Below are positions 1-64,000 of a stretch of DNA of 64,000 bases, one piece after another. Location of the stretch: positions 85,760,614-85,824,613 of the forward strand of contig CM059187.1 of the NCBI GenBank assembly GCA_030323885.1, written 5' to 3'. The position numbers were made by a program, and so were the translations under genes. How positions within the stretch are numbered: the stretch's first letter is position 1; each line of letters starts with the position of its first letter. The notes below the pieces were generated by a model. It searched no databases, was not told where the DNA came from, and was given only the letters and a program-made list of their open reading frames with translations. Source of the DNA: Branchipolynoe longqiensis (taxonomy: Eukaryota; Annelida; Polychaeta; Phyllodocida; Polynoidae).

Positions 1-920
1 CGAACAGGCTGTTATCGAGTTTGTGGTGGTGGTGTGAGTCGACTGTTCTGGTGGTGGTGTTGTGAGTAGGTTGTCATGGTGATGGTTGTGGTGTTGTGAG
101 TTTGAATGTTATGGTGTTAGTTGTGGTGTTGTGAGTATACTGTTATGGTCCTGGTTGTGGATGCCAGTGGAGGTGTATAATTTGTGGAATGCTGGGGGGA
201 GGATATTGATGTTGAGCTTGTAATGGCTTGTGATTGCAGTGGAGTGATGGTGGAATGAAGGCAATTACATGAATGATGCAGGAGCTGTGTGTCTCAGAGT
301 AATGGTGGAGGCAGTGGTGGTGGAGGAATCAAGTGGTGGTTGTGGCAAGTGGTGTTCGTGGTGGAAAGTGGTGGTAGAGGCAAGTGGTGGTGGAGGCGGC
401 AAGTGATGGCGGTGGTGGCAAGTGGTGGTGGTAGTGGCAAGTGGTGGTGGTGGCAAGTGGTGGTGGTGGGTGGTGGTAGTGGTGGCTCATAGTGACAGTG
501 GCTGGTAATAACAGTGCACACGGTGGTGGTAGTGGTGGTGCTGGCTTGCATTAGTGGAGTTGACGGAGCAGTATTAGTGGTTGCAGTGGCAGTGTTGGTG
601 GTGGAGGTAGTAATAGTGGTGGTGATGGTGCAGAAATGGCAGTGTTGGAAGTTGCTGCTAATGGCAATGTAGACGGTGGTGGTAGGGCTGTTTCTAGTGG
701 TAGTAGCTGCTAGTGTCATTGCTGGTAGTGGTGGTAGTGGTGCTAGTGGAGACGGAGGCTTGCTTCTCCTGGCAATGGCTGGTAATGATGGAGCAGTGCA
801 GACGGTAATAGTGTAGCAGTGTTTGTGGTGACAGTGGCGGGTACTGTCAGTGGCAGTGCAGGCTGTGGCTGTAGTGGTGGCGGTAGTGGTTATGGTGGTG
901 GTTAGATTGGAGCCGAGTGG
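1..920. repeat. TGG/GTG-rich low-complexity tract
   Basis: The plus strand is a decayed mixture of GTGGTGG, AGTGG and GTTGTGG triplet-like units with almost no C. Open frames on both strands here translate to W/V/G-rich or T/H/P-rich strings and are repeat artefacts. No gene is visible. Confidence 0.85.
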
Positions 921-959
921 GAGGCGTGTTATATGGATCGTAAAGCATGGGCAATGAGG

Positions 960-1160
960 CGTGGGAGCGCGTCGGCCGTGCTGGTGGCGGGCGGCGAGCC
1001 GTGAGTGGCGAGCGGTGAGCGGCGAGCGGCGGGAGGCGGGCGGCGGGAGGCGGGCGGCGGGCGGCGGGCGGCGGGCGGCGGGCGGTGGGCGGCGGGCAGC
1101 GGGCGGTGGGCGGCGGGCAGCGGGCGGCGGGCGGCTGGCGGAGGGCGGCGGCGAGATGAC
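960..1160. repeat. GC-rich minisatellite (GGCGGGC/GGCGGGA units)
   Basis: Back-to-back GGCGGGC, GGCGGGA and GGTGGGC heptamer-like units with short interruptions. The G-rich strand is plus, as in the flanking tracts. The Arg/Pro/Ala-rich frames here are by-products. Repeated GGG runs could form G-quadruplexes, which is an inference. Confidence 0.85.
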
Positions 1161-1469
1161 TTATGAGATGTGCCGCCAACCTGCCCACGGCTCATTTGGC
1201 CCAATTAGCTAAATCAGCCGATGACACCCCCTTGTTAGGCTTATTACGGGCCAGGACAGCCAGGCCAGGGGTCACCGCCTGGCCGGCATTGACCGGCCGG
1301 CCGGGTTAAAGTTATAGACGGGCCCGGGGACCAACGTGTCTGGCGGCAGCCCGACCAACAAGGGCTAGAATCTGCTTCCGGTGTGCACTTCCGGCTTAGC
1401 GGCGCCCAACTTCCAGCCAGGGATTTCCGGCTTAACGGGCCGAGCACCGGCAGCTTAACGGGCGGCATG
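1161..1469. other. GC-rich spacer without recognised feature
   Basis: Non-tandem GC-rich DNA with several GGCCGG and GGCCAGG motifs. Open frames are short and uncharacteristic. Nothing else is supported. Confidence 0.5.
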
Positions 1470-2455
1470 TGGTGGATGACAGGTCGGGGTCTGGTGGTGA
1501 GTGGTGGTGGGTGGTGGTGGTGGGTGGGGGTGGGTGGGGGTGGGGGTGGATGATGGTGGTGGTGGGTAGTCGTGGGGGGGGGTGGTTGTGGTGGTTGTGG
1601 TAGTGGTTGTGGTGGTGGTTGTGGTGGTGGTTTTGGTGGTGGTAGTATGTAATTGGTGGTGCATGGTGGGTGGTGGGTTGTGGTGGTGGTGGGTGGTGTT
1701 TGTGGTGAGTGGGTGGTGGGTAATGGTGGTTGTGGTGGTTGTGATGGTAGTATGTAATTGGTGGTGTGTGGTGGGTGGTGGGTGGTGTTTGTGGTGAGTG
1801 GGTGGTGGGTAGTGCTGGTTGTGGTGGTTGTGGTGGTTGTGGTGGTTGTGATGGTAGTATATAATTAGTGGTGCGTGGTGGGTGGTGTGTTGTGTGGTGG
1901 CGAGTAGCGCTGGTTGTGGTGGTTGTGGCGGTAGTCTCTAATTAGTGGTGCGTGGTGGGTTGTGGGGTGTGGGTTGCGGATGATGGCTGCTTGAGGGTGA
2001 TGGATGGTGGAAGTTGGTGGTGGATTTGGTGGTTGATGATAATCGGTAGTGGTTGGTAGGTGGGCTGTGTAGGGTGATGGGTGGTGATGGGTGGTGGTGG
2101 GTGGTGGATGGTGGTGGTTGTTGTGTTTGATGATAGTCGGTATGGGGTGGTGGGTGGGTGGCACATGGTGATGGATGGTGGCTGGTCGTGGTAGGTGATG
2201 GATGGTGGGTGATGGGTGTTGGTGGGTGGTTGGTGGGTCGCACATGATGGTGGATGGTGGGTGGTGGGTGGTGGGTGGTGGGCTTAGCAGTGATGTGTGT
2301 AGGTGGGTGGGTCGTACAGGGTGGTGGAGGGTTGGTGATGGGTGGTGTCCTTTGCAGTGATGGGTGTTGGTGGGTGTTGGGTGGGTTGTACAGGGTAGTT
2401 GGTGGCGGGTGGCTTTGCAGTGATGGGTGATGGTGGGTGGTGATGGGAGATATTG
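1470..2455. repeat. GTGGTGGGTGGT minisatellite tract
   Basis: Imperfect tandem units of the type GTGGTGGGTGGTGG, interspersed with GTAGTATGTAATTGGTGGTG blocks near 1645, 1750, 1855 and 1935, so a longer sub-repeat of roughly 90-110 bp exists. The H/P/T-rich minus-strand frames are artefacts. Confidence 0.8.
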
Positions 2456-2462
2456 GTATATA

Positions 2463-3362
2463 GGTCATTCTTTAAAACTGGGCACGAAAGTGTGACATGG
2501 AAACCAAAAGTGAAAACCTTCCAAATAATAGCAAAAAACCTGCCAAATAATAGCCTAATCAAATGTCCTATGAAGGTTTGTATGTTGTGTTTGTTTGTTG
2601 TTGTTTTACATCCTAGCAACATCTAAGGTCATATCAGGATGGGTACCGACTTGTGACAGTACGCACTCATGGCGACTTTATAGTGCTCGCCACTGGGAAA
2701 TCAGGCCGCTCAGTCCCACTCAGTCACACTATCCTGACACTGAGCTAACCAGTCCTTGCCCTATCCTATTAATGCTGAGCGCCAGGCTAGGAAGCAACAA
2801 ATACAAATTTTAAAGTCATTGGTTTGACTTGACCGGGAACCAAACTCCCCACCTTCCACACGCGAGGCCCACGCTCTACCGATTAGGCCACCGTGTATGT
2901 TGTGCATATGTCAGAGTTGAAAGAAATTAATTTCACTTTTTGAATTAGAACTTATGCAAATTGAGCAATACATTAATATCACTCGTGTAACATGAAAATC
3001 AAAGACACATCCATTACCTCATTTTAACATATACAACATAATAAAACAAGATTTGATTGATAACTCTTAAGCCGACAAGGTTATGACTTACAAGAAAAGA
3101 CTGGAAAAATAAGTTGAAAAAAGTTTGGCTACATGCATAGTGTAAATGTGTACATTTTCACTGTTTCACATAAGCACCAAATCACATAAGTAAAGTTTCA
3201 ATTTCTTTATTGGGATAGCTTCAATAAATGTACTATTGCTAACATACTTAATACACAGATGATACAAGAGTTATTTGACTTTCAATCAAATAATGAAAGA
3301 ACAAATTATCAGCATCGTAATGTGGAAAGCAAATATGTGGTGCCCAGTTTTAAAGAATGACC
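2463..3362. mobile_element. Possible TIR element (22-bp perfect inverted repeat ends)
   Basis: GGTCATTCTTTAAAACTGGG plus CA at 2463-2484 is the exact reverse complement of 3341-3362. The 900-bp interval is AT-rich and noncoding and contains a SINE at 2590-2893. The arrangement fits a non-autonomous DNA transposon or foldback element. No transposase ORF and no clear target duplication are seen. Confidence 0.5.
2590..2893 (-). mobile_element. tRNA-headed SINE, full copy with target duplication
   Basis: Read on the minus strand it begins with a tRNA-like head containing GGCCTAATCGGTAGAGCG, resembling an A box. A body carrying the conserved GTCGCCATGAGTGCG-type block follows, and the tail is GTAAAACAACAAC-like. 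It is flanked by an 11-bp direct repeat TGTATGTTGTG at 2579-2589 and 2894-2904, the signature of target-primed insertion. SINEs encode no protein and borrow LINE machinery. It is the same family as the copies at 10.8, 29.2, 29.8, 31.5, 34.3, 42.3 and 44.5 kb. Confidence 0.85.
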
Positions 3363-4092
3363 GATATAGGCATGGAGCTGAGTGTTGTGGTGATGTGGCG
3401 TGGGGTTAGAATATGCTCCAGGATCAGCCATCGGAAAAGTAGAAGTAGAGAGGATGGTGGGTGGGTGGCAGTGGCCTGTACACTGACTGTGGATGTTGGG
3501 AGGTGGGTGTGTATGTGAGGTGAGAGGTGAGGAGTGAGAGTAGGGGTTGGGTGTGGACGTGGCAGGTAGCAGGTGAACGAGGGGCAGCCGATGGATAAAT
3601 GAAAGTTGGAGGCGTGGTGGGTAGTAGAAGGTGTCAGGCTTTAGAAGGTGTTAGAAGGTGTTAGAATGTGTTAGAAGGTGGTATTATGGATGTCAGGATG
3701 CGGCCACTGGATTGAGAGATGCCAGTTGAATAAGTCAGCCGTGCCCGCTTAGTGTTAGGTTGCTCATGTATTAAGCATACATTAAGGGGTTTCTAACAAG
3801 TGTACCTCTTTATTCAGACGCTTACCCAGTCAACAGAAGTTGAAGTTTGATTTTCGGATTTTCAAATTTGGGTGTTCTATTTGTACGCGCCCTCCGATTT
3901 CCGAAGGTAGTATGTGTTTGAAGTGAGGAAATAAAATAATCAGAAAAAGATTTAATACAACGCAACAAAATTAGACTAAATACCTAGGCATCACAACTGT
4001 GTATCACATGTAGCATTATGGTATACATATTCTGATATTGGGTAATTTGTACTAACTACTTTGCTTGTGATTTGGTGGTAGATTAGTTGATT
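2905..4092. other. AT-rich spacer then GGTGTTAGAA-rich tract, no gene
   Basis: 2905-3340 is AT-rich with no sizeable ORF. 3400-3700 is G/T-rich with short GGTGTTAGAAGGTG repeats near 3635-3690. 3700-4090 is unremarkable. No coding, RNA or regulatory signal is supported. Confidence 0.5.
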
Positions 4093-4138
4093 GTTGGGGT
4101 TTTACGTCCTGGCAACATCTAAGCTCATATCAGGGGGG
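4093..4138 (-). repeat. SINE tail fragment
   Basis: Contains TTTTACGTCCTGGCAACATC followed by TCATATCAGG, the reverse complement of the 3' end of the tRNA-headed SINE family. The head and body are missing. Confidence 0.7.
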
Positions 4139-4735
4139 GTTCGTGGTAGATGATTGGGTCTAATTTGTAGAATATGGTAGAAGATGGGAGCTTGGAAATG
4201 CGGTGTGATGAGAGAAATGGGACATTTAGATTTAGTAGAGGTTAGATTTATATCATGAGGGAAATAGATGGTGTGCAGGTGGTGGTAAATAGCAGGTGGT
4301 GAAGCAGGGTAGTCGAGAACTTTCATATAACGAGGACAGTGGGTGATCTGCATTGTGTGGAAGACAACAGATGGTGGAACATAGTAGTCAACAACTTTCA
4401 TATCATAAAGAATAGTTGGTGATCGTCAGTGTATCATAGGAGGAGTGTCAATTTTGGAAGTCAAATGGTTTACTTAACAGTAGCAACCCTTTTTTCACAA
4501 TGTATCCCATTTTTCCAAATTTATCCCACAGAAAATACAGATTAATTCATATCCTGCTGAGTAATGTGCAAATGCTAGTCTAGCCCGATACATTTGTAAA
4601 AGTTTACAAAAGAATAGCAAATGAAAATAAATATGGGGCAAGCGATTTTTCAGGCACGGGGGGGGGGGGTGGTCACCTTTCTTATTAAATGTATTTGGCC
4701 TAACGAGGACAGGGGGTGGTGCGCAGTTGGTGGTA
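4139..4735. repeat. Degenerate edge of the 75-bp satellite
   Basis: Diverged relatives of the satellite occur here, for example GGTGGAACATAGTAGTCAAC near 4373 and GGTGGTATATGACAGAGGGT near 4727, mixed with unrelated AT-rich DNA and a G run at 4660-4671. Minus-strand open frames are repeat-derived. Confidence 0.6.
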
Positions 4736-7010
4736 TATGACAGAGGGTGGAACATGGGTCATAGTGAGTGTTATATTATAACGGATGTGGGTGGTGTGTA
4801 GGTGGTAGATAACAGAGGGTGGAATATAGTTGATGGTGAGTGTTATATGATAACTGACATGGGTGGTGTGTAGGTGGTGGTAGATATCAGAGGGTGGAAC
4901 ATGGTTGATGGTGAGTTGTATATGATAACCGACATGGGTGGTGTGTAGGTGGTGGTAGATATCAGAGGGTGGAACATGGTTGATGGTGAGTTTTATATGA
5001 TAAGGGCAGTGGATGGTGTGTAGGTGGTGGTAGATAACACTGTGTGGAACATGGTTGATGGTGAGTTTTATATGATAACGGATGTGGATGGTGTGTAGGT
5101 GGTGGTAGATATCAGAGGGTGGAACATGGTTGATGGTCAGTGTTATATGATAACGGACGTGGGTGGTGTGTAGGTGGTGGTAGATATCAGAGGGTGGAAC
5201 ATGGTTGATGGTGAGTTGTATAAGGTAGGGCAGGGGGTGGTGTGTAGGCGGTGGTAGATAACCCTGTGTGGAACATGGTTGATGGTGAGTTTTATATGAT
5301 AACGGATGTGGGTGGTGTGTAGGTGGTGGTTGATATCAGAGGGTGGAACATGGTTGATGGTGAGTTGTATATGATAACCAACATGGGTGGTGTGTAGGTG
5401 GTGGTAGATATCAGAGGGTGGAACATGGTTGATGGTGAGTTGTATATGATAAGGGCAGTGGATGGTGTGTAGGTGGTGGTAGATAACACTGTGTGGAACA
5501 TGGTTGATGGTGAGTTTTATATGATAACGGATGTGGATGGTGTGTAGGTGGTGGTAGATAACACTGTTTGGAACATGGTTGATGGTGAGTTTTATATGAT
5601 AACGGATGTGGATGGTGTGTAGGTGGTGGTAGATATCAGAGGGTGGAACATGGTTGATGGTGAGTGTTATATGATAACGGACGTGGGTGGTGTGTAGGTG
5701 GTGGTAGATATCAGAGGGTGGAACATGGTTGATGGTGAGTTGTATATGGTAGGGCAGGGGGTGGTGTGTAGGCGGTGGTAGATAACACTGTGTGGAACAT
5801 GGTTGATGGTGAATGTTATATGATAACGGACGTGGGTGGTGTGTAGGTGGTGGTAGATATCAGAGGGTGGAACATGGTTGATGGTGAGTGTTATATGATA
5901 ACGGATGTGGGTGGTGTGTAGGTGGTGGTAGATATCAGAGGGTGGAACATGGTTGATGGTCAGTTTTATATGATAAGGGCAGTTGATGGTGTGTAGGTGG
6001 TGGTAGATAACACTGTGAGGAACATGGTTGATGGTGAGTGTTATATGATAACGGATGTGGGTGGTGTGTAGGTGGTGGTAGATATCAGAGGGTGGAACAT
6101 GGTTGATGGTGAGTTGTATATGGTAGGGCAGGGGGTGGTGTGTAGGCTGTGGTAGATAACACTGTGTGGAACATGGTTGATGGTGAATGTTATATGATAA
6201 CGGATGTGGGTGGTGTGTAGGTGGTGGTAGATATCAGAGAGTGGAACATGGTTGATGGTAAGTGTTATATGATAACGGACGTGGGTGGTGTGTAGGTGGT
6301 GGTAGATATCAGAGGGTGGAACATGGTTGATGGTGAGTGTTATATGATAACGGACGTGGGTGGTGTGTAGGTGGTGGTAGATAGCAGATGGTGGAACATG
6401 GTTGATGGTGAGTTTTATATGATAAGGGCAGTGGATGGTGTGTAGGTGGTGGTAGATAACACTGTGAGGAACATGGTTGATGGTGAGTGTTATATGATAA
6501 CGGATGTGGGTGGTGTGTAGGTGGTGGTAGATATCAGAGGGTGGAACATGGTTGATGGTGAGTTGTATATGGTAGGGCATGGGGTGGTGTGTAGGCGGTG
6601 GTAGATAACACTGTGTGGAACATGGTTGATGGTGAATGTTATATGATAACGGACGTGGGTGGTGTGTAGGTGGTGGTAGATATCAGAGGGTGGAACATGG
6701 TGGATGGTGAGTTGTATATGGTAGGGCAGGGGGTGGTGTGTAGGCGGTGGTAGATAACACTGTGAGGAACATGGTTGATGGTGAGTGTTATATGATAACG
6801 GACGTGGGTGGTGTGTAGGTGGTGGTAGATATCAGAGGGTGGAACATGGTTGATGGTGAGTGTTATATGATGAGGGCAGTAGGTGGTGTGCGGGTGGTGG
6901 TAGATAACAGGGTGTGGAACATGGTTGATGGTGACTGTTATATGATAAGGGCAGTGGGTGGTGTGCGGGTGGTGATATATAGCAAGGTGTGGAACATGGT
7001 TGACAGCCAA
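4736..7010. repeat. 75-bp tandem satellite, about 30 units
   Basis: The phrase GGAACATGGTTGATGGT recurs at 6093, 6168, 6243 and 6318, giving a strict 75-bp period, and continues through the block. Each unit has the form GGTGTGTAGGTGGTGGTAGA then TATCAGAGGGT or TAACACTGTGT. Several monomer variants alternate (GATAACGGACGTGG, GGTAGGGCAGGGGG and GATAAGGGCAGTGG types). Because 75 is 25 codons, minus-strand frames stay open and give repetitive H/T/Y-rich peptides of up to 179 residues. These are artefacts. Confidence 0.95.
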
Positions 7011-7171
7011 CAACTTTCATAAAACGAGGGCAGTGGGTGATGTGCAGTTGGCGATGGCCAAACATGGTAGCCATCTAATTTTATATGAAGGAACGAGATG
7101 GTAGGTGATGTGCACTCGCTGTTAATATAGGTGTATCATTCAAGACAAGTGTTGTCTGGTGGAAAGTAAGC

Positions 7172-7274
7172 AACATGTGTAAGTCGCCATGAGTGCGCGC
7201 TGTCGCAAATCGGTACGCATCCTGATATGACCCTAGATGTTGCCAGGAGGTAAAACTCCAACAACCAACCAAGT
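7172..7274 (+). repeat. SINE 3' fragment
   Basis: Contains AAGTCGCCATGAGTGCGCGC, an ATCCTGATATGACCCTAGAT-like block and a CCAACAACCAACCAA tail. This is the 3' third of the tRNA-headed SINE family in plus orientation; the head is missing. Confidence 0.75.
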
Positions 7275-7429
7275 AGGAGTTTGTTTTTAGTCTGGCAGTG
7301 ACCATAGAACGTAGGGGGGAGGGGATAAGAGAGTAGTGTAATGATGTGGACACGTTCGAGTATCTGCGTGCATTCATTACATACATTACAGGTAGAATGT
7401 GATGGCAAATGCGTAGAGTAGAGGGGAGA

Positions 7430-8240
7430 AGTGGGTGGAAGGATATGGGAAGTAGGTGGACGAAGATGGGAAGTGGGTCGGAGGAGATTGCACGAAGTGG
7501 GATGCAATAGACTGGAAGTGGGTAGCAGGAGGCCATAAAAGGGTGAAGGGACACGGGAAGTGGGTGGCAGGAGACCGGACGTGAATGAAAGGAGACAGCA
7601 AGTGGGTGGAAGGAGACCGGAAGTGGAAGCAAGGAGACAGGAAGTGAGTGGTAGGAGAGCGGAAGTGGATGAACGGAGACAGGAAGTGGGTGGAAGGAGG
7701 CCGGAGGTGATTGCAAGGAAACAGGAAGTGGGTGGCAGGAGACCGGAAGTGGGTGCATGGAGGAAGTCGATGGAAGGAGACCGGAAGTGGGTGGCAGGAG
7801 ACCGGAAGTTGATGAAGGGAGACAGGAAGTGGATTGAAGGAGACAGGAAGTGGGTTGGAGGAGACCGGCAGTGAATGAAGGGAGGTGATAAGTGGGTGGA
7901 AAGAGACAGGAAGTAGATGGGACGAGACCGGAAGTGGGCTAAAGGTGATGGGAAGTTTGTGGTGTAGATAGGGGGACGTGGGTTGGATCAGATGGAATAT
8001 GGTGGAAAGAGATGAGAAGTGTTTGGAACTGGAGATTTGAGAACTGGATGAAAAGAGAAGGGAAGTTGATGGTCGAAGACAGGACTTGGGTGGAAGAAGA
8101 TGACACCTGCGTTCAAGTAGACCGGAAGTGCATGGAAATAAAAGGGAAGTGGGTAGAAATAGAACAGAACTAGGGTGGAAAGATATGGGAAGTGTGTGGA
8201 AGAAGAAAGGGAATGGGTGGAAGAAAGCAAGACTGGGATG
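7430..8240. repeat. 21-bp minisatellite
   Basis: Units of the type AAGTGGGTGGAAGGAGACCGG follow one another at 21-bp spacing, clearest from 7550 to 7870 and decaying toward 8240. The period is seven codons, so long frames stay open on the minus strand (a 330-residue P/S/H-rich frame) and the plus strand (a 104-residue R/E/G-rich frame). Both are artefacts rather than genes. Confidence 0.93.
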
Positions 8241-9118
8241 AAAGCTAGACTTGGGTGAGAGGAGCCGATCAGTGCGTAGACTAGAAGAGAGGTGAGAAGT
8301 TGGTGGCAGAAGAGGTAGGTGGGTGGGTGAGCGGGTGGTTCTGAATGAAAGTAAGTCGCTGACGACAAATTCAGGCATGTATGTGGGTAGGCAGTAGGCG
8401 ATTAGGTGGGTAGGCGGCTCGGCGGATAAGTGGGTAATAGGCGGGTAAGAAGAAGTAGCCGGTCGGCAGGCAGGTGGGGTACAGGGTGCCTCAACCAGCT
8501 CTAAGTGTGTTTGCGGCGAGGTGGGAAGGGGGAGACTACAGGCGGCGTTCTATATCCGTCAGTATACACCAATCCCCGGGTAGACTCGGCGAAGTGGCAT
8601 GCGTAACGCGAAACTGATTAAAGCCGCGTCAAACGACACCGCAATCTATTACGTAATAATTAGAGTGTAATGAGGGGCATAACTTACCGGGCCTGGCATG
8701 TGCTATTAAATAATTTCCATGCTAGGCCGGCATTGCCCGCCTTTTTTGCGCGCCTCCTGCCGGGTACCGGGTGCACGGTGCCGGCTGCCGGGAGCCGGGT
8801 GCTGGGTGCGGGAAGTACGCGGCCTCAAGAACGAGGCCGCCGCTAGGAATGCCTCACTCCCAGCGCACGCCAGAGTTCTGACTTGCGCCTGAGCGATCTG
8901 CGGTCCCTATACAATGTGCACTGTGCGCTATGCGCTGTCTGGACATTCCTGCGCATCACAGTCATTAGCTTCACCATTCGCGCCCTGTCATCACACTTGG
9001 CAGCTCTACCCCATCTCACACTGGGGGGGGGGGGGATTATAACTTTGGAGTTTCTACCCTCCCTCCCTCTCCTCCTCACCCGAACATGCAACCCCTTCTG
9101 CGAGTCTTTCTCATTCTA
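8241..9118. other. Mixed spacer, no gene recognised
   Basis: 8241-8460 continues the purine-rich decay of the minisatellite. 8500-8840 is GC-rich with GCCGGGTGC-type short repeats near 8760-8810. A G run sits at 9023-9035. Frames of 70-80 codons on both strands at 8843-9119 overlap and lack family features. Confidence 0.45.
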
Positions 9119-9285
9119 ATCGAAAGTTTTGAAAGTGAGCAGATTGACACTTTGTGCACGGTGTAGAGGAGTTGCGGAGGAGAGAATGCTCACTCCGCAG
9201 TGAATACAATGGAGGTTAATGTGGTTGGAGAGAAACAGTAAGGGGCTGACCTTATTTATATCCACATAATGAATTATATAGTACA
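9119..9285 (+). repeat. Dispersed repeat, copy 1
   Basis: The block with TTTTGAAAGTGAGCAGA, GAGAGAATGCTCACTCC and TTATTTATATCCACATAA matches, in inverse orientation, 19085-19260. It is a noncoding interspersed repeat of unknown class. Confidence 0.65.
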
Positions 9286-9410
9286 GATATCCTGACGAAT
9301 TTTGTTAGCTAATAGTAATACCGCCCTCACCATTCTGCACCCTTGCTACCCTCCTTCCACTAGGCCCATCTCCGACTTGTCGGCGAAGTGGCTGCAACGC
9401 GGGTCAGTGC

Positions 9411-9412
<2 letters not shown>

Positions 9413-9464
<52 letters not shown>
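9413..9464. repeat. (AT)n microsatellite
   Basis: About 50 bases of uninterrupted TA dinucleotide. Confidence 0.95.
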
Positions 9465-9466
<2 letters not shown>

Positions 9467-9589
9467 TGCTCCCTTGTCGGGGGTGGCGCACAAAGGAAGC
9501 GGCAGATGGGTTAATTGATGAATAGATGGAGGACGTGGCTCATTCATTACGGGCGGCCCGGCGCGCCGTCTTGATCACTGCCGGGGGAG

Positions 9590-10285
9590 ATTAGGGCATG
9601 GGTCCGACGGGCTCCTCCCGGCCTGCCCGCCCACTGCCTGCCTCCTGCCGCACACCGCCTGCCCGCCCACCCCCTGCCTCCTGCCGCACACCACCTTCCC
9701 CGCCCATCGCCTGCGGCACATCATCTACCCGCACTGCCTGCCACCCACCGCCTCACCGCACCGCCCACCGTCTTGGGCGCACCGCCTAACCCCCACCGCC
9801 CACTGCCCACCGCCTATCCCGCACGGCCTCCCCACCCACCGCCCACCACCAACCGCCCGTTGCAGATTACATACTCACCTCGCACCCATCATCTACCACC
9901 CAATACCTACCACCATCACCTACCACCCATCACCTGCCACCCATCACCTACCACCATCAGTAACAACCCATCATCTACCAGCCATCACCTACCACCATCA
10001 CTTACCACCATTACCTACCACCCATCACCTACCACCCATCACTAACCACCCATCACCTACCACCTATCACCTACCACCATCACCTACCACCCATCACTAA
10101 CCACCCATCACCTACCACCTACCACCATCACTTACCACCCATCACCTACCAGCCATCGGCTACCACCCATCACTCACCACCCATCACTCACCACCCATCA
10201 TTCACCACCCATCACCTACCACCCATCACCTACCACCCATCACTCACCGCCCATCACCTACCACCCATCACCTACAATCCATCTG
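9590..10285. repeat. CCACCCATCACCTA-type minisatellite
   Basis: 9600-9860 is CCGCCCACC/CCGCACACCGCC-rich and passes into CACCTACCACCCATCACC units up to about 10275. The C-rich strand is plus, the opposite polarity to the tracts at 1-8 kb. The P/H/T-rich frames are artefacts. Confidence 0.9.
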
Positions 10286-10559
10286 GAGCAGTCATATAAC
10301 AAATTATCTTCTATTTCAACGATTTTAGAGGACATTTAATGTTCCTTTCCCCCATGTTTATGGCACTTTTTGACTTTGCGTTTCCAAGAGAAAAGGTTTT
10401 GCCCAGAGAATTTCTCAATGGTGACCAGCAGTCAACCACCTGGAAATTGAAGAATACCAACCAGTCTACCAACATCACCGAAGAAAAAAATAACTAGGGT
10501 TATGGCCTAAGTTTGTCCTTTGACTCCCGGTCTAAGTGACAGCTACTAATTGTGATACT

Positions 10560-10697
10560 GATATCTAGACCGCCCGATGTTGCCTATATTGTGGCTATCT
10601 AGACCGCCCGGTGTTGACTAGCTTGTGGCTATCTAGACCGTCTGATGTTGACTAGTTGTAATGTGTAGCTATATAGACCGTCCGATGTTGACTAGAC
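10560..10697. repeat. Four tandem units of about 35 bp
   Basis: TATCTAGACCGCCCGATGTT, TATCTAGACCGCCCGGTGTT, TATCTAGACCGTCTGATGTT and TATATAGACCGTCCGATGTT occur in succession, each followed by a short variable stretch. The spacing is about 34-41 bp. Confidence 0.85.
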
Positions 10698-10756
10698 TGG
10701 GGTGGGGGGAATATCCTCCGAACTATTACTCCATCAAGTCATATACGCCCAAATCG

Positions 10757-11037
10757 AACAGACGGAATGGCCGAATGATTGCGCATCAGTTTCCTGTTTT
10801 GGGAGATCAGGGGATCTGAACCCATGGGTTAGTGGGTTCGAACCCTGCTCGATTCAAACCAATTTACACTTGTCACTTCCTAGATCGGCATTATTAGGAT
10901 AGACCAAGGACTGGTTGGCGGCCTGGTCTCGCAGTGGGGCAGCACTAAAAAGTCGCCATGAGTGCGCACTGTCACAAATCGGTACCCATCCAAATATGAC
11001 CTTAGATATTGCTAGGCCGTAAAACAACAACAAACAA
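10757..11037 (+). mobile_element. tRNA-headed SINE (second head type) with 12-bp target duplication
   Basis: The head contains GGAATGGCCGAATGATTGCG and GTGGGTTCGAACCCTGCTC (a B-box-like element). The body AAGTCGCCATGAGTGCGCAC and tail GTAAAACAACAACAAACAAA match the other copies. ACGCCCAAATCG flanks it at 10745-10756 and 11038-11049. The head is longer than in the 2.6-kb copy and resembles a tRNA with a long variable arm, so the family carries at least two head types on one body. Confidence 0.85.
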
Positions 11038-11049
11038 ACGCCCAAATCG

Positions 11050-11817
11050 GTGAGAATAACTGCTTTATTCATGGAAGGTCGCAGGTTCGAATCCCGGCTT
11101 GTGGCTTTTGTGAGGGACCAGTGGAAATTGGGAAAACAGATGCATAGCCTTCTTTAGAAATTGACCCTGCATGATCTACGATAGCATCAGAAATTAAACT
11201 GTTACTGCCACATACACTATGATTATGACATGCGTAGATTCAACCAGCAGCCTCTGTGGATGCTGCTACCCGCATTGGGAGGAGGAGGATCAGGAGGTGG
11301 TGGTGGTTAGGGAGGGATGCGGGTCATGAGATAATGGAGGACATCCGCTCGGAGACGTCACACATCACGTGACTAATCCCGAGGTGATATGAACCAGTTT
11401 CAAACGGTGAACAGCTGAAGGGTTCCATTATTCAGTCGGAGTTAGCTGACTGTGACTGTTGACTATTCAAGGTCTCGTTCCTTGGATTGGCATTCCTGCC
11501 CATGTTTGTGCATATATGCGCATTAATATAGTCTTCTATACATATAGTAGTCATATACCGAAAATTGTATGGATAGTGATAAACCCTTTATTGCAGGTAA
11601 TAAACTCTGTAGTGTTTCCTCCCCCCCCCCCTCTCATGGGGTGGTAGGGTGGGCTCCCAGTATGCACCTCGCCCCCTCGGCCCCTTGCCCCCTCCCCACC
11701 TCGGGGGGGGGGGCTGCTTTCGCCATTCGGTCGGAAGCAATTGAACGTGTCGGATGTGTCGGACGTTTTCCCACCTTCCCCGCCTTCCCAGCCACTCCCC
11801 CGCTGCTCCCCCGCCTC
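11050..11817. other. Spacer upstream of the fossil ORF1
   Basis: No conserved coding frame. It includes a GGAGGAGGATCAGGAGG purine block near 11280, C and G runs near 11620-11715 and AT-rich stretches. The ORF1 frame happens to be open back to 11569, but that part is low-complexity (P/S/C-rich) and is probably not protein. Confidence 0.45.
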
Positions 11818-12936
11818 ATGATGCCAGCAGCCAGGTTCTGCTCAGTGTGCGCAGAGTGCCACACCAGTCTCACGGGGGATGATTGCATGCGCTCCCGGAA
11901 AGACGCGGGCTACCGGAGAGATGCGAGCATGGCGGAACAGCGGCGGACACGGGTCTCCAGAAAGGAGAGGGATGAGAGCCTGGAATCTACAAGTGACTAT
12001 CTGGGGGCCTCTCAGACTTTGGAAGCCTTCGAGGAGGAGCTGGCCCGGCAGGAGAGTGATGTCGAGAGGGAGCTGCACAGGAAGATCACGGCCACATTCG
12101 GCCGTAAGCGGGAGTGCATGCTCCAACTCCATTTGGAGGAGATAGAGGCCGAGGTGGAGGCCCTGAACTTTCAAGGGCGGTCCGGCAGCACCAGCCATGA
12201 GAAGGGAGGCGGTCGCCGGCGCAGCCACAACAGGTGTGGAGGCAGATCGAGGTCCCGGGGCTCAGGCGATTCGGCCCGCTCGGAGGAGGAGGCGGCCATG
12301 GAGGCCTGGATGGCCCATGACTCCAAGGACCAGTCACACCAAAGGAGGAAGAAGTCATCGCGGTGCCACCACTACTGCCGCTCACGTAGCAGCAGCAGCA
12401 GCGGGTCCAGGAGCTCCAGCCGGTAACGACGCCTATGCCGCAAGTACAGTCTAACAAACTTTTCGGACAAGGATGCGAAGGACATGATGCTCCATGACAT
12501 TGTTGTTGCTAACTTGAAGTGGGCAGTGGCATCGAAGTCGATGTCGGTGGCGGATAAGGATGGAGTCATGAACCATGTAGGCTACATGGTCATGAAGGCG
12601 TCAGCCGATTCCTACCCAAATAAGGCATACCAAGGCTACGACAAGGCTATCCATAGGATAGCCATAAACAGGGGTATGTGGGCCTTCGTGGGCGGGAACA
12701 TGGATGTGTCCATGGAGCATTTCACGGTGGGGAAGTGCGCCCATCAGGCCAGCAGGTCTGGAGCACACTCGGCTAGGCGCCCTGTGAGCCGCAAGGCATG
12801 GAACAGCACGGCAGGCTGCCCAAGGGGCAATGGCTGTGAGGATCACCACAACTACAATTTCTGCTGGGACCCAGCCCACCACAGACCAGACTGCAAGGAC
12901 CGGAGCTCCAATGCTTTCAAGCTAGCGAGGTGGTAG
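11818..12936 (+). pseudogene. Gag-like ORF1 of a DIRS/Ngaro-type YR retrotransposon, interrupted by one stop
   Basis: ATG at 11818 opens a frame with an N-terminal C-X2-C-X3-H-X7-C motif, a central acidic and then Arg/Ser-rich region (SRSSSSSGSRSS near the end), and an in-frame TAA at 12424. The same frame resumes to 12936 with a block containing GYMVMKASADSYPNKAYQGY and DKAI. That block aligns with GYMGHLAYMCMHAITNNY...AYRGYDRAI in ORF1 of the 58.4-kb element. The C-terminus keeps a zinc knuckle in which C-X4-H-X4-C remains but the first Cys is Tyr (TAC). ORF1 of such elements probably binds RNA in a capsid-like particle. I found no RT, RNase H or recombinase within 2 kb downstream. The homology is strong; the clade is inferred from the second copy. 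Confidence 0.8.
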
Positions 12937-13490
12937 CAACCAGCTGCCGGCTCGCCGGGCAACTGCCATGCTAGCGGGTCTGAGATGTGAGGCGGCACAT
13001 GCGGGGACACCTGCGGCACGAACGACCGGGGTGTGGAACTGGTGCACACCGTTCGCACCACCCATGCCGGCCGGCATGAGGACAGTCTGAGTCCAGCCCA
13101 CACCACGGGCAGTTGTGACAGTTCAGACATGACCATAGCTTGCCTCACGGACGGTCACTTGTCATGATCACAGAGTCATTCATGTTGCCAAATGTACCAC
13201 TGTTGACAATGTTGCAAATTTTACCATATATGAGAATGTTGATTATAACACTTGCGTTGAGGTTGACTGCAGCACTGACGATGACACTGATCCCTCGTTT
13301 GCAGCCCCATTTGTAATTTACCACCCACATGCAAAAACACTAACAGGGCTGGTAATACTATTGCAAGTGCCACAAGTAATGTTGATATGGGTAGGGGTAG
13401 TGGTTGTGTTGCAACTAATCGGGATACAGACATTGGTGGTGGCAGTCATGTTTATAATGGTGCCCACAGGGTGGGCCCTGACGCAGGTTT
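12937..13490. other. Downstream of fossil ORF1, no recognised coding region
   Basis: Unique sequence without RT or recombinase motifs. Minus-strand frames of 60-98 codons have no family features. The remainder of the ancestral element has either been deleted or is beyond recognition. Confidence 0.4.
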
Positions 13491-13494
13491 CATG

Positions 13495-13610
13495 TGATCC
13501 AATGTTGTTTCTATATCAATATAATTATATATAGATAGACAGATAGATAGATAGACATAAATATACAGATATATGGATAGATAGATAGAAAGATAGATAT
13601 ATATAGAAGC
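13495..13610. repeat. (TAGA)n-type microsatellite
   Basis: Runs of ATAGATAGATAGA and ATATAGATAGACAGATAGAT, interrupted by ATATACAGATATATGG. Confidence 0.9.
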
Positions 13611-15021
13611 CACAATACTGTTGATGCTGCATATATGTGATGTATAATGCATTATGCAAGTATAAATGCAAGGGTACCATGATCATCCTGTATTTCCTTG
13701 TGTGCTTTGGTGGAGCGCCCCCGCCCCCCCTCCAGGCCGTTGGGTATTGCGGGCGGGCGCCCCCTCATGTCACATTCTGGAGGAAAATTTGTATACATAT
13801 GGATGTGAATTCTATATAATCCACTATGTATATAGTAACATAGCAGTGAATATATGGAGACTGCTTCCTAACAGGTAGTTTACCTTTTATAGTGGTTACA
13901 GCACATGTTTGGACCGTCCTACTCGTCCCATCTCTTTGTTAGAACTGGCCTACCCAGCAACTATATAAGGAGCGTAGTCAGACACTCTCAGCAGACTTTC
14001 TATCCAGACGGCACTTCGTCCACACCTCTCTCTATCTCCTCTCCGCTGGCCTTGCTCCTCCTCAATATGTCTGAAAAGAGTTCCAGGAGGGGGAGCCTGC
14101 TGGCATTTCACTTTCTACTCTTACTCTATCCGTGTCTCTGGCTTGCTGGTTGGTCATCATAGAACAAATAGAGATGGTCCTTTGACTCAACTCTCCTCAT
14201 TTCTCTTTCCTAGATTCTACCCTTTATATTTCTCTTAGGCATACTTCTCCCCCTGACCAGGGGAGTTGTCTGCTTGGGTGGGGCCCTGTACCTTTACCCT
14301 TCTCTTGCCTTGTTCTCGTTGCTGGAACCACCGCTGCACCCATCTTTACCTGCCCTTCCTCAAAACCCTTGCTGCTGTCTGCTGGATACAAGTGCTCAAC
14401 TACTGCCGGACCGAAGAGATTCGGTGCCGCCCCAACGCTTTGCCGTTACAGCATTGTAAAGATGTCCCCAGGTTCTACAACCATCCCTACTGAAGATTAA
14501 TCTTCAACCAAAGATTGGGCTGATTTATCGGAGCCTCTCTATAATGTTGCAGTTCTGCAACCAGTAACCGTCGTAAGGTTACAAACCAACCCAAGCAAGC
14601 AAGCACTCTCGGCACTCTACTCCCAGACATGGAGGCATCAACATCTCCAAGTCAGTTAGGCCTGAAACCTGATCTGGCTAGTTACAGCTTATGGGATGGA
14701 TTCAACTTGCTGAGTTTCTACAGTATTGACCAATGGCCAGGAGGACGATTGGTGACTGTGCTGTCTGCCTTTTCCCACATCACTGCTGCTTAGCCTGACA
14801 TGTACATGCATCATCAACTGAGACTTTATACCTGTTTGGTTGGCAACAGCTCACAGACAATGGATCATCTATATCTATCAACTCCTCTAGCCATAGAATA
14901 AGCAACAAGAGGACTGAGTGTATCTATCATCCATATGGACTACACAGACAGTTGTGAGTGCAATATCATACCATTGAGAATTTATATGTAACTGTACACT
15001 TTGTAATTGAGAATATATGTT
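13611..15021. other. Spacer between fossil ORF1 and the split-repeat element
   Basis: No RT, transposase or host-gene motif. A TATA-like CTATATAAGGAGCG lies at about 13960, followed by a CAGACACTCTCAGCAGAC stretch, and could be an old promoter or chance. Frames of up to 85 codons at 13.9-14.5 kb are not recognisable. Confidence 0.35.
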
Positions 15022-15266
15022 GGTCGTAATGCGAGCATTGCGCTTGATGCGTGGAGAGGAAGAGACCCTCCCCCCGCCTCCCCGGTCGTCGCGCAGCATT
15101 CGCACCTCGCGCGACGCCCGCCTCTCAGCTTTCTCCTTCGCCCTCCCACGGGCCCGCTGCTTTCTCACCTCCCCCGCCACTGCCCTCCAGCCTTCCCTTA
15201 TAAGGCCGCCCGCCGGCCTCCCTCAGTCACTCGCCCTCCAGCCTCCTCGATGCTCTCCCTTTTTCT
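15022..15266 (+). repeat. A1 arm of the gag-only element
   Basis: Starts GGTCGTAATGCGAGCATTGC and ends CTCTCCCTTTTTCT. Same length as A2 with six substitutions. The left flank has no copy at the right end of the element. Confidence 0.85.
15196..15235 (+). promoter_or_regulatory. TATA-like core promoter in A1
   Basis: CCCTTATAAGGCCGCCCGCC is followed about 22 bp later by CCCTCAGTCACTCG, an initiator-like context. A2 has a T-to-C change in this TATA (CCTCATAAGG), while the isolated A copy at 46.5 kb keeps TTATAAGG. Promoter function is inferred from motif and position. Confidence 0.5.
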
Positions 15267-15326
15267 TTGGCTATCCACCACCGCTGCTCCACCTCGGACC
15301 GCTGCATCTCCTCGGACCGCTCCACC

Positions 15327-16248
15327 ATGCCCGGACACGGAAAGGGCAAGGGCCGCAAGAGCCCGCGGACAACCCGCGGCCAGGACCCGTCCCCCGCCGC
15401 CACCTCAAGCGACTCTGCCGGGGGCAGTACACGCCCAATACGAACGCTACAGCCGCCTCACCACTCAAGCCTCGCCCGCCCCGCCCCCCGCTTACCTCCA
15501 GGAGGCGGCCGAGCACACCCCAGCATCCGCGGCCGACGCCGTCCGCGAGATCCTGGCCTCCGCCGAGGCGCACCACACCGTCAGGCGCCAAGGTGTGCCT
15601 AGTGACTACATCTTCCCCTCGGACCTGGTGGAGAGGGGCCCTGAACGGAAGCCGGTGAAGAGGGGCGAGGCTACCAAGGACGAGTACAACCTCGCCCTCC
15701 TCACCCTGATCAGCCATCCAGCCTTCCCCACCCACTCCGTCCAGGGCCTCTACCACCACCACCTCACCGTGATGAGTGACAACCTCGTGCATCCGTAGCC
15801 TACCGTCCGCCGTTATTCCGAAACGATTTTCACATGGATAGCGGACGGGAGGCTCCCCCACGGATGGCACGATCCAGTTGCCCTCAACATGCTCAGGATG
15901 GACTCCCTCACCACGCCCGCCGCCCTCACCCAAGCCGCCCCGGCAGCACCAGCCCCCCGATGTGAGGATTCTCCCCGAGGCGCACACCTGCCCCGGGCCC
16001 AAGTCGACTCCCGCATCGCCTACGACAGGCAGACTCACGGGGCCCCCTGCCCCGCCTGGAACTGTGAGCCCGCCTTGTGCGATCGGGCCCCCGTCGGGGA
16101 GGCCCACGGCGAGGTGGGCAACCAACACCGGCACGTATGCACCTACTGCGCCAACGTATGGCGCATACTCACGATGGACAGCGAGGCCGGCTGCCTCACC
16201 AAGCAAGCCCGTGAGCGCCAGACCCCGGCCGCCTCGGCAGATTTTTGA
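15327..16248 (+). pseudogene. Gag-like ORF of the split-repeat element, one frameshift and one stop
   Basis: ATG at 15327 in a good context (CCACCATGC) begins MPGHGKGKGRKSPRT, a basic start, then a Ser/Thr/Pro stretch. Around the G run near 15420 the plausible frame changes (a one-base insertion would explain it). It continues as a Pro/Ala-rich linker and a globular part including AVREILASAEAHH, YIFPSDLVERG and YNLALLTLISHPAFP. A TAG at 15796-15798 interrupts the frame, which then continues to 16248. The C-terminus has C-X4-C-X4-C followed by HRHVCTYC, a likely zinc-binding domain. About 300 residues in all. No polymerase or recombinase is encoded. A nucleic-acid-binding structural role is inferred from composition and context. 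Confidence 0.55.
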
Positions 16249-16794
16249 TCCGCCGGCCCCCCCCCGGCCGGCCCGGGGGGCCCTCCCCGGCGCCTCACCC
16301 ACACCACTGCCGACAACCCTGCGACCACCACCGACAACCCCCCAGCGACCACCATCCTAAACACCGCCCAGACAGAGCCGGGGACCATCACCTCGCACCT
16401 CACACAGCCCAGCCTCACGAGGAACCCTCCCCAGACAGCACAGCCGCCGACCATCACGACACCGCATTCATCAACCCGCCCGTCCCGACCCCGACCCCCA
16501 CCCCTCCCAGCCCTGAGGACTTCGCTGCCCCCCTGTTAGACCCTCGCCGGACCTCCTCACCGCATCTCTCCAAGGAGCGGGCCTCCCCACCCTTTTTTGG
16601 CCGCCTGCTCCCTGTCGACGTAGGCCCCGGACTCACCACCACACCCAGACCTTCAACTTCCCCAGCCTCCGCCAAGAACCCCGCCCAAGCCTCGCATGGG
16701 TAACCCCCCCGCGCTGCCCAGGCCCTGGACCTCAGCCGCGGCCTATGCCTCGGGCCCCCGCATCGGGCGCGCCTCGAGCCCTCTCCTCCTCTTT
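16249..16794. other. C-rich 3' region of the gag-only element
   Basis: GC- and C-rich DNA between the gag-like frame and B1. The three plus frames give P/T/S-rich strings without motifs. Its role is unknown. Confidence 0.5.
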
Positions 16795-17011
16795 TGGTGG
16801 AGGGCTCTTCGGCACCCCTCGCCACAAACTCTAAGCTCCTTATCTCCTGAGGTGCCAGCCTTAAGCTTATTAGCTCCTTCTTACCGCCTCCTTGTACTGT
16901 TTATCTCATGAGGCGCCTGCCTTAGCTGATCTCACTGTTGCCCTGTACATACTGTGTTTTCCTGAGGTGTTTTCAATAAACACCGTCTTGCCTTCTTCCT
17001 TTTCGCGCATC
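16795..17011 (+). repeat. B1 arm of the gag-only element
   Basis: Begins TGGTGGAGGGCTCTTCGGCA and ends TTCCTTTTCGCGCATC, directly joined to A2. Contains TTTTCAATAAA (poly(A)-signal-like) near 16971. B2 has 7-bp and 16-bp insertions relative to it. Confidence 0.8.
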
Positions 17012-17256
17012 GGTCGTAATGCGAGCATTGCGCTTGATGCGTGGAGAGGAAGAGACCCTCCCCCCGCCTCCCCGGTCGTTGCGCAGCATTCGCACCTCGA
17101 GCGACGCCCGCCTCTCAGCTTTCTCCCTCGCCCTCCCCCGGGCCCGCTGCTTTCTCACCTCCCCCGCCACTGCCCTCCAGCCTTCCCTCATAAGGCCGCC
17201 CGCCGGCCTCCCTCAGTCACTCGCCCTCCAGCCTCCTCGACGCTCTCCCTTTTTCT
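17012..17256 (+). repeat. A2 arm of the gag-only element
   Basis: Same 245-bp length as A1 with six mismatches. It is followed by a 45-bp linker rich in CCACCCACCCACCCA that is absent after A1. Confidence 0.85.
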
Positions 17257-17301
17257 CCACCCACCCACCCAACTATCTATCTAACCTCTCTCCCTTACAG
17301 C

Positions 17302-17541
17302 TGGTGGAGGGCTCTTCGGCACCCCTCGCCACGAACTCTAAGCTCCTTATCACCTGAGGTGCCAGCCTTAAGCTTATTTTACATTAGCTCCTTCTTACCG
17401 CCTCCTTGTACTGTTTATCTCATGAGGCGCCTGCCTTAGCTGATCTCACTGTTGCCCTGTACATACTGTGTTTTCCTGAGGTGTTTTCAATAAAGCACCT
17501 CCTTTCCCACCTCCGCCATGCCTTCTTCCTTTTCGCGCATC
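17302..17541 (+). repeat. B2 arm of the gag-only element with poly(A) signal
   Basis: Matches B1 and keeps TTTTCAATAAAGCACC near 17487. Its right end, TTTTCGCGCATC, coincides with the B1/A2 junction, defining the right boundary of the element. Confidence 0.8.
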
Positions 17542-17663
17542 ATAAGTACATATTTGTGTATCGTTATTTGTCTTCTTTACTAAGAATAGAAGATGTTCCA
17601 AATTCTCTTTTCTCCTCACTATATTAGCTAGTCTATAAGATTAGGCATTGGGTATTATACGTG

Positions 17664-17667
<4 letters not shown>

Positions 17668-17697
<30 letters not shown>
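17668..17697. repeat. (TA)n microsatellite
   Basis: About 30 bp of TA dinucleotide. Confidence 0.9.
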
Positions 17698-17699
<2 letters not shown>

Positions 17700-17705
17700 A
17701 AAGGT

Positions 17706-18306
17706 ACTAATGCTGCGTTCATATGAACTGGTGAATATGGTGTTTCCCACTTCACAACTGGTGAATTGCGTTCAATTGACTTCACAACTGGTGAACACCA
17801 CCTGTGAAGTGGAGATTTCTTTAAGCGGCTCGTTATTCACCACTTGTGAAAAAATGGCAGCAAATGGAGACAAATTGCATGGTATGGTTCCATAATAAAT
17901 TGACAAAAGTATGTTTGTAATGAAACCATTGTCCATGACAAATCATATGTGGTGTATATTATGGTAGTGGATGTTATCTACCAACAACGTGCAGTTTAAA
18001 TGTTATTTACACATATATTGTAGTTTGCCTCTATTATCACCCAGCCTGAAACGTTCAATTTTTGTTATCATAGACCGCAAAACCTTGTCAAAATTAATTA
18101 TTTCAATCATATATGATTATATCTATGTATCTAAACTTAGATTCTGTGTTAGACCATATTAAATACGCTAAAAACCTTCTGGAGTCCATATTGTTGTTGT
18201 TTACCGTGAATTGTCAAATGAACGTTCTCAGTTAACATGGTCGTGTTTACTGGCAGTAAGTAGGAAGTTCACCATATTCACCAGGACGATATGAACACAG
18301 CATTAG
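17706..18306. mobile_element. TIR element of about 600 bp (MITE-like)
   Basis: The left end CTAATGCTGCGTTCATATGA...CTGGTGAATATGGTG is mirrored at the right end by CACCATATTCACCAGG...ATATGAACACAGCATTAG. The imperfect terminal inverted repeats are about 40 bp long. The interior is AT-rich, with further short CACAACTGGTGAA repeats. No transposase ORF is present. The superfamily cannot be assigned and the target duplication is unclear. Confidence 0.65.
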
Positions 18307-18900
18307 ACCATTCAATTGCATTTTCAATTCGCCATTTTCTCGACTGGATAGGCTGACGTCACCTATCATGCAGTTTGATGACTACTTGACTATAGTTGTT
18401 TGCCGTTTGGTCGCCACCAGACCACAGCCACTATAGCCATATCTACATATAGATGCATATATTTATGTATGTGGATATATATCCATATATATACATGTAT
18501 ATATATGCTGAAATTTTGCTGATTGAGCATTACCGATAATCGGTATTTAATTCATATGCGATACAATATTATCGCTTGAGTCTATTTGCATTTTGATATC
18601 CCATACAATATGGTTGATGGGGTGTACATATGATTACACACACATATATATACTCACATTTACATGCAATACAGTCTTGCTGATGGATACGTGGCTGGCA
18701 CGGTGGGCAGGCCGCCCTGTAGACGAGTGGTAAATGAGTGTGCACAGTGGCACGCCGTGATGGGTGGGTGTGCCTCATTCGCCTGTGTGTTGTATGTATG
18801 CGGGCAGGGGACTTGGCTTAACGACGTGCATACACGTGCCCCACTCCACTGCTCGAACAGCGCGCACCAGCACGGTGACGGTGTGACGTACAGCTCCGTG
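18307..18900. other. Spacer, no gene
   Basis: AT-rich DNA with ATATATCCATATATATACATG palindromic stretches near 18475, then a GC-richer part at 18690-18900 whose overlapping frames on both strands have no recognised features. Confidence 0.45.
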
Positions 18901-18907
18901 CCACGCA

Positions 18908-18965
18908 CGCTGGGGGTGAGGGGGTGAGGGGGTGAGGGGTGAGGGGGTGAGGGGGTGAGGGGTGA
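18908..18965. repeat. GTGAGGGG minisatellite
   Basis: Seven or so units of GGTGAGGG(GG) in tandem. Confidence 0.9.
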
Positions 18966-19002
18966 GAGGGGTAGGGGTGGTGGTGCTCCAGGCTGGTGGC
19001 CT

Positions 19003-19345
19003 GTTGTTTACGATGTCCCAGTGTAAAGTAGTTGAAAGCCTTGGCCGGTGTGGGGACATGTCTATACATATATATATGCATATATATATATATGTGTACT
19101 ATATAATATATTATGTGGATATAAATAACGGCAGCCCCTTAATGTTTCTCTCTAACCATCTTAACTTCCAGGTTATTCATTGTGGAGTGGGCATTCTCTC
19201 CTCCCCCGACTCCTATACGCCGTGAGCCAACTGTCACTCTGCTCACTTTCAAAACTGCGTCTTGTTTACGATGTCCCTGTGTAAAGTACATGAAAGCATT
19301 GGCCGGTGTCGGGGCATGGCCATAAATATATATATATATACTTAT
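19003..19345. repeat. Two direct copies of a TTTACGATGTCCC block
   Basis: GTTGTTTACGATGTCCCAGT...GGCCGGTGTGGGGACATG at 19008-19060 recurs as CTTGTTTACGATGTCCCTGT...GGCCGGTGTCGGGGCATG at 19261-19318. Both are followed by AT dinucleotide runs. They flank the inverted copy of the 9.1-kb repeat. Confidence 0.7.
19085..19260 (-). repeat. Dispersed repeat, copy 2
   Basis: Reverse complement matches 9119-9285, including the blocks with TTTTGAAAGTGAGCAGA and TTATTTATATCCACATAA. Confidence 0.65.
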
Positions 19346-19578
19346 ATATATATTTATGTATGCATATTTCTGCATTATATTTTTGTTTTTAAAATCAGTA
19401 AATGAGTGTATATATCGGCAGGTAGATACATACATGTATCTTAATGTTATATGTATATATATAATGTCTATATATAGGAATATGCATACATATATACTAT
19501 GGATATGTATGCATATAAATGTATATAGGCCTACCTGTGTCATATAGAGGTGAACCTGTGTCCATATCTAGGTATGTA

Positions 19579-21837
19579 CATCATCATCATCATGCTGTCG
19601 GTCGCGATGTGACAAAGCCTGCTTTCATTACTTGACTGCCGCTCTCCATTTAGCTCTCTGCTGTGAGAGTGATATCCATGAGTCGGTCTTAATGTCTCTC
19701 ACCTTCAGGTTTCTCTTGATGGTATCCTTGAACTGGAGACGAGGGCACCCTCTCTTTCTGTAACCAGAAGGCAGTTGAGAATAGAGGATCTGCTTTGGTA
19801 GCCTGTCTGATGACATCCTCATGAGGTGTCCAGTCCACCGGAGATTCTTTTTGATCAAACGATCTTCCATAGAGGGCAGCCCCGTCCGTTTGAGTATTTC
19901 CTTATTTGTCACTTTGTCCTTCCAGGTTAGCCTCATGATTGAATGCAGATGTGGCATCATGAAGGAATGCAGCTCTTTAACCTGTTGTCTGTACACTGTC
20001 CAGGCCTTGGCTCCGTATAGTAGGGTGGATAGCATGACTGCACGGTAGATCTTGCCTTTGACCTGCATGGACACATGGTGGTTGTTCCAGAGTCTCTGGC
20101 GTAGTCGGCCAAAAGATGCGCTAGCCTTGGCCGTCCTCCTCTTTATTTCAGCATCAATGCGTCCATCACTTGATATAGTGCTTCCGAGGTAGGTGAATTC
20201 TGGAACAGAGTTCAGCTTGTTTCCGTCTCGGGTTCTTGTAGAGTTGGGTTAGTACATCACCTCCGTCTTCTTGATGTTAATCTTCAGGCCGAACTTCTTT
20301 GATGCATCAGAGAAAGCGTCCACTATTTTGTGGATATCTTCAACAGAGTGGGCAACCAGTACACTGTCATCTGCAAATAACAGCTCTCTCACCAGTATCC
20401 GAGTAGTCTTGGTCTTCGCTCTGAAGTGTGCAACATTGAATAGGTCAGCGCATTGTCTGGACTGTATATAGATGCCATCCCCCATGTCTCGGAATGCTTC
20501 ATCGAGCATTGATGATAGGAAGATGGAGAAGAGCGTGAGGGCCAGTACACAACCTTGCTTGACCCCATTGGTAACCCCGAACGATTCCGAGACTTCCCTG
20601 CCAACACTAACATTCACCATCATTCCTGTATGTAGAGCCTCGATCATAGTTGTGAATTTCTCTGGGCATCCATATGTCCTCAGTAGCTGCCATAGCCCGG
20701 TCCTCCCGACTTTATCAAACGCTTTAGTGAAATCGACAAATACCATGTACAGTAGTCGGTCCTGCTCAATGCACTTTACTTTACTTGTAGCTGTCGGACA
20801 CAAAATATCATATCCATGGTGCTACGGTTACCTCTGAAGCCACACTGTGACTCCGGAACTACATCAGGTGTTATGTGAATAGATAGCCTGTTGCGGAGGA
20901 TCCTGGCGAAGATCTTGCCTGCTATCGAAAGAAGAGAGATTCCTCTATAGTTCCCACAGTCTGTTCGATCACCTTTCTTGTAGATGGTTACAATGCTGGC
21001 ATCCTTTCATGCTTGGGGTACAGAACCCTCCTCCCAGGCATTGGTGATTAGTTGGTGCAGTCTGTTGAACAGATTGTCTCCTCCATGCTTCCATACTTCA
21101 GTAGGAATTCCATCACCCCCAGGTGCTTTGCCATCTTTCAGGCTGGTGATTGCTCTAGCCATTTCATCCACGGTTGGAATCTCATTGCAACATGTTTTGG
21201 TAATGCACTGCTGGATGTTGTCCAGACCTTTGTGATCTATGTCACCCGGGACGTTGAGTAGCTTCTGGAAGTGTTCACTCCATCTTGCCACAACTCTCTT
21301 GCTGTCAGAGAAGGTCTCCATTCCATCTGTTGATTTCAGGTGAAGAGGTCCCTTCTTCATGGGTCCCCACACTTCCTTCAGTCCATTGTAGAAGCCCTTC
21401 ATGTTGTTTCTGTCTGCAGCTCTCTGCAGCTCCTCTGCCTTCATTTCCCACCAGTCTGACTTCAGTGCATGTGTGCATTTTTCTAGCAATCTGCAGGCAT
21501 CTTTGTATGCTGCAGTGGTGGATCTAGTGTTCCTGGTCTGCAACACTCTCTGGTGGGCTTGGTCTCTTCTGCTCATAAGATTCTGTAGCTCCTGATTGTT
21601 GGGGTCGAACCAGTCCTGATGTTTTCTGTCTGGCTTGCCAAGATATGTTTTAGCTGTGTTGTATACAACCTGCTGCAAAGCTGCCCATTCCTCGTCGGGT
21701 GTTGGGCTTTCCTTCTCCTCCCATTGGGCGAGAGCACTGTCCATCTCCAGCTTGAAGCTCTCCCTGTGACTGATGGTACTTAGTTTTGCTGTGTTGAGCT
21801 TGGTCGGTTTATTTGTCCCTTGCATGGTGTACATGTT
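19579..21837 (-). mobile_element. 5'-truncated LINE, family A, with (ATG)n 3' tail
   Basis: Minus-strand coding order is pre-RT region (21834-21007), RT palm (20803-20249) and C-terminal region (20074-19628), ending in (ATG)n read as CATCATCATCAT at 19579. Three shorter copies of the same 3' end lie at 28976, 35556 and 45417. The endonuclease is missing, typical of incomplete target-primed reverse transcription. The clade is not assigned. Confidence 0.88.
19628..21834 (-). pseudogene. LINE-A reverse transcriptase, two stops and one frameshift
   Basis: The pre-RT part ends ...KDGKAPGGDGIPTEVWKHGG. After a TGA near 20995 the frame continues DASIVTIYKKGDRTDCGNYR with GISLLSIAGKIFARIL (RT motif 1). 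A 5-bp tandem duplication in CTTTACTTTACT near 20775 shifts the frame. The next segment has VFVDFTKAFDKV (motif A), TNGVKQGCVLALTLFSIF (motif B) and LLFADDSVLVAH (motif C, intact Asp pair). A TAA near 20248 interrupts after KKTEVMY, and the frame resumes TRDGNKLNSVPEFTYLGSTI. The C-terminal part has STLLYGAKAWT and NLRWTGHLMRMSSDRLPKQI. Known role: target-primed reverse transcription. This copy cannot be active. Confidence 0.88.
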
Positions 21838-22640
21838 TATATATACGTATGTACATATATAGGTATGTAAATTGGCGGTGTGTAATCCTAGGTTTTATGC
21901 GAGCCAGATATTGCATTAAAGTGATCAACCTATCCTCCTGTCATGTATTTCCATTCATGACAGTATCCTAACTTGATATATATATATGTATATATTTGAT
22001 AAGCCAATGAATTTGGACGCATTCATTAAAAACATTAAACTAGATTATATATAGATATATATATAAATGAATCCGGATGTAACATTCATAATACTAAACC
22101 ATAGATATACAAAAATTAAACAATGATTGTGGATGCAATCATTCAAAATATTTACAACATCCAAACGTATTGCTATATGTGGGTAGAATTTCAATATTTT
22201 GAATGACTACATTCAAAATCATTGCTATCTATTTAGCAATGATTTTGGATGTAGTCATGTAAGTAGGTACACATCTGAGTACCTAAGTGTGTAAGTGTGT
22301 AAGACTGTTTATGTGTGTACGCATTTAAATGTGAAACTGCAAGTGTGCAATGGTGCTAGTGTGAATGTGTGCAAGTAGCGAAGTAGGAAAGTATGTCAGA
22401 ATGTCTAGATGTAGGTATGTAGGTATGAAAGCATGTAAGTATGTGAATATATCAAATGGAAATATATAAATACATACATAGATTCCGTGCACATGACATA
22501 CATATCATGTCACATCATATCATGTCACGTATTATATAAAGCTTTATTTGTTGTAGTGATCAACTGTCCATACCCGCAACGACAATCTGGAAACAAAGTC
22601 GTTGCACAGGTTGCTTTGTGGTACAAGACCGTATCACCCC
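21838..22640. other. AT-rich spacer with TGTA-rich low complexity
   Basis: TATATATA and GTATGTAAGTATG-type stretches. A short direct/inverted motif CAATGATTTTGGATGTAGTC recurs near 22120-22255. No ORF of interest. Confidence 0.5.
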
Positions 22641-22659
22641 CTCATTGAATTGTAACTAT

Positions 22660-23390
22660 GCAACACGACACGGCCCCTCAGGCACACCCATCACCCTACA
22701 CCCACACCACACCCCACAACACCCCAACAACTCCAGTTACACAAACAATAACCTACCCCACACCACACATTACAACACTCCAAACACCATAGTCACACAC
22801 CACACACACAACGCTACACCCACACCACACACCCCACAACACCCCAACAACTCCAGTCACACAAACACCAGTCTACCCCCACACCACACATTACAACACT
22901 CCAAACACCATAGTCACACACACCACACAACGCTACACCCACACCACGCACCCCACAACACCCCAAACACCCCAGTCACACACCTCGCACAATACGCTAC
23001 CCATAGAGCAGACACCCACGACACCCCGAACACCCCAGTCACACAAACAACACACTACCCCCACACCACACATTGCAACACCCCAAACGCCCTTGCCACA
23101 CACAACACACACAACACCCTACCACCACACCACACATTGCAACACCCCAAACACCCTAGTCACACACAACACACACAACACCCTACCACCACACCACACA
23201 TTGCAACACCCCAAACACCCTTGTCACACACACCACACACACAACGCTACACTCACACCACACACCACACAAATCCCACAAACATCCCAGTCATACACAC
23301 TACACACAATACATCACACCCACACCACACACCCCACAACGCCCCAAGCATCACAGGCACACACATCAACCACAACACCCTACCCCCACA
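22660..23390. repeat. ACACC-rich tandem array with units of about 60-80 bp
   Basis: Units carry CACACATTGCAACACCCCAA and ACACCCTAGTCACACA repeatedly, clearest at 23060-23230. The plus-strand H/T/P-rich frame of 282 codons is a repeat artefact. Confidence 0.85.
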
Positions 23391-24145
23391 ACACACACCC
23401 ACACCACACCACACTCACACAAACAACACAAACAACACCTTACACACACTATATCCTCAGATCTAGCACCCAATACACACACCCCATAACACACACGACA
23501 TACACACCCACACCACACTCACACACAACACAAACAACACCTTACACACACTATATCCTCACATCTAGCACCCAATACACACACCCCACAACACACACGA
23601 CATACACACCCACACCACACCACACTCACACACAACACAAACAACACCTTACACACACTATAACCTCACATCTAGCACCCAATACACACACCCCATAACA
23701 CACACGACATACACACCCACACCACACCACACTCACACACAACACAAGCAACACCTTACACACACTATAGCCTCACATCTAGCACCCAATACACACACCC
23801 CATAACACACACGACATACACACCCACACCACACTCACACACAACACAAGCAACACCTTACACACACTATAGCCTCAGATCTAGCACCCAATACACACAC
23901 CCCACAACACACACGACATACACACACACACCACACTCACACACAACACAAGCAACACCTTACACACACTATAACCTCACATCTAGCACCCAATACACAC
24001 ACCCCATAACACACACGACATACACACCCACACCACACCACACTCACACACAACACAAGCAACACCTTACACACACTATAGCCTCAGATCTAGCACCCAA
24101 TACACACACCCCACAACACACACGACATACACACACACACATTCA
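23391..24145. repeat. 102/107-bp tandem array, seven units
   Basis: ATCTAGCACCCAATACACAC recurs at 23461, 23563, 23670, 23777, 23879, 23981 and 24088, spacing 102, 107, 107, 102, 102 and 107. The two lengths differ by one ACCAC step in CACACCACACCACACTCAC versus CACACCACACTCAC. Units are otherwise nearly identical. Confidence 0.93.
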
Positions 24146-24560
24146 CATAACCTACCATGGTGACAGCCTGTAAAATTCCAACAATCAACCATAATTTGGT
24201 TGCATTCAGAACACTTCAGATTACACCTCCACACACATAACACCCAACACTCACACCATTCACAAACAGACAAAGCCCCCCCCCCCACCAACCCCCACAC
24301 ACTACAACACAACACTCTAAATGCACACACCACACAACACCACACACATACACAACATATATGCAAATACAACAACACCATACTGCCCTTACACACATCA
24401 CCCACACATAAAACACCCTTCCCAACAATACTCACACCATCCACACCCACACCCACAGCACCACGCCCACCCCGCCCACACCACGTCCACTCAGCCCCTC
24501 ACCACACCACACCACACCACCCACCCACCCACCCCACACCAGTACCCCAACCATTACCCT
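24146..24560. repeat. CA/CCACC-rich low-complexity edge
   Basis: C/A-rich DNA with a C run at 24278-24288 and CACCACACCACACC repeats near 24500. Frames are artefacts. Confidence 0.8.
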
Positions 24561-25083
24561 ATGGGGAGAATGCGACGCATATGAATCATAGGCAGAGAGC
24601 AACTCATACCGCTCACTGAATAATGTATTAAAAACGTATAGTCTCACAGCGGCGGGCTCACAGATGGGTTCGTCGTGCATGTAGGCTGAACGTGATGCAT
24701 CGGCCCCATAGAGAGACAATGGTGATAGTGGCCCGACACCCGCCACTTTACAAGGCTGTAGTATATCTGCGTGTAGATGGTTGAGTCACAGATAGCGCCC
24801 GGCAGTTTACAATGATACATATATATATATATATATAGTTAAAACTTGACCATCCCGACTGGCCTATAGGTGATAACGGCCAGACACAGCTGGCACACAG
24901 TGCTTAGAGCCCCTCACAGGAGGCGCCAGTGTGGCCAATGCTGTACTACACAGAGTCAGTTAGATAGGATACAGTGAATATAATATTACATAGGGAACTG
25001 AAGATAGATAGTGTCCTTGTTTATATTCCCATAATGGATTATAGAGCACATATATGAAGAGTGTATATTTTATGTATTGCATG
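24561..25083. other. Spacer with (TA)n at 24812-24838
   Basis: No gene recognised. A short TA microsatellite is followed by unique sequence. Confidence 0.45.
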
Positions 25084-25265
25084 GAATTTAAAACCTCCCT
25101 AAATCGACCGACCATGGGACCGACTTTCAGTGGTCCATTTACGGAGATGGTCTGTTTAGAGAGTTAGAATATCCTTACAATGGTATTGTTGGGACCCAAA
25201 TAAAGCGATCGATATAGGGGAGTGGTCGATCTGTGGAGGGGTCGGTATAGAGAGGTTTTACTGTA
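25084..25265. mobile_element. Tigger/pogo-like MITE remnant
   Basis: The right end GTCGGTATAGAGAGGTTTTA plus CTGTA, at an AT-rich site, is mirrored imperfectly by TTAAAACCTCCCTAAATCGA at the left. Ends of this CAGTAAAACCTC type are typical of pogo/Tigger elements. No transposase. Confidence 0.5.
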
Positions 25266-25990
25266 TATATATATACAATAATATTGCTATTATATATAAT
25301 ATTGATACATTGAATATTATATATACTATATTTAAGTCGATGTATAAAGAAAGGTACTACGGCTAGTAATTATTTGATTGATTGATTGATTGGTGGTTGC
25401 TTTACGCCGTGTCGGGAGTATAGGCCATATTCACTGCGAGAAATGTTTGTTTTTTGTTCAAACCATCACTTTTACATGTTAAAGCAGACAATCAATTATC
25501 TGCCAATAGACACTCATTAAATTAGAAAGCTCACAATCATATATTTGTGGTCAAGGGAAACAAATTCCCATAGAAAAAGAAAAGTTGTATTAATAATTGA
25601 TAGAATATATTTAGTAAACTATATGAGGTGGTACAGTCCAGCTGCCCTCAAAAATGCTAAAATGTTTTCCTGTTTTACCTTAGTAAAAAGGCCATGCATA
25701 CTCTCTGCAGTGTAGAACTGTTGGCGCAGGGCCAAAAATCAATGCAACTTAATCAAATGTGTTTGAATGTAAGCGGGGAATGACACCCAATACATTCAGG
25801 GGGAGGTTCCCCCTTGAGTAGAAAAGCATGTGTAAGCCACGAGTGGCCAATACGAAGCGGCTAAGGACCACTTGGTCCCGCCGACCTCCCGCATGAGTCT
25901 GTGGTGGCTTTCCCACAGATGGTTCAATTTCTTTAAGTTTATTAATGTTTTCATCCCACTCATGTTGCCATTTGGATTTTATGTGGGTGA
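25266..25990. other. AT-rich spacer, no gene
   Basis: AT-rich DNA with GATTGATTGATTGATTGG at about 25374 and no coding potential of note. Confidence 0.5.
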
Positions 25991-26000
25991 CTATTAGTGG

Positions 26001-26330
26001 TTACAGATCAGAGTGAGGGATCAGACATGGTTCAAGATCACAGTTCAGGGCCTTCTTCGCAGCCCGATCGGCTCGTTCATTTCCTTGTATGCCGGCATGG
26101 CCAGGCACCCAGCACAGGTGGATGTCATACCCATCTGTTGTCAGTTGGTTCATTTTATAAATGACCATTGCTAGAAATTTTTCCCGTCGGCAGACTGCCG
26201 CAGCAGCTACCCGGCTTTGGTCTTTCGAACCATCAGTGTATATGGAGAGGTGGTCTGCAAACTGGCCTTGAATCTCTGCATGCAGTCCTTGGTACTCGAG
26301 TGGATGTGTCCCAGACTTCCTCAGTTCCAT
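26001..26330 (-). pseudogene. LINE-B RNase H domain
   Basis: LSIYTDGSKDQSRVAAAAV has the first catalytic Asp context. HLCWVPGHAGIQGNERADRA followed by AKKAL is the C-terminal RNase H motif with the final Asp. The domain removes RNA from RNA/DNA hybrids during element copying. It lies in a different frame from the preceding RT segment, and its start is arbitrary. Confidence 0.85.
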
Positions 26331-26462
26331 GAGTCAGAGGATAACCGATGGGTTTCTCAATGACCACGGGGGATGTTCTGGTACTTTGGCATCCTCCAAC
26401 ACGTCCAAATCCACGCCCAAGGCCTCCAAATGAGGTTTCATTTGGAGCCTCAGTGGCCGGAT

Positions 26463-28398
26463 TTAATTCGGCCTGGCTTCAAACCTGGATTCATCGTGTT
26501 GCTCGAATAGACAATTGTGTGCAGGATTCAATGCATTAGTTTTCATCTTGACTACATATTGCATGGCCAGTTTGATTCTCCCGTTGTTAAGTGATGGTTC
26601 ATTGGCGTCGACGTAAAGGCTCTGAACCAGTGAGTTGCAGAAGGCCCCAAGGGCCAGGCGCAGTCCCTGCTGGTGGATCGTGTCTAGCAGCCCAAGATAT
26701 GATTTCCTTGCGGAACCGTATACTATGCTGCCGTAATCCACTCGTGACCGAACCAAGGTTCTGTACGCGGAGAGCAGAAAATCTCTGTTCGCTCCCCACT
26801 CTGAGCTGGACAGCACCCTCAGAATATCCAGTGCTTTCAGGCATCTTGTTTGCAGGTACTTTATATGTGGCACAAAAGACAGTTTTGCGTCGAGAATGAG
26901 GCCCAGAAATTTGGTTTTTCTCAACGACTTTAATGGGATCCCCATCCAGGGTCAGCTCCGGTTCTGCATGCATTCTATGCAGCAGGCAGAAGTGCATGCA
27001 GACTGTTTTGGTCTTGGAAAATTTGGAACCGTTCAGAACTGACCATCGATGGATCCCATTTATGCTTGGTTGTAGCTGTCTCTCTATGACATTCATGTTA
27101 GCACCGCTGTAATATAAAACAAAGTCGTCCACGAAAAGACTACAGGAGACCCCCCTCTTTACAGCATCAGCAATACCATTGACCTTGACCCCGAAAAGGG
27201 TCACGGCCAGTATGCTCCCTTGAGGTACTCCTAGTTCCTGTGAGTGTAGGCTGGAATAGGTAGTCTTGACACGGACGCGGAAATGCCTGAAGGCTAAAAA
27301 GTTCCTGATGAAAATTGGCAAGTGACCACGAAGGCAAATCGCATGAAGATCCTCCATGATGCCATGCTGCCACATTGTGTCATAGGTTTTTTCGAGGTTG
27401 AAAAAGACAGCCACAACCTGCTCCTTCTTAAGGAAAGCATCTCTTATGAAGGTCTCCATGTGCCCCAAATGGTCGAGGGTGCTGCAGCCCTGCCTGAAGC
27501 CACATTGAAGGTTGGACAGGTGGTGCCCTGACTCCAGTAGCCAGACGAGGCGGTTGTTTACCATGCGCTCCATGGTTTTACAGACTCAGCTTGTGGGGGC
27601 TATGGGACGATAGTTGTGGGCTTCACTCTGGTCTTTACCGGGTTTGGGAATCGGTATTACTGTCACCTCCCGCCAAGAGGCGGGGATGACACCCGACTCC
27701 CAGATGTTGTTGAAGAGTTGAAGCAACAGTCTCAGTGCATGTTCAGGGAGATGTTTCAAAAATTGATAATGAATTCCATCAGGTCCAACTGCTGTTTCAT
27801 GCAAGCTTTCCAAAGAACGCCTCAACTCATCCATACTGAATGGGGAGTTGTAGTGCTCCTCGCCATCAGAAGAAAAGTCTGAGAGCTTTTGCTCTTGGCG
27901 TTCCTTGATGGCCCGAAAGTGCGGGAGGCAGTTTGCCAAAGACGAGTTTCCAGCAAAGGTGCGAGCCAATTCTAAAGAGCAGAATTCTAAAGAGCACCAG
28001 CTTTTCAGCAGTCGGTCCCCTGTGGAATTTACGCTGAGCTTTCTTTCGTTCCTTAATAGCCCTCCTACAGCCGTCATCTAACCATGGAGGCGTCAAACGC
28101 TTGGGAGTTGCCAAGGTCTTCGGAACAGTTTTCTCTGCGATCCATCTCAGCATCTCAGTGAAGGCATCGATATCACTGATGTCTGGAGTGAACTCCTCGC
28201 GACATAGGATCTGGAAGGTGGGCCAGTCAGCTTTACAAAGCCGCCAGCTCCTCTCTATGGGAGATGCCCCCCTGCAATTAAGAATAATTGGGAAGTGGTC
28301 GCTCCCGCAGAGGTCATCCCAGACCATCCACAAAAAGTCCAGCTCCAGTTCTGGTTCTACAATGCTGAGATCGATGGCGGAGTATGTTCCGTAGCCGG
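26463..28398 (-). pseudogene. LINE-B endonuclease tail and reverse transcriptase, multiply frameshifted
   Basis: The open frame begins inside the endonuclease with SAIDLSIVEP and DDLCGSDHFPI (the C-terminal SDH motif). Overlapping frames 28333-27866 and 28077-27586 cover the linker and the start of RT (VTVIPIPKPGKDQSEAHNYR, PIAPTS). Frame 27573-26599 carries NLQCGFRQGCSTLDHL, VAVFFNLEKTYDTMW (motif A with the catalytic Asp replaced by Asn), LGVPQGSILAVTLF (motif B) and LFVDDFVLYYS (motif C). Frame 26945-26463 carries the thumb and C-terminal region (LSSSEWGANRDFLLSAYRTL, RSRVDYGSIVYG). Several indels separate the frames. It is inactive. Confidence 0.85.
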
Positions 28399-28419
28399 AA
28401 CATACTCCGTAATTGTAAT

Positions 28420-28456
<37 letters not shown>

Positions 28457-28460
28457 CGTG
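28379..28460. repeat. Hairpin at LINE-B 5' truncation plus (TA)n
   Basis: CGGAGTATGTTCCG and CGGAACATACTCCG are separated by TAGC, a perfect 14-bp inverted repeat exactly where the LINE coding sequence stops. A TA-rich microsatellite follows at 28419-28459. Confidence 0.85.
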
Positions 28461-28975
28461 GATATATGTTACACGGGTCTGCATGCATTGTGGTGATGTG
28501 AAAGTAAACGGTACACTACCGCCCCTAGTGATATGAGGCCGGGCAGCAAAAGGCAATCAAATTTCAGAAACATTTGTCACAACAAATATGCCATATAGCT
28601 GCAAATAATGTTGTTACCATCAATCAACCGGCTCCAAACACACAACTCTCACTTCGTACTGAGAGAAAATTAAATAAGATTAAATTATCATTAAAATGAT
28701 GTGCTTAGTGCAATATTGCGTTCTTATGGTTTTCTATGGGTCCTGCCATGTTTGCTCCTCTGAGGTAGAATTATTTAGTTTTCCTGTGGGAATATTGTAG
28801 GAGGACGGGTATGAACAATATTAGGGAAAATGTCAATGGCAATTGTCAGTGATATGCACATCCCCATGTTTTTAAATTGTGAGCAATATATAATACAGTC
28901 TACACTGCAGTAGAATATACTGACCTCTTGGACACGGAACCACATGCAAAGCTGGGTGTCGTTAGAGTGACCATT
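28461..28975. other. Spacer, no gene
   Basis: AT-rich unique sequence without supported features. Confidence 0.45.
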
Positions 28976-29115
28976 TAAGGGAACCATCAAGAGAAAGCTG
29001 AAGCTGAGAAACATCATGGACATCACTCTCACAGCAGAGAGCTAAATGGAGAGCAGCAGTCAAGTACCAAAAGCAGTCTTTGTCGCATCGCAACCGACAG
29101 CATGATGATGATGAG
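28976..29115 (+). mobile_element. LINE-A 3' fragment
   Basis: ACCATCAAGAGAAAGCTGAA, CAGCAGAGAGCTAAATGGAG and CGCATCGCAACCGACAGC followed by ATGATGATGATG match the 3' end of the LINE at 19.6 kb in the opposite orientation. Confidence 0.85.
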
Positions 29116-29189
29116 TTAATTGAATAGTTAGGCCCATATGGCAAGAAGTGTGGTTGGTGAAACTACCCTCAGTGTGTATACATAAGTTG

Positions 29190-29514
29190 GGTGTTTGTTG
29201 GAATGTTACATTCTGGAAAGATCTAGGGTCATATCATGATGGGTACCGACTTGTAATAGTGTGTACTCATGTTGACTTTATAGTGCTACCCCACTGGGAA
29301 ACCAGGCTGCCAGCACCATGATCCAATATCCCACTCAGTTACATTATCTTGACACTGAGGTAACGAGTCCTTGCACTATCCTATTAATGCCAAGCACCTG
29401 GGTAGGAAGCGACAAGTATCAATTTTGTAAGTCATTGCTTTGAGTCGACTGGGAATTGAACTCCCAATCTCCCACATGGATGAGTCTGCTCTACCGATTC
29501 GGACACCTCGTCTG
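29190..29514 (-). mobile_element. tRNA-headed SINE
   Basis: The minus strand has a head with GAATCGGTAGAGCA, a B-box-like GGGAGTTCAATTCCC and the conserved body. The tail end GGAATGTTACATTCTGG is diverged. A short ATAAGT-type flanking repeat may be the target duplication. Confidence 0.8.
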
Positions 29515-29835
29515 GTGAGCATAAGTAAGTGCATTGCCTGTGTGTGTAATCATAACCATTAAGCAACTCATGGACTTAACCGAAACAAAAGACTTGCGTC
29601 TCAATGGGATCTGCAAGAAGCCACATAGACAGGTAGGTGTAGATAGGTTGATTCACATTATTCACTTGAGTCTAATCGTTATGATGCTATCCACAGAATG
29701 GAAAAAAAAGTATGCCTTCGAATGCCACTCTAGGTCCACTGTTTCCCATTTGTAAAAGTACCCAGAAGACTATGTTATCGGGGATACCAGGGGAGTGCAC
29801 ACGTGAACATTCCCGCGAAGATAATATTGTGTGTG

Positions 29836-30178
29836 GTCTAGACAGGATGGCCAAATGAGTAGAGCGTCCGTCTCCTGTTTTGGGAGATCGGGAGATCCAA
29901 ACCCATGAGTTTGTGGGTTTGAATCCTTGTCGAGTCAAACTAATGACTTAGAAATTGATACTTGTCACTTCCTAGCCTGGTGCTCGGCATTATTAGGATA
30001 GGGCAAGGACTGGTTGGCTCAGTGTCAGGATAATGTGACTGAGTGGGATATCAGGTCATGGTGCTGGTGGCCTGGTTTCCCAGTGGGGCAGCGCTATAAA
30101 TTTGCCATGAGTGTGCACTGTCACAAGTCGGTGCCCGTCCTAGGACGTAAAACAACAACAACAAAACAAACAAACAAC
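29836..30178 (+). mobile_element. tRNA-headed SINE (long head type) with 10-bp target duplication
   Basis: The head is AGGATGGCCAAATGAGTAGA...GGGTTTGAATCC. The body ends GTAAAACAACAACAACAAAA. Flanked by ATTGTGTGTG at 29826-29835 and 30179-30188. The head matches that of the 10.8-kb copy. Confidence 0.87.
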
Positions 30179-30188
30179 ATTGTGTGTG

Positions 30189-30370
30189 TGGGTGTGTGGG
30201 TGGGTAAGTCGGGGGGGGGGGGGAGGGTGAAACCGGGGTAAGGGAGAGGTGTGAAACTAAGGGTTGCAACTGCTCGGCTTCCTGTAAGCTCTAACTGTAT
30301 TCTGGAAAAAGCAATGAGTTAGAATTAATTACCCGGTCATAGTATTTCCGATCCTTCGATTCGAATTATT
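30189..30370. other. GT/G-rich spacer
   Basis: TGTGTGTGGGTGTG and a G run at 30210-30221; otherwise unremarkable. Confidence 0.5.
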
Positions 30371-30648
30371 AGGCATGGTAGGTTCAACAATTATACAGTG
30401 CATAGCTTGTATGGGATCCTGATCACGGCACAAGTGTTGTAGGGTGTGATGAAAATGGGAAATATTGCGCTTAGAGCGGGACTCGAACCGACATCTCTTT
30501 GCATTCCAGGCCAGTGTGTTAACCATTACACAACCTAGGCTCCCTGATGTAACCACGCTACCCACGCCTGACTTATGCAACAAGTAGCCGCAGAGACAGG
30601 TGATTGAGGGGCTCCTTGCCTGAGAAGTCAGTGCAGACCAATACACTA
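30371..30648 (-). mobile_element. Second SINE family (tRNA-headed)
   Basis: On the minus strand a tRNA-like head with GTGTAATGGTTAACACACTG (A box region) and GGTTCGAGTCCCGCTCTAAG (B box region) is followed by CAATATTTCCCATTTTCATC. Related copies lie at 42516-42753 and 42839-43087. The head can form an acceptor-like stem (GCCTAGG with the 3' TCTAGGC in the better copies). Confidence 0.75.
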
Positions 30649-31526
30649 GTATATTTGGTTATTTAAGTTTTGTGAACCGCAAAAAACTTTATTTTAATTT
30701 TGAACATTTATGTAGTCAGAATATCTTATTTTATATTACCGAGCAATATTTCCATCGAATGAGGGACTTTCCTAATTAAAGTAAATGCATGTCTTAAGAG
30801 TTAAAGAACATTTAAGCATACATTTTTCTTCGAGGTCAATATGAGTATTTTTAGTTCCGCTGGTTCCTAAGTGAGGACTGAAGCTCGGGCCCAGCATTCC
30901 AGGTCACACCTATATGCTAGGAGAGTCCAGCCTGCTTCTATGCGTTGCCGCTCATATGCCTCCTGAATCTCAATCTTGGTAAAAACCCTCGCGATACATT
31001 TATTTATAATGTAAATAGCAGTGACATGGTCCTGGGAAATAATGTCCATTACATAAAATATCCCTTCCTGTCCCATGGTGTAGTCACTACCTCCCACACC
31101 TTCAACATTGGTAGCTGTTGCTAGCAGTCTCAGTCCTTACCAAGGGACCAGCTGAACTACGTACCTTCTTTTAGATGCTGATTGTAGATACTGACATCCC
31201 ATATCTTTGTCCTTCCTACATCATGTTTGCATTTTCTTTAAATATACCTTATGCATATTAAAATAGAGCAAAGAAAGCTGTCCTACCATGTTGAAGGGTT
31301 TTAATTCTAAATACTATAGCGTATATATCCTCTTATTTGAAGGGGCAGTGATATGAGCAACACAATTTGAGTTATTCATAATCACCATGTTCTGATATGA
31401 CTAATCACAGTTTGTATATCTTAAAACTACCCAAATGTATTTAGCGTCCAATCAAGAAGTAAGTGCCACCGTGGTTAAACTGTGACTATTAGGAGGCCAT
31501 TCAGGCCTGGTGACCTAAATCAGACT
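30649..31526. other. AT-rich spacer, no gene
   Basis: No supported feature. A minus frame of 76 codons at 30867-31097 has no recognisable domain. Confidence 0.4.
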
Positions 31527-31867
31527 GGGTGCGGTGGCCTAATCGGTAGAGTGCAGGCCTCGCGTGCGGAAGGTCGGAAGTTCGGTTTCAGGTCGAGTCA
31601 AACCAATGACTTATAAAATTGATACTTGTTGCTTCCTACCTCGGCATTAATAGGATAGGGCAAGGACTGGTTAGCTTAGTGTCAGGATAATGTGACTGAT
31701 TAGGATATTGGATCAGGGTGTTTTCAGCCTGATTTCCTAGTGGGGCAGTGCTATAAAGTCGCCGTGAGTGCGCACAGCCATGAGTGCGCACAGTCACAAG
31801 TCGTTACCCATCCTGATATGAACTTAGATTTTGCCAGGATATAAAACTCCAACAACCAACAACCAAC
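31527..31867 (+). mobile_element. tRNA-headed SINE, short head type
   Basis: The head GGTGGCCTAATCGGTAGAGT is followed by GAAGTTCGGTTTCAGGTCGA, the body and a CCAACAACCAACAACCAAC tail. A 20-bp internal duplication of CATGAGTGCGCACAG occurs near 31770. Confidence 0.85.
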
Positions 31868-33275
31868 ATTATTCAGATCTTGGAGTGATATAGTTGATGG
31901 AACACTTAGACTAATCAGTTATGTTTTTCTATGAAACACCACAGCCACATGCTTAAATCTCACATGGCACTAATTTGTTTTGAACACGCGATCAACTACA
32001 GGAGAAAGCTATCAAACAGGAAACATCTAAGGAACAAATCACAGACCTCCTTTGGGAAATACTCAACTGAAGCCATTTATTTATACTTATCCCTTTTCAC
32101 ATAATTATCCCTTCCTTCCCTGACGTCATAAAAGGTGTATATTTTCACTGTGGAGAAAATAGCCCAGGGATATTAGTTGCAGCTTCATGCTCAATATTGT
32201 TGAGATTTCTTGAATGTGAATATTTTGCATTACATCGAATATTCATATGCTGATTACAAGCTAAAATGACTACTATATCCTTAATGCATGATGTGTATTA
32301 TAATTCTCTTTAAAACAAAAGGAAATGAACTTTGTGAAAATAACTTTGACACTCCCTGGAATAATAGTTCTAAGGAGCTGAGCGATGCCATCGATATAAA
32401 AGAAATTTGTGTACCACAATATGAGGTCTAAATATATTAAGCTCGTTTGTGGCAGGTTATTGTGCTCAAATTATGGCATATGACCTCATCATTCCATTCT
32501 GGAAATACATCCCTTTATGACCATCTGTGAATGTGGTGATGTGACAGCACACTCAGATTACAGCTCAATTCGCGTGGTTAGGTGCAGGCTTCAAAAGAAT
32601 GCAAACCGCCCATAGTTGATTCTCAATGATAAGCGATGCTGAATAAGTGATCAAAATAAATAACCAAACGAGCAGTTGAAGACAAACCAAAGAGCGTTAA
32701 GACAGATAAGGCGTGATGTATTCTCTATAGTGGAGTTGGCACTGTATCAGAGCATCCATTATTGCCTTCACTTCGGCCAGGTGTCGTCAGTTGAAAGAGG
32801 AGAAGCGCCGAGGAGTTGGCAGCAAGAAGTGAAACCAGAACACAGGCACCGCCTAGTGGTAGTAAGGGGAACTAGCCATCAGCCAGCCTATCCATAAGTG
32901 AATCAACAGGACCGACGGAGTTATGTAAATGCATATGAGCCTGTCTCAAAAGGTGATAACTCTTCTTTTTTTTTTCCCCATTGTAATGATTCACACAAAC
33001 AGCACAGAAACAGTTACACTGAAAACACCAGGACATTTGCTTCAAATCAATATGTGTTCTATTGGGATTACGAAACACCATTTAAAAAACAAATCAGTTT
33101 ATCATGAGCAAATGCATAAGCAGATATTATGTTGATCGTTACGATGGACAAAGTTTTGTCCCATATTGCTTAACACCTTTTGAGACAGTCTCATATATAA
33201 AACTCTGATTTACAAATATCTTATTCCTTCTTCTTTTTCTCCTCTTTCTTCTCCTTTGTACTCTTCTTCTTGTCT
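31868..33275. other. AT-rich spacer of 1.4 kb, no gene
   Basis: Frames of up to 73 codons lack recognisable features. No repeat family seen elsewhere in the window was identified here. Confidence 0.4.
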
Positions 33276-33564
33276 TTAAAGTTGCATAGTCCGATAAAAA
33301 AAAAAGTCGAATTTTCGAAACCAAAGCGATTATCTAGATTTGATTCTAAATGTCCACCTGATATACTAGCGCACTTATACAAACACCTGTCACCAACTAG
33401 AAGGGAATACTGAGTCAGTTTAATAGAACGTGTTACAACTGAAGCCTATGTTGTAGGAGTTTTGCCACGCCTGCCAAAATTAATTTAGCATGTTTGCACT
33501 TCAAATATCTTCAAAGGTAGCGATTTAAAATAAAAAGACATTTCAAACTAAAGTAAAGTAGTAC
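33276..33564 (+). mobile_element. TTAAAGTTGCATAGTCC MITE, 3'-truncated
   Basis: The terminal TTAAAGTTGCATAGTCCGAT, internal ATTATCTAGATTTGATTCTA and TTTGCCACGCCTGCCAAAAT match the family at 41.4, 49.4 and 50.0 kb. The right TIR is missing; a LINE 3' fragment begins there. Confidence 0.8.
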
Positions 33565-34235
33565 TGCACCCAACCAACGACATCCACACAAAAAAACTAA
33601 GTAAAATTATTAGAGAACAGGTGAGTAATACACCTAAAAACACTGCCATTTGGGTATAGTTGAGAAGAAAGGTACCTAACCCAGCCAAGAAAGGAACACC
33701 CGAGCAAACAATGCACCAATACTAACACAAAGCAGAAGTCACATCAAAGCACATGAAAGAAGTACACTAGAAATGGGTGCCAAAGTCTGGAATGCCTAAA
33801 CTGTAAAGGAAAGACAAATTCCTGACCTAAGAACATATCAAATATATCTGTGCAAGGTAAAATCAGGAAACCACCACTGAGCTGTGACCAAGCGGACCAT
33901 GTGATATGTCACGGCACAGCAGCTGGACAGCTCTTGGAAGGTGCCCAGGCCATAAAACTAAGCAGATATCAACAAAACAACACATCAATCCCATACCAAC
34001 CATCTATTGCGTACAAGCATATAATATGTAAATAGAGTAGGCTAGTCTAGGGATAAAGTAGAAGGAAAACCATGATACAAATTTTGTTGTTAAACTAACA
34101 TAGAATTACTAACCACAAACAATAACTATAAGAAATAAAACCGAAAACTGCCCAGCATTGAAAAAAAGCCTGATCATCCGGGCTTATATGTTATGGACAG
34201 CATAAACAGCCCATCAACAAACAAAACAAACAATT
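33565..34235 (+). mobile_element. CR1-like LINE 3' fragment
   Basis: AGGAAACCACCACTGAGCTG and CATGTGATATGTCACGGC match the minus strand of 36760-36870, the tail of the LINE at 36.7-38.6 kb. A translated block resembling GAKVWNA...KERQIPDLRTY precedes it (LINE C-terminus, with stops). It ends CCCAGCATTG...GGGCTTATATGTTATGG then an A-rich tail. A third copy of this end lies at 39745. Confidence 0.65.
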
Positions 34236-34330
34236 ATATTTCCAATACCTTCATATTTGCGCTGTCTTTTTTTTTATCTTTGGGCGTCTTCCTCTGTCAG
34301 AGTTCTCGATAGAGCGGACATACTACCAGT

Positions 34331-34671
34331 TGGTTGTTGACGTTTAAAATCCTGACAACATCTAAGTTCATATGAGGATAGGTACCGACTTGTGACAGTG
34401 TGCAGTCATGGTAACTTTATAGTGCTATCCCACTGGGAGAGCAGTCTGCAACACCATAACCTGATATCCCACTCAGTCACAGTATCCTGACACTGAGCCA
34501 ACCAGTCATTGCCCAGTCCTAATTCTGCCGAGTGCCAGGCTATGAAGCGATAATTATACATTTTTAAATCATTGCTTTGACTTGACTAGGGTTTGAATTT
34601 GACGGTTCGAATCCCACGCTCTACCAAGACGGGAGACGGTCGCTCAACTCATTCGGCCATCCAGTTTGGTT
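34331..34671 (-). mobile_element. tRNA-headed SINE, long head type
   Basis: On the minus strand the head is CTGGATGGCCGAATGAGTTG with GGGATTCGAACC. The body and tail match the family. Confidence 0.78.
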
Positions 34672-34910
34672 GTGTTACTAGTACAATAGTAGTAGTAATG
34701 GTGCAGCAGTAAGAGTAAGATTGTTATCGGTACGGTATGAGCAGTGGTAGCCTTGTAGCAGCAGCTACAGGATATGAACATTGCAATAGCCTTGCGCAGA
34801 TAGTAGTATATTAAAAGGGGGGTTATGGACGGATGTTTGTTAAATGTAGGTTTGTTATTTGTCCCGCAAGCTGGAAGCGCATACCTCCCCGGGAAGTTGG
34901 ACTTGTGTAA

Positions 34911-35412
34911 TTCAAGTGCAGAGTCCGAAGGCTTTTGAAGTTGTCCCTATTATTTTTAGATAAATATGTCAGTTTGACAATTCAAGTTGCTATTCCTTAG
35001 TCTTTAGTAATGTTGATGAGTAATGGCTAATTTTGGAGTGATTTGAACCAAAAGAGCCCAACATAATTTTGACAATCTTGGCAAGCCTCTTCTAGCTATG
35101 ACCCAGATTGCCCTCTCCTGATAGTCACGTGTTCTAGGTTGACCTACTAATGTAGGTAGCCTCCTGGAGCCTGACTAAGCTACACCCGGTACTTAGAATG
35201 AGGGAAAGACTACTGAGGTCATAAGATCGATCTGATTGGTTAGTGGCCTGTCTCACTCAAAGTACTTGTCCAGCGGGATGGCATCAGAAATTAACAGATT
35301 ATTTAGTATAAGCTATCCCAATTGATCACTATCTAAGTTGGAGATAAATGATCAAATGTAGGTAAATGTTTTGGCTTTAAACAAAAAAGCTCCATCGGAC
35401 CATGCAACTTTC
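34911..35412 (-). mobile_element. TTAAAGTTGCATAGTCC MITE, diverged, reverse orientation
   Basis: The right end CTCCATCGGACCATGCAACTT and a degraded left end TTCAAGTGCAGAGTCCGAAG bound a sequence matching the reverse complement of the family in blocks (TAGATAAATATGTC, ATTTTGACAATCTTGGCAAG). Confidence 0.65.
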
Positions 35413-35555
35413 AACTAATCGAATACGACCCGTGGGTTGGTCCTAAGTATTGCTTATTCATACTATTTGGGAATAATATCGAATGAGCTGTGTACATATT
35501 TGGTTGACTACCAGCATATATCACTGCACCAAACTTCACACCATCGCGTCAATAT

Positions 35556-35883
35556 CTCATCATCATCATCATGCTGTCAGTCGTGATGCGACAAAGACTG
35601 CTTTCATTGCTTGACTGCCGGTCTCCATTTAGCTCTCTGCTGTGAGAGTTGCGTCCATGAGTCGGTCTTAATGTCTCTCAGCTTCAGGTTTCTCTTGATG
35701 GTATCCTTGAACTGGAGATGAGGATGCCATCTCTTTCTGTAGCCAGAAGACACAACTAGAGGATCTGCTTTGGTATCCTGTCTGATGACATCCTCATGAG
35801 GTGTCCAGTCCACCGGAGATTCTTTTTGATCAGAAGATCTTCCATAGAGGGCAGCCCCGTTCGTTCGAGTATTTCCTTATTTG
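35556..35883 (-). mobile_element. LINE-A 3' fragment with 8-bp target duplication
   Basis: CATCATCATCATCATGCTGTC is followed by 300 bp matching 19579-19910. GTCAATAT flanks at 35548-35555 and 35884-35891. The translated stretch GYRKRWHPHLQFKDTIKRNL corresponds to the LINE C-terminus. Confidence 0.88.
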
Positions 35884-35891
35884 GTCAATAT

Positions 35892-36204
35892 GTAATCAGC
35901 CAATAAACAACGTTCTACTTGTTATTGTGCTTCCCTTTTTTCTATGTGATGTTTGATCAAATCTCCAAGTTCTGATCGATGTATATTTTAATTATTTCAT
36001 TCAAGCATTGATCAAAAGCCATGGCATATGTTTCACCCCTGACGCAAAGCTTTCACTGCACTTTTAAATCACTTTATGAAATAATCTCATGACTTTCGTG
36101 TTCAGATGTCGGCATCAGTGGTGATGGCCTATTTATAACAGGAGTTTGTTCCACCTGCCAGCATTGCTTGATTATGTAAGGTAGGCATGGGTAGGTTGGT
36201 TACA
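35892..36204. other. Spacer, no gene
   Basis: Unique AT-rich sequence. Confidence 0.4.
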
Positions 36205-36300
36205 TCATGTAGCTTAGGTGGTCCAATGGGTAGAACGTTCGTCCTGGAATTGTGGAACTAGGTTCGAATCCCTGTCTAGGCATGGTGTCTCGATTGTTTG
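36205..36300 (+). repeat. SINE-B head fragment (tRNA-like)
   Basis: GCTTAGGTGGTCCAATGGGT and CTAGGTTCGAATCCCTGTCT with a final TAGGCA resemble a tRNA with A and B boxes. The context and the match to the SINE heads at 42.6 and 52.7 kb argue against a functional tRNA gene. Confidence 0.6.
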
Positions 36301-36319
36301 CCACACCTCTCATATCATT

Positions 36320-36710
36320 ATCACCCCGTTAAACCAAACTTGAAGGGACCCTAGAAATTTGTTTGGATTAACCGATCATTGGTTGAACCGAGCTTTGGCC
36401 TCGACTTTGACTTGGCTTTGGCAAAAACGTGGGTGCATTATGAATGTAATATACAATTATGCGGACACTTTGATCAATGTGTTTGATGTATATACAGTAT
36501 AACCCCGTTAAACCAAGCTCGGTTAAACCAAATGATCGGTTAATCCAAACCTTTTTCGGCGGCCCGGCAAAATATGACCATTTATCATATAAATAAGTCT
36601 CAGATGACCTTATAACCACATGAAAGTTTGGTGTAACCGTGCTGGAAGTGGCCTGGGGCCCGACAATTTTGTTTGGATTAACCCATAATTTGGATTAACA
36701 GACATTTGTA
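36320..36710. mobile_element. CCCCGTTAAACCAA foldback/MITE cluster
   Basis: 36515-36550 (AAGCTCGGTTAAACCAAATG, ATCGGTTAATCCAAAC) is an inverted copy of 36361-36395. A further AACCCCGTTAAACCAA sits at 36501 and GTTTGGATTAACCC at 36671. The TATACAGTATAACCCCGTTA end is Tigger-like. Boundaries are uncertain. Confidence 0.5.
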
Positions 36711-37041
36711 TATGATAAATGGTAGACTGGGCTTGTAGGTAGTTATGTGGTGTGGTATCTGGCTAATTTTGGCATGGTTAACTTCCATTGGCCATCACAA
36801 TGGTGGGCCGTGACATATCACATGCCCTTTTGCAGTGCAGCTTAGTGGGGGTTTCCTAGCCTTATTTTGCGCAGATATTCTTTGTATGTTTTTAGGTCAG
36901 GAATTTGTTGTTCCTTTACAGTTTGGGCATTCCACACCTTGGCAGTCATTTCCAGTGTGCTTCTTTTGTGAGCTTTTAATTGGCTTCTGGTATGCCTTAG
37001 GAATGGCGCATTATTTGCTCTAGTATCCCTTTGTGGTTTTG

Positions 37042-37741
37042 TTAGAAGTTTAGTGTTTTGACTCTAGCTATATATGCTAATGTTTTAAAATTAATTATTC
37101 TCCTATTTCCTAGTAATTTTACTTTAGTTCGTTTGTGTATGTCATAGGTGGGGTGCAGCTTGTCTACTCTTAGGCAGATGTTTAGGGCTCTGTTCTGCAG
37201 TATTTGCAGTTTGTTTAGAAGTTCTTTTTTCGCACCCATGTAGCTTACATCCCCATAGTAAAAATAGGGGAGCACCATGCCCTTAAACAATCTTTGTTGA
37301 CATTTCTTGCGTCATGTTGTCTCTTAGCTTTGCAAATAGCCACAGTTTCTGGTTTAATTTTTGGATGATTTTGTTTATGCATAGGTTGTAGTTTAGTTGC
37401 CTGTCCAAGTCAAGGCCTAGGTATTTGTAATGGTCTACATTTTCTAATGTTTGTTTCCTAGCTTACAGTGTTGATTTCTTTCTGGTATTTATTTATGTGA
37501 GAAAAGTACTGTTTTTGATTTGCTTGCATTGATGGCTATTCTTTTGGACTCACACCATCCATCCAATTTTAGTAGGAGCTTATTTAGTTTAGTTATTACC
37601 TCATATTCTGTAGTGCCCTTTGCATATATGACTGTGTCCTCCGGATATAGTTGGAGGCATTCAGTTTGCAGCCATTTCTCAAGGTCATTTATGTAGATTA
37701 TAAAGAGCAGTGGCCCTAACACTGACCCTTGAGGTACACAA
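37042..37741 (-). pseudogene. LINE-C RT 3' half
   Basis: The sequence enters at VPQGSVLGPLLFIIYINDL (motif B and following). Motif C reads YPEDTVIYAKG, with the usual ADD changed to PED, so the active site is lost. INASKSKTVLFSHK follows. After a frame break, LQILQNRALNICLRVDKLHP belongs to the C-terminal region. Motifs 0-A are deleted. Confidence 0.8.
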
Positions 37742-38582
37742 TATCAACATCATCTCTGTTTTGTGTGATGTTGTTTATGTTTTGGTGCAGATGATTATTT
37801 AATGCATCTTCTGAGTAGTTTTTTAGGGACCTGCCCATATTATATTCATAGTGATTTGTGCTTTTTAGCTTTTTCCTCATTACATATATTAGCTCATGGT
37901 CACTTATACCCCAGCTTCTAGTGCCCCATTTGGTGGCATGATTTGATTTGATTAGTATTAGGTCAATTGTTGAGCTGTTGTTGCTTACCATTGTATTTCT
38001 AGTGATGAGCTGTTGTAGGCCTAAGATTTGGATTGTGGTTTGCAGCATTAGTTTACTTTTATCATTGCTGTTGTAGTTTACATTAAAGTCCCCTCGTATG
38101 AAGATTTCTGCCTTTGTCAATCTTTGTATGGTGTGTATGCTCTTCTCTAGGGCTTGAATGAATAATTCTATTTCCCTTGATGGTGGTGTGTAGAGGTTTG
38201 CTATGGCTATATTTGCTTGTTTTTCATTTTGTATTAGGCACCATATTAGTTTTATGTGCTCATTTGATAGGTTAAATGTTTTTAGTGGTTCAGGATCTAG
38301 GGTTTTGGTGTCTGTGCAGTAAATGGCAACTCCTGCACCCTATTTCAGTTGGTTTATTGCATTGCTATGCTGTCTGTCATTACGTACAAGCCTATATCCG
38401 CTTATGTTTAGTGTGTCGTTTTGGTGTTTTTCAGTGAACCAGGTCTCTGATATGGTTAGTACATCTAGGTAGTATTTTTGTAGATGGATTTTTATTATGT
38501 CTATTTTGTTGGATGCCCTCTGGCAGTTTAGGTCGGCAAAGTGTGTGCCCCTTCCCAGTGTGCATTCAATTTCTTCTATCAT
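37742..38582 (-). pseudogene. LINE-C endonuclease domain
   Basis: YYLDVLTISETWFTEKHQND holds the catalytic SETW. A stop-containing gap follows, then IFIRGDFNVNYNSNDKSKL (the GDFN motif) and WGISDHELIYVMRKKLKS (SDH motif), all typical of AP-type endonucleases. It continues into the post-endonuclease linker and stops at HQNINNITQNRDDVD, where it runs directly into RT motif-B sequence. Confidence 0.8.
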
Positions 38583-38600
38583 GTTTATTGTAGTTTATTT

Positions 38601-38875
38601 ATTGTGTCTTTAGGATAGTGATTGCTTGATTTTCGCGAGTTTTGATTTTAATTTTAGTTTACTTTTATTTTATTGTGATTTGTGTGTTTTGGGTATATGT
38701 GTTGGTGGACACAGTACATATATTCCCTGATAAAAACACGCCCATGTCCACCTCCATAGTTCTTACCTGTGTGGGTGGAGGAAGGCATGAGCATTAATTA
38801 CCTATTACTTGTTGATATATTTTCTTATAATTCTATGTTTAGGTTAGTGAAAATTTGTAAAAAGGTTTGTGATAC
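38601..38875. other. AT-rich spacer
   Basis: TTTATTTTATTG-rich stretch without a frame of note. Confidence 0.4.
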
Positions 38876-39352
38876 TCATGGTTTGGAGGCCTGCTGTTCT
38901 TTCCAGTTCTTTCTAATGCTTTTCGACAGCCTGGCAGTGACGTATCTGGCATATTCCTCATTGTAGTGAATACCATCAGTCATGCCAATGCCATACCGTG
39001 TTATTACTTGGGTGACTGTACAGCTTTTAAGATTAGTTCGTCGGTAGGCATTGAGGACAAACAGGAGGCAGGACAAATAGAGTGAGGAGTTCAATGCTGA
39101 TTGAGTTGGTGAAGCGGTGGCAGGCCATCTACAGCCGGTTCTCCCTCTTCTGTATCTGGTAATGCATGCGGAAGGAATGACGACAAAGAAGAAGCATATG
39201 TTTTCCACGTTTATTACTTGATCTCGGCCCACCGCGGCATCACAGTACCAAATGATCCGACCCCTGACAAAATCGGTCACAGGTAATCTTTTCTGGTATG
39301 GGGAGCCACTAGCCAAACACAGTAGGGTCAGTCCACCCAGAGACCTTCCCAC
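38876..39352 (-). pseudogene. Frame with SGNH/esterase-like C-terminal motif, unresolved
   Basis: The 158-codon minus frame ends YGIGMTDGIHYNEEYARYVT with ARLSKSIRKNWKEQ. The DGIHY segment followed by a helix resembles the D-x-x-H box at the end of SGNH/PC-esterase hydrolases. Upstream, LPVTDFVRGRIIWYCDAAVG has a similar flavour, but the middle looks noncoding. It could be a host exon pair, or the esterase-containing ORF1 known in CR1 elements, because it lies immediately 5' of the LINE-C endonuclease. I cannot decide between them. Confidence 0.25.
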
Positions 39353-39744
39353 CGCCGGCTACTGTGCTGCCACCTGTCATAGAACTGTAACAGTAGATGG
39401 CATAGTCTCAGCCGCCACCACGTTGTGGTGGAGCTCATGTTGGGACTACTACAAGCGAATACTTGATAAATGAATTCACCTTCTCGTCCATAAAATTTGA
39501 AGTGAAGCCCTTAGCCTTTAATAATACAAACTCACGTGCAATTTACCAAATTCGATGTTCATCACTGAGACTCTTGGGCTGCACCCTCCACAGTAGTCAA
39601 TAACTGATGGAGTTGTACGAATTGTATCCAGAGATCACATAACATTGGTATCATATAGCATCCCCCAGATGAATTTGGAAGTTTAATCCTGGAGGCTTAC
39701 TTCTTCTAATACAGTTGTTGATTAAGCGGCGGACGCAACACTCC
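39353..39744. other. Spacer, no gene
   Basis: No supported feature. Confidence 0.4.
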
Positions 39745-39850
39745 AACTGACCAGCATTGAAAACAAGCCTGGGTACACGGGCTTATATGCTATGGACAGT
39801 ATAAATACAGCCTCAATAAAAAAATTAAAAAAATAAAAAAAAGCGGCGGA
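39745..39850 (+). repeat. LINE 3' end fragment with A-rich tail
   Basis: CCAGCATTGAAAACAAGCCTGG and GGGCTTATATGCTATGGACA followed by AAAAAAATTAAAAAAAT match the end of 33565-34235. Confidence 0.7.
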
Positions 39851-40081
39851 CATTTTCAATCACGGACATTTGGTTTTCTTTATTCCTCTCATAATTGTTT
39901 TTTCGACTACCGCTAAGCGCCAGGCTACGCAGTGACAAGCCTACATTTTCATGTTGTGGAATTTATGTTGATAGTTTCTTTTTTTTATATTAATATATTC
40001 GTGGGTTAATTTCAATTGTCCTCAATCTATGTTCCTTATTCCAGAGCTTATTGTAGTATATAATGTATGCAGTTCTTTTGT

Positions 40082-40148
40082 TTACCCGTCCTGATATGAC
40101 CTGAGATGTTGCTAGGACGTAAAACAACAACAAAACAAACAAACAAAC
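40082..40148 (+). repeat. SINE tail fragment
   Basis: CGTCCTGATATGACCTGAGA and GACGTAAAACAACAACAAAA, the 3' end of the tRNA-headed SINE. Confidence 0.75.
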
Positions 40149-40440
40149 TTTTGTTTATAATCGCTTCAAGGTGATATCACATGTGAATGACACATATTCA
40201 CGCAGTTACATCATATAGATATCTAATCTTTATACGCTAACGTTAAATAGTGAGATGGCTTTGTGTTTCTGCGATATTTTGAGATAAATATATTAACTTA
40301 ATTGTTATAATCTACCTTACTACAATTTGAAATAACCTTTGTCATCAATAGTTAGCATTGGAGATATTAGAAGTGAAACCATGAAAGATTTATATTGGCT
40401 TGCACTTGAAAATGCTGGTTACCAGATGCTTCAACACTAC

Positions 40441-40904
40441 GGGCGTAATCGATTAATCGACTCTGGTCACCCGAGCCACTTTTTGGCGCATGCGCACATC
40501 CTGCAGACTCGGGTCGAATAATCGAATACGCTTCTCCACGCTCGGGTGACAAAAATGGTGGTTCTTTTATTTGTTTTTTTAATAGCCGTTATAATTACAG
40601 CAAAATATGATTTAAATATTTTTATGATGCCATAGTTTAGTATTATTTCCATTCAATTAATCTATGTTATTACCAACAACAAAAAATGTATGACTGGTAC
40701 CGGTGGCTGTTATCCTGCAGGATGGTACCAGCGCAAATGTGATGTCATCGCTCCTTGCAAACCCCAGCAAAGAGGTGCGTTACTGGGGTCGGGTTGTTTT
40801 GCACACGGCACGTGTATTTGTCGACTCCACTCGCGGTGTTCTATTTGAAATTCGGACGACTCGGGTCACCCGAGTCGCTCAGGTCGTGTTAATCGATTAC
40901 GGCC
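40441..40904. mobile_element. MITE with GTAATCGATTAA terminal inverted repeats
   Basis: GGGCGTAATCGATTAATCGA at the left and TGTTAATCGATTACGGCC at the right form imperfect TIRs. Sub-terminal GGTCACCCGAG and TCGGGTCACCCGAGTCGC also mirror each other. TA flanks both sides. No transposase. Confidence 0.65.
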
Positions 40905-41381
40905 TAACAGGTTCTATTAAATTGACTAATTCACCCTTCTATGTGGCAACTGATGTTTACTAATCGCACCCGTATCTAAATTGGATATGTAGGATACAAT
41001 CTAGATAGCTGTCTTGATTTAGAAAAGGTGATGCTTTCATCGGCACTTTGCAGTTTTAAGCAAGCGTGGCACGCTGTGCCATATGCACTTATTTAGACAT
41101 TGGCTGGGATATATGCTGGTAGAAATGTGCTTGGTTCAAACCCGCGACCTGCAGTACAATAAGGAACAGCTGAACGCATTCGGCCACCCCACCCGTTGTG
41201 GTGTACGCTCTACTTTTGTTGGTTCTTGGTCATAAATAGCAACGCCCAGAACGGGACGTGGCGGGGGCAGGAACGCGCCGGTGAATACTGATTGTTTTTG
41301 TGTCCGCCTTAGGGAATGCAACAGTGCTGCGCTCTACAGGAGATGAGTAGATCTACTCTGGTGGAAACACCAAGCGCAATA
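40905..41381. other. Spacer, no gene
   Basis: Contains a degraded tRNA-like stretch near 41130-41190 (GGTTCAAACCCGCGACC); otherwise featureless. Confidence 0.4.
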
Positions 41382-41727
41382 TTAAAGTTGCATAGTCCGA
41401 TGACGCATCAAATTGTCAAAATCAAAACACTTGCCTAGATTTGATTCTACATATTTATCTTAGATACTGGTACAGTTATTAAGCATTTGTTGTCACATCG
41501 AAGGGCATGGGGAGTCAATTCAATAGAACCTGTTACTGCATAAGCCTATGGCATCAGAGTTTTGGCGTGCTTGCCAAAATTAATTTGGCACGTTGTCACT
41601 TCAAATATCTCCAAAGTTAGCCATTGAAACTAAAAGTTACTTCAACCTAAAGCTTAAAATGATCAATTTAATGTATTTATCTCAGAAAATGACAGAAACT
41701 CAAAGCAATCGGACTATGCACCTTTAA
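41382..41727 (+). mobile_element. TTAAAGTTGCATAGTCC MITE, full copy
   Basis: 346 bp from TTAAAGTTGCATAGTCCGAT to ATCGGACTATGCACCTTTAA. Contains GCCTAGATTTGATTCTACAT, GCTTGCCAAAATTAATTTGG and TTATCTCAGAAAATGACAGA, the family blocks. Noncoding. Confidence 0.9.
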
Positions 41728-41764
41728 CATGTGGACCTGAACTGTTAAGTGTTAGCAGCATTTC

Positions 41765-42110
41765 ATGCGGAGGAGGAGGAATACAGATATATACACCTAC
41801 GTATGCATGTCTGCATATTTGCATATTGCAAGCATATGCATATAATGATATATGCATATAAGTTTGTATGTGTATAGATGCATGTGCGTCTATATTTATA
41901 TGTACATATGTGCATATATGTATGTATGTGTGTATCTGTTTATGTGTGTGAACATGTACACATATGCACATGCGCGTATGTGTGCATGTGTGTATGTGTG
42001 TATAGATGTACATACTGTGCATATGTGTGTATGTGCGTATGTGTGTATGTGTTATTGTGCGAATGATTGTATATGTTTATGTGTTTACGGGTAAAGGTGT
42101 GCAATGTGTA
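41765..42110. repeat. TATG/TGTG-rich low complexity
   Basis: Alternating purine-pyrimidine DNA dominated by GTGTATGTGTG and CATATGTATG. Frames of 60-110 codons rich in Y, C, V and M are artefacts. Confidence 0.85.
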
Positions 42111-42121
42111 TACATGCCTTT

Positions 42122-42182
42122 GTTTGGTTGGTTGTTGGAGTTTTTACGTCCTGGCAACATCTGAGGTCATATCAGGACGGGG
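42122..42182 (-). repeat. SINE tail fragment
   Basis: GGTTGTTGGAGTTTTTACGT and GGTCATATCAGGACGGG, the reverse complement of the SINE 3' end. Confidence 0.7.
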
Positions 42183-42316
42183 CGCATGTTTTTGTGTATC
42201 CGTGTATTTAGACAGGTCTATAGGTATATATTTACATATATATGTAAATACCTATAAATGCACATACATATACATGTATATATATATTATATATATACGT
42301 GCGCTTGCTGATCAAT

Positions 42317-42498
42317 GTTGTTGTTGGTTGTTGTTTTACGTCCTACCAACATCTAAAGTCATATCAGGAAGGCTACCGACTTGGGACAGTGCGCACTAAT
42401 GGCGACAATATAGTGCTGCCCCACTGGGAAATCAGGCCGTCGGCACCATGACCCGATATCCCACTCAGGCACATTATACTGACACTGAGCTAACCAAT
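42317..42498 (-). repeat. Headless SINE fragment
   Basis: GTTGTTGTTTTACGTCCTAC through CCCACTCAGGCACATTATAC is the 3' two-thirds of the tRNA-headed SINE. It adjoins a SINE-B copy. Confidence 0.78.
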
Positions 42499-42515
42499 TG
42501 TTGGTCACTAAAAAC

Positions 42516-42753
42516 TAACCCGGGCTGGACCCGCGCAGGATGTATCTGGGTCGGTCTGGGCAGCTACTGCCACGGAGGTGATGAAAATGGGAAATATTGC
42601 GCCTAGAGCGGGACTCGAACCCACAACTCTTTGAATTCCGGGCCAGTGTGCTAACGATTACACCACCTAGGCTCCCTGATATCAACACACTACCCATGCC
42701 TACCTGTCCAAGTGGTTACTTGCTGAAATGTCAGTGCAGACTACTACACTCAT
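42516..42753 (-). mobile_element. SINE-B copy
   Basis: TTGCGCCTAGAGCGGGACTC, GAACCCACAACTC and AACGATTACACCACCTAGGC form the reverse-complemented tRNA-like head. Confidence 0.78.
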
Positions 42754-42838
42754 ACCCTGAAATTGTAAGACTTTTAAATGGTAATTTAGTGCTTACAATC
42801 ACGTATATACAGGCAATGCATTGACACACACATACACA

Positions 42839-43087
42839 AGGTAGGTTCAACAACCATACAGCCTAATGCTCATACAGGATCATGGTCACACAGCAACCAG
42901 TATCATCGGGGTGATGAAAATGGGAAATCTTGCACCTAGAGCGGGATTTGAATCCAAATGTCTTTGCATTCTGGGCCAGTGTGCTAACAATTACACCACC
43001 TAGGCTCCATGATATCACCACAGTACCCATGCCTACCTGACTATGTGGTTACTTGCCTGAGAGGTCAGTGGAGAGCACTACACTACT
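42839..43087 (-). mobile_element. SINE-B copy
   Basis: Same head and body as 42516-42753, with CCATACAGCCTAATGCTCAT at the left end as in the 30.4-kb copy. Confidence 0.78.
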
Positions 43088-43215
43088 AACTGATGAACTG
43101 TGTGGATGCCTGGATGCTGATTGTGAAGACTGATGTACTTACACCAATACAATGTTACTGATGGTGAAGACATAATGCACTTACACCAATACATTGTTGC
43201 GTTGCTTGCCTTCAC

Positions 43216-44205
43216 TTAAAGTTGCATGGTCCGATGGCGTTTGAATTTTTGTCTTATTTTTTAGATAAATATATCAAAGTGATCATTATGAGCTACTAAT
43301 CATTAGTCTGGAGTCATTTTGATGAAAAATGACTAGTTTTGAAGCAATTTGAGCTGAACGAACCCAAAATAATTTCGACAAGCTTGCCAAAACTCCTGTG
43401 GCTATCACATAGATGGTCATCTCGCGGATACCAGGTGACAGGGCTGTATGTAGGTATTTCTGTTTAGGGTGCCACACAGTCTGTTTAATAAAAATCTAAA
43501 CAGAATTAAATAATGTCATACTGAGAAGCATATTAATCATGGCATAATATACAGAACTATGTAATGTTTATATTGATTTAAAAAAAGTAATTCCCAGCCA
43601 TGCTTTATTCACTGAATAATTAGTGTACAATATTTGTGTGGCATCCAGACACCACTGGTTTCATCTGTGATGGAAATTTGTAATGTTATTTCTGAAGACA
43701 TCAAATAATTTTAAAAGAATTTAAACATGCATACATGTTACGAAATACTTCCTTCTGATTTGGGAATTGTTTTGTTTGATATATCAATAAATTTCATATA
43801 AATAAATAATATATATATAAATTTCACAATTTAAATTACCCAAATTGAATAATTATATTTATAGAATTGACCAAACAGCATTGAATATCCAACATGGAGG
43901 GCGGGCAACATCCACCTCATTTCCCCTTCTCCTCTATGACCCTGCCCAGTAGGCCTACTTGCTTGGGGGGGGGGGGGCTAATGAGGTAACGAGTTTGGCC
44001 TAATTGGTTAATGGCCTCCCTGCATAATGTGTGTTTCAAGCTGAGTGTTCAAAGGGGTGAGGTTATAAATTCACTGGTTATTCTGTTTATGCTGTCCCAA
44101 ATCATTAGCTAATACAACAGAATCTAAGTTGGATATATAGGATCAAATGTAAGTAGTTGTTTTAATTTTGACAAAATTATATTTCATCGGACCATGCAAT
44201 TTTAA
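43216..44205 (-). mobile_element. TTAAAGTTGCATAGTCC MITE, reverse, enlarged to 990 bp
   Basis: TTAAAGTTGCATGGTCCGATG at the left and CATCGGACCATGCAATTTTA at the right are intact TIRs. The outer 200-270 bp on each side match the family in reverse. The middle 500-600 bp is unrelated, AT-rich, with a G run at 43966-43978, and may be a later insertion. Confidence 0.75.
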
Positions 44206-44876
44206 GTGGAGCTCGAGCCTACACTCTCGCCATTTCCGGGATAGCACCAGAGCCATTTGTATGTCCAGACACCCAGGTGCAATCACCTATCTATGTATGT
44301 GGCATTTCATCTTGGGAGTTTATTGTACCTCACTTCACTCATAATGTTCTCCGCTAATATCGCTCTCAGAATGTTGGCGTGCTTGCCAAGATAAATCTGA
44401 CATATTTCCACCTTATTTATTTCCAGAATTAAGCATTTAACAAAAGGTTACTTCAAGCTAATGTGAGCTGTGTTCAATTATATGTTATGCACTGGCAATA
44501 TCTACTCTCATTTCAGGATACGTACCAACTTGTGACAGTGTAAACACTCATGGTGACTTCATAGTAATGCCACACTGAGAGACCAGGCCCCCAGTACCAT
44601 GACCCAATATCCCACTCAGTCACATTATCCTAATACTGACCTAGCCATTCCTTGCCAAATTCTCATATTGCTGAGCGTCAGGGTGTGTAGTGAAAAGTAT
44701 AAATTCTGTAAGCAATTGCTTTGACTCAAAGTCCTGACCTTCCGTACATAAAGCTACCACTCTTACCGATTCTGCTATCAAGGCCAGTCTGAAATAAATT
44801 AGTTTATAATGAGTGACCTAATGCATATATCTGAGAAAATGGCCGAAAATCAAAAGTGATGCAATATGCAACGTTA
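44206..44876 (+). mobile_element. Diverged MITE copy interrupted by a SINE
   Basis: GGCGTGCTTGCCAAGATAAA and GGTTACTTCAAGCTAATGTG at 44370-44470, and TTAGTTTATAATGAGTGACC through GATGCAATATGCAACGTTAA at 44805-44876, are the two halves of one MITE copy. The SINE lies between them. The left boundary is degraded. Confidence 0.65.
44492..44790 (-). mobile_element. tRNA-headed SINE inserted in a MITE
   Basis: The minus-strand body with CACTCATGGTGACTTCATAG and CACTCAGTCACATTATCCTA, and a degraded head at the right (GAATCGGTAAGAGTGG). It is younger than the surrounding MITE. Confidence 0.72.
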
Positions 44877-45329
44877 AGCAATATACTTATTTACACCATC
44901 CCCATGGCATCACCTCCACCAATTTGGATAAGTTGCAGCGTTATCAAAGGTCAGTTGCTTTCACACTATGTCTACGTGATGTGGGAGATTAAAAATCCCC
45001 TGGGTCAGTAAAGGTGTAGGATCAGGCTTTCCATTGACAAACTGTCTAATCGTGAAAACATGTATATTCAGACTTATCCGTGATAGGCAGTATAACTCTT
45101 CAAGGAAAGAACACCATAGCAGAGAATATACCTGCGCGCTTGTGCACTAGATGATGTTAGTGGTGGGAATTGAGGCGGAATGCTTCCTGGGGTGGCTAAT
45201 GGATGAGGTAAGGAGCGTTGCTCCAGGCTGTACATGCGCCAGGCATAAATCAATACCACCCATCCCTGTACACCAGGCTTTCCGTGTCACTGCACAAACA
45301 AACAGCATGCCGAAGTTGATACTGCACAG

Positions 45330-45800
45330 TTCAAGGAAAGTGAAAACATCACATTTTAGAAGCCAATGGATCTGCCTCGTTTTGATTCTAGATAATTATC
45401 CAATGTAGATACTGGTCATCATCATCATCATCATGTCGGTCGCGATGCGACAAAGACTGCTTTCATTACTTGACTGCCACTCTCCATCTAGCTCTCTGCT
45501 GTGAGAGATACTGGTGATGTCATGAAAAACATGCTTGCTCCATAGAAGGAAGTGTAAGTCAATTCAATAGACCCTATTTATTATTACTGTTGAAACCAAT
45601 GTTATTCAGAATGTTGATGTGTAATGGAAAATACAATTGCATGTTTTCACTTCAAATAGCTCCACAGTTAACCGTTACAAAACAAAAGAGTGGCTTCAAA
45701 GTCAAATAAGTACATCATAATGATTAATCTAATATTTTTCCCTTAAAACAATTATGGCAACAATTTAACTTTTAAAACCATCGGAGTTGTCATAATTTAT
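45330..45800 (+). mobile_element. Diverged MITE copy split by a LINE-A tail
   Basis: GAAAACATCACATTTTAGAA and TTTTGATTCTAGATAATTAT at the left and GTCAATTCAATAGACCCTAT and AACTTTTAAAACCATCGGAG at the right match the MITE family. A 89-bp LINE fragment interrupts it. Confidence 0.65.
45417..45505 (-). mobile_element. Very short LINE-A 3' insertion with 10-bp target duplication
   Basis: (CAT)n then GTCGGTCGCGATGCGACAAA up to GCTCTCTGCTGTGAG. AGATACTGGT flanks it at 45407-45416 and 45506-45515. Confidence 0.9.
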
Positions 45801-46507
45801 TTCTACTATTTTAAGCATTCTCATCATTGAGAATATTTGTTTATCTGTTAGTTAATTTTCCAAATAGCCCGGAAATTGATCATGGTTTCAAACGTGTGAA
45901 ATAAATGCAAGTATGTATACTTGATGTCATGTTGTTCAACTCTTAGTTGTTCAGCGCACTGTCCGTTGATTTTAAGTGTTTCCACGTTTTTCAACGTTTT
46001 CAAAAAAAATATAGGAAGATGATTGTTAGAATGTACATTATTTTAGTTTGAAGTAAGGTTTTATAAAGAACAGCCAACTGTGGATATATTAAGTGCACCA
46101 GGATCTAAGTGTAAGATCGAATGTAGTAAACTGTTTTAGTTTCGTAAAATTGATGCTCTCATATATCTGACATGGGGCTTACATTGGGATTTTCATGTAA
46201 TAGGCAGATGGAATATAATGATATTGTAATCAAACGCGAGGGAATAAAATACAATACAACTGTATATCTGCATATAGGACTTACATATTTTTGTTAATAG
46301 TCTCATTTAGTTTTTTAAATGATTTCTTGTATCATTACTATGCGGAAATGGCTGACCAATAAATATGTAATTAATTCAGAGTAGTTTGTCTTTCCTAACT
46401 AAATTTCCTACCGATGCTCAAACATTCAAACTTAACAATTAGTGTACCACGAATGGTTAGGGGACATGTCGTAATGTCATTTGATATGCAGCTGCGTATT
46501 TGCGTTA
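45801..46507. other. AT-rich spacer, no gene
   Basis: A possible MITE remnant at 46090-46170 (GGATCTAAGTGTAAGATCGA). Otherwise featureless. Confidence 0.4.
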
Positions 46508-46522
46508 TACCCCTGTCACATT

Positions 46523-46800
46523 GGTCGTAATGCGAGCATTGCGCTTGATGCGTGGAGAGGAAGAGACCCTCCCCCCGCCTCCCCGGTCGTCGCGCAGCAT
46601 TCGCACCTCGCGCGACGTCTGCCTCTCACCCCTCTGTCCTCCCCCTCCCCCGGCCTGCTGCTTTCGTACCTCACCTGTCACCGCCCCCCTGCCTCCCTTA
46701 TAAGGCCGTCCGCCGGCCTCCCTCAGCCACTCGCCTTCCTGCCCTCCTCCGCGCTCTGCCTTTTTCCTCCACCCACCCACCCATCTCTCTTCAAGTCTCC
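46523..46800 (+). mobile_element. Isolated A arm of the split-repeat element
   Basis: Starts at exactly the same base as A1 and A2 (GGTCGTAATGCGAGCATTGC) and keeps CCCTTATAAGGCCG. It diverges more strongly after 46615 and is followed by the CCACCCACCCACCCAT linker seen after A2. No B arm follows, so this is a truncated A2-linker remnant. The overlapping frames are noncoding. Confidence 0.75.
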
Positions 46801-46937
46801 TCTTCCTCCTCGCCGGCGCGCTGCCAATGCACAAAATCACTTTTATTCGTCAAGAAACGTCAAACGCTTCAGCGTCAGTGCAACGTATTGGTAGCATGCG
46901 GCTGACGTTGTGTGGAAAAAAAAAAAAAAGTTTGGCG

Positions 46938-46992
46938 CGCCGTCCTGATATGACCTTAGATGTAGCTAGGACATAAAACAACAAAGCAACAG
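46938..46992 (+). repeat. SINE tail fragment
   Basis: CCGTCCTGATATGACCTTAG and AGGACATAAAACAACAAAGC. Confidence 0.7.
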
Positions 46993-47435
46993 TTTGGCTC
47001 AACGACCCTCACGCGCGCGCAGCGTGTGCCTAACGTTATTCCAGCGATGTCGACGTGCTTCGGAAGTCGACATAATGTTGGTACCCGCGCGTTGTCGCGG
47101 GTTGTCAGTCGTTGAATGTTTTGTGCAAGCACAAAACTTCGCCGATCCGATGATGCGCACCGCCGACCCTCGTTGACCGTCGCCGTCCATCAACGAATAC
47201 CAACGTGCGCCTAACGCGCGCATAATGCTTCCTGATGTTTCCCGACATTCTGCCAAAAAATCAGATACGTCGACGCGCGTTGGCGAGAAGCGTCATAATG
47301 TGACAGCCCCATATGCTGTAGTTTTGGATGCTTACGTCATCACAACATCTAAGGTCATATCAGCGATATATGGAAGCTTGGCCCTTGGTTCTGACTTTTC
47401 AGCTTTAAGGCAAAGTCAAGTCACAAAGTGAGCGT

Positions 47436-47563
47436 TGACACCAGCTCACCAGCTCACCTGCTCACCTGATCACCTCATCACCTGATCACCTGATCACCTG
47501 CTCACCTGATCACCAGCTCGTCTGCTCACCTGCTCACCTGCTCACCTGCTCACCTGTTCAATG
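47436..47563. repeat. 8-bp minisatellite CACCTGAT/CACCTGCT
   Basis: Consecutive octamers CACCTGAT, CACCTGCT and CACCTCAT, with CACCAGCT and CGTCTGCT variants, run for about 16 units. Confidence 0.93.
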
Positions 47564-48177
47564 TTTGGTGAGCAGGCTTCCTCAATATACCCTGGACAAG
47601 CCGATGTTATTTGTAGCCGCAAGGTGTCAGCACATTACCACAACGTCCACAATGCGAGCATCGTACTCGCCCTTGGTACCGGTTTAACACACCAGATGGC
47701 GTGGCCGGGAGTAAGCCGCCCCGCGTTCCTGCTGCGTGAACAATACGTGTACAGCTTATCTGTTGGATTTGGGAATATGCGCATTCGCTGCATTTAAATG
47801 ACAAGAAAAAAAAACACTCAGAAGCAGTGGTGACCTACTCATATGTATCTCCATATGACAGCTCGGGCTGACACACAACTAGTTCTTGCGCATGTTATTA
47901 GTTTATGTCTGTCGCTGCTGATTACTGACAGGGACACATTAGTCATTAGTAGTGACGTAGCATCTGACTGAGCCAAATGTTGCAGCTTGATGGCACTAAC
48001 CAAAACAAACGTGAGCAATGGGGAGAAGAAGAAGAAGAAGAAGAAGAAGAAGAAGAAAAAGAAAAAAGGGATTACTGCTGGGAACTGCTTCGTGATGCAT
48101 TCGAGTCCCGCTGGGTTTGTTTTAGGCTTTGCGCAAAATGTTCTATTCCCCCGACCACACCCCACCCAGACAATACT
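47564..48177. other. Spacer with (GAA)n at 48027-48068
   Basis: A GAAGAAGAAGAAG run and adjacent A-rich tract; otherwise unique sequence. Frames through the repeat are E/K-rich artefacts. Confidence 0.55.
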
Positions 48178-48509
48178 GCCCCTGTCACACATCACCGGAT
48201 TGGAGTAAACGGAAAGAAACCGAACAAATTCTGTTGATAGTCCGGTTTGTGTCCATACAAGTTTTGAACATGCGCAAAACTTGGAACGGATCCCGCCGGA
48301 TTGATGTCTATGGTTCTTGTCCTGTTTGAGTTTGTTTTGTCCATTGGCTATCCGTTCATGTCCTTTTCATGTCCGTTCGTCCAGCAGCCTGTGACCCGAT
48401 ATTGCAACATTTTGACACATTTTAATACATTTTGATACTTATGACGCCCCAACACCACCGGACTAGACAATTCTGTCCATTCCTCAATCCGGTGATGTGT
48501 GACAGGGGC
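48178..48509 (+). mobile_element. Foldback/MITE with 25-bp perfect TIRs
   Basis: GCCCCTGTCACACATCACCG plus GATTG at 48178-48202 is the exact reverse complement of 48485-48509. CAAGTTTTGAACATGCGCAA plus AACTTG at 48258-48283 is the internal palindromic core. Noncoding. Confidence 0.9.
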
Positions 48510-48853
48510 TTACACGAGAGCTGGTGCCTTCTCATTGTTCCTGCGCCTGCTTTTTGGGGTGTTATTTTTCAGCACTTAAAAAATCTCCCATGGAGCAGAC
48601 ACTCTGCCTGAAAACAATGGTCCCTAGTTCCCCTGGCAGTGACTTCGGCTGTGTTTAGTGGTTGTATGGTATGGATTTCCAGTGTTTGAGTAGACGGGTA
48701 CGTTTATGTATGTTCATAGTGAGTTTGTTGCAGGTGGTTGGTTTGATTCGCGATTGGTTTCAATATATTCAATGAAATTATTGGAATGCATTTGCAGACA
48801 TAAACCGTGAAGTGTTCTGGATTAGTGTAGGCCCTAATTAACAATGCCCACCT

Positions 48854-49253
48854 AAAGCTCCTTTCACACCTCACCGGATTGAGGAAACGGAAAGAAACCG
48901 AACAAAGTCCATTGATATCCGGCAAAGTATGGTTTGTGTCCATTGCATATCCATTGCATATATGTTGATATCCGCTGATATCCGGCCCGATCCATTACAC
49001 ATGTTGAACATGCACAAAACTTGGAACAGATGCCGCCAGATTGATGTCTATGGTTTTTGACCGGTTTGAGTTTGTTTCGTCTGTTGCCTATCCATTCATG
49101 TCCGTTTCATGTCCATTCGTCTGGAGTCCTTTGACCCGATCTTGCAACATTTTGACACATTTTAACACATTTATATACTTATCACACCCAAACACCATTG
49201 CACTAGACAACTATGTCCATTGCTCAATCCGGCGAGGTGTGACAGGGGCTTAA
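48854..49253 (+). mobile_element. Foldback/MITE, second copy
   Basis: The left end AAGCTCCTTTCACACCTCAC and right end GGCGAGGTGTGACAGGGGCT are imperfect inverted repeats. The internal GTTGAACATGCACAAAACTTGG matches 48.26 kb. A right TTAA-like flank and left CTAA hint at a TTAA target. Confidence 0.85.
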
Positions 49254-49378
49254 GACATGCTTATTGTTTGTATTTTAGTATTGTTGTTGATGTCCCGCAA
49301 CATAGCAGCAGGAGTTACAATTAGTCTTTAATTAAGGCACCCATCGCAGCTTTATAGCTGAGATGTCTGACCAAACAC

Positions 49379-49729
49379 TTAAGGCTGCATGGTCCGATGA
49401 AAACATCAAATTTCCAAAACCAAAAACCTTATCTAGATTTGATTCGACATATTCAACTTAGACACTGATGCACTTATTAAGCATTTGTTGCTGATTGAAG
49501 GACATAATAAGTCAATTAATAGAACTCGTTACTACTGAAGTCTATGGTGTCAGAGTTTTGGTGTGCTTGCCAAAATTATGTTGGCATGTTTTGACATCAA
49601 ATATCTCCAAACTTAGCCATTTAAAATTAAAGTTACTTCTAACTAAAGTAAAGTAGTTTATAACAATTAGTATAATATTTATCTCAGAAAATAGCAAAAA
49701 CTCAAAAGCATCGGACTATTCAACTTTAA
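49379..49729 (+). mobile_element. TTAAAGTTGCATAGTCC MITE, full copy
   Basis: 351 bp between TTAAGGCTGCATGGTCCGATG and CATCGGACTATTCAACTTTAA. Confidence 0.9.
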
Positions 49730-49817
49730 TCATACCATATCATTGGGACACAGAGCAGCAATTTCTCACCCATCTTAGTAATGCTGAAGATAGGAAACGG
49801 TGACCGAATATATATAC

Positions 49818-49872
49818 CCTTAGATATAACCTTAGATGGTGCCAGGATGTAAAACCCTAACAAATTAGCAGA
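49818..49872 (+). repeat. SINE tail fragment
   Basis: AACCTTAGATGGTGCCAGGA and TGTAAAACCCTAACAA. Confidence 0.6.
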
Positions 49873-50031
49873 CAGTAATGCCAAGTGGCAGAAAATGTAG
49901 TGAAAAGTTGCAATTCAAAGTATGTCCTTACTCTCAGGCGGAGATCCTACATGTGACTTTCCGCAGGGAAAGAAGATCTCCCAAACATCAGGCAATCCCA
50001 TCAAGGGCAATTGAACGTGAATTCACTTCAC

Positions 50032-50385
50032 TTAAAGCTGCATAGCCCGATGAAAACATCAAATTTTCAAAACCAAAACAATTATCTAGATTTGATTCTA
50101 CATATCTACCTTAGATACGGATGCATTTATTAAACATTTAGCTGCATATAGAAGGGACAACTGGGTCAATTGATAGAACCTGTTACTGCAAAAGCCTATG
50201 GTGGTAGAGTTTTGGCAAGCTTGCCTAAATTAATTTAGCATGTTTCCATTTCAAATATCTCAAAAGTTTGCAATTTAAAATAAAAGTTACTTCAAACTAA
50301 AGTAAGGTAGATTATAATGAACAACCTAATATGTTTATCTCAGAAAATGAGAGAAACTCAAATCCATCGGACTAGGCAACTTTAA
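50032..50385 (+). mobile_element. TTAAAGTTGCATAGTCC MITE, full copy
   Basis: 354 bp between TTAAAGCTGCATAGCCCGATG and CATCGGACTAGGCAACTTTAA. Confidence 0.9.
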
Positions 50386-51371
50386 TGCCCAATAATTGTC
50401 AGGCCAACTTGGCGCTTTCTGAAAGCGATATGAATATGCAAACTATTGCCTAATCTGATTTGGAAATGTCAACGATGCCAAAGTTGGTCATTTGTATGCG
50501 TTAAAAATAAAAATTGATGATCATGACAAACTGACTTCCGAATTACTCTTCAATTTGAAGATAACGTCCATGAACAATCACCGTATGGACTCTGCATGCA
50601 GTGCGTGTAGGGTTCTCCTAAATCTGTCCTCTCTTGTGTTCAATTTGTATGCGACTAATTGGAACTGAATTTGTGATGGTTCTCAGAAAATAATCGAAAA
50701 AGATGACACAAATATGAATCTGCACAAATGTCATGTAAATTCATGCGAATCCGCGAATTATTGCCTCTTATTTAATCCATGGTGGAGGCATCTGCTTTGC
50801 TGAATCCTCATTGAACATAATGTATATCCTCTATATAAAGTTCACTCATTTTAGGATATTGTGAGAGGCACATGTATTTTGAGCGGTTAACACATCGGTA
50901 TTATATTTATAAGTAATTTTGGAGGATTTATTAGATCTCTAAGTAATTTTGGAGGATCTAATACTAGAAATACAGGGGTTATACTTTGAAATGAACATCC
51001 AGCCTTACATAAATGGTGGTATCGCTTTCCGTGCATGGAACCCTCATTATTATTATACCTCAAAGGTCACCTATGCCAACAACAACGATCATGCTCATTG
51101 TGAGAAGATTGAGGAGAATACTAATATAGAACACTTTTCCGGTATTATATCTCAAATGTCAATTCTATGTCAACAACAAAGAATGTTGACAACTTTGGAC
51201 GGCCCCTGACATACTTGTGCTTTTGAGAAGAATGGCGTCGCCAGCTTTGGACCGCGGTCATTTACATGCAGCTATATAACGAAATAGCAAAATAGCAAAA
51301 TAGCAAAATAGCGAATGGTAGACAGGAAGTGTGAACACTTATTTGTCTCTCATTTTTGCTTGAGTGCAAGT
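50386..51371. other. Spacer, no recognised gene
   Basis: The plus frame 50949-51209 (86 codons) has no recognisable domain and consists partly of two loosely repeated blocks (ATACCTCAAAGGTCACCTAT and ATATCTCAAATGTCAATTCT). ATAGCAAAATAGCAAAATAG is a short tandem repeat near 51289. Confidence 0.4.
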
Positions 51372-51690
51372 AAATAAGCAACACAAGGAATAATTAGTAG
51401 CATGTGGTGAAATAGGGGTCAAATTTGCCTGGATCATCAGCCCATGCTTTTTCTAATCTATTCTTGAATGAATTTATTGACTCGGCATTAATAACATATT
51501 GTGGGAGACTGTTCCATATATTTATGATCCTGTTTGAGAAACTGTGGTGCCGGCTTTTGCAAGTTACCAGCGGCACTCTCTCGGGGAGCAAATAGAGGTT
51601 TCACACTGGCAAGAACATGGCAAGACAGGCGCAAAACTATTTGTCCCTGCTGTGGCTGGTCGGGAGATGTTGGGAGTTCCATACATCAAC
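51372..51690 (-). mobile_element. LINE C-terminal fragment
   Basis: The minus frame 51591-51394 reads RHHSFSNRIINIWNSLPQYV and INAESINSFKNRLEKAW, the typical C-terminus of LINE ORF2 proteins (SFSxRxxxxWNSLP, then SFKxxL). Another frame of the upstream part carries LSCHVLASVKPLFAPRES. No RT core is present. Confidence 0.7.
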
Positions 51691-52670
51691 CGCCCTTAAT
51701 GCTGCCACAGTGACATGGTTTTCTGTTTAGGGTTTGCTCCCTTAGCCTTCGGTTCTGTCAAGAACCTGTACCACAAGGCAGTGGTTTACAACTCTGCAAG
51801 GCAGGGGCGTCAAACTCCCTGAGGTAATGCTTGATGTTACCACAATAAGGGCACACTGATTACAGAGCCTGGGTGCACACGGAGAGTGACCCGTTGGAAG
51901 AAGTAAGTCTACTTTGCATCATCTGGACCTGTCTTAGCGATACCAGGGCCGCATTCGAGGTACGCTTCGGAGGTGCCTCGGAGATATTCCTGATGTCATG
52001 CTAGTTTGAACAACTTTACTTGGCAGATGCCTCGAAAATGGGGGCTTCCATAGGGTGCATCCATTTGCAAATGAAAAGAAGAGCTCTGATTGGCTGAAAT
52101 GACTGAATTTGTGGCCATTTTCGAGGTACTTTTTGTCTCCTATCTGAAAAGGGAAATGTCTCCGAGACAACTTGGAGGCATACCCTGAACGCAAATAGGA
52201 AAACAAGACGTCTCGCAGTCGACTCGGAGGCATATCCTGAACGCGGCCCCATTAACTGCACACTGAATCAATGTAGACTAATTTATTTAAAGATAGTTGA
52301 TGTCCCACCATGAAGGAGGGCACATATATATGTCTGGTACAAGTAACAATGCAACTAACATAAAGCATGTATGGTATGAGTTCAATCATTTTTTATTAAT
52401 ATATATGTTTTATGCATACATGTCAAGTTGGCCTTCCTCTGAATTTATCTGGCTAGTTCTATTTTTTGCCACAGTTAAGAAAAAAAGAATATATGAACAT
52501 TGTCATGGCCGTATAAAGCGTATGACAGGTGGAAGGGGGGGTTGTCAGTAAAGTGTGTCTTTTAGCATTCAATAAAATTATATGTTCCAGTGATATTTGT
52601 TGTACTGTAGTAGACTTCTGGCAAGGAACCACATAGAGAGCTACGTGTGGATAGGGTGATTACATCGGGG
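51691..52670. other. Spacer, no gene
   Basis: A region at 51940-52250 contains loosely repeated GAGGTACGCTTCGGAGG, CGAGGTACTTTTTG and CGGAGGCATATCCTGAACGC blocks, suggesting a foldback-like element of uncertain limits. The rest is AT-rich. Confidence 0.4.
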
Positions 52671-52671
52671 A

Positions 52672-52775
52672 GCTTTGATAGTGTAATGGTTAGCACAGTG
52701 GCCCCAGCATGGCAAGAGATATGGGTTCGAATCCTGTACTAGGCATAATATTTCCCATTTTCCCCACCTCCATGG
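52672..52775 (+). repeat. SINE-B head fragment (tRNA-like)
   Basis: GATAGTGTAATGGTTAGCAC and TATGGGTTCGAATCCTGTAC followed by TATTTCCCATTTTCC, matching the SINE-B head. Confidence 0.65.
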
Positions 52776-53340
52776 TAGTACATTAGTTAATTAAGAGAGT
52801 ATTTTCAATTGCGTCCAATTGGTGTACCTCATTCCAATTTTCCTTGCCCTATCCTAGTAATGCCGAACACCAGGCTATGTCGTGACACATTTCAATTTCT
52901 AAGTTATTAGCTTCTCTCAACCACGGTTCAAACATGGGGGTTTGAATCCCATTGTAGAATCTAATGCTCGGATCTGTGGCTGTGTACGTAGGCTATGAGG
53001 AAAACAATACAGACAAAGAGAAAGGAAGAGAGTAAAGTATAAGAGAGAGAGAGTCCAGCCCTCTGAGTTATTGTGATATAGTTACATGGGTTCATGGTAG
53101 AGTATCATACCACCTCCTTCCAGCAATGGGAATCGAGCATTGCTGGTCTTACCAATAGGAATCGAGCATTCTTGGTCTCCATGGATACCAGTGATCTGCC
53201 CACCACCCCTTGGCCACCACCAACCATGACCTTTTGGGTGTGGTGACCCCGACCCCAGCAGAAGGGCTAGACCCTGAGTGCAATCACACCCAGACCTGCC
53301 ATCACCACTATGTCTATTTACATCCCACTCAGGCACCAAC
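52776..53340. other. Spacer, no gene
   Basis: Contains a diverged SINE-like stretch near 52840-52960. Nothing else is supported. Confidence 0.4.
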
Positions 53341-53347
53341 GACTCAT

Positions 53348-53351
53348 ATAG

Positions 53352-53382
<31 letters not shown>

Positions 53383-53576
53383 CTGGTTACGTACACCGAT
53401 CAGTAGTAGAACATTTGCATTCACCCGCTGCTGAATATCAGCATATTTTACACCATCACCTCCCAAAATATCAGAGTCTGTAGTAAAATATCGACAACTT
53501 AAGACGGTCTCTTATAAGACCTATCGTATTGCTGATATCGACCAGGGTGATTACCGCCATACTCTTTCTATCTCTT

Positions 53577-53614
<38 letters not shown>

Positions 53615-53615
53615 C
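53348..53615. repeat. (TA)n and (TC)n microsatellites
   Basis: TA dinucleotides at 53350-53379. TCTCTC followed by TATATA at 53571-53613. Confidence 0.9.
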
Positions 53616-54200
53616 CGTATTTGTCCCAATAGACGCGGACTGCGCGAGTGCAGAAACATGGATGCACATCTATTTATTTTCCGTGGGTGCAAAGTAATTT
53701 TTTCCGATCGTACACAATTTTCAAGTGGGCATGGTCAAAGTTAACGAATTTCATGGATTTGTTGTTGTTGTGCCTCTGAAATAAAGTCGGATTGTCCCAT
53801 TTTATGTGCATTCAGTCTGAATATGAACGTACATTTTTTTTTTTTGTGTGCCTCTGAAATAAAGTGGGATTGTCTTATTTTATGTGCATTCAGTCTGAAT
53901 ATGATCGGAAATTTGTGCGTGCTTTCAATTTTGAAATAGGGGGTGTGCTTCTATTGGGTAGCATGCTTCTTTTGGGACATATACAGTATGTTGTATATAT
54001 ACAGAATATGTATAGTTATGCATTATCTATACATCATATATACATGTGTTGTACAGCACACAAATACATAGACTGCACATACATGTATGTGCTGTTTATA
54101 TATATGGAGCACTCATATATAGACAAGTTCAGCATATTCAACACACTTATATATATATGGGTGTTATTTGTATTCAACATGGCTATACTGCCATATGCAG
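53616..54200. other. AT-rich spacer with short direct repeat
   Basis: GTGCCTCTGAAATAAAGTCG and GTGCCTCTGAAATAAAGTGG, each followed by ATTGTC and TTTTATGTGCATTCAGTCTG, occur at 53770 and 53848, a direct repeat of about 78 bp spacing. Confidence 0.6.
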
Positions 54201-54224
54201 GTGCACTAGAACCCACCCCATCCC

Positions 54225-55500
54225 TTAATGTCCACCCTCCCGACCCCTCGTCTAGCTCCACCCCTGAAACACCACCTTCCCCACCCCTCCCCCACCTCCA
54301 CCCCTTAACCACCACCTTCCCCACCCCTCCCACCTCCACCCCTTAACCACCACCTTCCCCACCCATCCCCCACCTCCACCCCTTAACCACCACCTTCCCC
54401 ACCCCTCCCCCACCTCCACCCCTTAACCACCACCTTCCCCACCCCTCCCCCACCTCCACCTCTTAACCACCACCTTCCCCACCCCTTCCCCACCTCCACC
54501 CCTCAACCATCATCTTCCCCACCCCTCCCCCACCTCCACCCCCACCCCACCCCCCCACCCCTCCCCCACCCCCCCCCTCCACCATCACCCCCCACCCCCC
54601 CCCCCCACCCCCCCCACACCCCCCCCCCACCCCCCCCCCACCCCTCACCCCCACCCCCCACCCCTCCCACCCCCCCCACCCCCACCCCCTCCCACCCCCC
54701 CCCCCCCCCCTCCCCACCTCCCCCTGACACCACCTCCGCCCCCTCCCCCACCCCACCCCTAACCCCACCTCCCCCACCCCTCCCCCACCCCACCCCTCAC
54801 ACCCCACCCTCCCCACCCCTCCCCTACCTCTACCCCTAACACCCACCTCCCCCCCCCCTCCCCCACCTCCAACCCTTAACTTCCCCCTCCCCCACCCCTC
54901 CCCCCCCCCCCCCCACCCACCTCCCCACCCCCCCCACCCCCCCACCCTCCACCATCATCCTCCCCACCCCTCCCACCCCCACCCCCTAACCACCACCTTC
55001 CCCACCACTCCCCCACCTCCACCACTTAACCACCACCTTCCCCACCTCCACCCCTTAACCACCACCTTCCCCACCCCTCCCCCACCTCCACCCCTTAACC
55101 ACCACCTTCCCCACCCCTCCCCCACCTCCACCCCTTAACCACTACCGTCCCCACCCTCCCCCACATCCACCCCTTAATCACCACCTTCCCCACCCTTCCC
55201 CCTCCTCTACCCCTCAACCACCACCCTTCCCACACCTTCCCCATCTCCACCCCATCTCCACCACCTTCTCCACCTCTCCTCCACCCTCACACCACCTTTC
55301 CCACCTCCCCCCTACTTATCCCCTTTAACCATTCCTCTCCCCACCCCTCCTTCCCCTCCACCTTTCAACCACCACCTTCCCCACCTCTCCGCTACATATC
55401 CCCGTTTACCCTCCCTCTCCCCACCCCAATGTTCCTCCACTCCGCACACCCTCTCGACCCCCACACCCACCCTTTACCTTCCACCCTCCCCATCCTTCCT
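54225..55500. repeat. 40-bp C-rich tandem array
   Basis: Units of CACCACCTTCCCCACCCCTC then CCCCACCTCCACCCCTTAAC, 40 bp, are clear at 54300-54530 and 55020-55180. The centre (54540-54960) collapses to near-homopolymeric C with scattered A and T. The G-rich minus strand gives W/G/V-rich artefact frames. Confidence 0.93.
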
Positions 55501-55742
55501 CACTGCCTACCCTACCCTCCAACATTTAACAGGGGGGGGGGGGTTGTGATGGGGTTGTGATGTGGGTGGGGGGGGAGGAGGGGTGCCTGTCTGTGTTCTC
55601 TTAGATTATTCCACATGGAATCTATTCGGCAGCCATGTTGCCTTGAGATGCCAGCTTTACGAGTCTACTAAATCTGTGGTCGGACAGATTAACCTGCCCA
55701 CTGCAGAATGCATCTGTGATGTAGCTGCAGGAAGGTTGTGTG

Positions 55743-56239
55743 TAAAGCGCCTGGGACACCTTACCGGATTGAGTACCGGACACCACCGGACAAAGAAGTG
55801 TCTAGTCCAGTGCTCTCCGGCGACAAAAAGTATCGAAATGTACTGAAATGGAGCATAATTGGGTCAATTGCCACCGGGTGACTGGACAAGTACCATACAT
55901 GTACCATACATGTACCGGACGAGAACCGGACGAGAACCGGACACGTAACGGATGTGTATCAGACATGTACCGGAAAAAACGGACAAACCGGATAACAACC
56001 AGACACCAACGGATGGGTAGCGGACATGTATGGATGGGTACCAGACATACCGGACACCAACCGGACACGTCAGTCTGGCGGTGTCTGGTAGAAGTTTTGT
56101 GCATGTTCAAAACTTGTACCAGATGCCGCCTGACACCACCGGACACCACCGAATGGGTACCGGACATGTACCGGACATTGCCGTATTTCACCGGACAGTG
56201 TCTGGTACCCCAGTCCGGTAAGGTGTGACTGGGCCTTTA
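55743..56239 (-). mobile_element. Foldback/MITE, third copy, ACCGGACA-rich arms
   Basis: TAAAGCGCCTGGGACACCTT and AAGGTGTGACTGGGCCTTTA are the mirrored ends. The core GAAGTTTTGTGCATGTTCAA plus AACTTG at 56091-56116 is inverted relative to the 48-kb copies. The arms consist largely of ACCGGACATGTACCGGAC-like short repeats. Confidence 0.8.
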
Positions 56240-57469
56240 GAATCTACACACCCACACACCACTCTCACCCACCCTCACCCACACCATTAAACACTGCAGG
56301 GCCTCAATCCTGGTCCTAAATTACCCACAATTCCCGTTATGTGTACGACATTGGCAGTTCCTCGTTACCTACACATGCGCATGCGTCAGTGTCAGCTGGT
56401 AGTAGACAATTGTGGACAAGATGGACTAATGGGTAGGGCATCCGCTTCCCGTGTTCGATACCCGGCTGAATCAATCCGAGCACTTTACAAAATTGATACT
56501 TCTCGCTACTGGTCTTTGGAATTACTATGATTGGGTAATTTTGGAATAATTAAGTGCATTTAGCCCTACTAAGAATGGTCATTGAATAATCAGTGTAATG
56601 GTTATTAGGGTGGAACTACAATATAATAGTCCATTATATAATATGGTAGATAAGGGAGAGATACAATTATGTTGAGTATAAGGCATAGTCAAAAGGTTTC
56701 AAATTGAGGATTAGTCGAACTAAGCTTTGTGGTACATTCTTTATGAAACGCTTCGTTATGATGACCTTCTCAATATTGAGTGATTTATGTTTCTAATAAG
56801 TTATTCTCTGTTCTTTTTTTTAGGAGATGGATTTTTTTCCAGTTTTACTTGATAGAGAAACTGGGTAAGTACTACGTGCAGTACACCAGTCTTAAGGGAA
56901 GGTCTATTCAGGATGAATGACCCTAATAAACACAACACACAGCTTGATCCCAGCGACCCTCAGGTTTAATTGGGGCCTAATTAACTCACACAGATTTTTT
57001 GTTGAAGATTTACACTGCCTATCATGGATAATCCTGAATAGGCTTGCTTTCACCATTAGACAGTTTGTCGATAGAAAGCCCGAGCCTACACATTTACCCA
57101 CCCAAGGGATTTTTAACCTCCCACACCACATAGACATGGTATGAGAGCAACTGGCCTTTGATGTCGCTGTAAGTTATACAAAGCAGTAGAAATCCAAATT
57201 GGCAGAGATGGGGGCATGGGAAATCGAACCACCGACCTTCAGATTAGGAGTCCGAACTAGAAAAAAGTCAGACACTCTAACCACTCCGCCACAGAGATTA
57301 GATTGCTTCAATGGATATATCATTACATTGAGTTAGTTTGCCCTTCGATGTTACAACACAAGCTTAATAAGTGCACCTGTACCCAAGGAGGATATTGTAA
57401 GCCCCCTACTAGTCCACCAGGAGGCCCCATTACTACACGATGGAGGTATGGACTATGCTCACCCTGTTG
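56240..57469. other. Spacer, no gene
   Basis: A tRNA-like degraded segment at 57195-57295 (minus) and unique AT-rich sequence. Frames of up to 77 codons are not recognised. Confidence 0.4.
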
Positions 57470-57825
57470 CCAAAGCTGCATAGTCCATTGAAGCATCAAA
57501 TTTTCAAAGACCAAACAATTATCTAGATTTGATCGTACACATCCTACATAGATACTGATGCACTAATGTTGCCACATAGAGGGAAACACTGAGTCAATTT
57601 AATAGATTATGTTACTGCATAATACCATGGTGTCAGAGTTTTGGTGTGCTTGCCAACATTAATTTGGCATGTTTGCACTTCAAATATCTCAAAAGGTAGT
57701 CTTTTCAAATAAAAGTTACTTCAAATTAAAGTAATGTAGGCTATAGCAATCATTTTAATATATATATATATATATCTCTCAGAAGAATGAGGGATACTCA
57801 AAACCATCAGATTATGCAACTTTAA
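57470..57825 (+). mobile_element. TTAAAGTTGCATAGTCC MITE copy
   Basis: AAAGCTGCATAGTCCATTGA at the left and ATCAGATTATGCAACTTTAA at the right, with family blocks between and an internal (TA)n at 57758-57773. Confidence 0.85.
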
Positions 57826-58410
57826 GAAGTATAATAATAATAATAACATTTATTTCCACATGATCAATGTACACACAAGTTGATATTTATATCAGTAATT
57901 TGTTCACATGAAAAAGGAGAAAGCAGAACTACAATACTTATGAGGTGCAAGTAACAACAGGTGGCAGCACGCCAGCACGAACAGTGCCTAGTGTAGACTG
58001 TTCCACCCGAGGCTAGTGGCCATCCCCCCCAGGGAGGTTATATGTGCTACTAGGCTGGAAAATGACATGTCATTTCTCTATTCTGACCATGGTGGAAGAA
58101 ACCAGCGGCCTGGAAGAAAGCAATCTCAGCATTGAGCATGTTGGTGAGGCTAACATGCGTAATTTGCGAACGAGGCTGTCTATTTCTGTTTTCCTCGCTC
58201 TTCCTTTCCCTTTCTCAAGTGCAATCCACAGTTAATATATTCAGAATTTTTAATATTTTGCTAAGATGTAGTGAACACTGAGGTAAAAAATACAGGTTAA
58301 AATCAAATGACCAAATCTTTAAAAGTAGGCCATTTTCGCTGGTATGCCTTAAAATGTATCACGCTGTCGCAAACTGATATTTCTTTTATCTCCAAATGTA
58401 TATAAGATTA
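57826..58410. other. Left flank of the Ngaro-like element
   Basis: ATAATAATAATAATAACATTTATTTCC at 57830 looks like the 3' end of a minus-strand LINE (AAATAAATG then (ATT)n). The rest is featureless. Confidence 0.4.
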
Positions 58411-58635
58411 TGTGGTGTGTAACTAGTTACGCAAATATTATTCGAGCAGAGTGTAAGTTAGTCTTTGGTCAAACGGCCCGGTGGGACAGTGCAGCTCTCA
58501 TGTTTGGGCAGCACTGTGCTGCTTTGAAGTCGGGCTGCTAGTGGGCAGCCCACATCCGGTTACTGCAGCGCGCCGGTTGGCCGCGTGCGTCTGCTACATA
58601 CTGTATCTGCCTCCACTCGCCAGGAAAATTTGCTT
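58411..58635 (+). repeat. A1 split direct repeat
   Basis: TGTGGTGTGTAACTAGTTAC to CAGGAAAATTTGCTT, identical to A2. It marks the left end of the element and probably contains the promoter, although no TATA is seen. Confidence 0.95.
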
Positions 58636-58779
58636 GGTTCGGACGTGTCAGCTGCCGTTGCTGCCGTCTGCTGCCACGTGCTAGTGCGGACAACTGTCGA
58701 GTTGTCGGACTTAGGGTGGTAGATCTCAAGTCGGCTGGCCCATAGCCGGACATTGGTCTCCGTTGTACTAATTGACAGG

Positions 58780-59899
58780 ATGGGGATAGATATCTGCCAG
58801 GGGTGTGGTGATGAACATGAAGCGCCCCGTGGAGCCAAGTGCAAGGTGATAAAGGCAAAAGTGTCGAGACGGGCCGGTCAAGTTGGAGGCACTGGAGGAC
58901 ACAGACTCACAGTCCGCTGTCGGGGGACTGGAGGAGACGACGGACAAAATGTTGGCGATGTCGTTAGGCGAAATGAGTGAAGTGAAAGCGGCACGGAAAA
59001 CCGGGCTGAGTGTAGTGGAGGTAGAAGCGGATGAGGAGGAGCTGGAGCTGCGACGTAGGCTAGCGCAACGGGTGTTGGAGAAGCGCAAAGCAAAATTACG
59101 GGCTGAATTGGAGAGGGCGCTAAGTACGGATGAGGAACTAAGCGAGCACGGGAATGAGTCACGATCACGCAAGAAGAAAAGGGAGAAAAGGAAGAAAAAG
59201 AAAAAGAAGAGCAGTGACAAGAAACAAGGCAGGGAAGTGGATGCAGGGAGGAATCCTGATACAAGCCCAAGCAGTGACTCGTCATCGAGTTCATCGTCGG
59301 AATCATCAGACACAGACAGTAGCAGGGACAGGAGTCGGGAACGGAGGAGGCGTCGCCGCAAAAAACGCAGTAAGTTTGCCTTGGATAAATACACCAAGGG
59401 GAGGAAAAATGTGAACAAATTGAATTTTCAAGAACTCATGTATGCGGCATGTCTCTGGGGTTCTAAGAGAGCTAAGAAGGCGGATATGGATATGGAGGCA
59501 GTGATGGGATACATGGGACATCTCGCATATATGTGCATGCACGCCATAACTAACAACTACTCGGATGAAGCCTACAGGGGTTACGATAGAGCTATCCGGG
59601 ATAAAGCAAAAGAGAAGGGTTTGAGAGCGTTCAAGATGGGAGACAACGGTCTATCCTTGCTCCACTTCAATATGGACAACTCACGATCATACAAGGAAGT
59701 CAAAAAGCCAAGGGCGACATACAGCAAGGGCGATAGTGAGGGCAGAACGATGGTCTCGCAAAAGGTAAAAGGGTCATGTTTCGCGCATAATTACAACAAA
59801 GAAGGTTGTACTCGGGAAAAGTGCTCATGGGATCATCATTGCCTCACTTGTCGCAGTAAAAGCCATGTGGCAGAGGCATGCCCACAGAAAAAATTCTGA
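58780..59899 (+). CDS. ORF1, gag-like zinc-finger protein (frame break near 58875)
   Basis: ATG at 58780 begins MGIDICQGCGDEHE with C-X2-C-X3-H-X7-C, in a different frame from the main 339-codon frame that is open from 58883, so one indel separates them. The main frame has an acidic and coiled-coil-like segment (residues 30-100), a Lys/Arg/Ser-rich segment (100-175), and a conserved domain at about 185-270 (GYMGHLAYMCMHAITNNYSD, EAYRGYDRAI) shared with the fossil ORF1 at 12.5 kb. The C-terminus has C-X9-C-X4-C-X3-H (from residue 299), overlapped by the CCHC knuckle C-X2-C-X4-H-X4-C (from residue 320). Its likely role is RNA binding and particle assembly, inferred from position and zinc knuckle. 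It ends 59899; the 59865 frame overlaps it. Confidence 0.85.
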
Positions 59900-60434
59900 C
59901 TTTCAAACCATTGTGTGGGTGGCTGCGGGTGTGAGGGACGCGGAGGAGGAAACCGTTGCAGTGAGTCGGCGCCGGCCGAGGGGGATTACGTTGGTAATCC
60001 CCTTGAAGCAACCGCCGTCGGGCGAGCTAATCACTGCCCACACACAGCGGAGGGGGACCGACGGGGCAGCAAACACCAACAAGGGGATTAGCGCAACACC
60101 GGACAGTGCCGATCAAAGGGACCGGTGCGGGGCCGGTGAAACTTCGTCGGATGGGGGTGGTGTTATCCGAACACCACCAGGCGGGGATCTCGTGTCTGAG
60201 ACCGCTGGTGGCTGTATACAAAACCAAGATGCAGCCATCAACAAAAGGGAAGGAAGGGGTGGTCGCACCTCGGGGGACTTTGGCGCTTCGCACAAAGAAC
60301 TGAGCAATCGCAATGAGGACTGGTTCCGGGTGATCAGTCCAGAAGCAGCCCGTAGCGGGGGGGGGAGAGCTGGTTTGCACGTTGTGGGTAGCCGACAGGG
60401 AGAGCCGCTACAGTTGTACTCAACGATATATTGA
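59865..60434 (+). CDS. Possible N-terminal extension of ORF2
   Basis: An open frame of 189 codons starts at ATG 59865, overlapping the end of ORF1 by 35 bp. It is hydrophilic and low in motifs, and leads to a G run at 60357-60365 where a one-base slip would join it to ORF2. It could be the natural N-terminus of the polymerase polyprotein, a separate protein, or chance. The overlap with ORF1 is what favours reality. Confidence 0.35.
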   Translation: MWQRHAHRKNSDFQTIVWVAAGVRDAEEETVAVSRRRPRGITLVIPLKQPPSGELITAHTQRRGTDGAANTNKGISATPDSADQRDRCGAGETSSDGGGVIRTPPGGDLVSETAGGCIQNQDAAINKREGRGGRTSGDFGASHKELSNRNEDWFRVISPEAARSGGGRAGLHVVGSRQGEPLQLYSTIY

Positions 60435-62097
60435 CATCTTTAACGCCTGCATTAGTGGTTATTGTGATTGTGTGTATACGATTGATGGGGCTCTGGCCCA
60501 AATAAAACCTTGCCGTTTGTTTGCTGAATGTTTTTGTAGGGGGGATGTTGATCCTGACTGGGAATATGTGCTCCGGGGTGTGTGCTTCGGTTTCAGAGTC
60601 ATCGACGAAGTATGTGACAGTACCTATAATAGAGCCAACTACGGCTCTATCACTAAGGGTGACGTCGGGGTTCAAATGTGTGGGAGGTTACAGGTGGAAA
60701 TTGAGCACCAATTGCTGACTGTCGTTGATGAACCTTGTTTGTGTATTCATGGCTTGGGTGCTGTACCTAAGGGCCATGATGACTTCAGAGCCATCGTGGA
60801 TTGCTCGAGTCCAGAGGGCATATGCGTTAATGATCATACCCAAGGCTGTCGGGCTAACTTTTGCTATAATTCTGTGGGATCGGTCACGGAACTGCTGCAG
60901 GTGGGTGATTATTTAGCGACGGTCGACATAAGCAACGCTTACAGGGCGGTAAACATTCACCCAACGTCGCGGGAGAAACAGGGATTGGCCTGGGACTTTG
61001 GCAAGGGTACTATTTATCTACGAGACAATCGCTTATGCATGGGTCTGAGCAGCAGCCCATACGTATTCTCAAAAATAAGCGACGTGGTAGTGCGCTGTAT
61101 GGTGAGGGAGGGCTACTCTGACTGCATTAACTACCTGGATGACTTCTGCGTGGTGGCACGGACAGAGCGGGAATGCAGGGAGGCCCAGTGGGCTCTAGTG
61201 AAAATATTACGCAGACTGGGGTTCTACGTGAGTTATAAGAAACTTGTATGCCCAGGTCGGGTGAGACGTTTCCTGGGTATAGAGATTGATACTAACCTCA
61301 TGGAACTGAGACTGCCGCTAGACAAACTAGAAAAGCTCCAGGTACTACTACAGAGTTTCCTACGTAGGAGAAAAGCTTCTAAAAAGGAATTGGAGAGCCT
61401 GGCAGGAGTGCTGGCGCACTGCTGCAAGGTGATTCACGGCGGCAGGACCTTCTCTCGCCGGGTATATGACCTAGTCGCATCCGTAAAGAGGAGTACGCAC
61501 AAGGTTAGGCTAAATGAGGAGTTCAGGAAGGACCTGAGATGGTGGGTAGAATTTGCGGGCTCTTTCAACGGAAAAGCAAAAATAATTAAGTCAGGGGAGC
61601 CGTGTATCTCGGTATACAGTGATGCATCATTAACGGGGTTCGGGGCTCTACATGGGGAAGACTGGCTAGCAGGGGCCTTTGAGGTGAGGAAAGCGAGGGC
61701 GCTGGACTGGTTGGGACACCACCAAGTGGAGGCAAAAGACGGGGGCTGTAAAACGGATAACATAAATGTTCTGGAGTTGTGGCCGATCCTAGCGGGGGTT
61801 CGAAGGTGGGGCCACCTATGGGCGAACAGGACAGTTATTTTTGTGACCGATAACACGCAGGTTCTAGCAGCACTTAACTCTGGGAGGAGCCGGAATAAGA
61901 CCACGATGACATGGCTTAGGCTAATATTCTGGTTGTCCATTACCAATAACTTTGATGTACAATCAGTCTACATAAACACACATGACAACATAATATGTGA
62001 CAGTCTAAGCAGGTTGGAGAATTACAGAAACATTGCCCGCATACGAGATGCGGACAGCGCGCAAGCACTGTGCTGTCATGAACTGTTCTCTTGTTGA
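60382..62097 (+). CDS. ORF2, reverse transcriptase and RNase H
   Basis: 571 codons. RT: VPKGHDDFRAIVDCSSP, LATVDISNAYRAVNIHP (motif A, D182), LCMGLSSSPYVFSKI (motif B), INYLDDFCVVA (motif C, Y251-L-D253-D254) and RRFLGIEID. RNase H: SVYSDASLTGFGA (D414), NINVLELWPIL (E465), IFVTDNTQVLA (D490) and NIICDSLSRLE (D540). All catalytic carboxylates are present, so the enzyme looks intact. YLDD with DIRS-style motif A is typical of YR retrotransposons. The first in-frame codon is not necessarily the start; translation may enter from the overlapping upstream frame. It makes element cDNA from RNA. The stop overlaps ORF3 by 7 bp. Confidence 0.93.
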   Translation: MWVADRESRYSCTQRYIDIFNACISGYCDCVYTIDGALAQIKPCRLFAECFCRGDVDPDWEYVLRGVCFGFRVIDEVCDSTYNRANYGSITKGDVGVQMCGRLQVEIEHQLLTVVDEPCLCIHGLGAVPKGHDDFRAIVDCSSPEGICVNDHTQGCRANFCYNSVGSVTELLQVGDYLATVDISNAYRAVNIHPTSREKQGLAWDFGKGTIYLRDNRLCMGLSSSPYVFSKISDVVVRCMVREGYSDCINYLDDFCVVARTERECREAQWALVKILRRLGFYVSYKKLVCPGRVRRFLGIEIDTNLMELRLPLDKLEKLQVLLQSFLRRRKASKKELESLAGVLAHCCKVIHGGRTFSRRVYDLVASVKRSTHKVRLNEEFRKDLRWWVEFAGSFNGKAKIIKSGEPCISVYSDASLTGFGALHGEDWLAGAFEVRKARALDWLGHHQVEAKDGGCKTDNINVLELWPILAGVRRWGHLWANRTVIFVTDNTQVLAALNSGRSRNKTTMTWLRLIFWLSITNNFDVQSVYINTHDNIICDSLSRLENYRNIARIRDADSAQALCCHELFSC

Positions 62098-63054
62098 TTT
62101 CAGATTGGGCAAGGCTAAAACTGGAATGCGGGCAGTACGAAGATGCCCATTATGCCGAATCAACAAAGCTTGCCAGATCTATCCAGGTCAAAGCGTACCA
62201 TGAGTTCTGTCTGATCTTCGCTGACCAACTGTCACCATATCCATGTTCAACTACACAGACATGCATGTATATGTCTTTTCTAGCTAGACGCATGTGTTAT
62301 AACTCAATCAGGCAGTATCTGAGTGCGCTCAATAACCATCTGAAAGATCTGGGATGGGCCCCGATTGACTACACTAGTCACAGGATAAAGAAGTGCATGG
62401 CGGGAATTAGAAGAACTTTCGGCGATATGCCCAGGCAGGCTGCGCCCCTATTACCGAAGCAACTGAGGTTAGTGTTTAACAGAATGCTCAACACCAAAGG
62501 ACACGTAGTGCTCAGGGCAGCAATGCTGGTGTCATTCAGGGCCTTATTACGTAAGTGCCATGTATCGGACTCGGATACAGCACTATTAAGATCGGACTTC
62601 GTATTCTACGAATGGGGGATGATAGTGAGAGTCAGGAAGTCCAAGACGATACAGTTTCGTGAACGTGTACATCTAATCCCTGTCTCGAAAGTAGCGGATA
62701 GGGCGCTGTGCGCGGTTGCACTGGGTCGAAACTCACTTCCGAGAAGTCAATGCCGGGGGCCAGGCACATGCGTTCAGGCTACCTCGGGGGGAGGGGTCGG
62801 TATCGATGCCTTACACGTTCTACTTATCATCGTTGAGATTATTATGTGCCAGAGCCGGTTTGAATCCGGGCGAATTCTCGACGCATAGCCTGAGACGGGG
62901 CGGGGCGACTTTCCTCCGCATGTCTGGGGCGTCGATCCTGGAGATAAAGGAAAGAGGAGACTGGAACTCAGATGCAGTGTTTCAATATCTGAAGGCATCG
63001 CTGCAGGAGAGGCTGTCTAGAGACATGAGGGTCGCTACATTGCTCGCGGCTTGA
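62091..63054 (+). CDS. ORF3, tyrosine recombinase, one frameshift
   Basis: The first frame (to about 62715) starts just before the ORF2 stop. It has an N-terminal core-binding part (SIRQYLSALNNHLKDLGW) and the first catalytic Arg in RALLRKCHVS (codon at 62550). A one-base shift near 62715 leads into the second frame, which carries GLNPGEFSTHSLRRGGATFL (H-x-x-R at 62884) and GDWNSDAVFQYL (nucleophile Tyr at 62986). All catalytic residues of the family are therefore encoded, across two frames. It integrates the circular cDNA by site-specific recombination. The shift disables this copy unless it is recoded. Confidence 0.9.
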
Positions 63055-63079
63055 AACCTAACTAACTGGTTGGGTGTTT

Positions 63080-63186
63080 GGGCCTTTTAGAGGGTACCAG
63101 CCAGAGGTTCTACTCATCCAACTATATATATATGTATATGTGTTCTTTCATTGTGTTCTTTGTAGGGGTACGTAGCGTACAATAAT
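63080..63186 (+). repeat. B1 split direct repeat
   Basis: GGGCCTTTTAGAGGGTACCA to GCGTACAATAAT, identical to B2. Its last T is also the first T of A2. Confidence 0.95.
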
Positions 63187-63410
63187 GTGGTGTGTAACTA
63201 GTTACGCAAATATTATTCGAGCAGAGTGTAAGTTAGTCTTTGGTCAAACGGCCCGGTGGGACAGTGCAGCTCTCATGTTTGGGCAGCACTGTGCTGCTTT
63301 GAAGTCGGGCTGCTAGTGGGCAGCCCACATCCGGTTACTGCAGCGCGCCGGTTGGCCGCGTGCGTCTGCTACATACTGTATCTGCCTCCACTCGCCAGGA
63401 AAATTTGCTT
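63186..63410 (+). repeat. A2 split direct repeat
   Basis: Identical to A1 over 225 bp; directly follows B1. Confidence 0.95.
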
Positions 63411-63424
63411 CATAATAAACGGAG

Positions 63425-63531
63425 GGGCCTTTTAGAGGGTACCAGCCAGAGGTTCTACTCATCCAACTATATATATATGTATATGTGTTCTTTCATTGTG
63501 TTCTTTGTAGGGGTACGTAGCGTACAATAAT
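63425..63531 (+). repeat. B2 split direct repeat, right end
   Basis: Identical to B1. Preceded by 14 bp (CATAATAAACGGAG), which includes AATAAA. Confidence 0.95.
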
Positions 63532-64000
63532 ATTTACAAAATATATATGTAGCAATATATACATATATATAAGATATGTCCTCGCCTGATAGCACTTCAA
63601 AACAAGGTCAAATCCTAACAAGGTCATCCGTCGCTTCATATTGCTGAGGTTTGTGGGTAATGAGCAATAGACATGGTGTATTTCAGTCCTTGAAGCCATG
63701 TTTATGGTTGCAAGTACTGAAATACACCATCAAATACTAAACTCCAATTGATTCTATGACTGATCTCATAAAACGGAAGCCTGAATCAGGATGTCTACAA
63801 CATCTCGTCCTTCCCAGATAGTCGCCCATCCAATCCCTGACAAGCCTCAATGCGACTTATATTTGCATAGTTCATAACATTTTCAAAACCAAGCCACTTT
63901 CTTAAATTTGATATAATTTACTTAGATCCTGCATTTCAAAGTTAGATATTGCATATGTAACTTAGATATTGTATAAATGTAACTTGCATAACAGCATACC
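63532..64000. other. Right flank, AT-rich, no gene
   Basis: 63845-63980 contains a weak MITE-like remnant (ATTTGCATAGTTCATAACAT, TTTTCAAAACCAAGCCAC). No coding feature. Confidence 0.4.

Follow-up and report, generated by a model that had tools for sequence, protein, structure and literature searches.

A gag-bearing, enzyme-less family of split-direct-repeat elements in Branchipolynoe longqiensis, very probably mobilised by complete Ngaro-type relatives

The element at positions 15022-17541 of the window is very probably a non-autonomous Ngaro-type YR retrotransposon with split direct repeats, copied by RT and integrated by YR in trans, both supplied by complete relatives of the L031/L043 type. 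The window is the whole stretch of DNA analysed, 64,000 nt of B. longqiensis (assembly GCA_030323885.1, CM059187.1:85,760,614-85,824,613, forward strand). The Ngaro-type assignment is putative and at the level of superfamily, and the RT, RNase H and YR in question are known from the relatives only.

Layout, ends and targets

The element reads A1-[gag remnant]-B1-A2-[45-nt spacer]-B2. Its parts, together with a lone A copy elsewhere in the window, are the following.

15022-15266, + strand: A1, left split direct repeat, holding the element's first base (97.6% identity to A2 over 245 nt; first base constant in 31 aligned loci)
15199-15228, + strand: putative core promoter in A1, recognised by sequence motifs: TATAAGG (15199-15205) and an Inr-like TCAGTC 24 nt downstream
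15424-16245, + strand: gag remnant with helical domain and C-terminal zinc pattern (43% identity to P0001; 16 protein relatives)
16249-16703, + strand: remnant of the pol N-terminus, 5' of RT (motif run common to the L031 frame leading into RT; 77% DNA match to L031 over 78 nt)
16795-17011, + strand: B1, 217 nt (BLAST match to B2)
17011-17012, + strand: seamless B1/A2 junction (the arms adjoin at all 18 loci where it occurs)
17012-17256, + strand: A2 (97.6% identity to A1)
17257-17301, + strand: spacer, 45 nt, with CACCCACCC box, CTAAC, pyrimidine tract and CAG (kept in 15 of 15 A-spacer-B units)
17302-17541, + strand: B2, 240 nt, holding the element's last base (BLAST match to B1)
46523-46790, + strand: lone A copy with the start of a spacer (87.6% identity; first base the same as in A1, flank unrelated)

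An earlier sequence-only reading had proposed the order A1-ORF-B1-A2-B2. That order was seen, except that the spacer parts A2 from B2. The seamless B1/A2 junction it described was confirmed: the last base of B1 is 17011 and the first base of A2 is 17012, with neither gap nor overlap, and such a junction is what would be expected of a circle junction. B1 and B2 match at 88% in BLAST, the difference lying mostly in 23 extra nt in B2. The predicted TATA box in A and AATAAA in B were also present, the latter at 16975-16980 in B1 and at 17489-17494 in B2. The element is flanked by ...ATATGTT on the left and ATAAGTAC... on the right, and, as had been claimed, there is no duplication of the target.

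No B was found downstream of the lone A copy. This copy lies in a segment (46513-47306) in which it is flanked by CTGTCACATT and an inverted match of it, possibly within a terminal-repeat element. Elsewhere the window contains LINE-like RT frames at 20249-21834 and 26463-28333 (-) (RVT_1 E 4e-19 for 26602-27573), tRNA-like matches in dispersed repeats at 30467-30540, 42600-42672 and 52672-52745, possibly tRNA-derived SINEs, and a satellite array at 4714-7003 in which a 75-nt unit is repeated about 30 times, with periods of higher order at 374 and 449 nt.

The A arm was searched against the 1.85-Gb host assembly, where the best 40 of 2,792 candidate places were scored. The resulting sample of 35 loci consists of 34 fetched stretches, which cover the best-40 matches outside the window, and the window itself; as selection was by score, it is biased towards complete A arms. 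The B1/A2 junction was present in 18 of the 35 loci, and the two arms abutted in every one of them. At 14 of these loci A1 lay in the same stretch (window, L009, L012, L016, L017, L018, L020, L021, L024, L031, L033, L034, L035 and L038), while at four (L028, L030, L036 and L042) the junction was visible from A2 only. Single long A...B units were found at six loci (L014, L015, L027, L032, L039 and L041) and, with a truncated B, at L037. Short A-spacer-B units with the element ends occurred at four (L022, L025, L026 and L040), plus L011, again with B truncated. The remaining five loci (L010, L013, L019, L023 and L029) had an A arm and no recognised B end. As for coding content, gag without pol was found in eight sampled composites (window, L009, L012, L016, L017, L020, L034 and L035), and gag also in four single long units (L014, L027, L032 and L039); the gag core was missing from six loci (L015, L018, L021, L033, L037 and L041), and L038 retained more of pol and YR. 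Two loci had features of their own: in the gag-less element at L021:602-4208 part of the post-gag region forms about ten tandem repeats with a step of about 141 nt, and an element without gag core at L024 contains, at 2095-5523, a frame of 1,143 aa in which RT-like sequence and a zinc knuckle are recognisable, presumably a Ty3-type insertion.

The ends checked as constant: the same A1 start and B2 end recurred across the sampled loci. Flanks were compared for 31 left ends, 24 right ends and 21 two-ended insertions. The left flanks differ from one another, yet TT immediately precedes A in 30 of 31 (the exception is L013); position -4 is C in 19 of the 31, and position -3 is A in 19 of the 31. 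Of the 24 right flanks, 20 have A directly after B; L016 and L036 were excluded from this count, the last bases of their B2 being altered and followed by C, and the figure becomes 20 of 26 if both are counted. Under the base composition of the window, the chance of these counts is 2e-33 for TT and 1e-8 for A. None of the 21 two-ended insertions showed a target duplication of at least 3 nt. The target form is (C)ATT^A, with CAT common to the target and the B end (GCATC), a match that would be expected if recombination requires short identity.

Repeat pairs are alike within elements. Averaged over 14 elements, the difference between A1 and A2 is 2.7%, compared with 5.8% between elements, and none of 10,000 random pairings was as close as the own pairs; B1 and B2 of 12 elements likewise were closer in own pairs (0 of 10,000 permutations). 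The nearest arm was the own partner in 16 of 28 cases for A (ties scored as own) and in 19 of 24 for B, and the difference between B1 and B2 of L034 reached 0.286. This pattern fits copying from one template at insertion followed by drift, plus noise or exchange.

Complete relatives and the gag-only form

Two complete relatives with the window element's ends were found. L031 (C8:64008300-64015800) has an A arm 93% like that of the window, the same spacer and the same B end, a seamless B1/A2 junction and TT...A flanks, and thus repeats the A...B1-A2-spacer-B2 plan. Its interior holds a gag whose frame is broken, an RT frame, a stretch resembling RNase H, and a YR frame; the domain matches lie below the Pfam cut-offs (RVT_1: E 9e-7, 29.2 bits against 29.6; Phage_integrase: E 0.002, 18.3 bits against 27.1). 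Absence of a methyltransferase separates Ngaro from PAT and DIRS1 elements; Pfam found no methyltransferase domain in the three L031 frames, but it also gave no match there to its RNase H family. L043 (C4:73724900-73731400) is colinear with L031 over the whole element at 84% and has the same layout, an A arm 86% like the window's, and gag, RT and YR frames that are all open, with the motifs YVDD (RT), an RNase H-like TDN stretch, and R, HxLR, W and Y (YR). When the genome was searched with the L031 YR, 107 of the 121 matches scored among 29,028 candidates were free of internal stops; these were counted by YR alone, irrespective of arms.

A second Ngaro-like element with RT and YR, at 58407-63531 of the window (the 58-kb element), follows the same A1...B1-A2-B2 plan, with B1 and A2 overlapping by 5 nt:

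58407-58635: A1
ending at 63186: B1
63182-63410: A2
between A2 and B2: 14-nt spacer
63425-63531: B2

Its arms had been judged unlike those of the element at 15 kb, and BLAST indeed gave no match between the two elements at E <= 0.01; similarity to L031 is distant (RT E 6e-6, YR E 3e-6). On account of the unlike arms, the sequence-only reading had called for a different helper, and it had asked whether an autonomous relative with the same arms carries RT and YR. L031 and L043 answer to both, as they share ends and layout with the window element and carry gag, RT/RNase H and YR, so that elements of their type, rather than the 58-kb element, are the candidate helpers.

Set against L031, what remains in gag-only copies is the initial ~1,520 nt plus a short segment of the pol N-terminus; RT, RNase H and YR are absent. 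The window copy groups with L009 and L013 (95%). In the best 40 of 2,731 candidates (43 rows scored, 40 main and three second pieces), which are spread over many contigs, the 545-nt region from the end of gag to B1 is covered for 492 nt or more with 86-100% identity. This region cannot separate gag-only from gag-less copies. Since all 40 top rows carry the post-gag deletion structure, the enzyme-less form has been amplified.

The gag-only form is a mosaic: its 5' part can be exchanged with complete elements, and its 3' half is its own. In 150-nt bins, the divergence of the gag-only copy L017 from L031 and L023 is 1-11% as far as roughly position 1200 and 12-30% thereafter, while gag-only copies lie within 1-9% of L017 at 1201-2100; further on, their B arms differ by type. 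The breakpoint falls somewhere from about 1120 to about 1220, where gag, ahead of its zinc part, aligns poorly. The window subfamily has a different 5' gag half, 7-19% from L017. We take this as the probable outcome of recombination between co-copied RNAs.

The element had been said to hold only a zinc-binding gag-like ORF. The zinc pattern is there and the enzymes are missing, but the frame is broken and a piece of the pol N-terminus is present: an in-frame stop lies at 15796-15798, and relative to L009, the closest relative, the N-terminal part is shorter by about 260 nt. Read through the stop as X, the frame 15424-16245 matches P0001 at E 4e-50 (43% identity over 242 aa). Profile searches yielded 16 unnamed protein relatives, which have in common a helical domain and a C-terminal C..WN...C...H...H.C..C pattern; in P0006, residues 241-350 form a block of predicted helical domain with pLDDT 87-97. 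Pfam reported no family of note among the 16 relatives, no sequence relative was found among solved structures, and fold comparison of the helical domain gave no significant match. The name Gag, to be taken as putative, is based on position, on the zinc pattern and on the genes that accompany it in the complete relatives. Likeness to the gag of the 58-kb element is weak. A second degenerate gag-like region with two ORFs lies at 11569-12936, where the part of 150 aa is similar to the gag of the 58-kb element (E 3e-13) and not to the one at 15 kb.

Purifying selection on gag in the gag-only lineage was considered and withdrawn after dN/dS had been split into 5' and C-terminal parts. The comparison began with 18 gag loci and later used 16 (L010 and L019 dropped; L012 ungrouped). 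Between subfamilies, set by B-arm type and compared in pairs that are not independent, dN/dS was 0.35-0.48 (codon bootstrap 0.24-0.70), against 1.05-1.67 when these pairs were read in either of the wrong frames; two of the B-arm groups are not recovered in the gag tree, where L034 falls with L016 and L035 with L017. The signal is carried by the 5' part (0.22-0.34), and because this part is common to complete elements, selection may have acted in those elements. In the private C-terminal part of the gag-only lineage, dN/dS was 0.60-0.70 (all pairs 0.70, bootstrap 0.51-1.02), which is not clearly below 1, compared with 0.30 in three complete-type copies; close copies gave about 1 (window against L009, 1.27). 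Gag in the gag-only copies may be a passenger, may be required as RNA, or may be of use. Gag-less copies amplify too, and the six loci of this kind mean that retention of gag is not a demonstrated selected state.

Expression signals, route of copying and rival explanations

The TATAAGG/TCAGTC pair is found at the same spacing in A1 of all 12 elements listed and occurs three times in the whole window, twice inside A copies. In all 15 A-spacer-B units compared, L031 included, the spacer has, in this order, a CACCCACCC-type box, a pyrimidine tract and CAG ahead of B, and CTAAC is present in 12 of them (not in L031, L038 and L040). These motifs are like a 3' splice acceptor. A crude acceptor rule matches the spacer in nine of ten elements with A2 (it misses L034) and also matches within gag in three of 13 elements. 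As for a donor, no GTRAGT was found in the 13 elements scanned; GTGAG stands near the gag end in 12 of 13, where it is coding sequence and its conservation may stem from coding. In Trypanosoma cruzi, SIRE provides a splice acceptor. It corresponds to A2, about 30 bp and B2 of VIPER and is a non-autonomous form (PMC6681497).

We propose the following route. RNA polymerase II would initiate in A1, read through B1 and stop at the poly(A) signal of B2; as B1 has an AATAAA of its own, read-through past it has to be assumed. The resulting RNA would lack most of A1 and the tip of B2 and would contain B1-A2 whole. After packaging, RT and RNase H from complete relatives of the L031/L043 type would copy the gag-only RNA, B1-A2 serving as the template that restores the joined ends of a circle, and the relatives' YR would recombine the B/A junction into (C)ATT^A without duplicating the target. 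The family would have originated by loss of RT, RNase H and YR, with gag, the pol piece and its own 3' half kept; its 5' 1.1-1.2 kb is subject to exchange with complete elements. Recombination or some other route is required to account for the single units, six long and four short, whose ends are normal. A fuller picture can be drawn, in which complete, gag-only, gag-less and A-spacer-B forms make up a tiered system in one genome and gag-only elements renew their 5' gag half from complete ones by template switching. The spacer acceptor, conserved in all of these forms, and the donor near the gag end would then produce a gag message that bypasses the B1 poly(A) signal, splicing would sort message from genomic RNA, and the gag-only tier would either provide the complete tier with Gag or be its competitor. 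Taken jointly, these steps are tentative and rather unlikely.

The single units invite a different account, namely that A-gag-B and A-spacer-B are two separate DNA units with the same ends, integrated by YR as circles and often in tandem, for which the RNA-templated logic of split repeats would be unneeded. All ten carry both element ends, with TT on the left in 10 of 10 and A on the right in 8 of 10, and the B/A order of a tandem is that of a circle junction. However, separate units should group by type, whereas A1/A2 and B1/B2 are alike within elements beyond chance; L031, L043 and the unrelated 58-kb element, with its 14-nt spacer, share the plan; and single units would also result from recombination between A1 and A2 or B1 and B2. 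We regard this account as improbable.

It is very improbable that the window element is a single decay product of a complete element, without family life. Its broken gag would suit such an origin, but the post-gag structure shared by all of the best 40 matches, on many contigs, and gag without pol in eight composites argue against it. Nor is it credible, save to the slightest degree, that the element is an LTR retrotransposon or that its 17.0-17.5 kb part is a local tandem duplication. The right end (A-spacer-B) does carry promoter and poly(A) signal in an LTR-like manner, yet A-spacer-B stood at both ends of an element in none of the 35 loci, the target is not duplicated and the complete relatives encode YR, while recurrence of the junction at 18 loci excludes a local duplication. 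A non-autonomous YR retrotransposon served in trans by its complete relatives is thus the reading we prefer.

Relation to known elements and significance

The cycle of YR retrotransposons, with split repeats, a circle and duplication-free recombination, is mostly a model. In the Ngaro superfamily (order DIRS), split direct repeats run A1 ... B1-A2-B2 (PMC9210276). The window family is like Ngaro in its split repeats, lack of target duplication and the gag, RT and YR of its complete relatives, and unlike it in lacking RT, RNase H and YR itself and in the spacer between A2 and B2. The 58-kb element is built alike, with 14 nt from A2 to B2, but its arms are unrelated to those of the window family. 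SIRE, compared by layout only, resembles the short A-spacer-B units (PMC6681497); SIRE is without gag, in contrast to the window family. TR-GAG is a non-autonomous retroelement that keeps gag only (PMC12477816); it and gag-only Copia elements are bounded by LTRs, whereas the window family has split repeats and YR in its relatives. Decapod DIRS1-like elements are YR retroelements with gag (PMC2685390, PMC3266345), and they differ in having inverted terminal repeats and an internal complementary region instead of split direct repeats.

Retention of gag alone had been called unusual for split-repeat elements. In the open-access literature searched, no gag-only split-repeat family was found; the kind is known, and we did not find the combination of gag-only content and split repeats described. 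The claim is weakened by the gag-less forms and by the precedent of SIRE. One genome holds complete elements beside gag-bearing, gag-less and minimal ones, all of which end alike and follow a sharp target rule. With this natural deletion series and the 107 stop-free frames among 121 scored YR matches, the cis-requirements, the target choice and the role of Gag should be readable.
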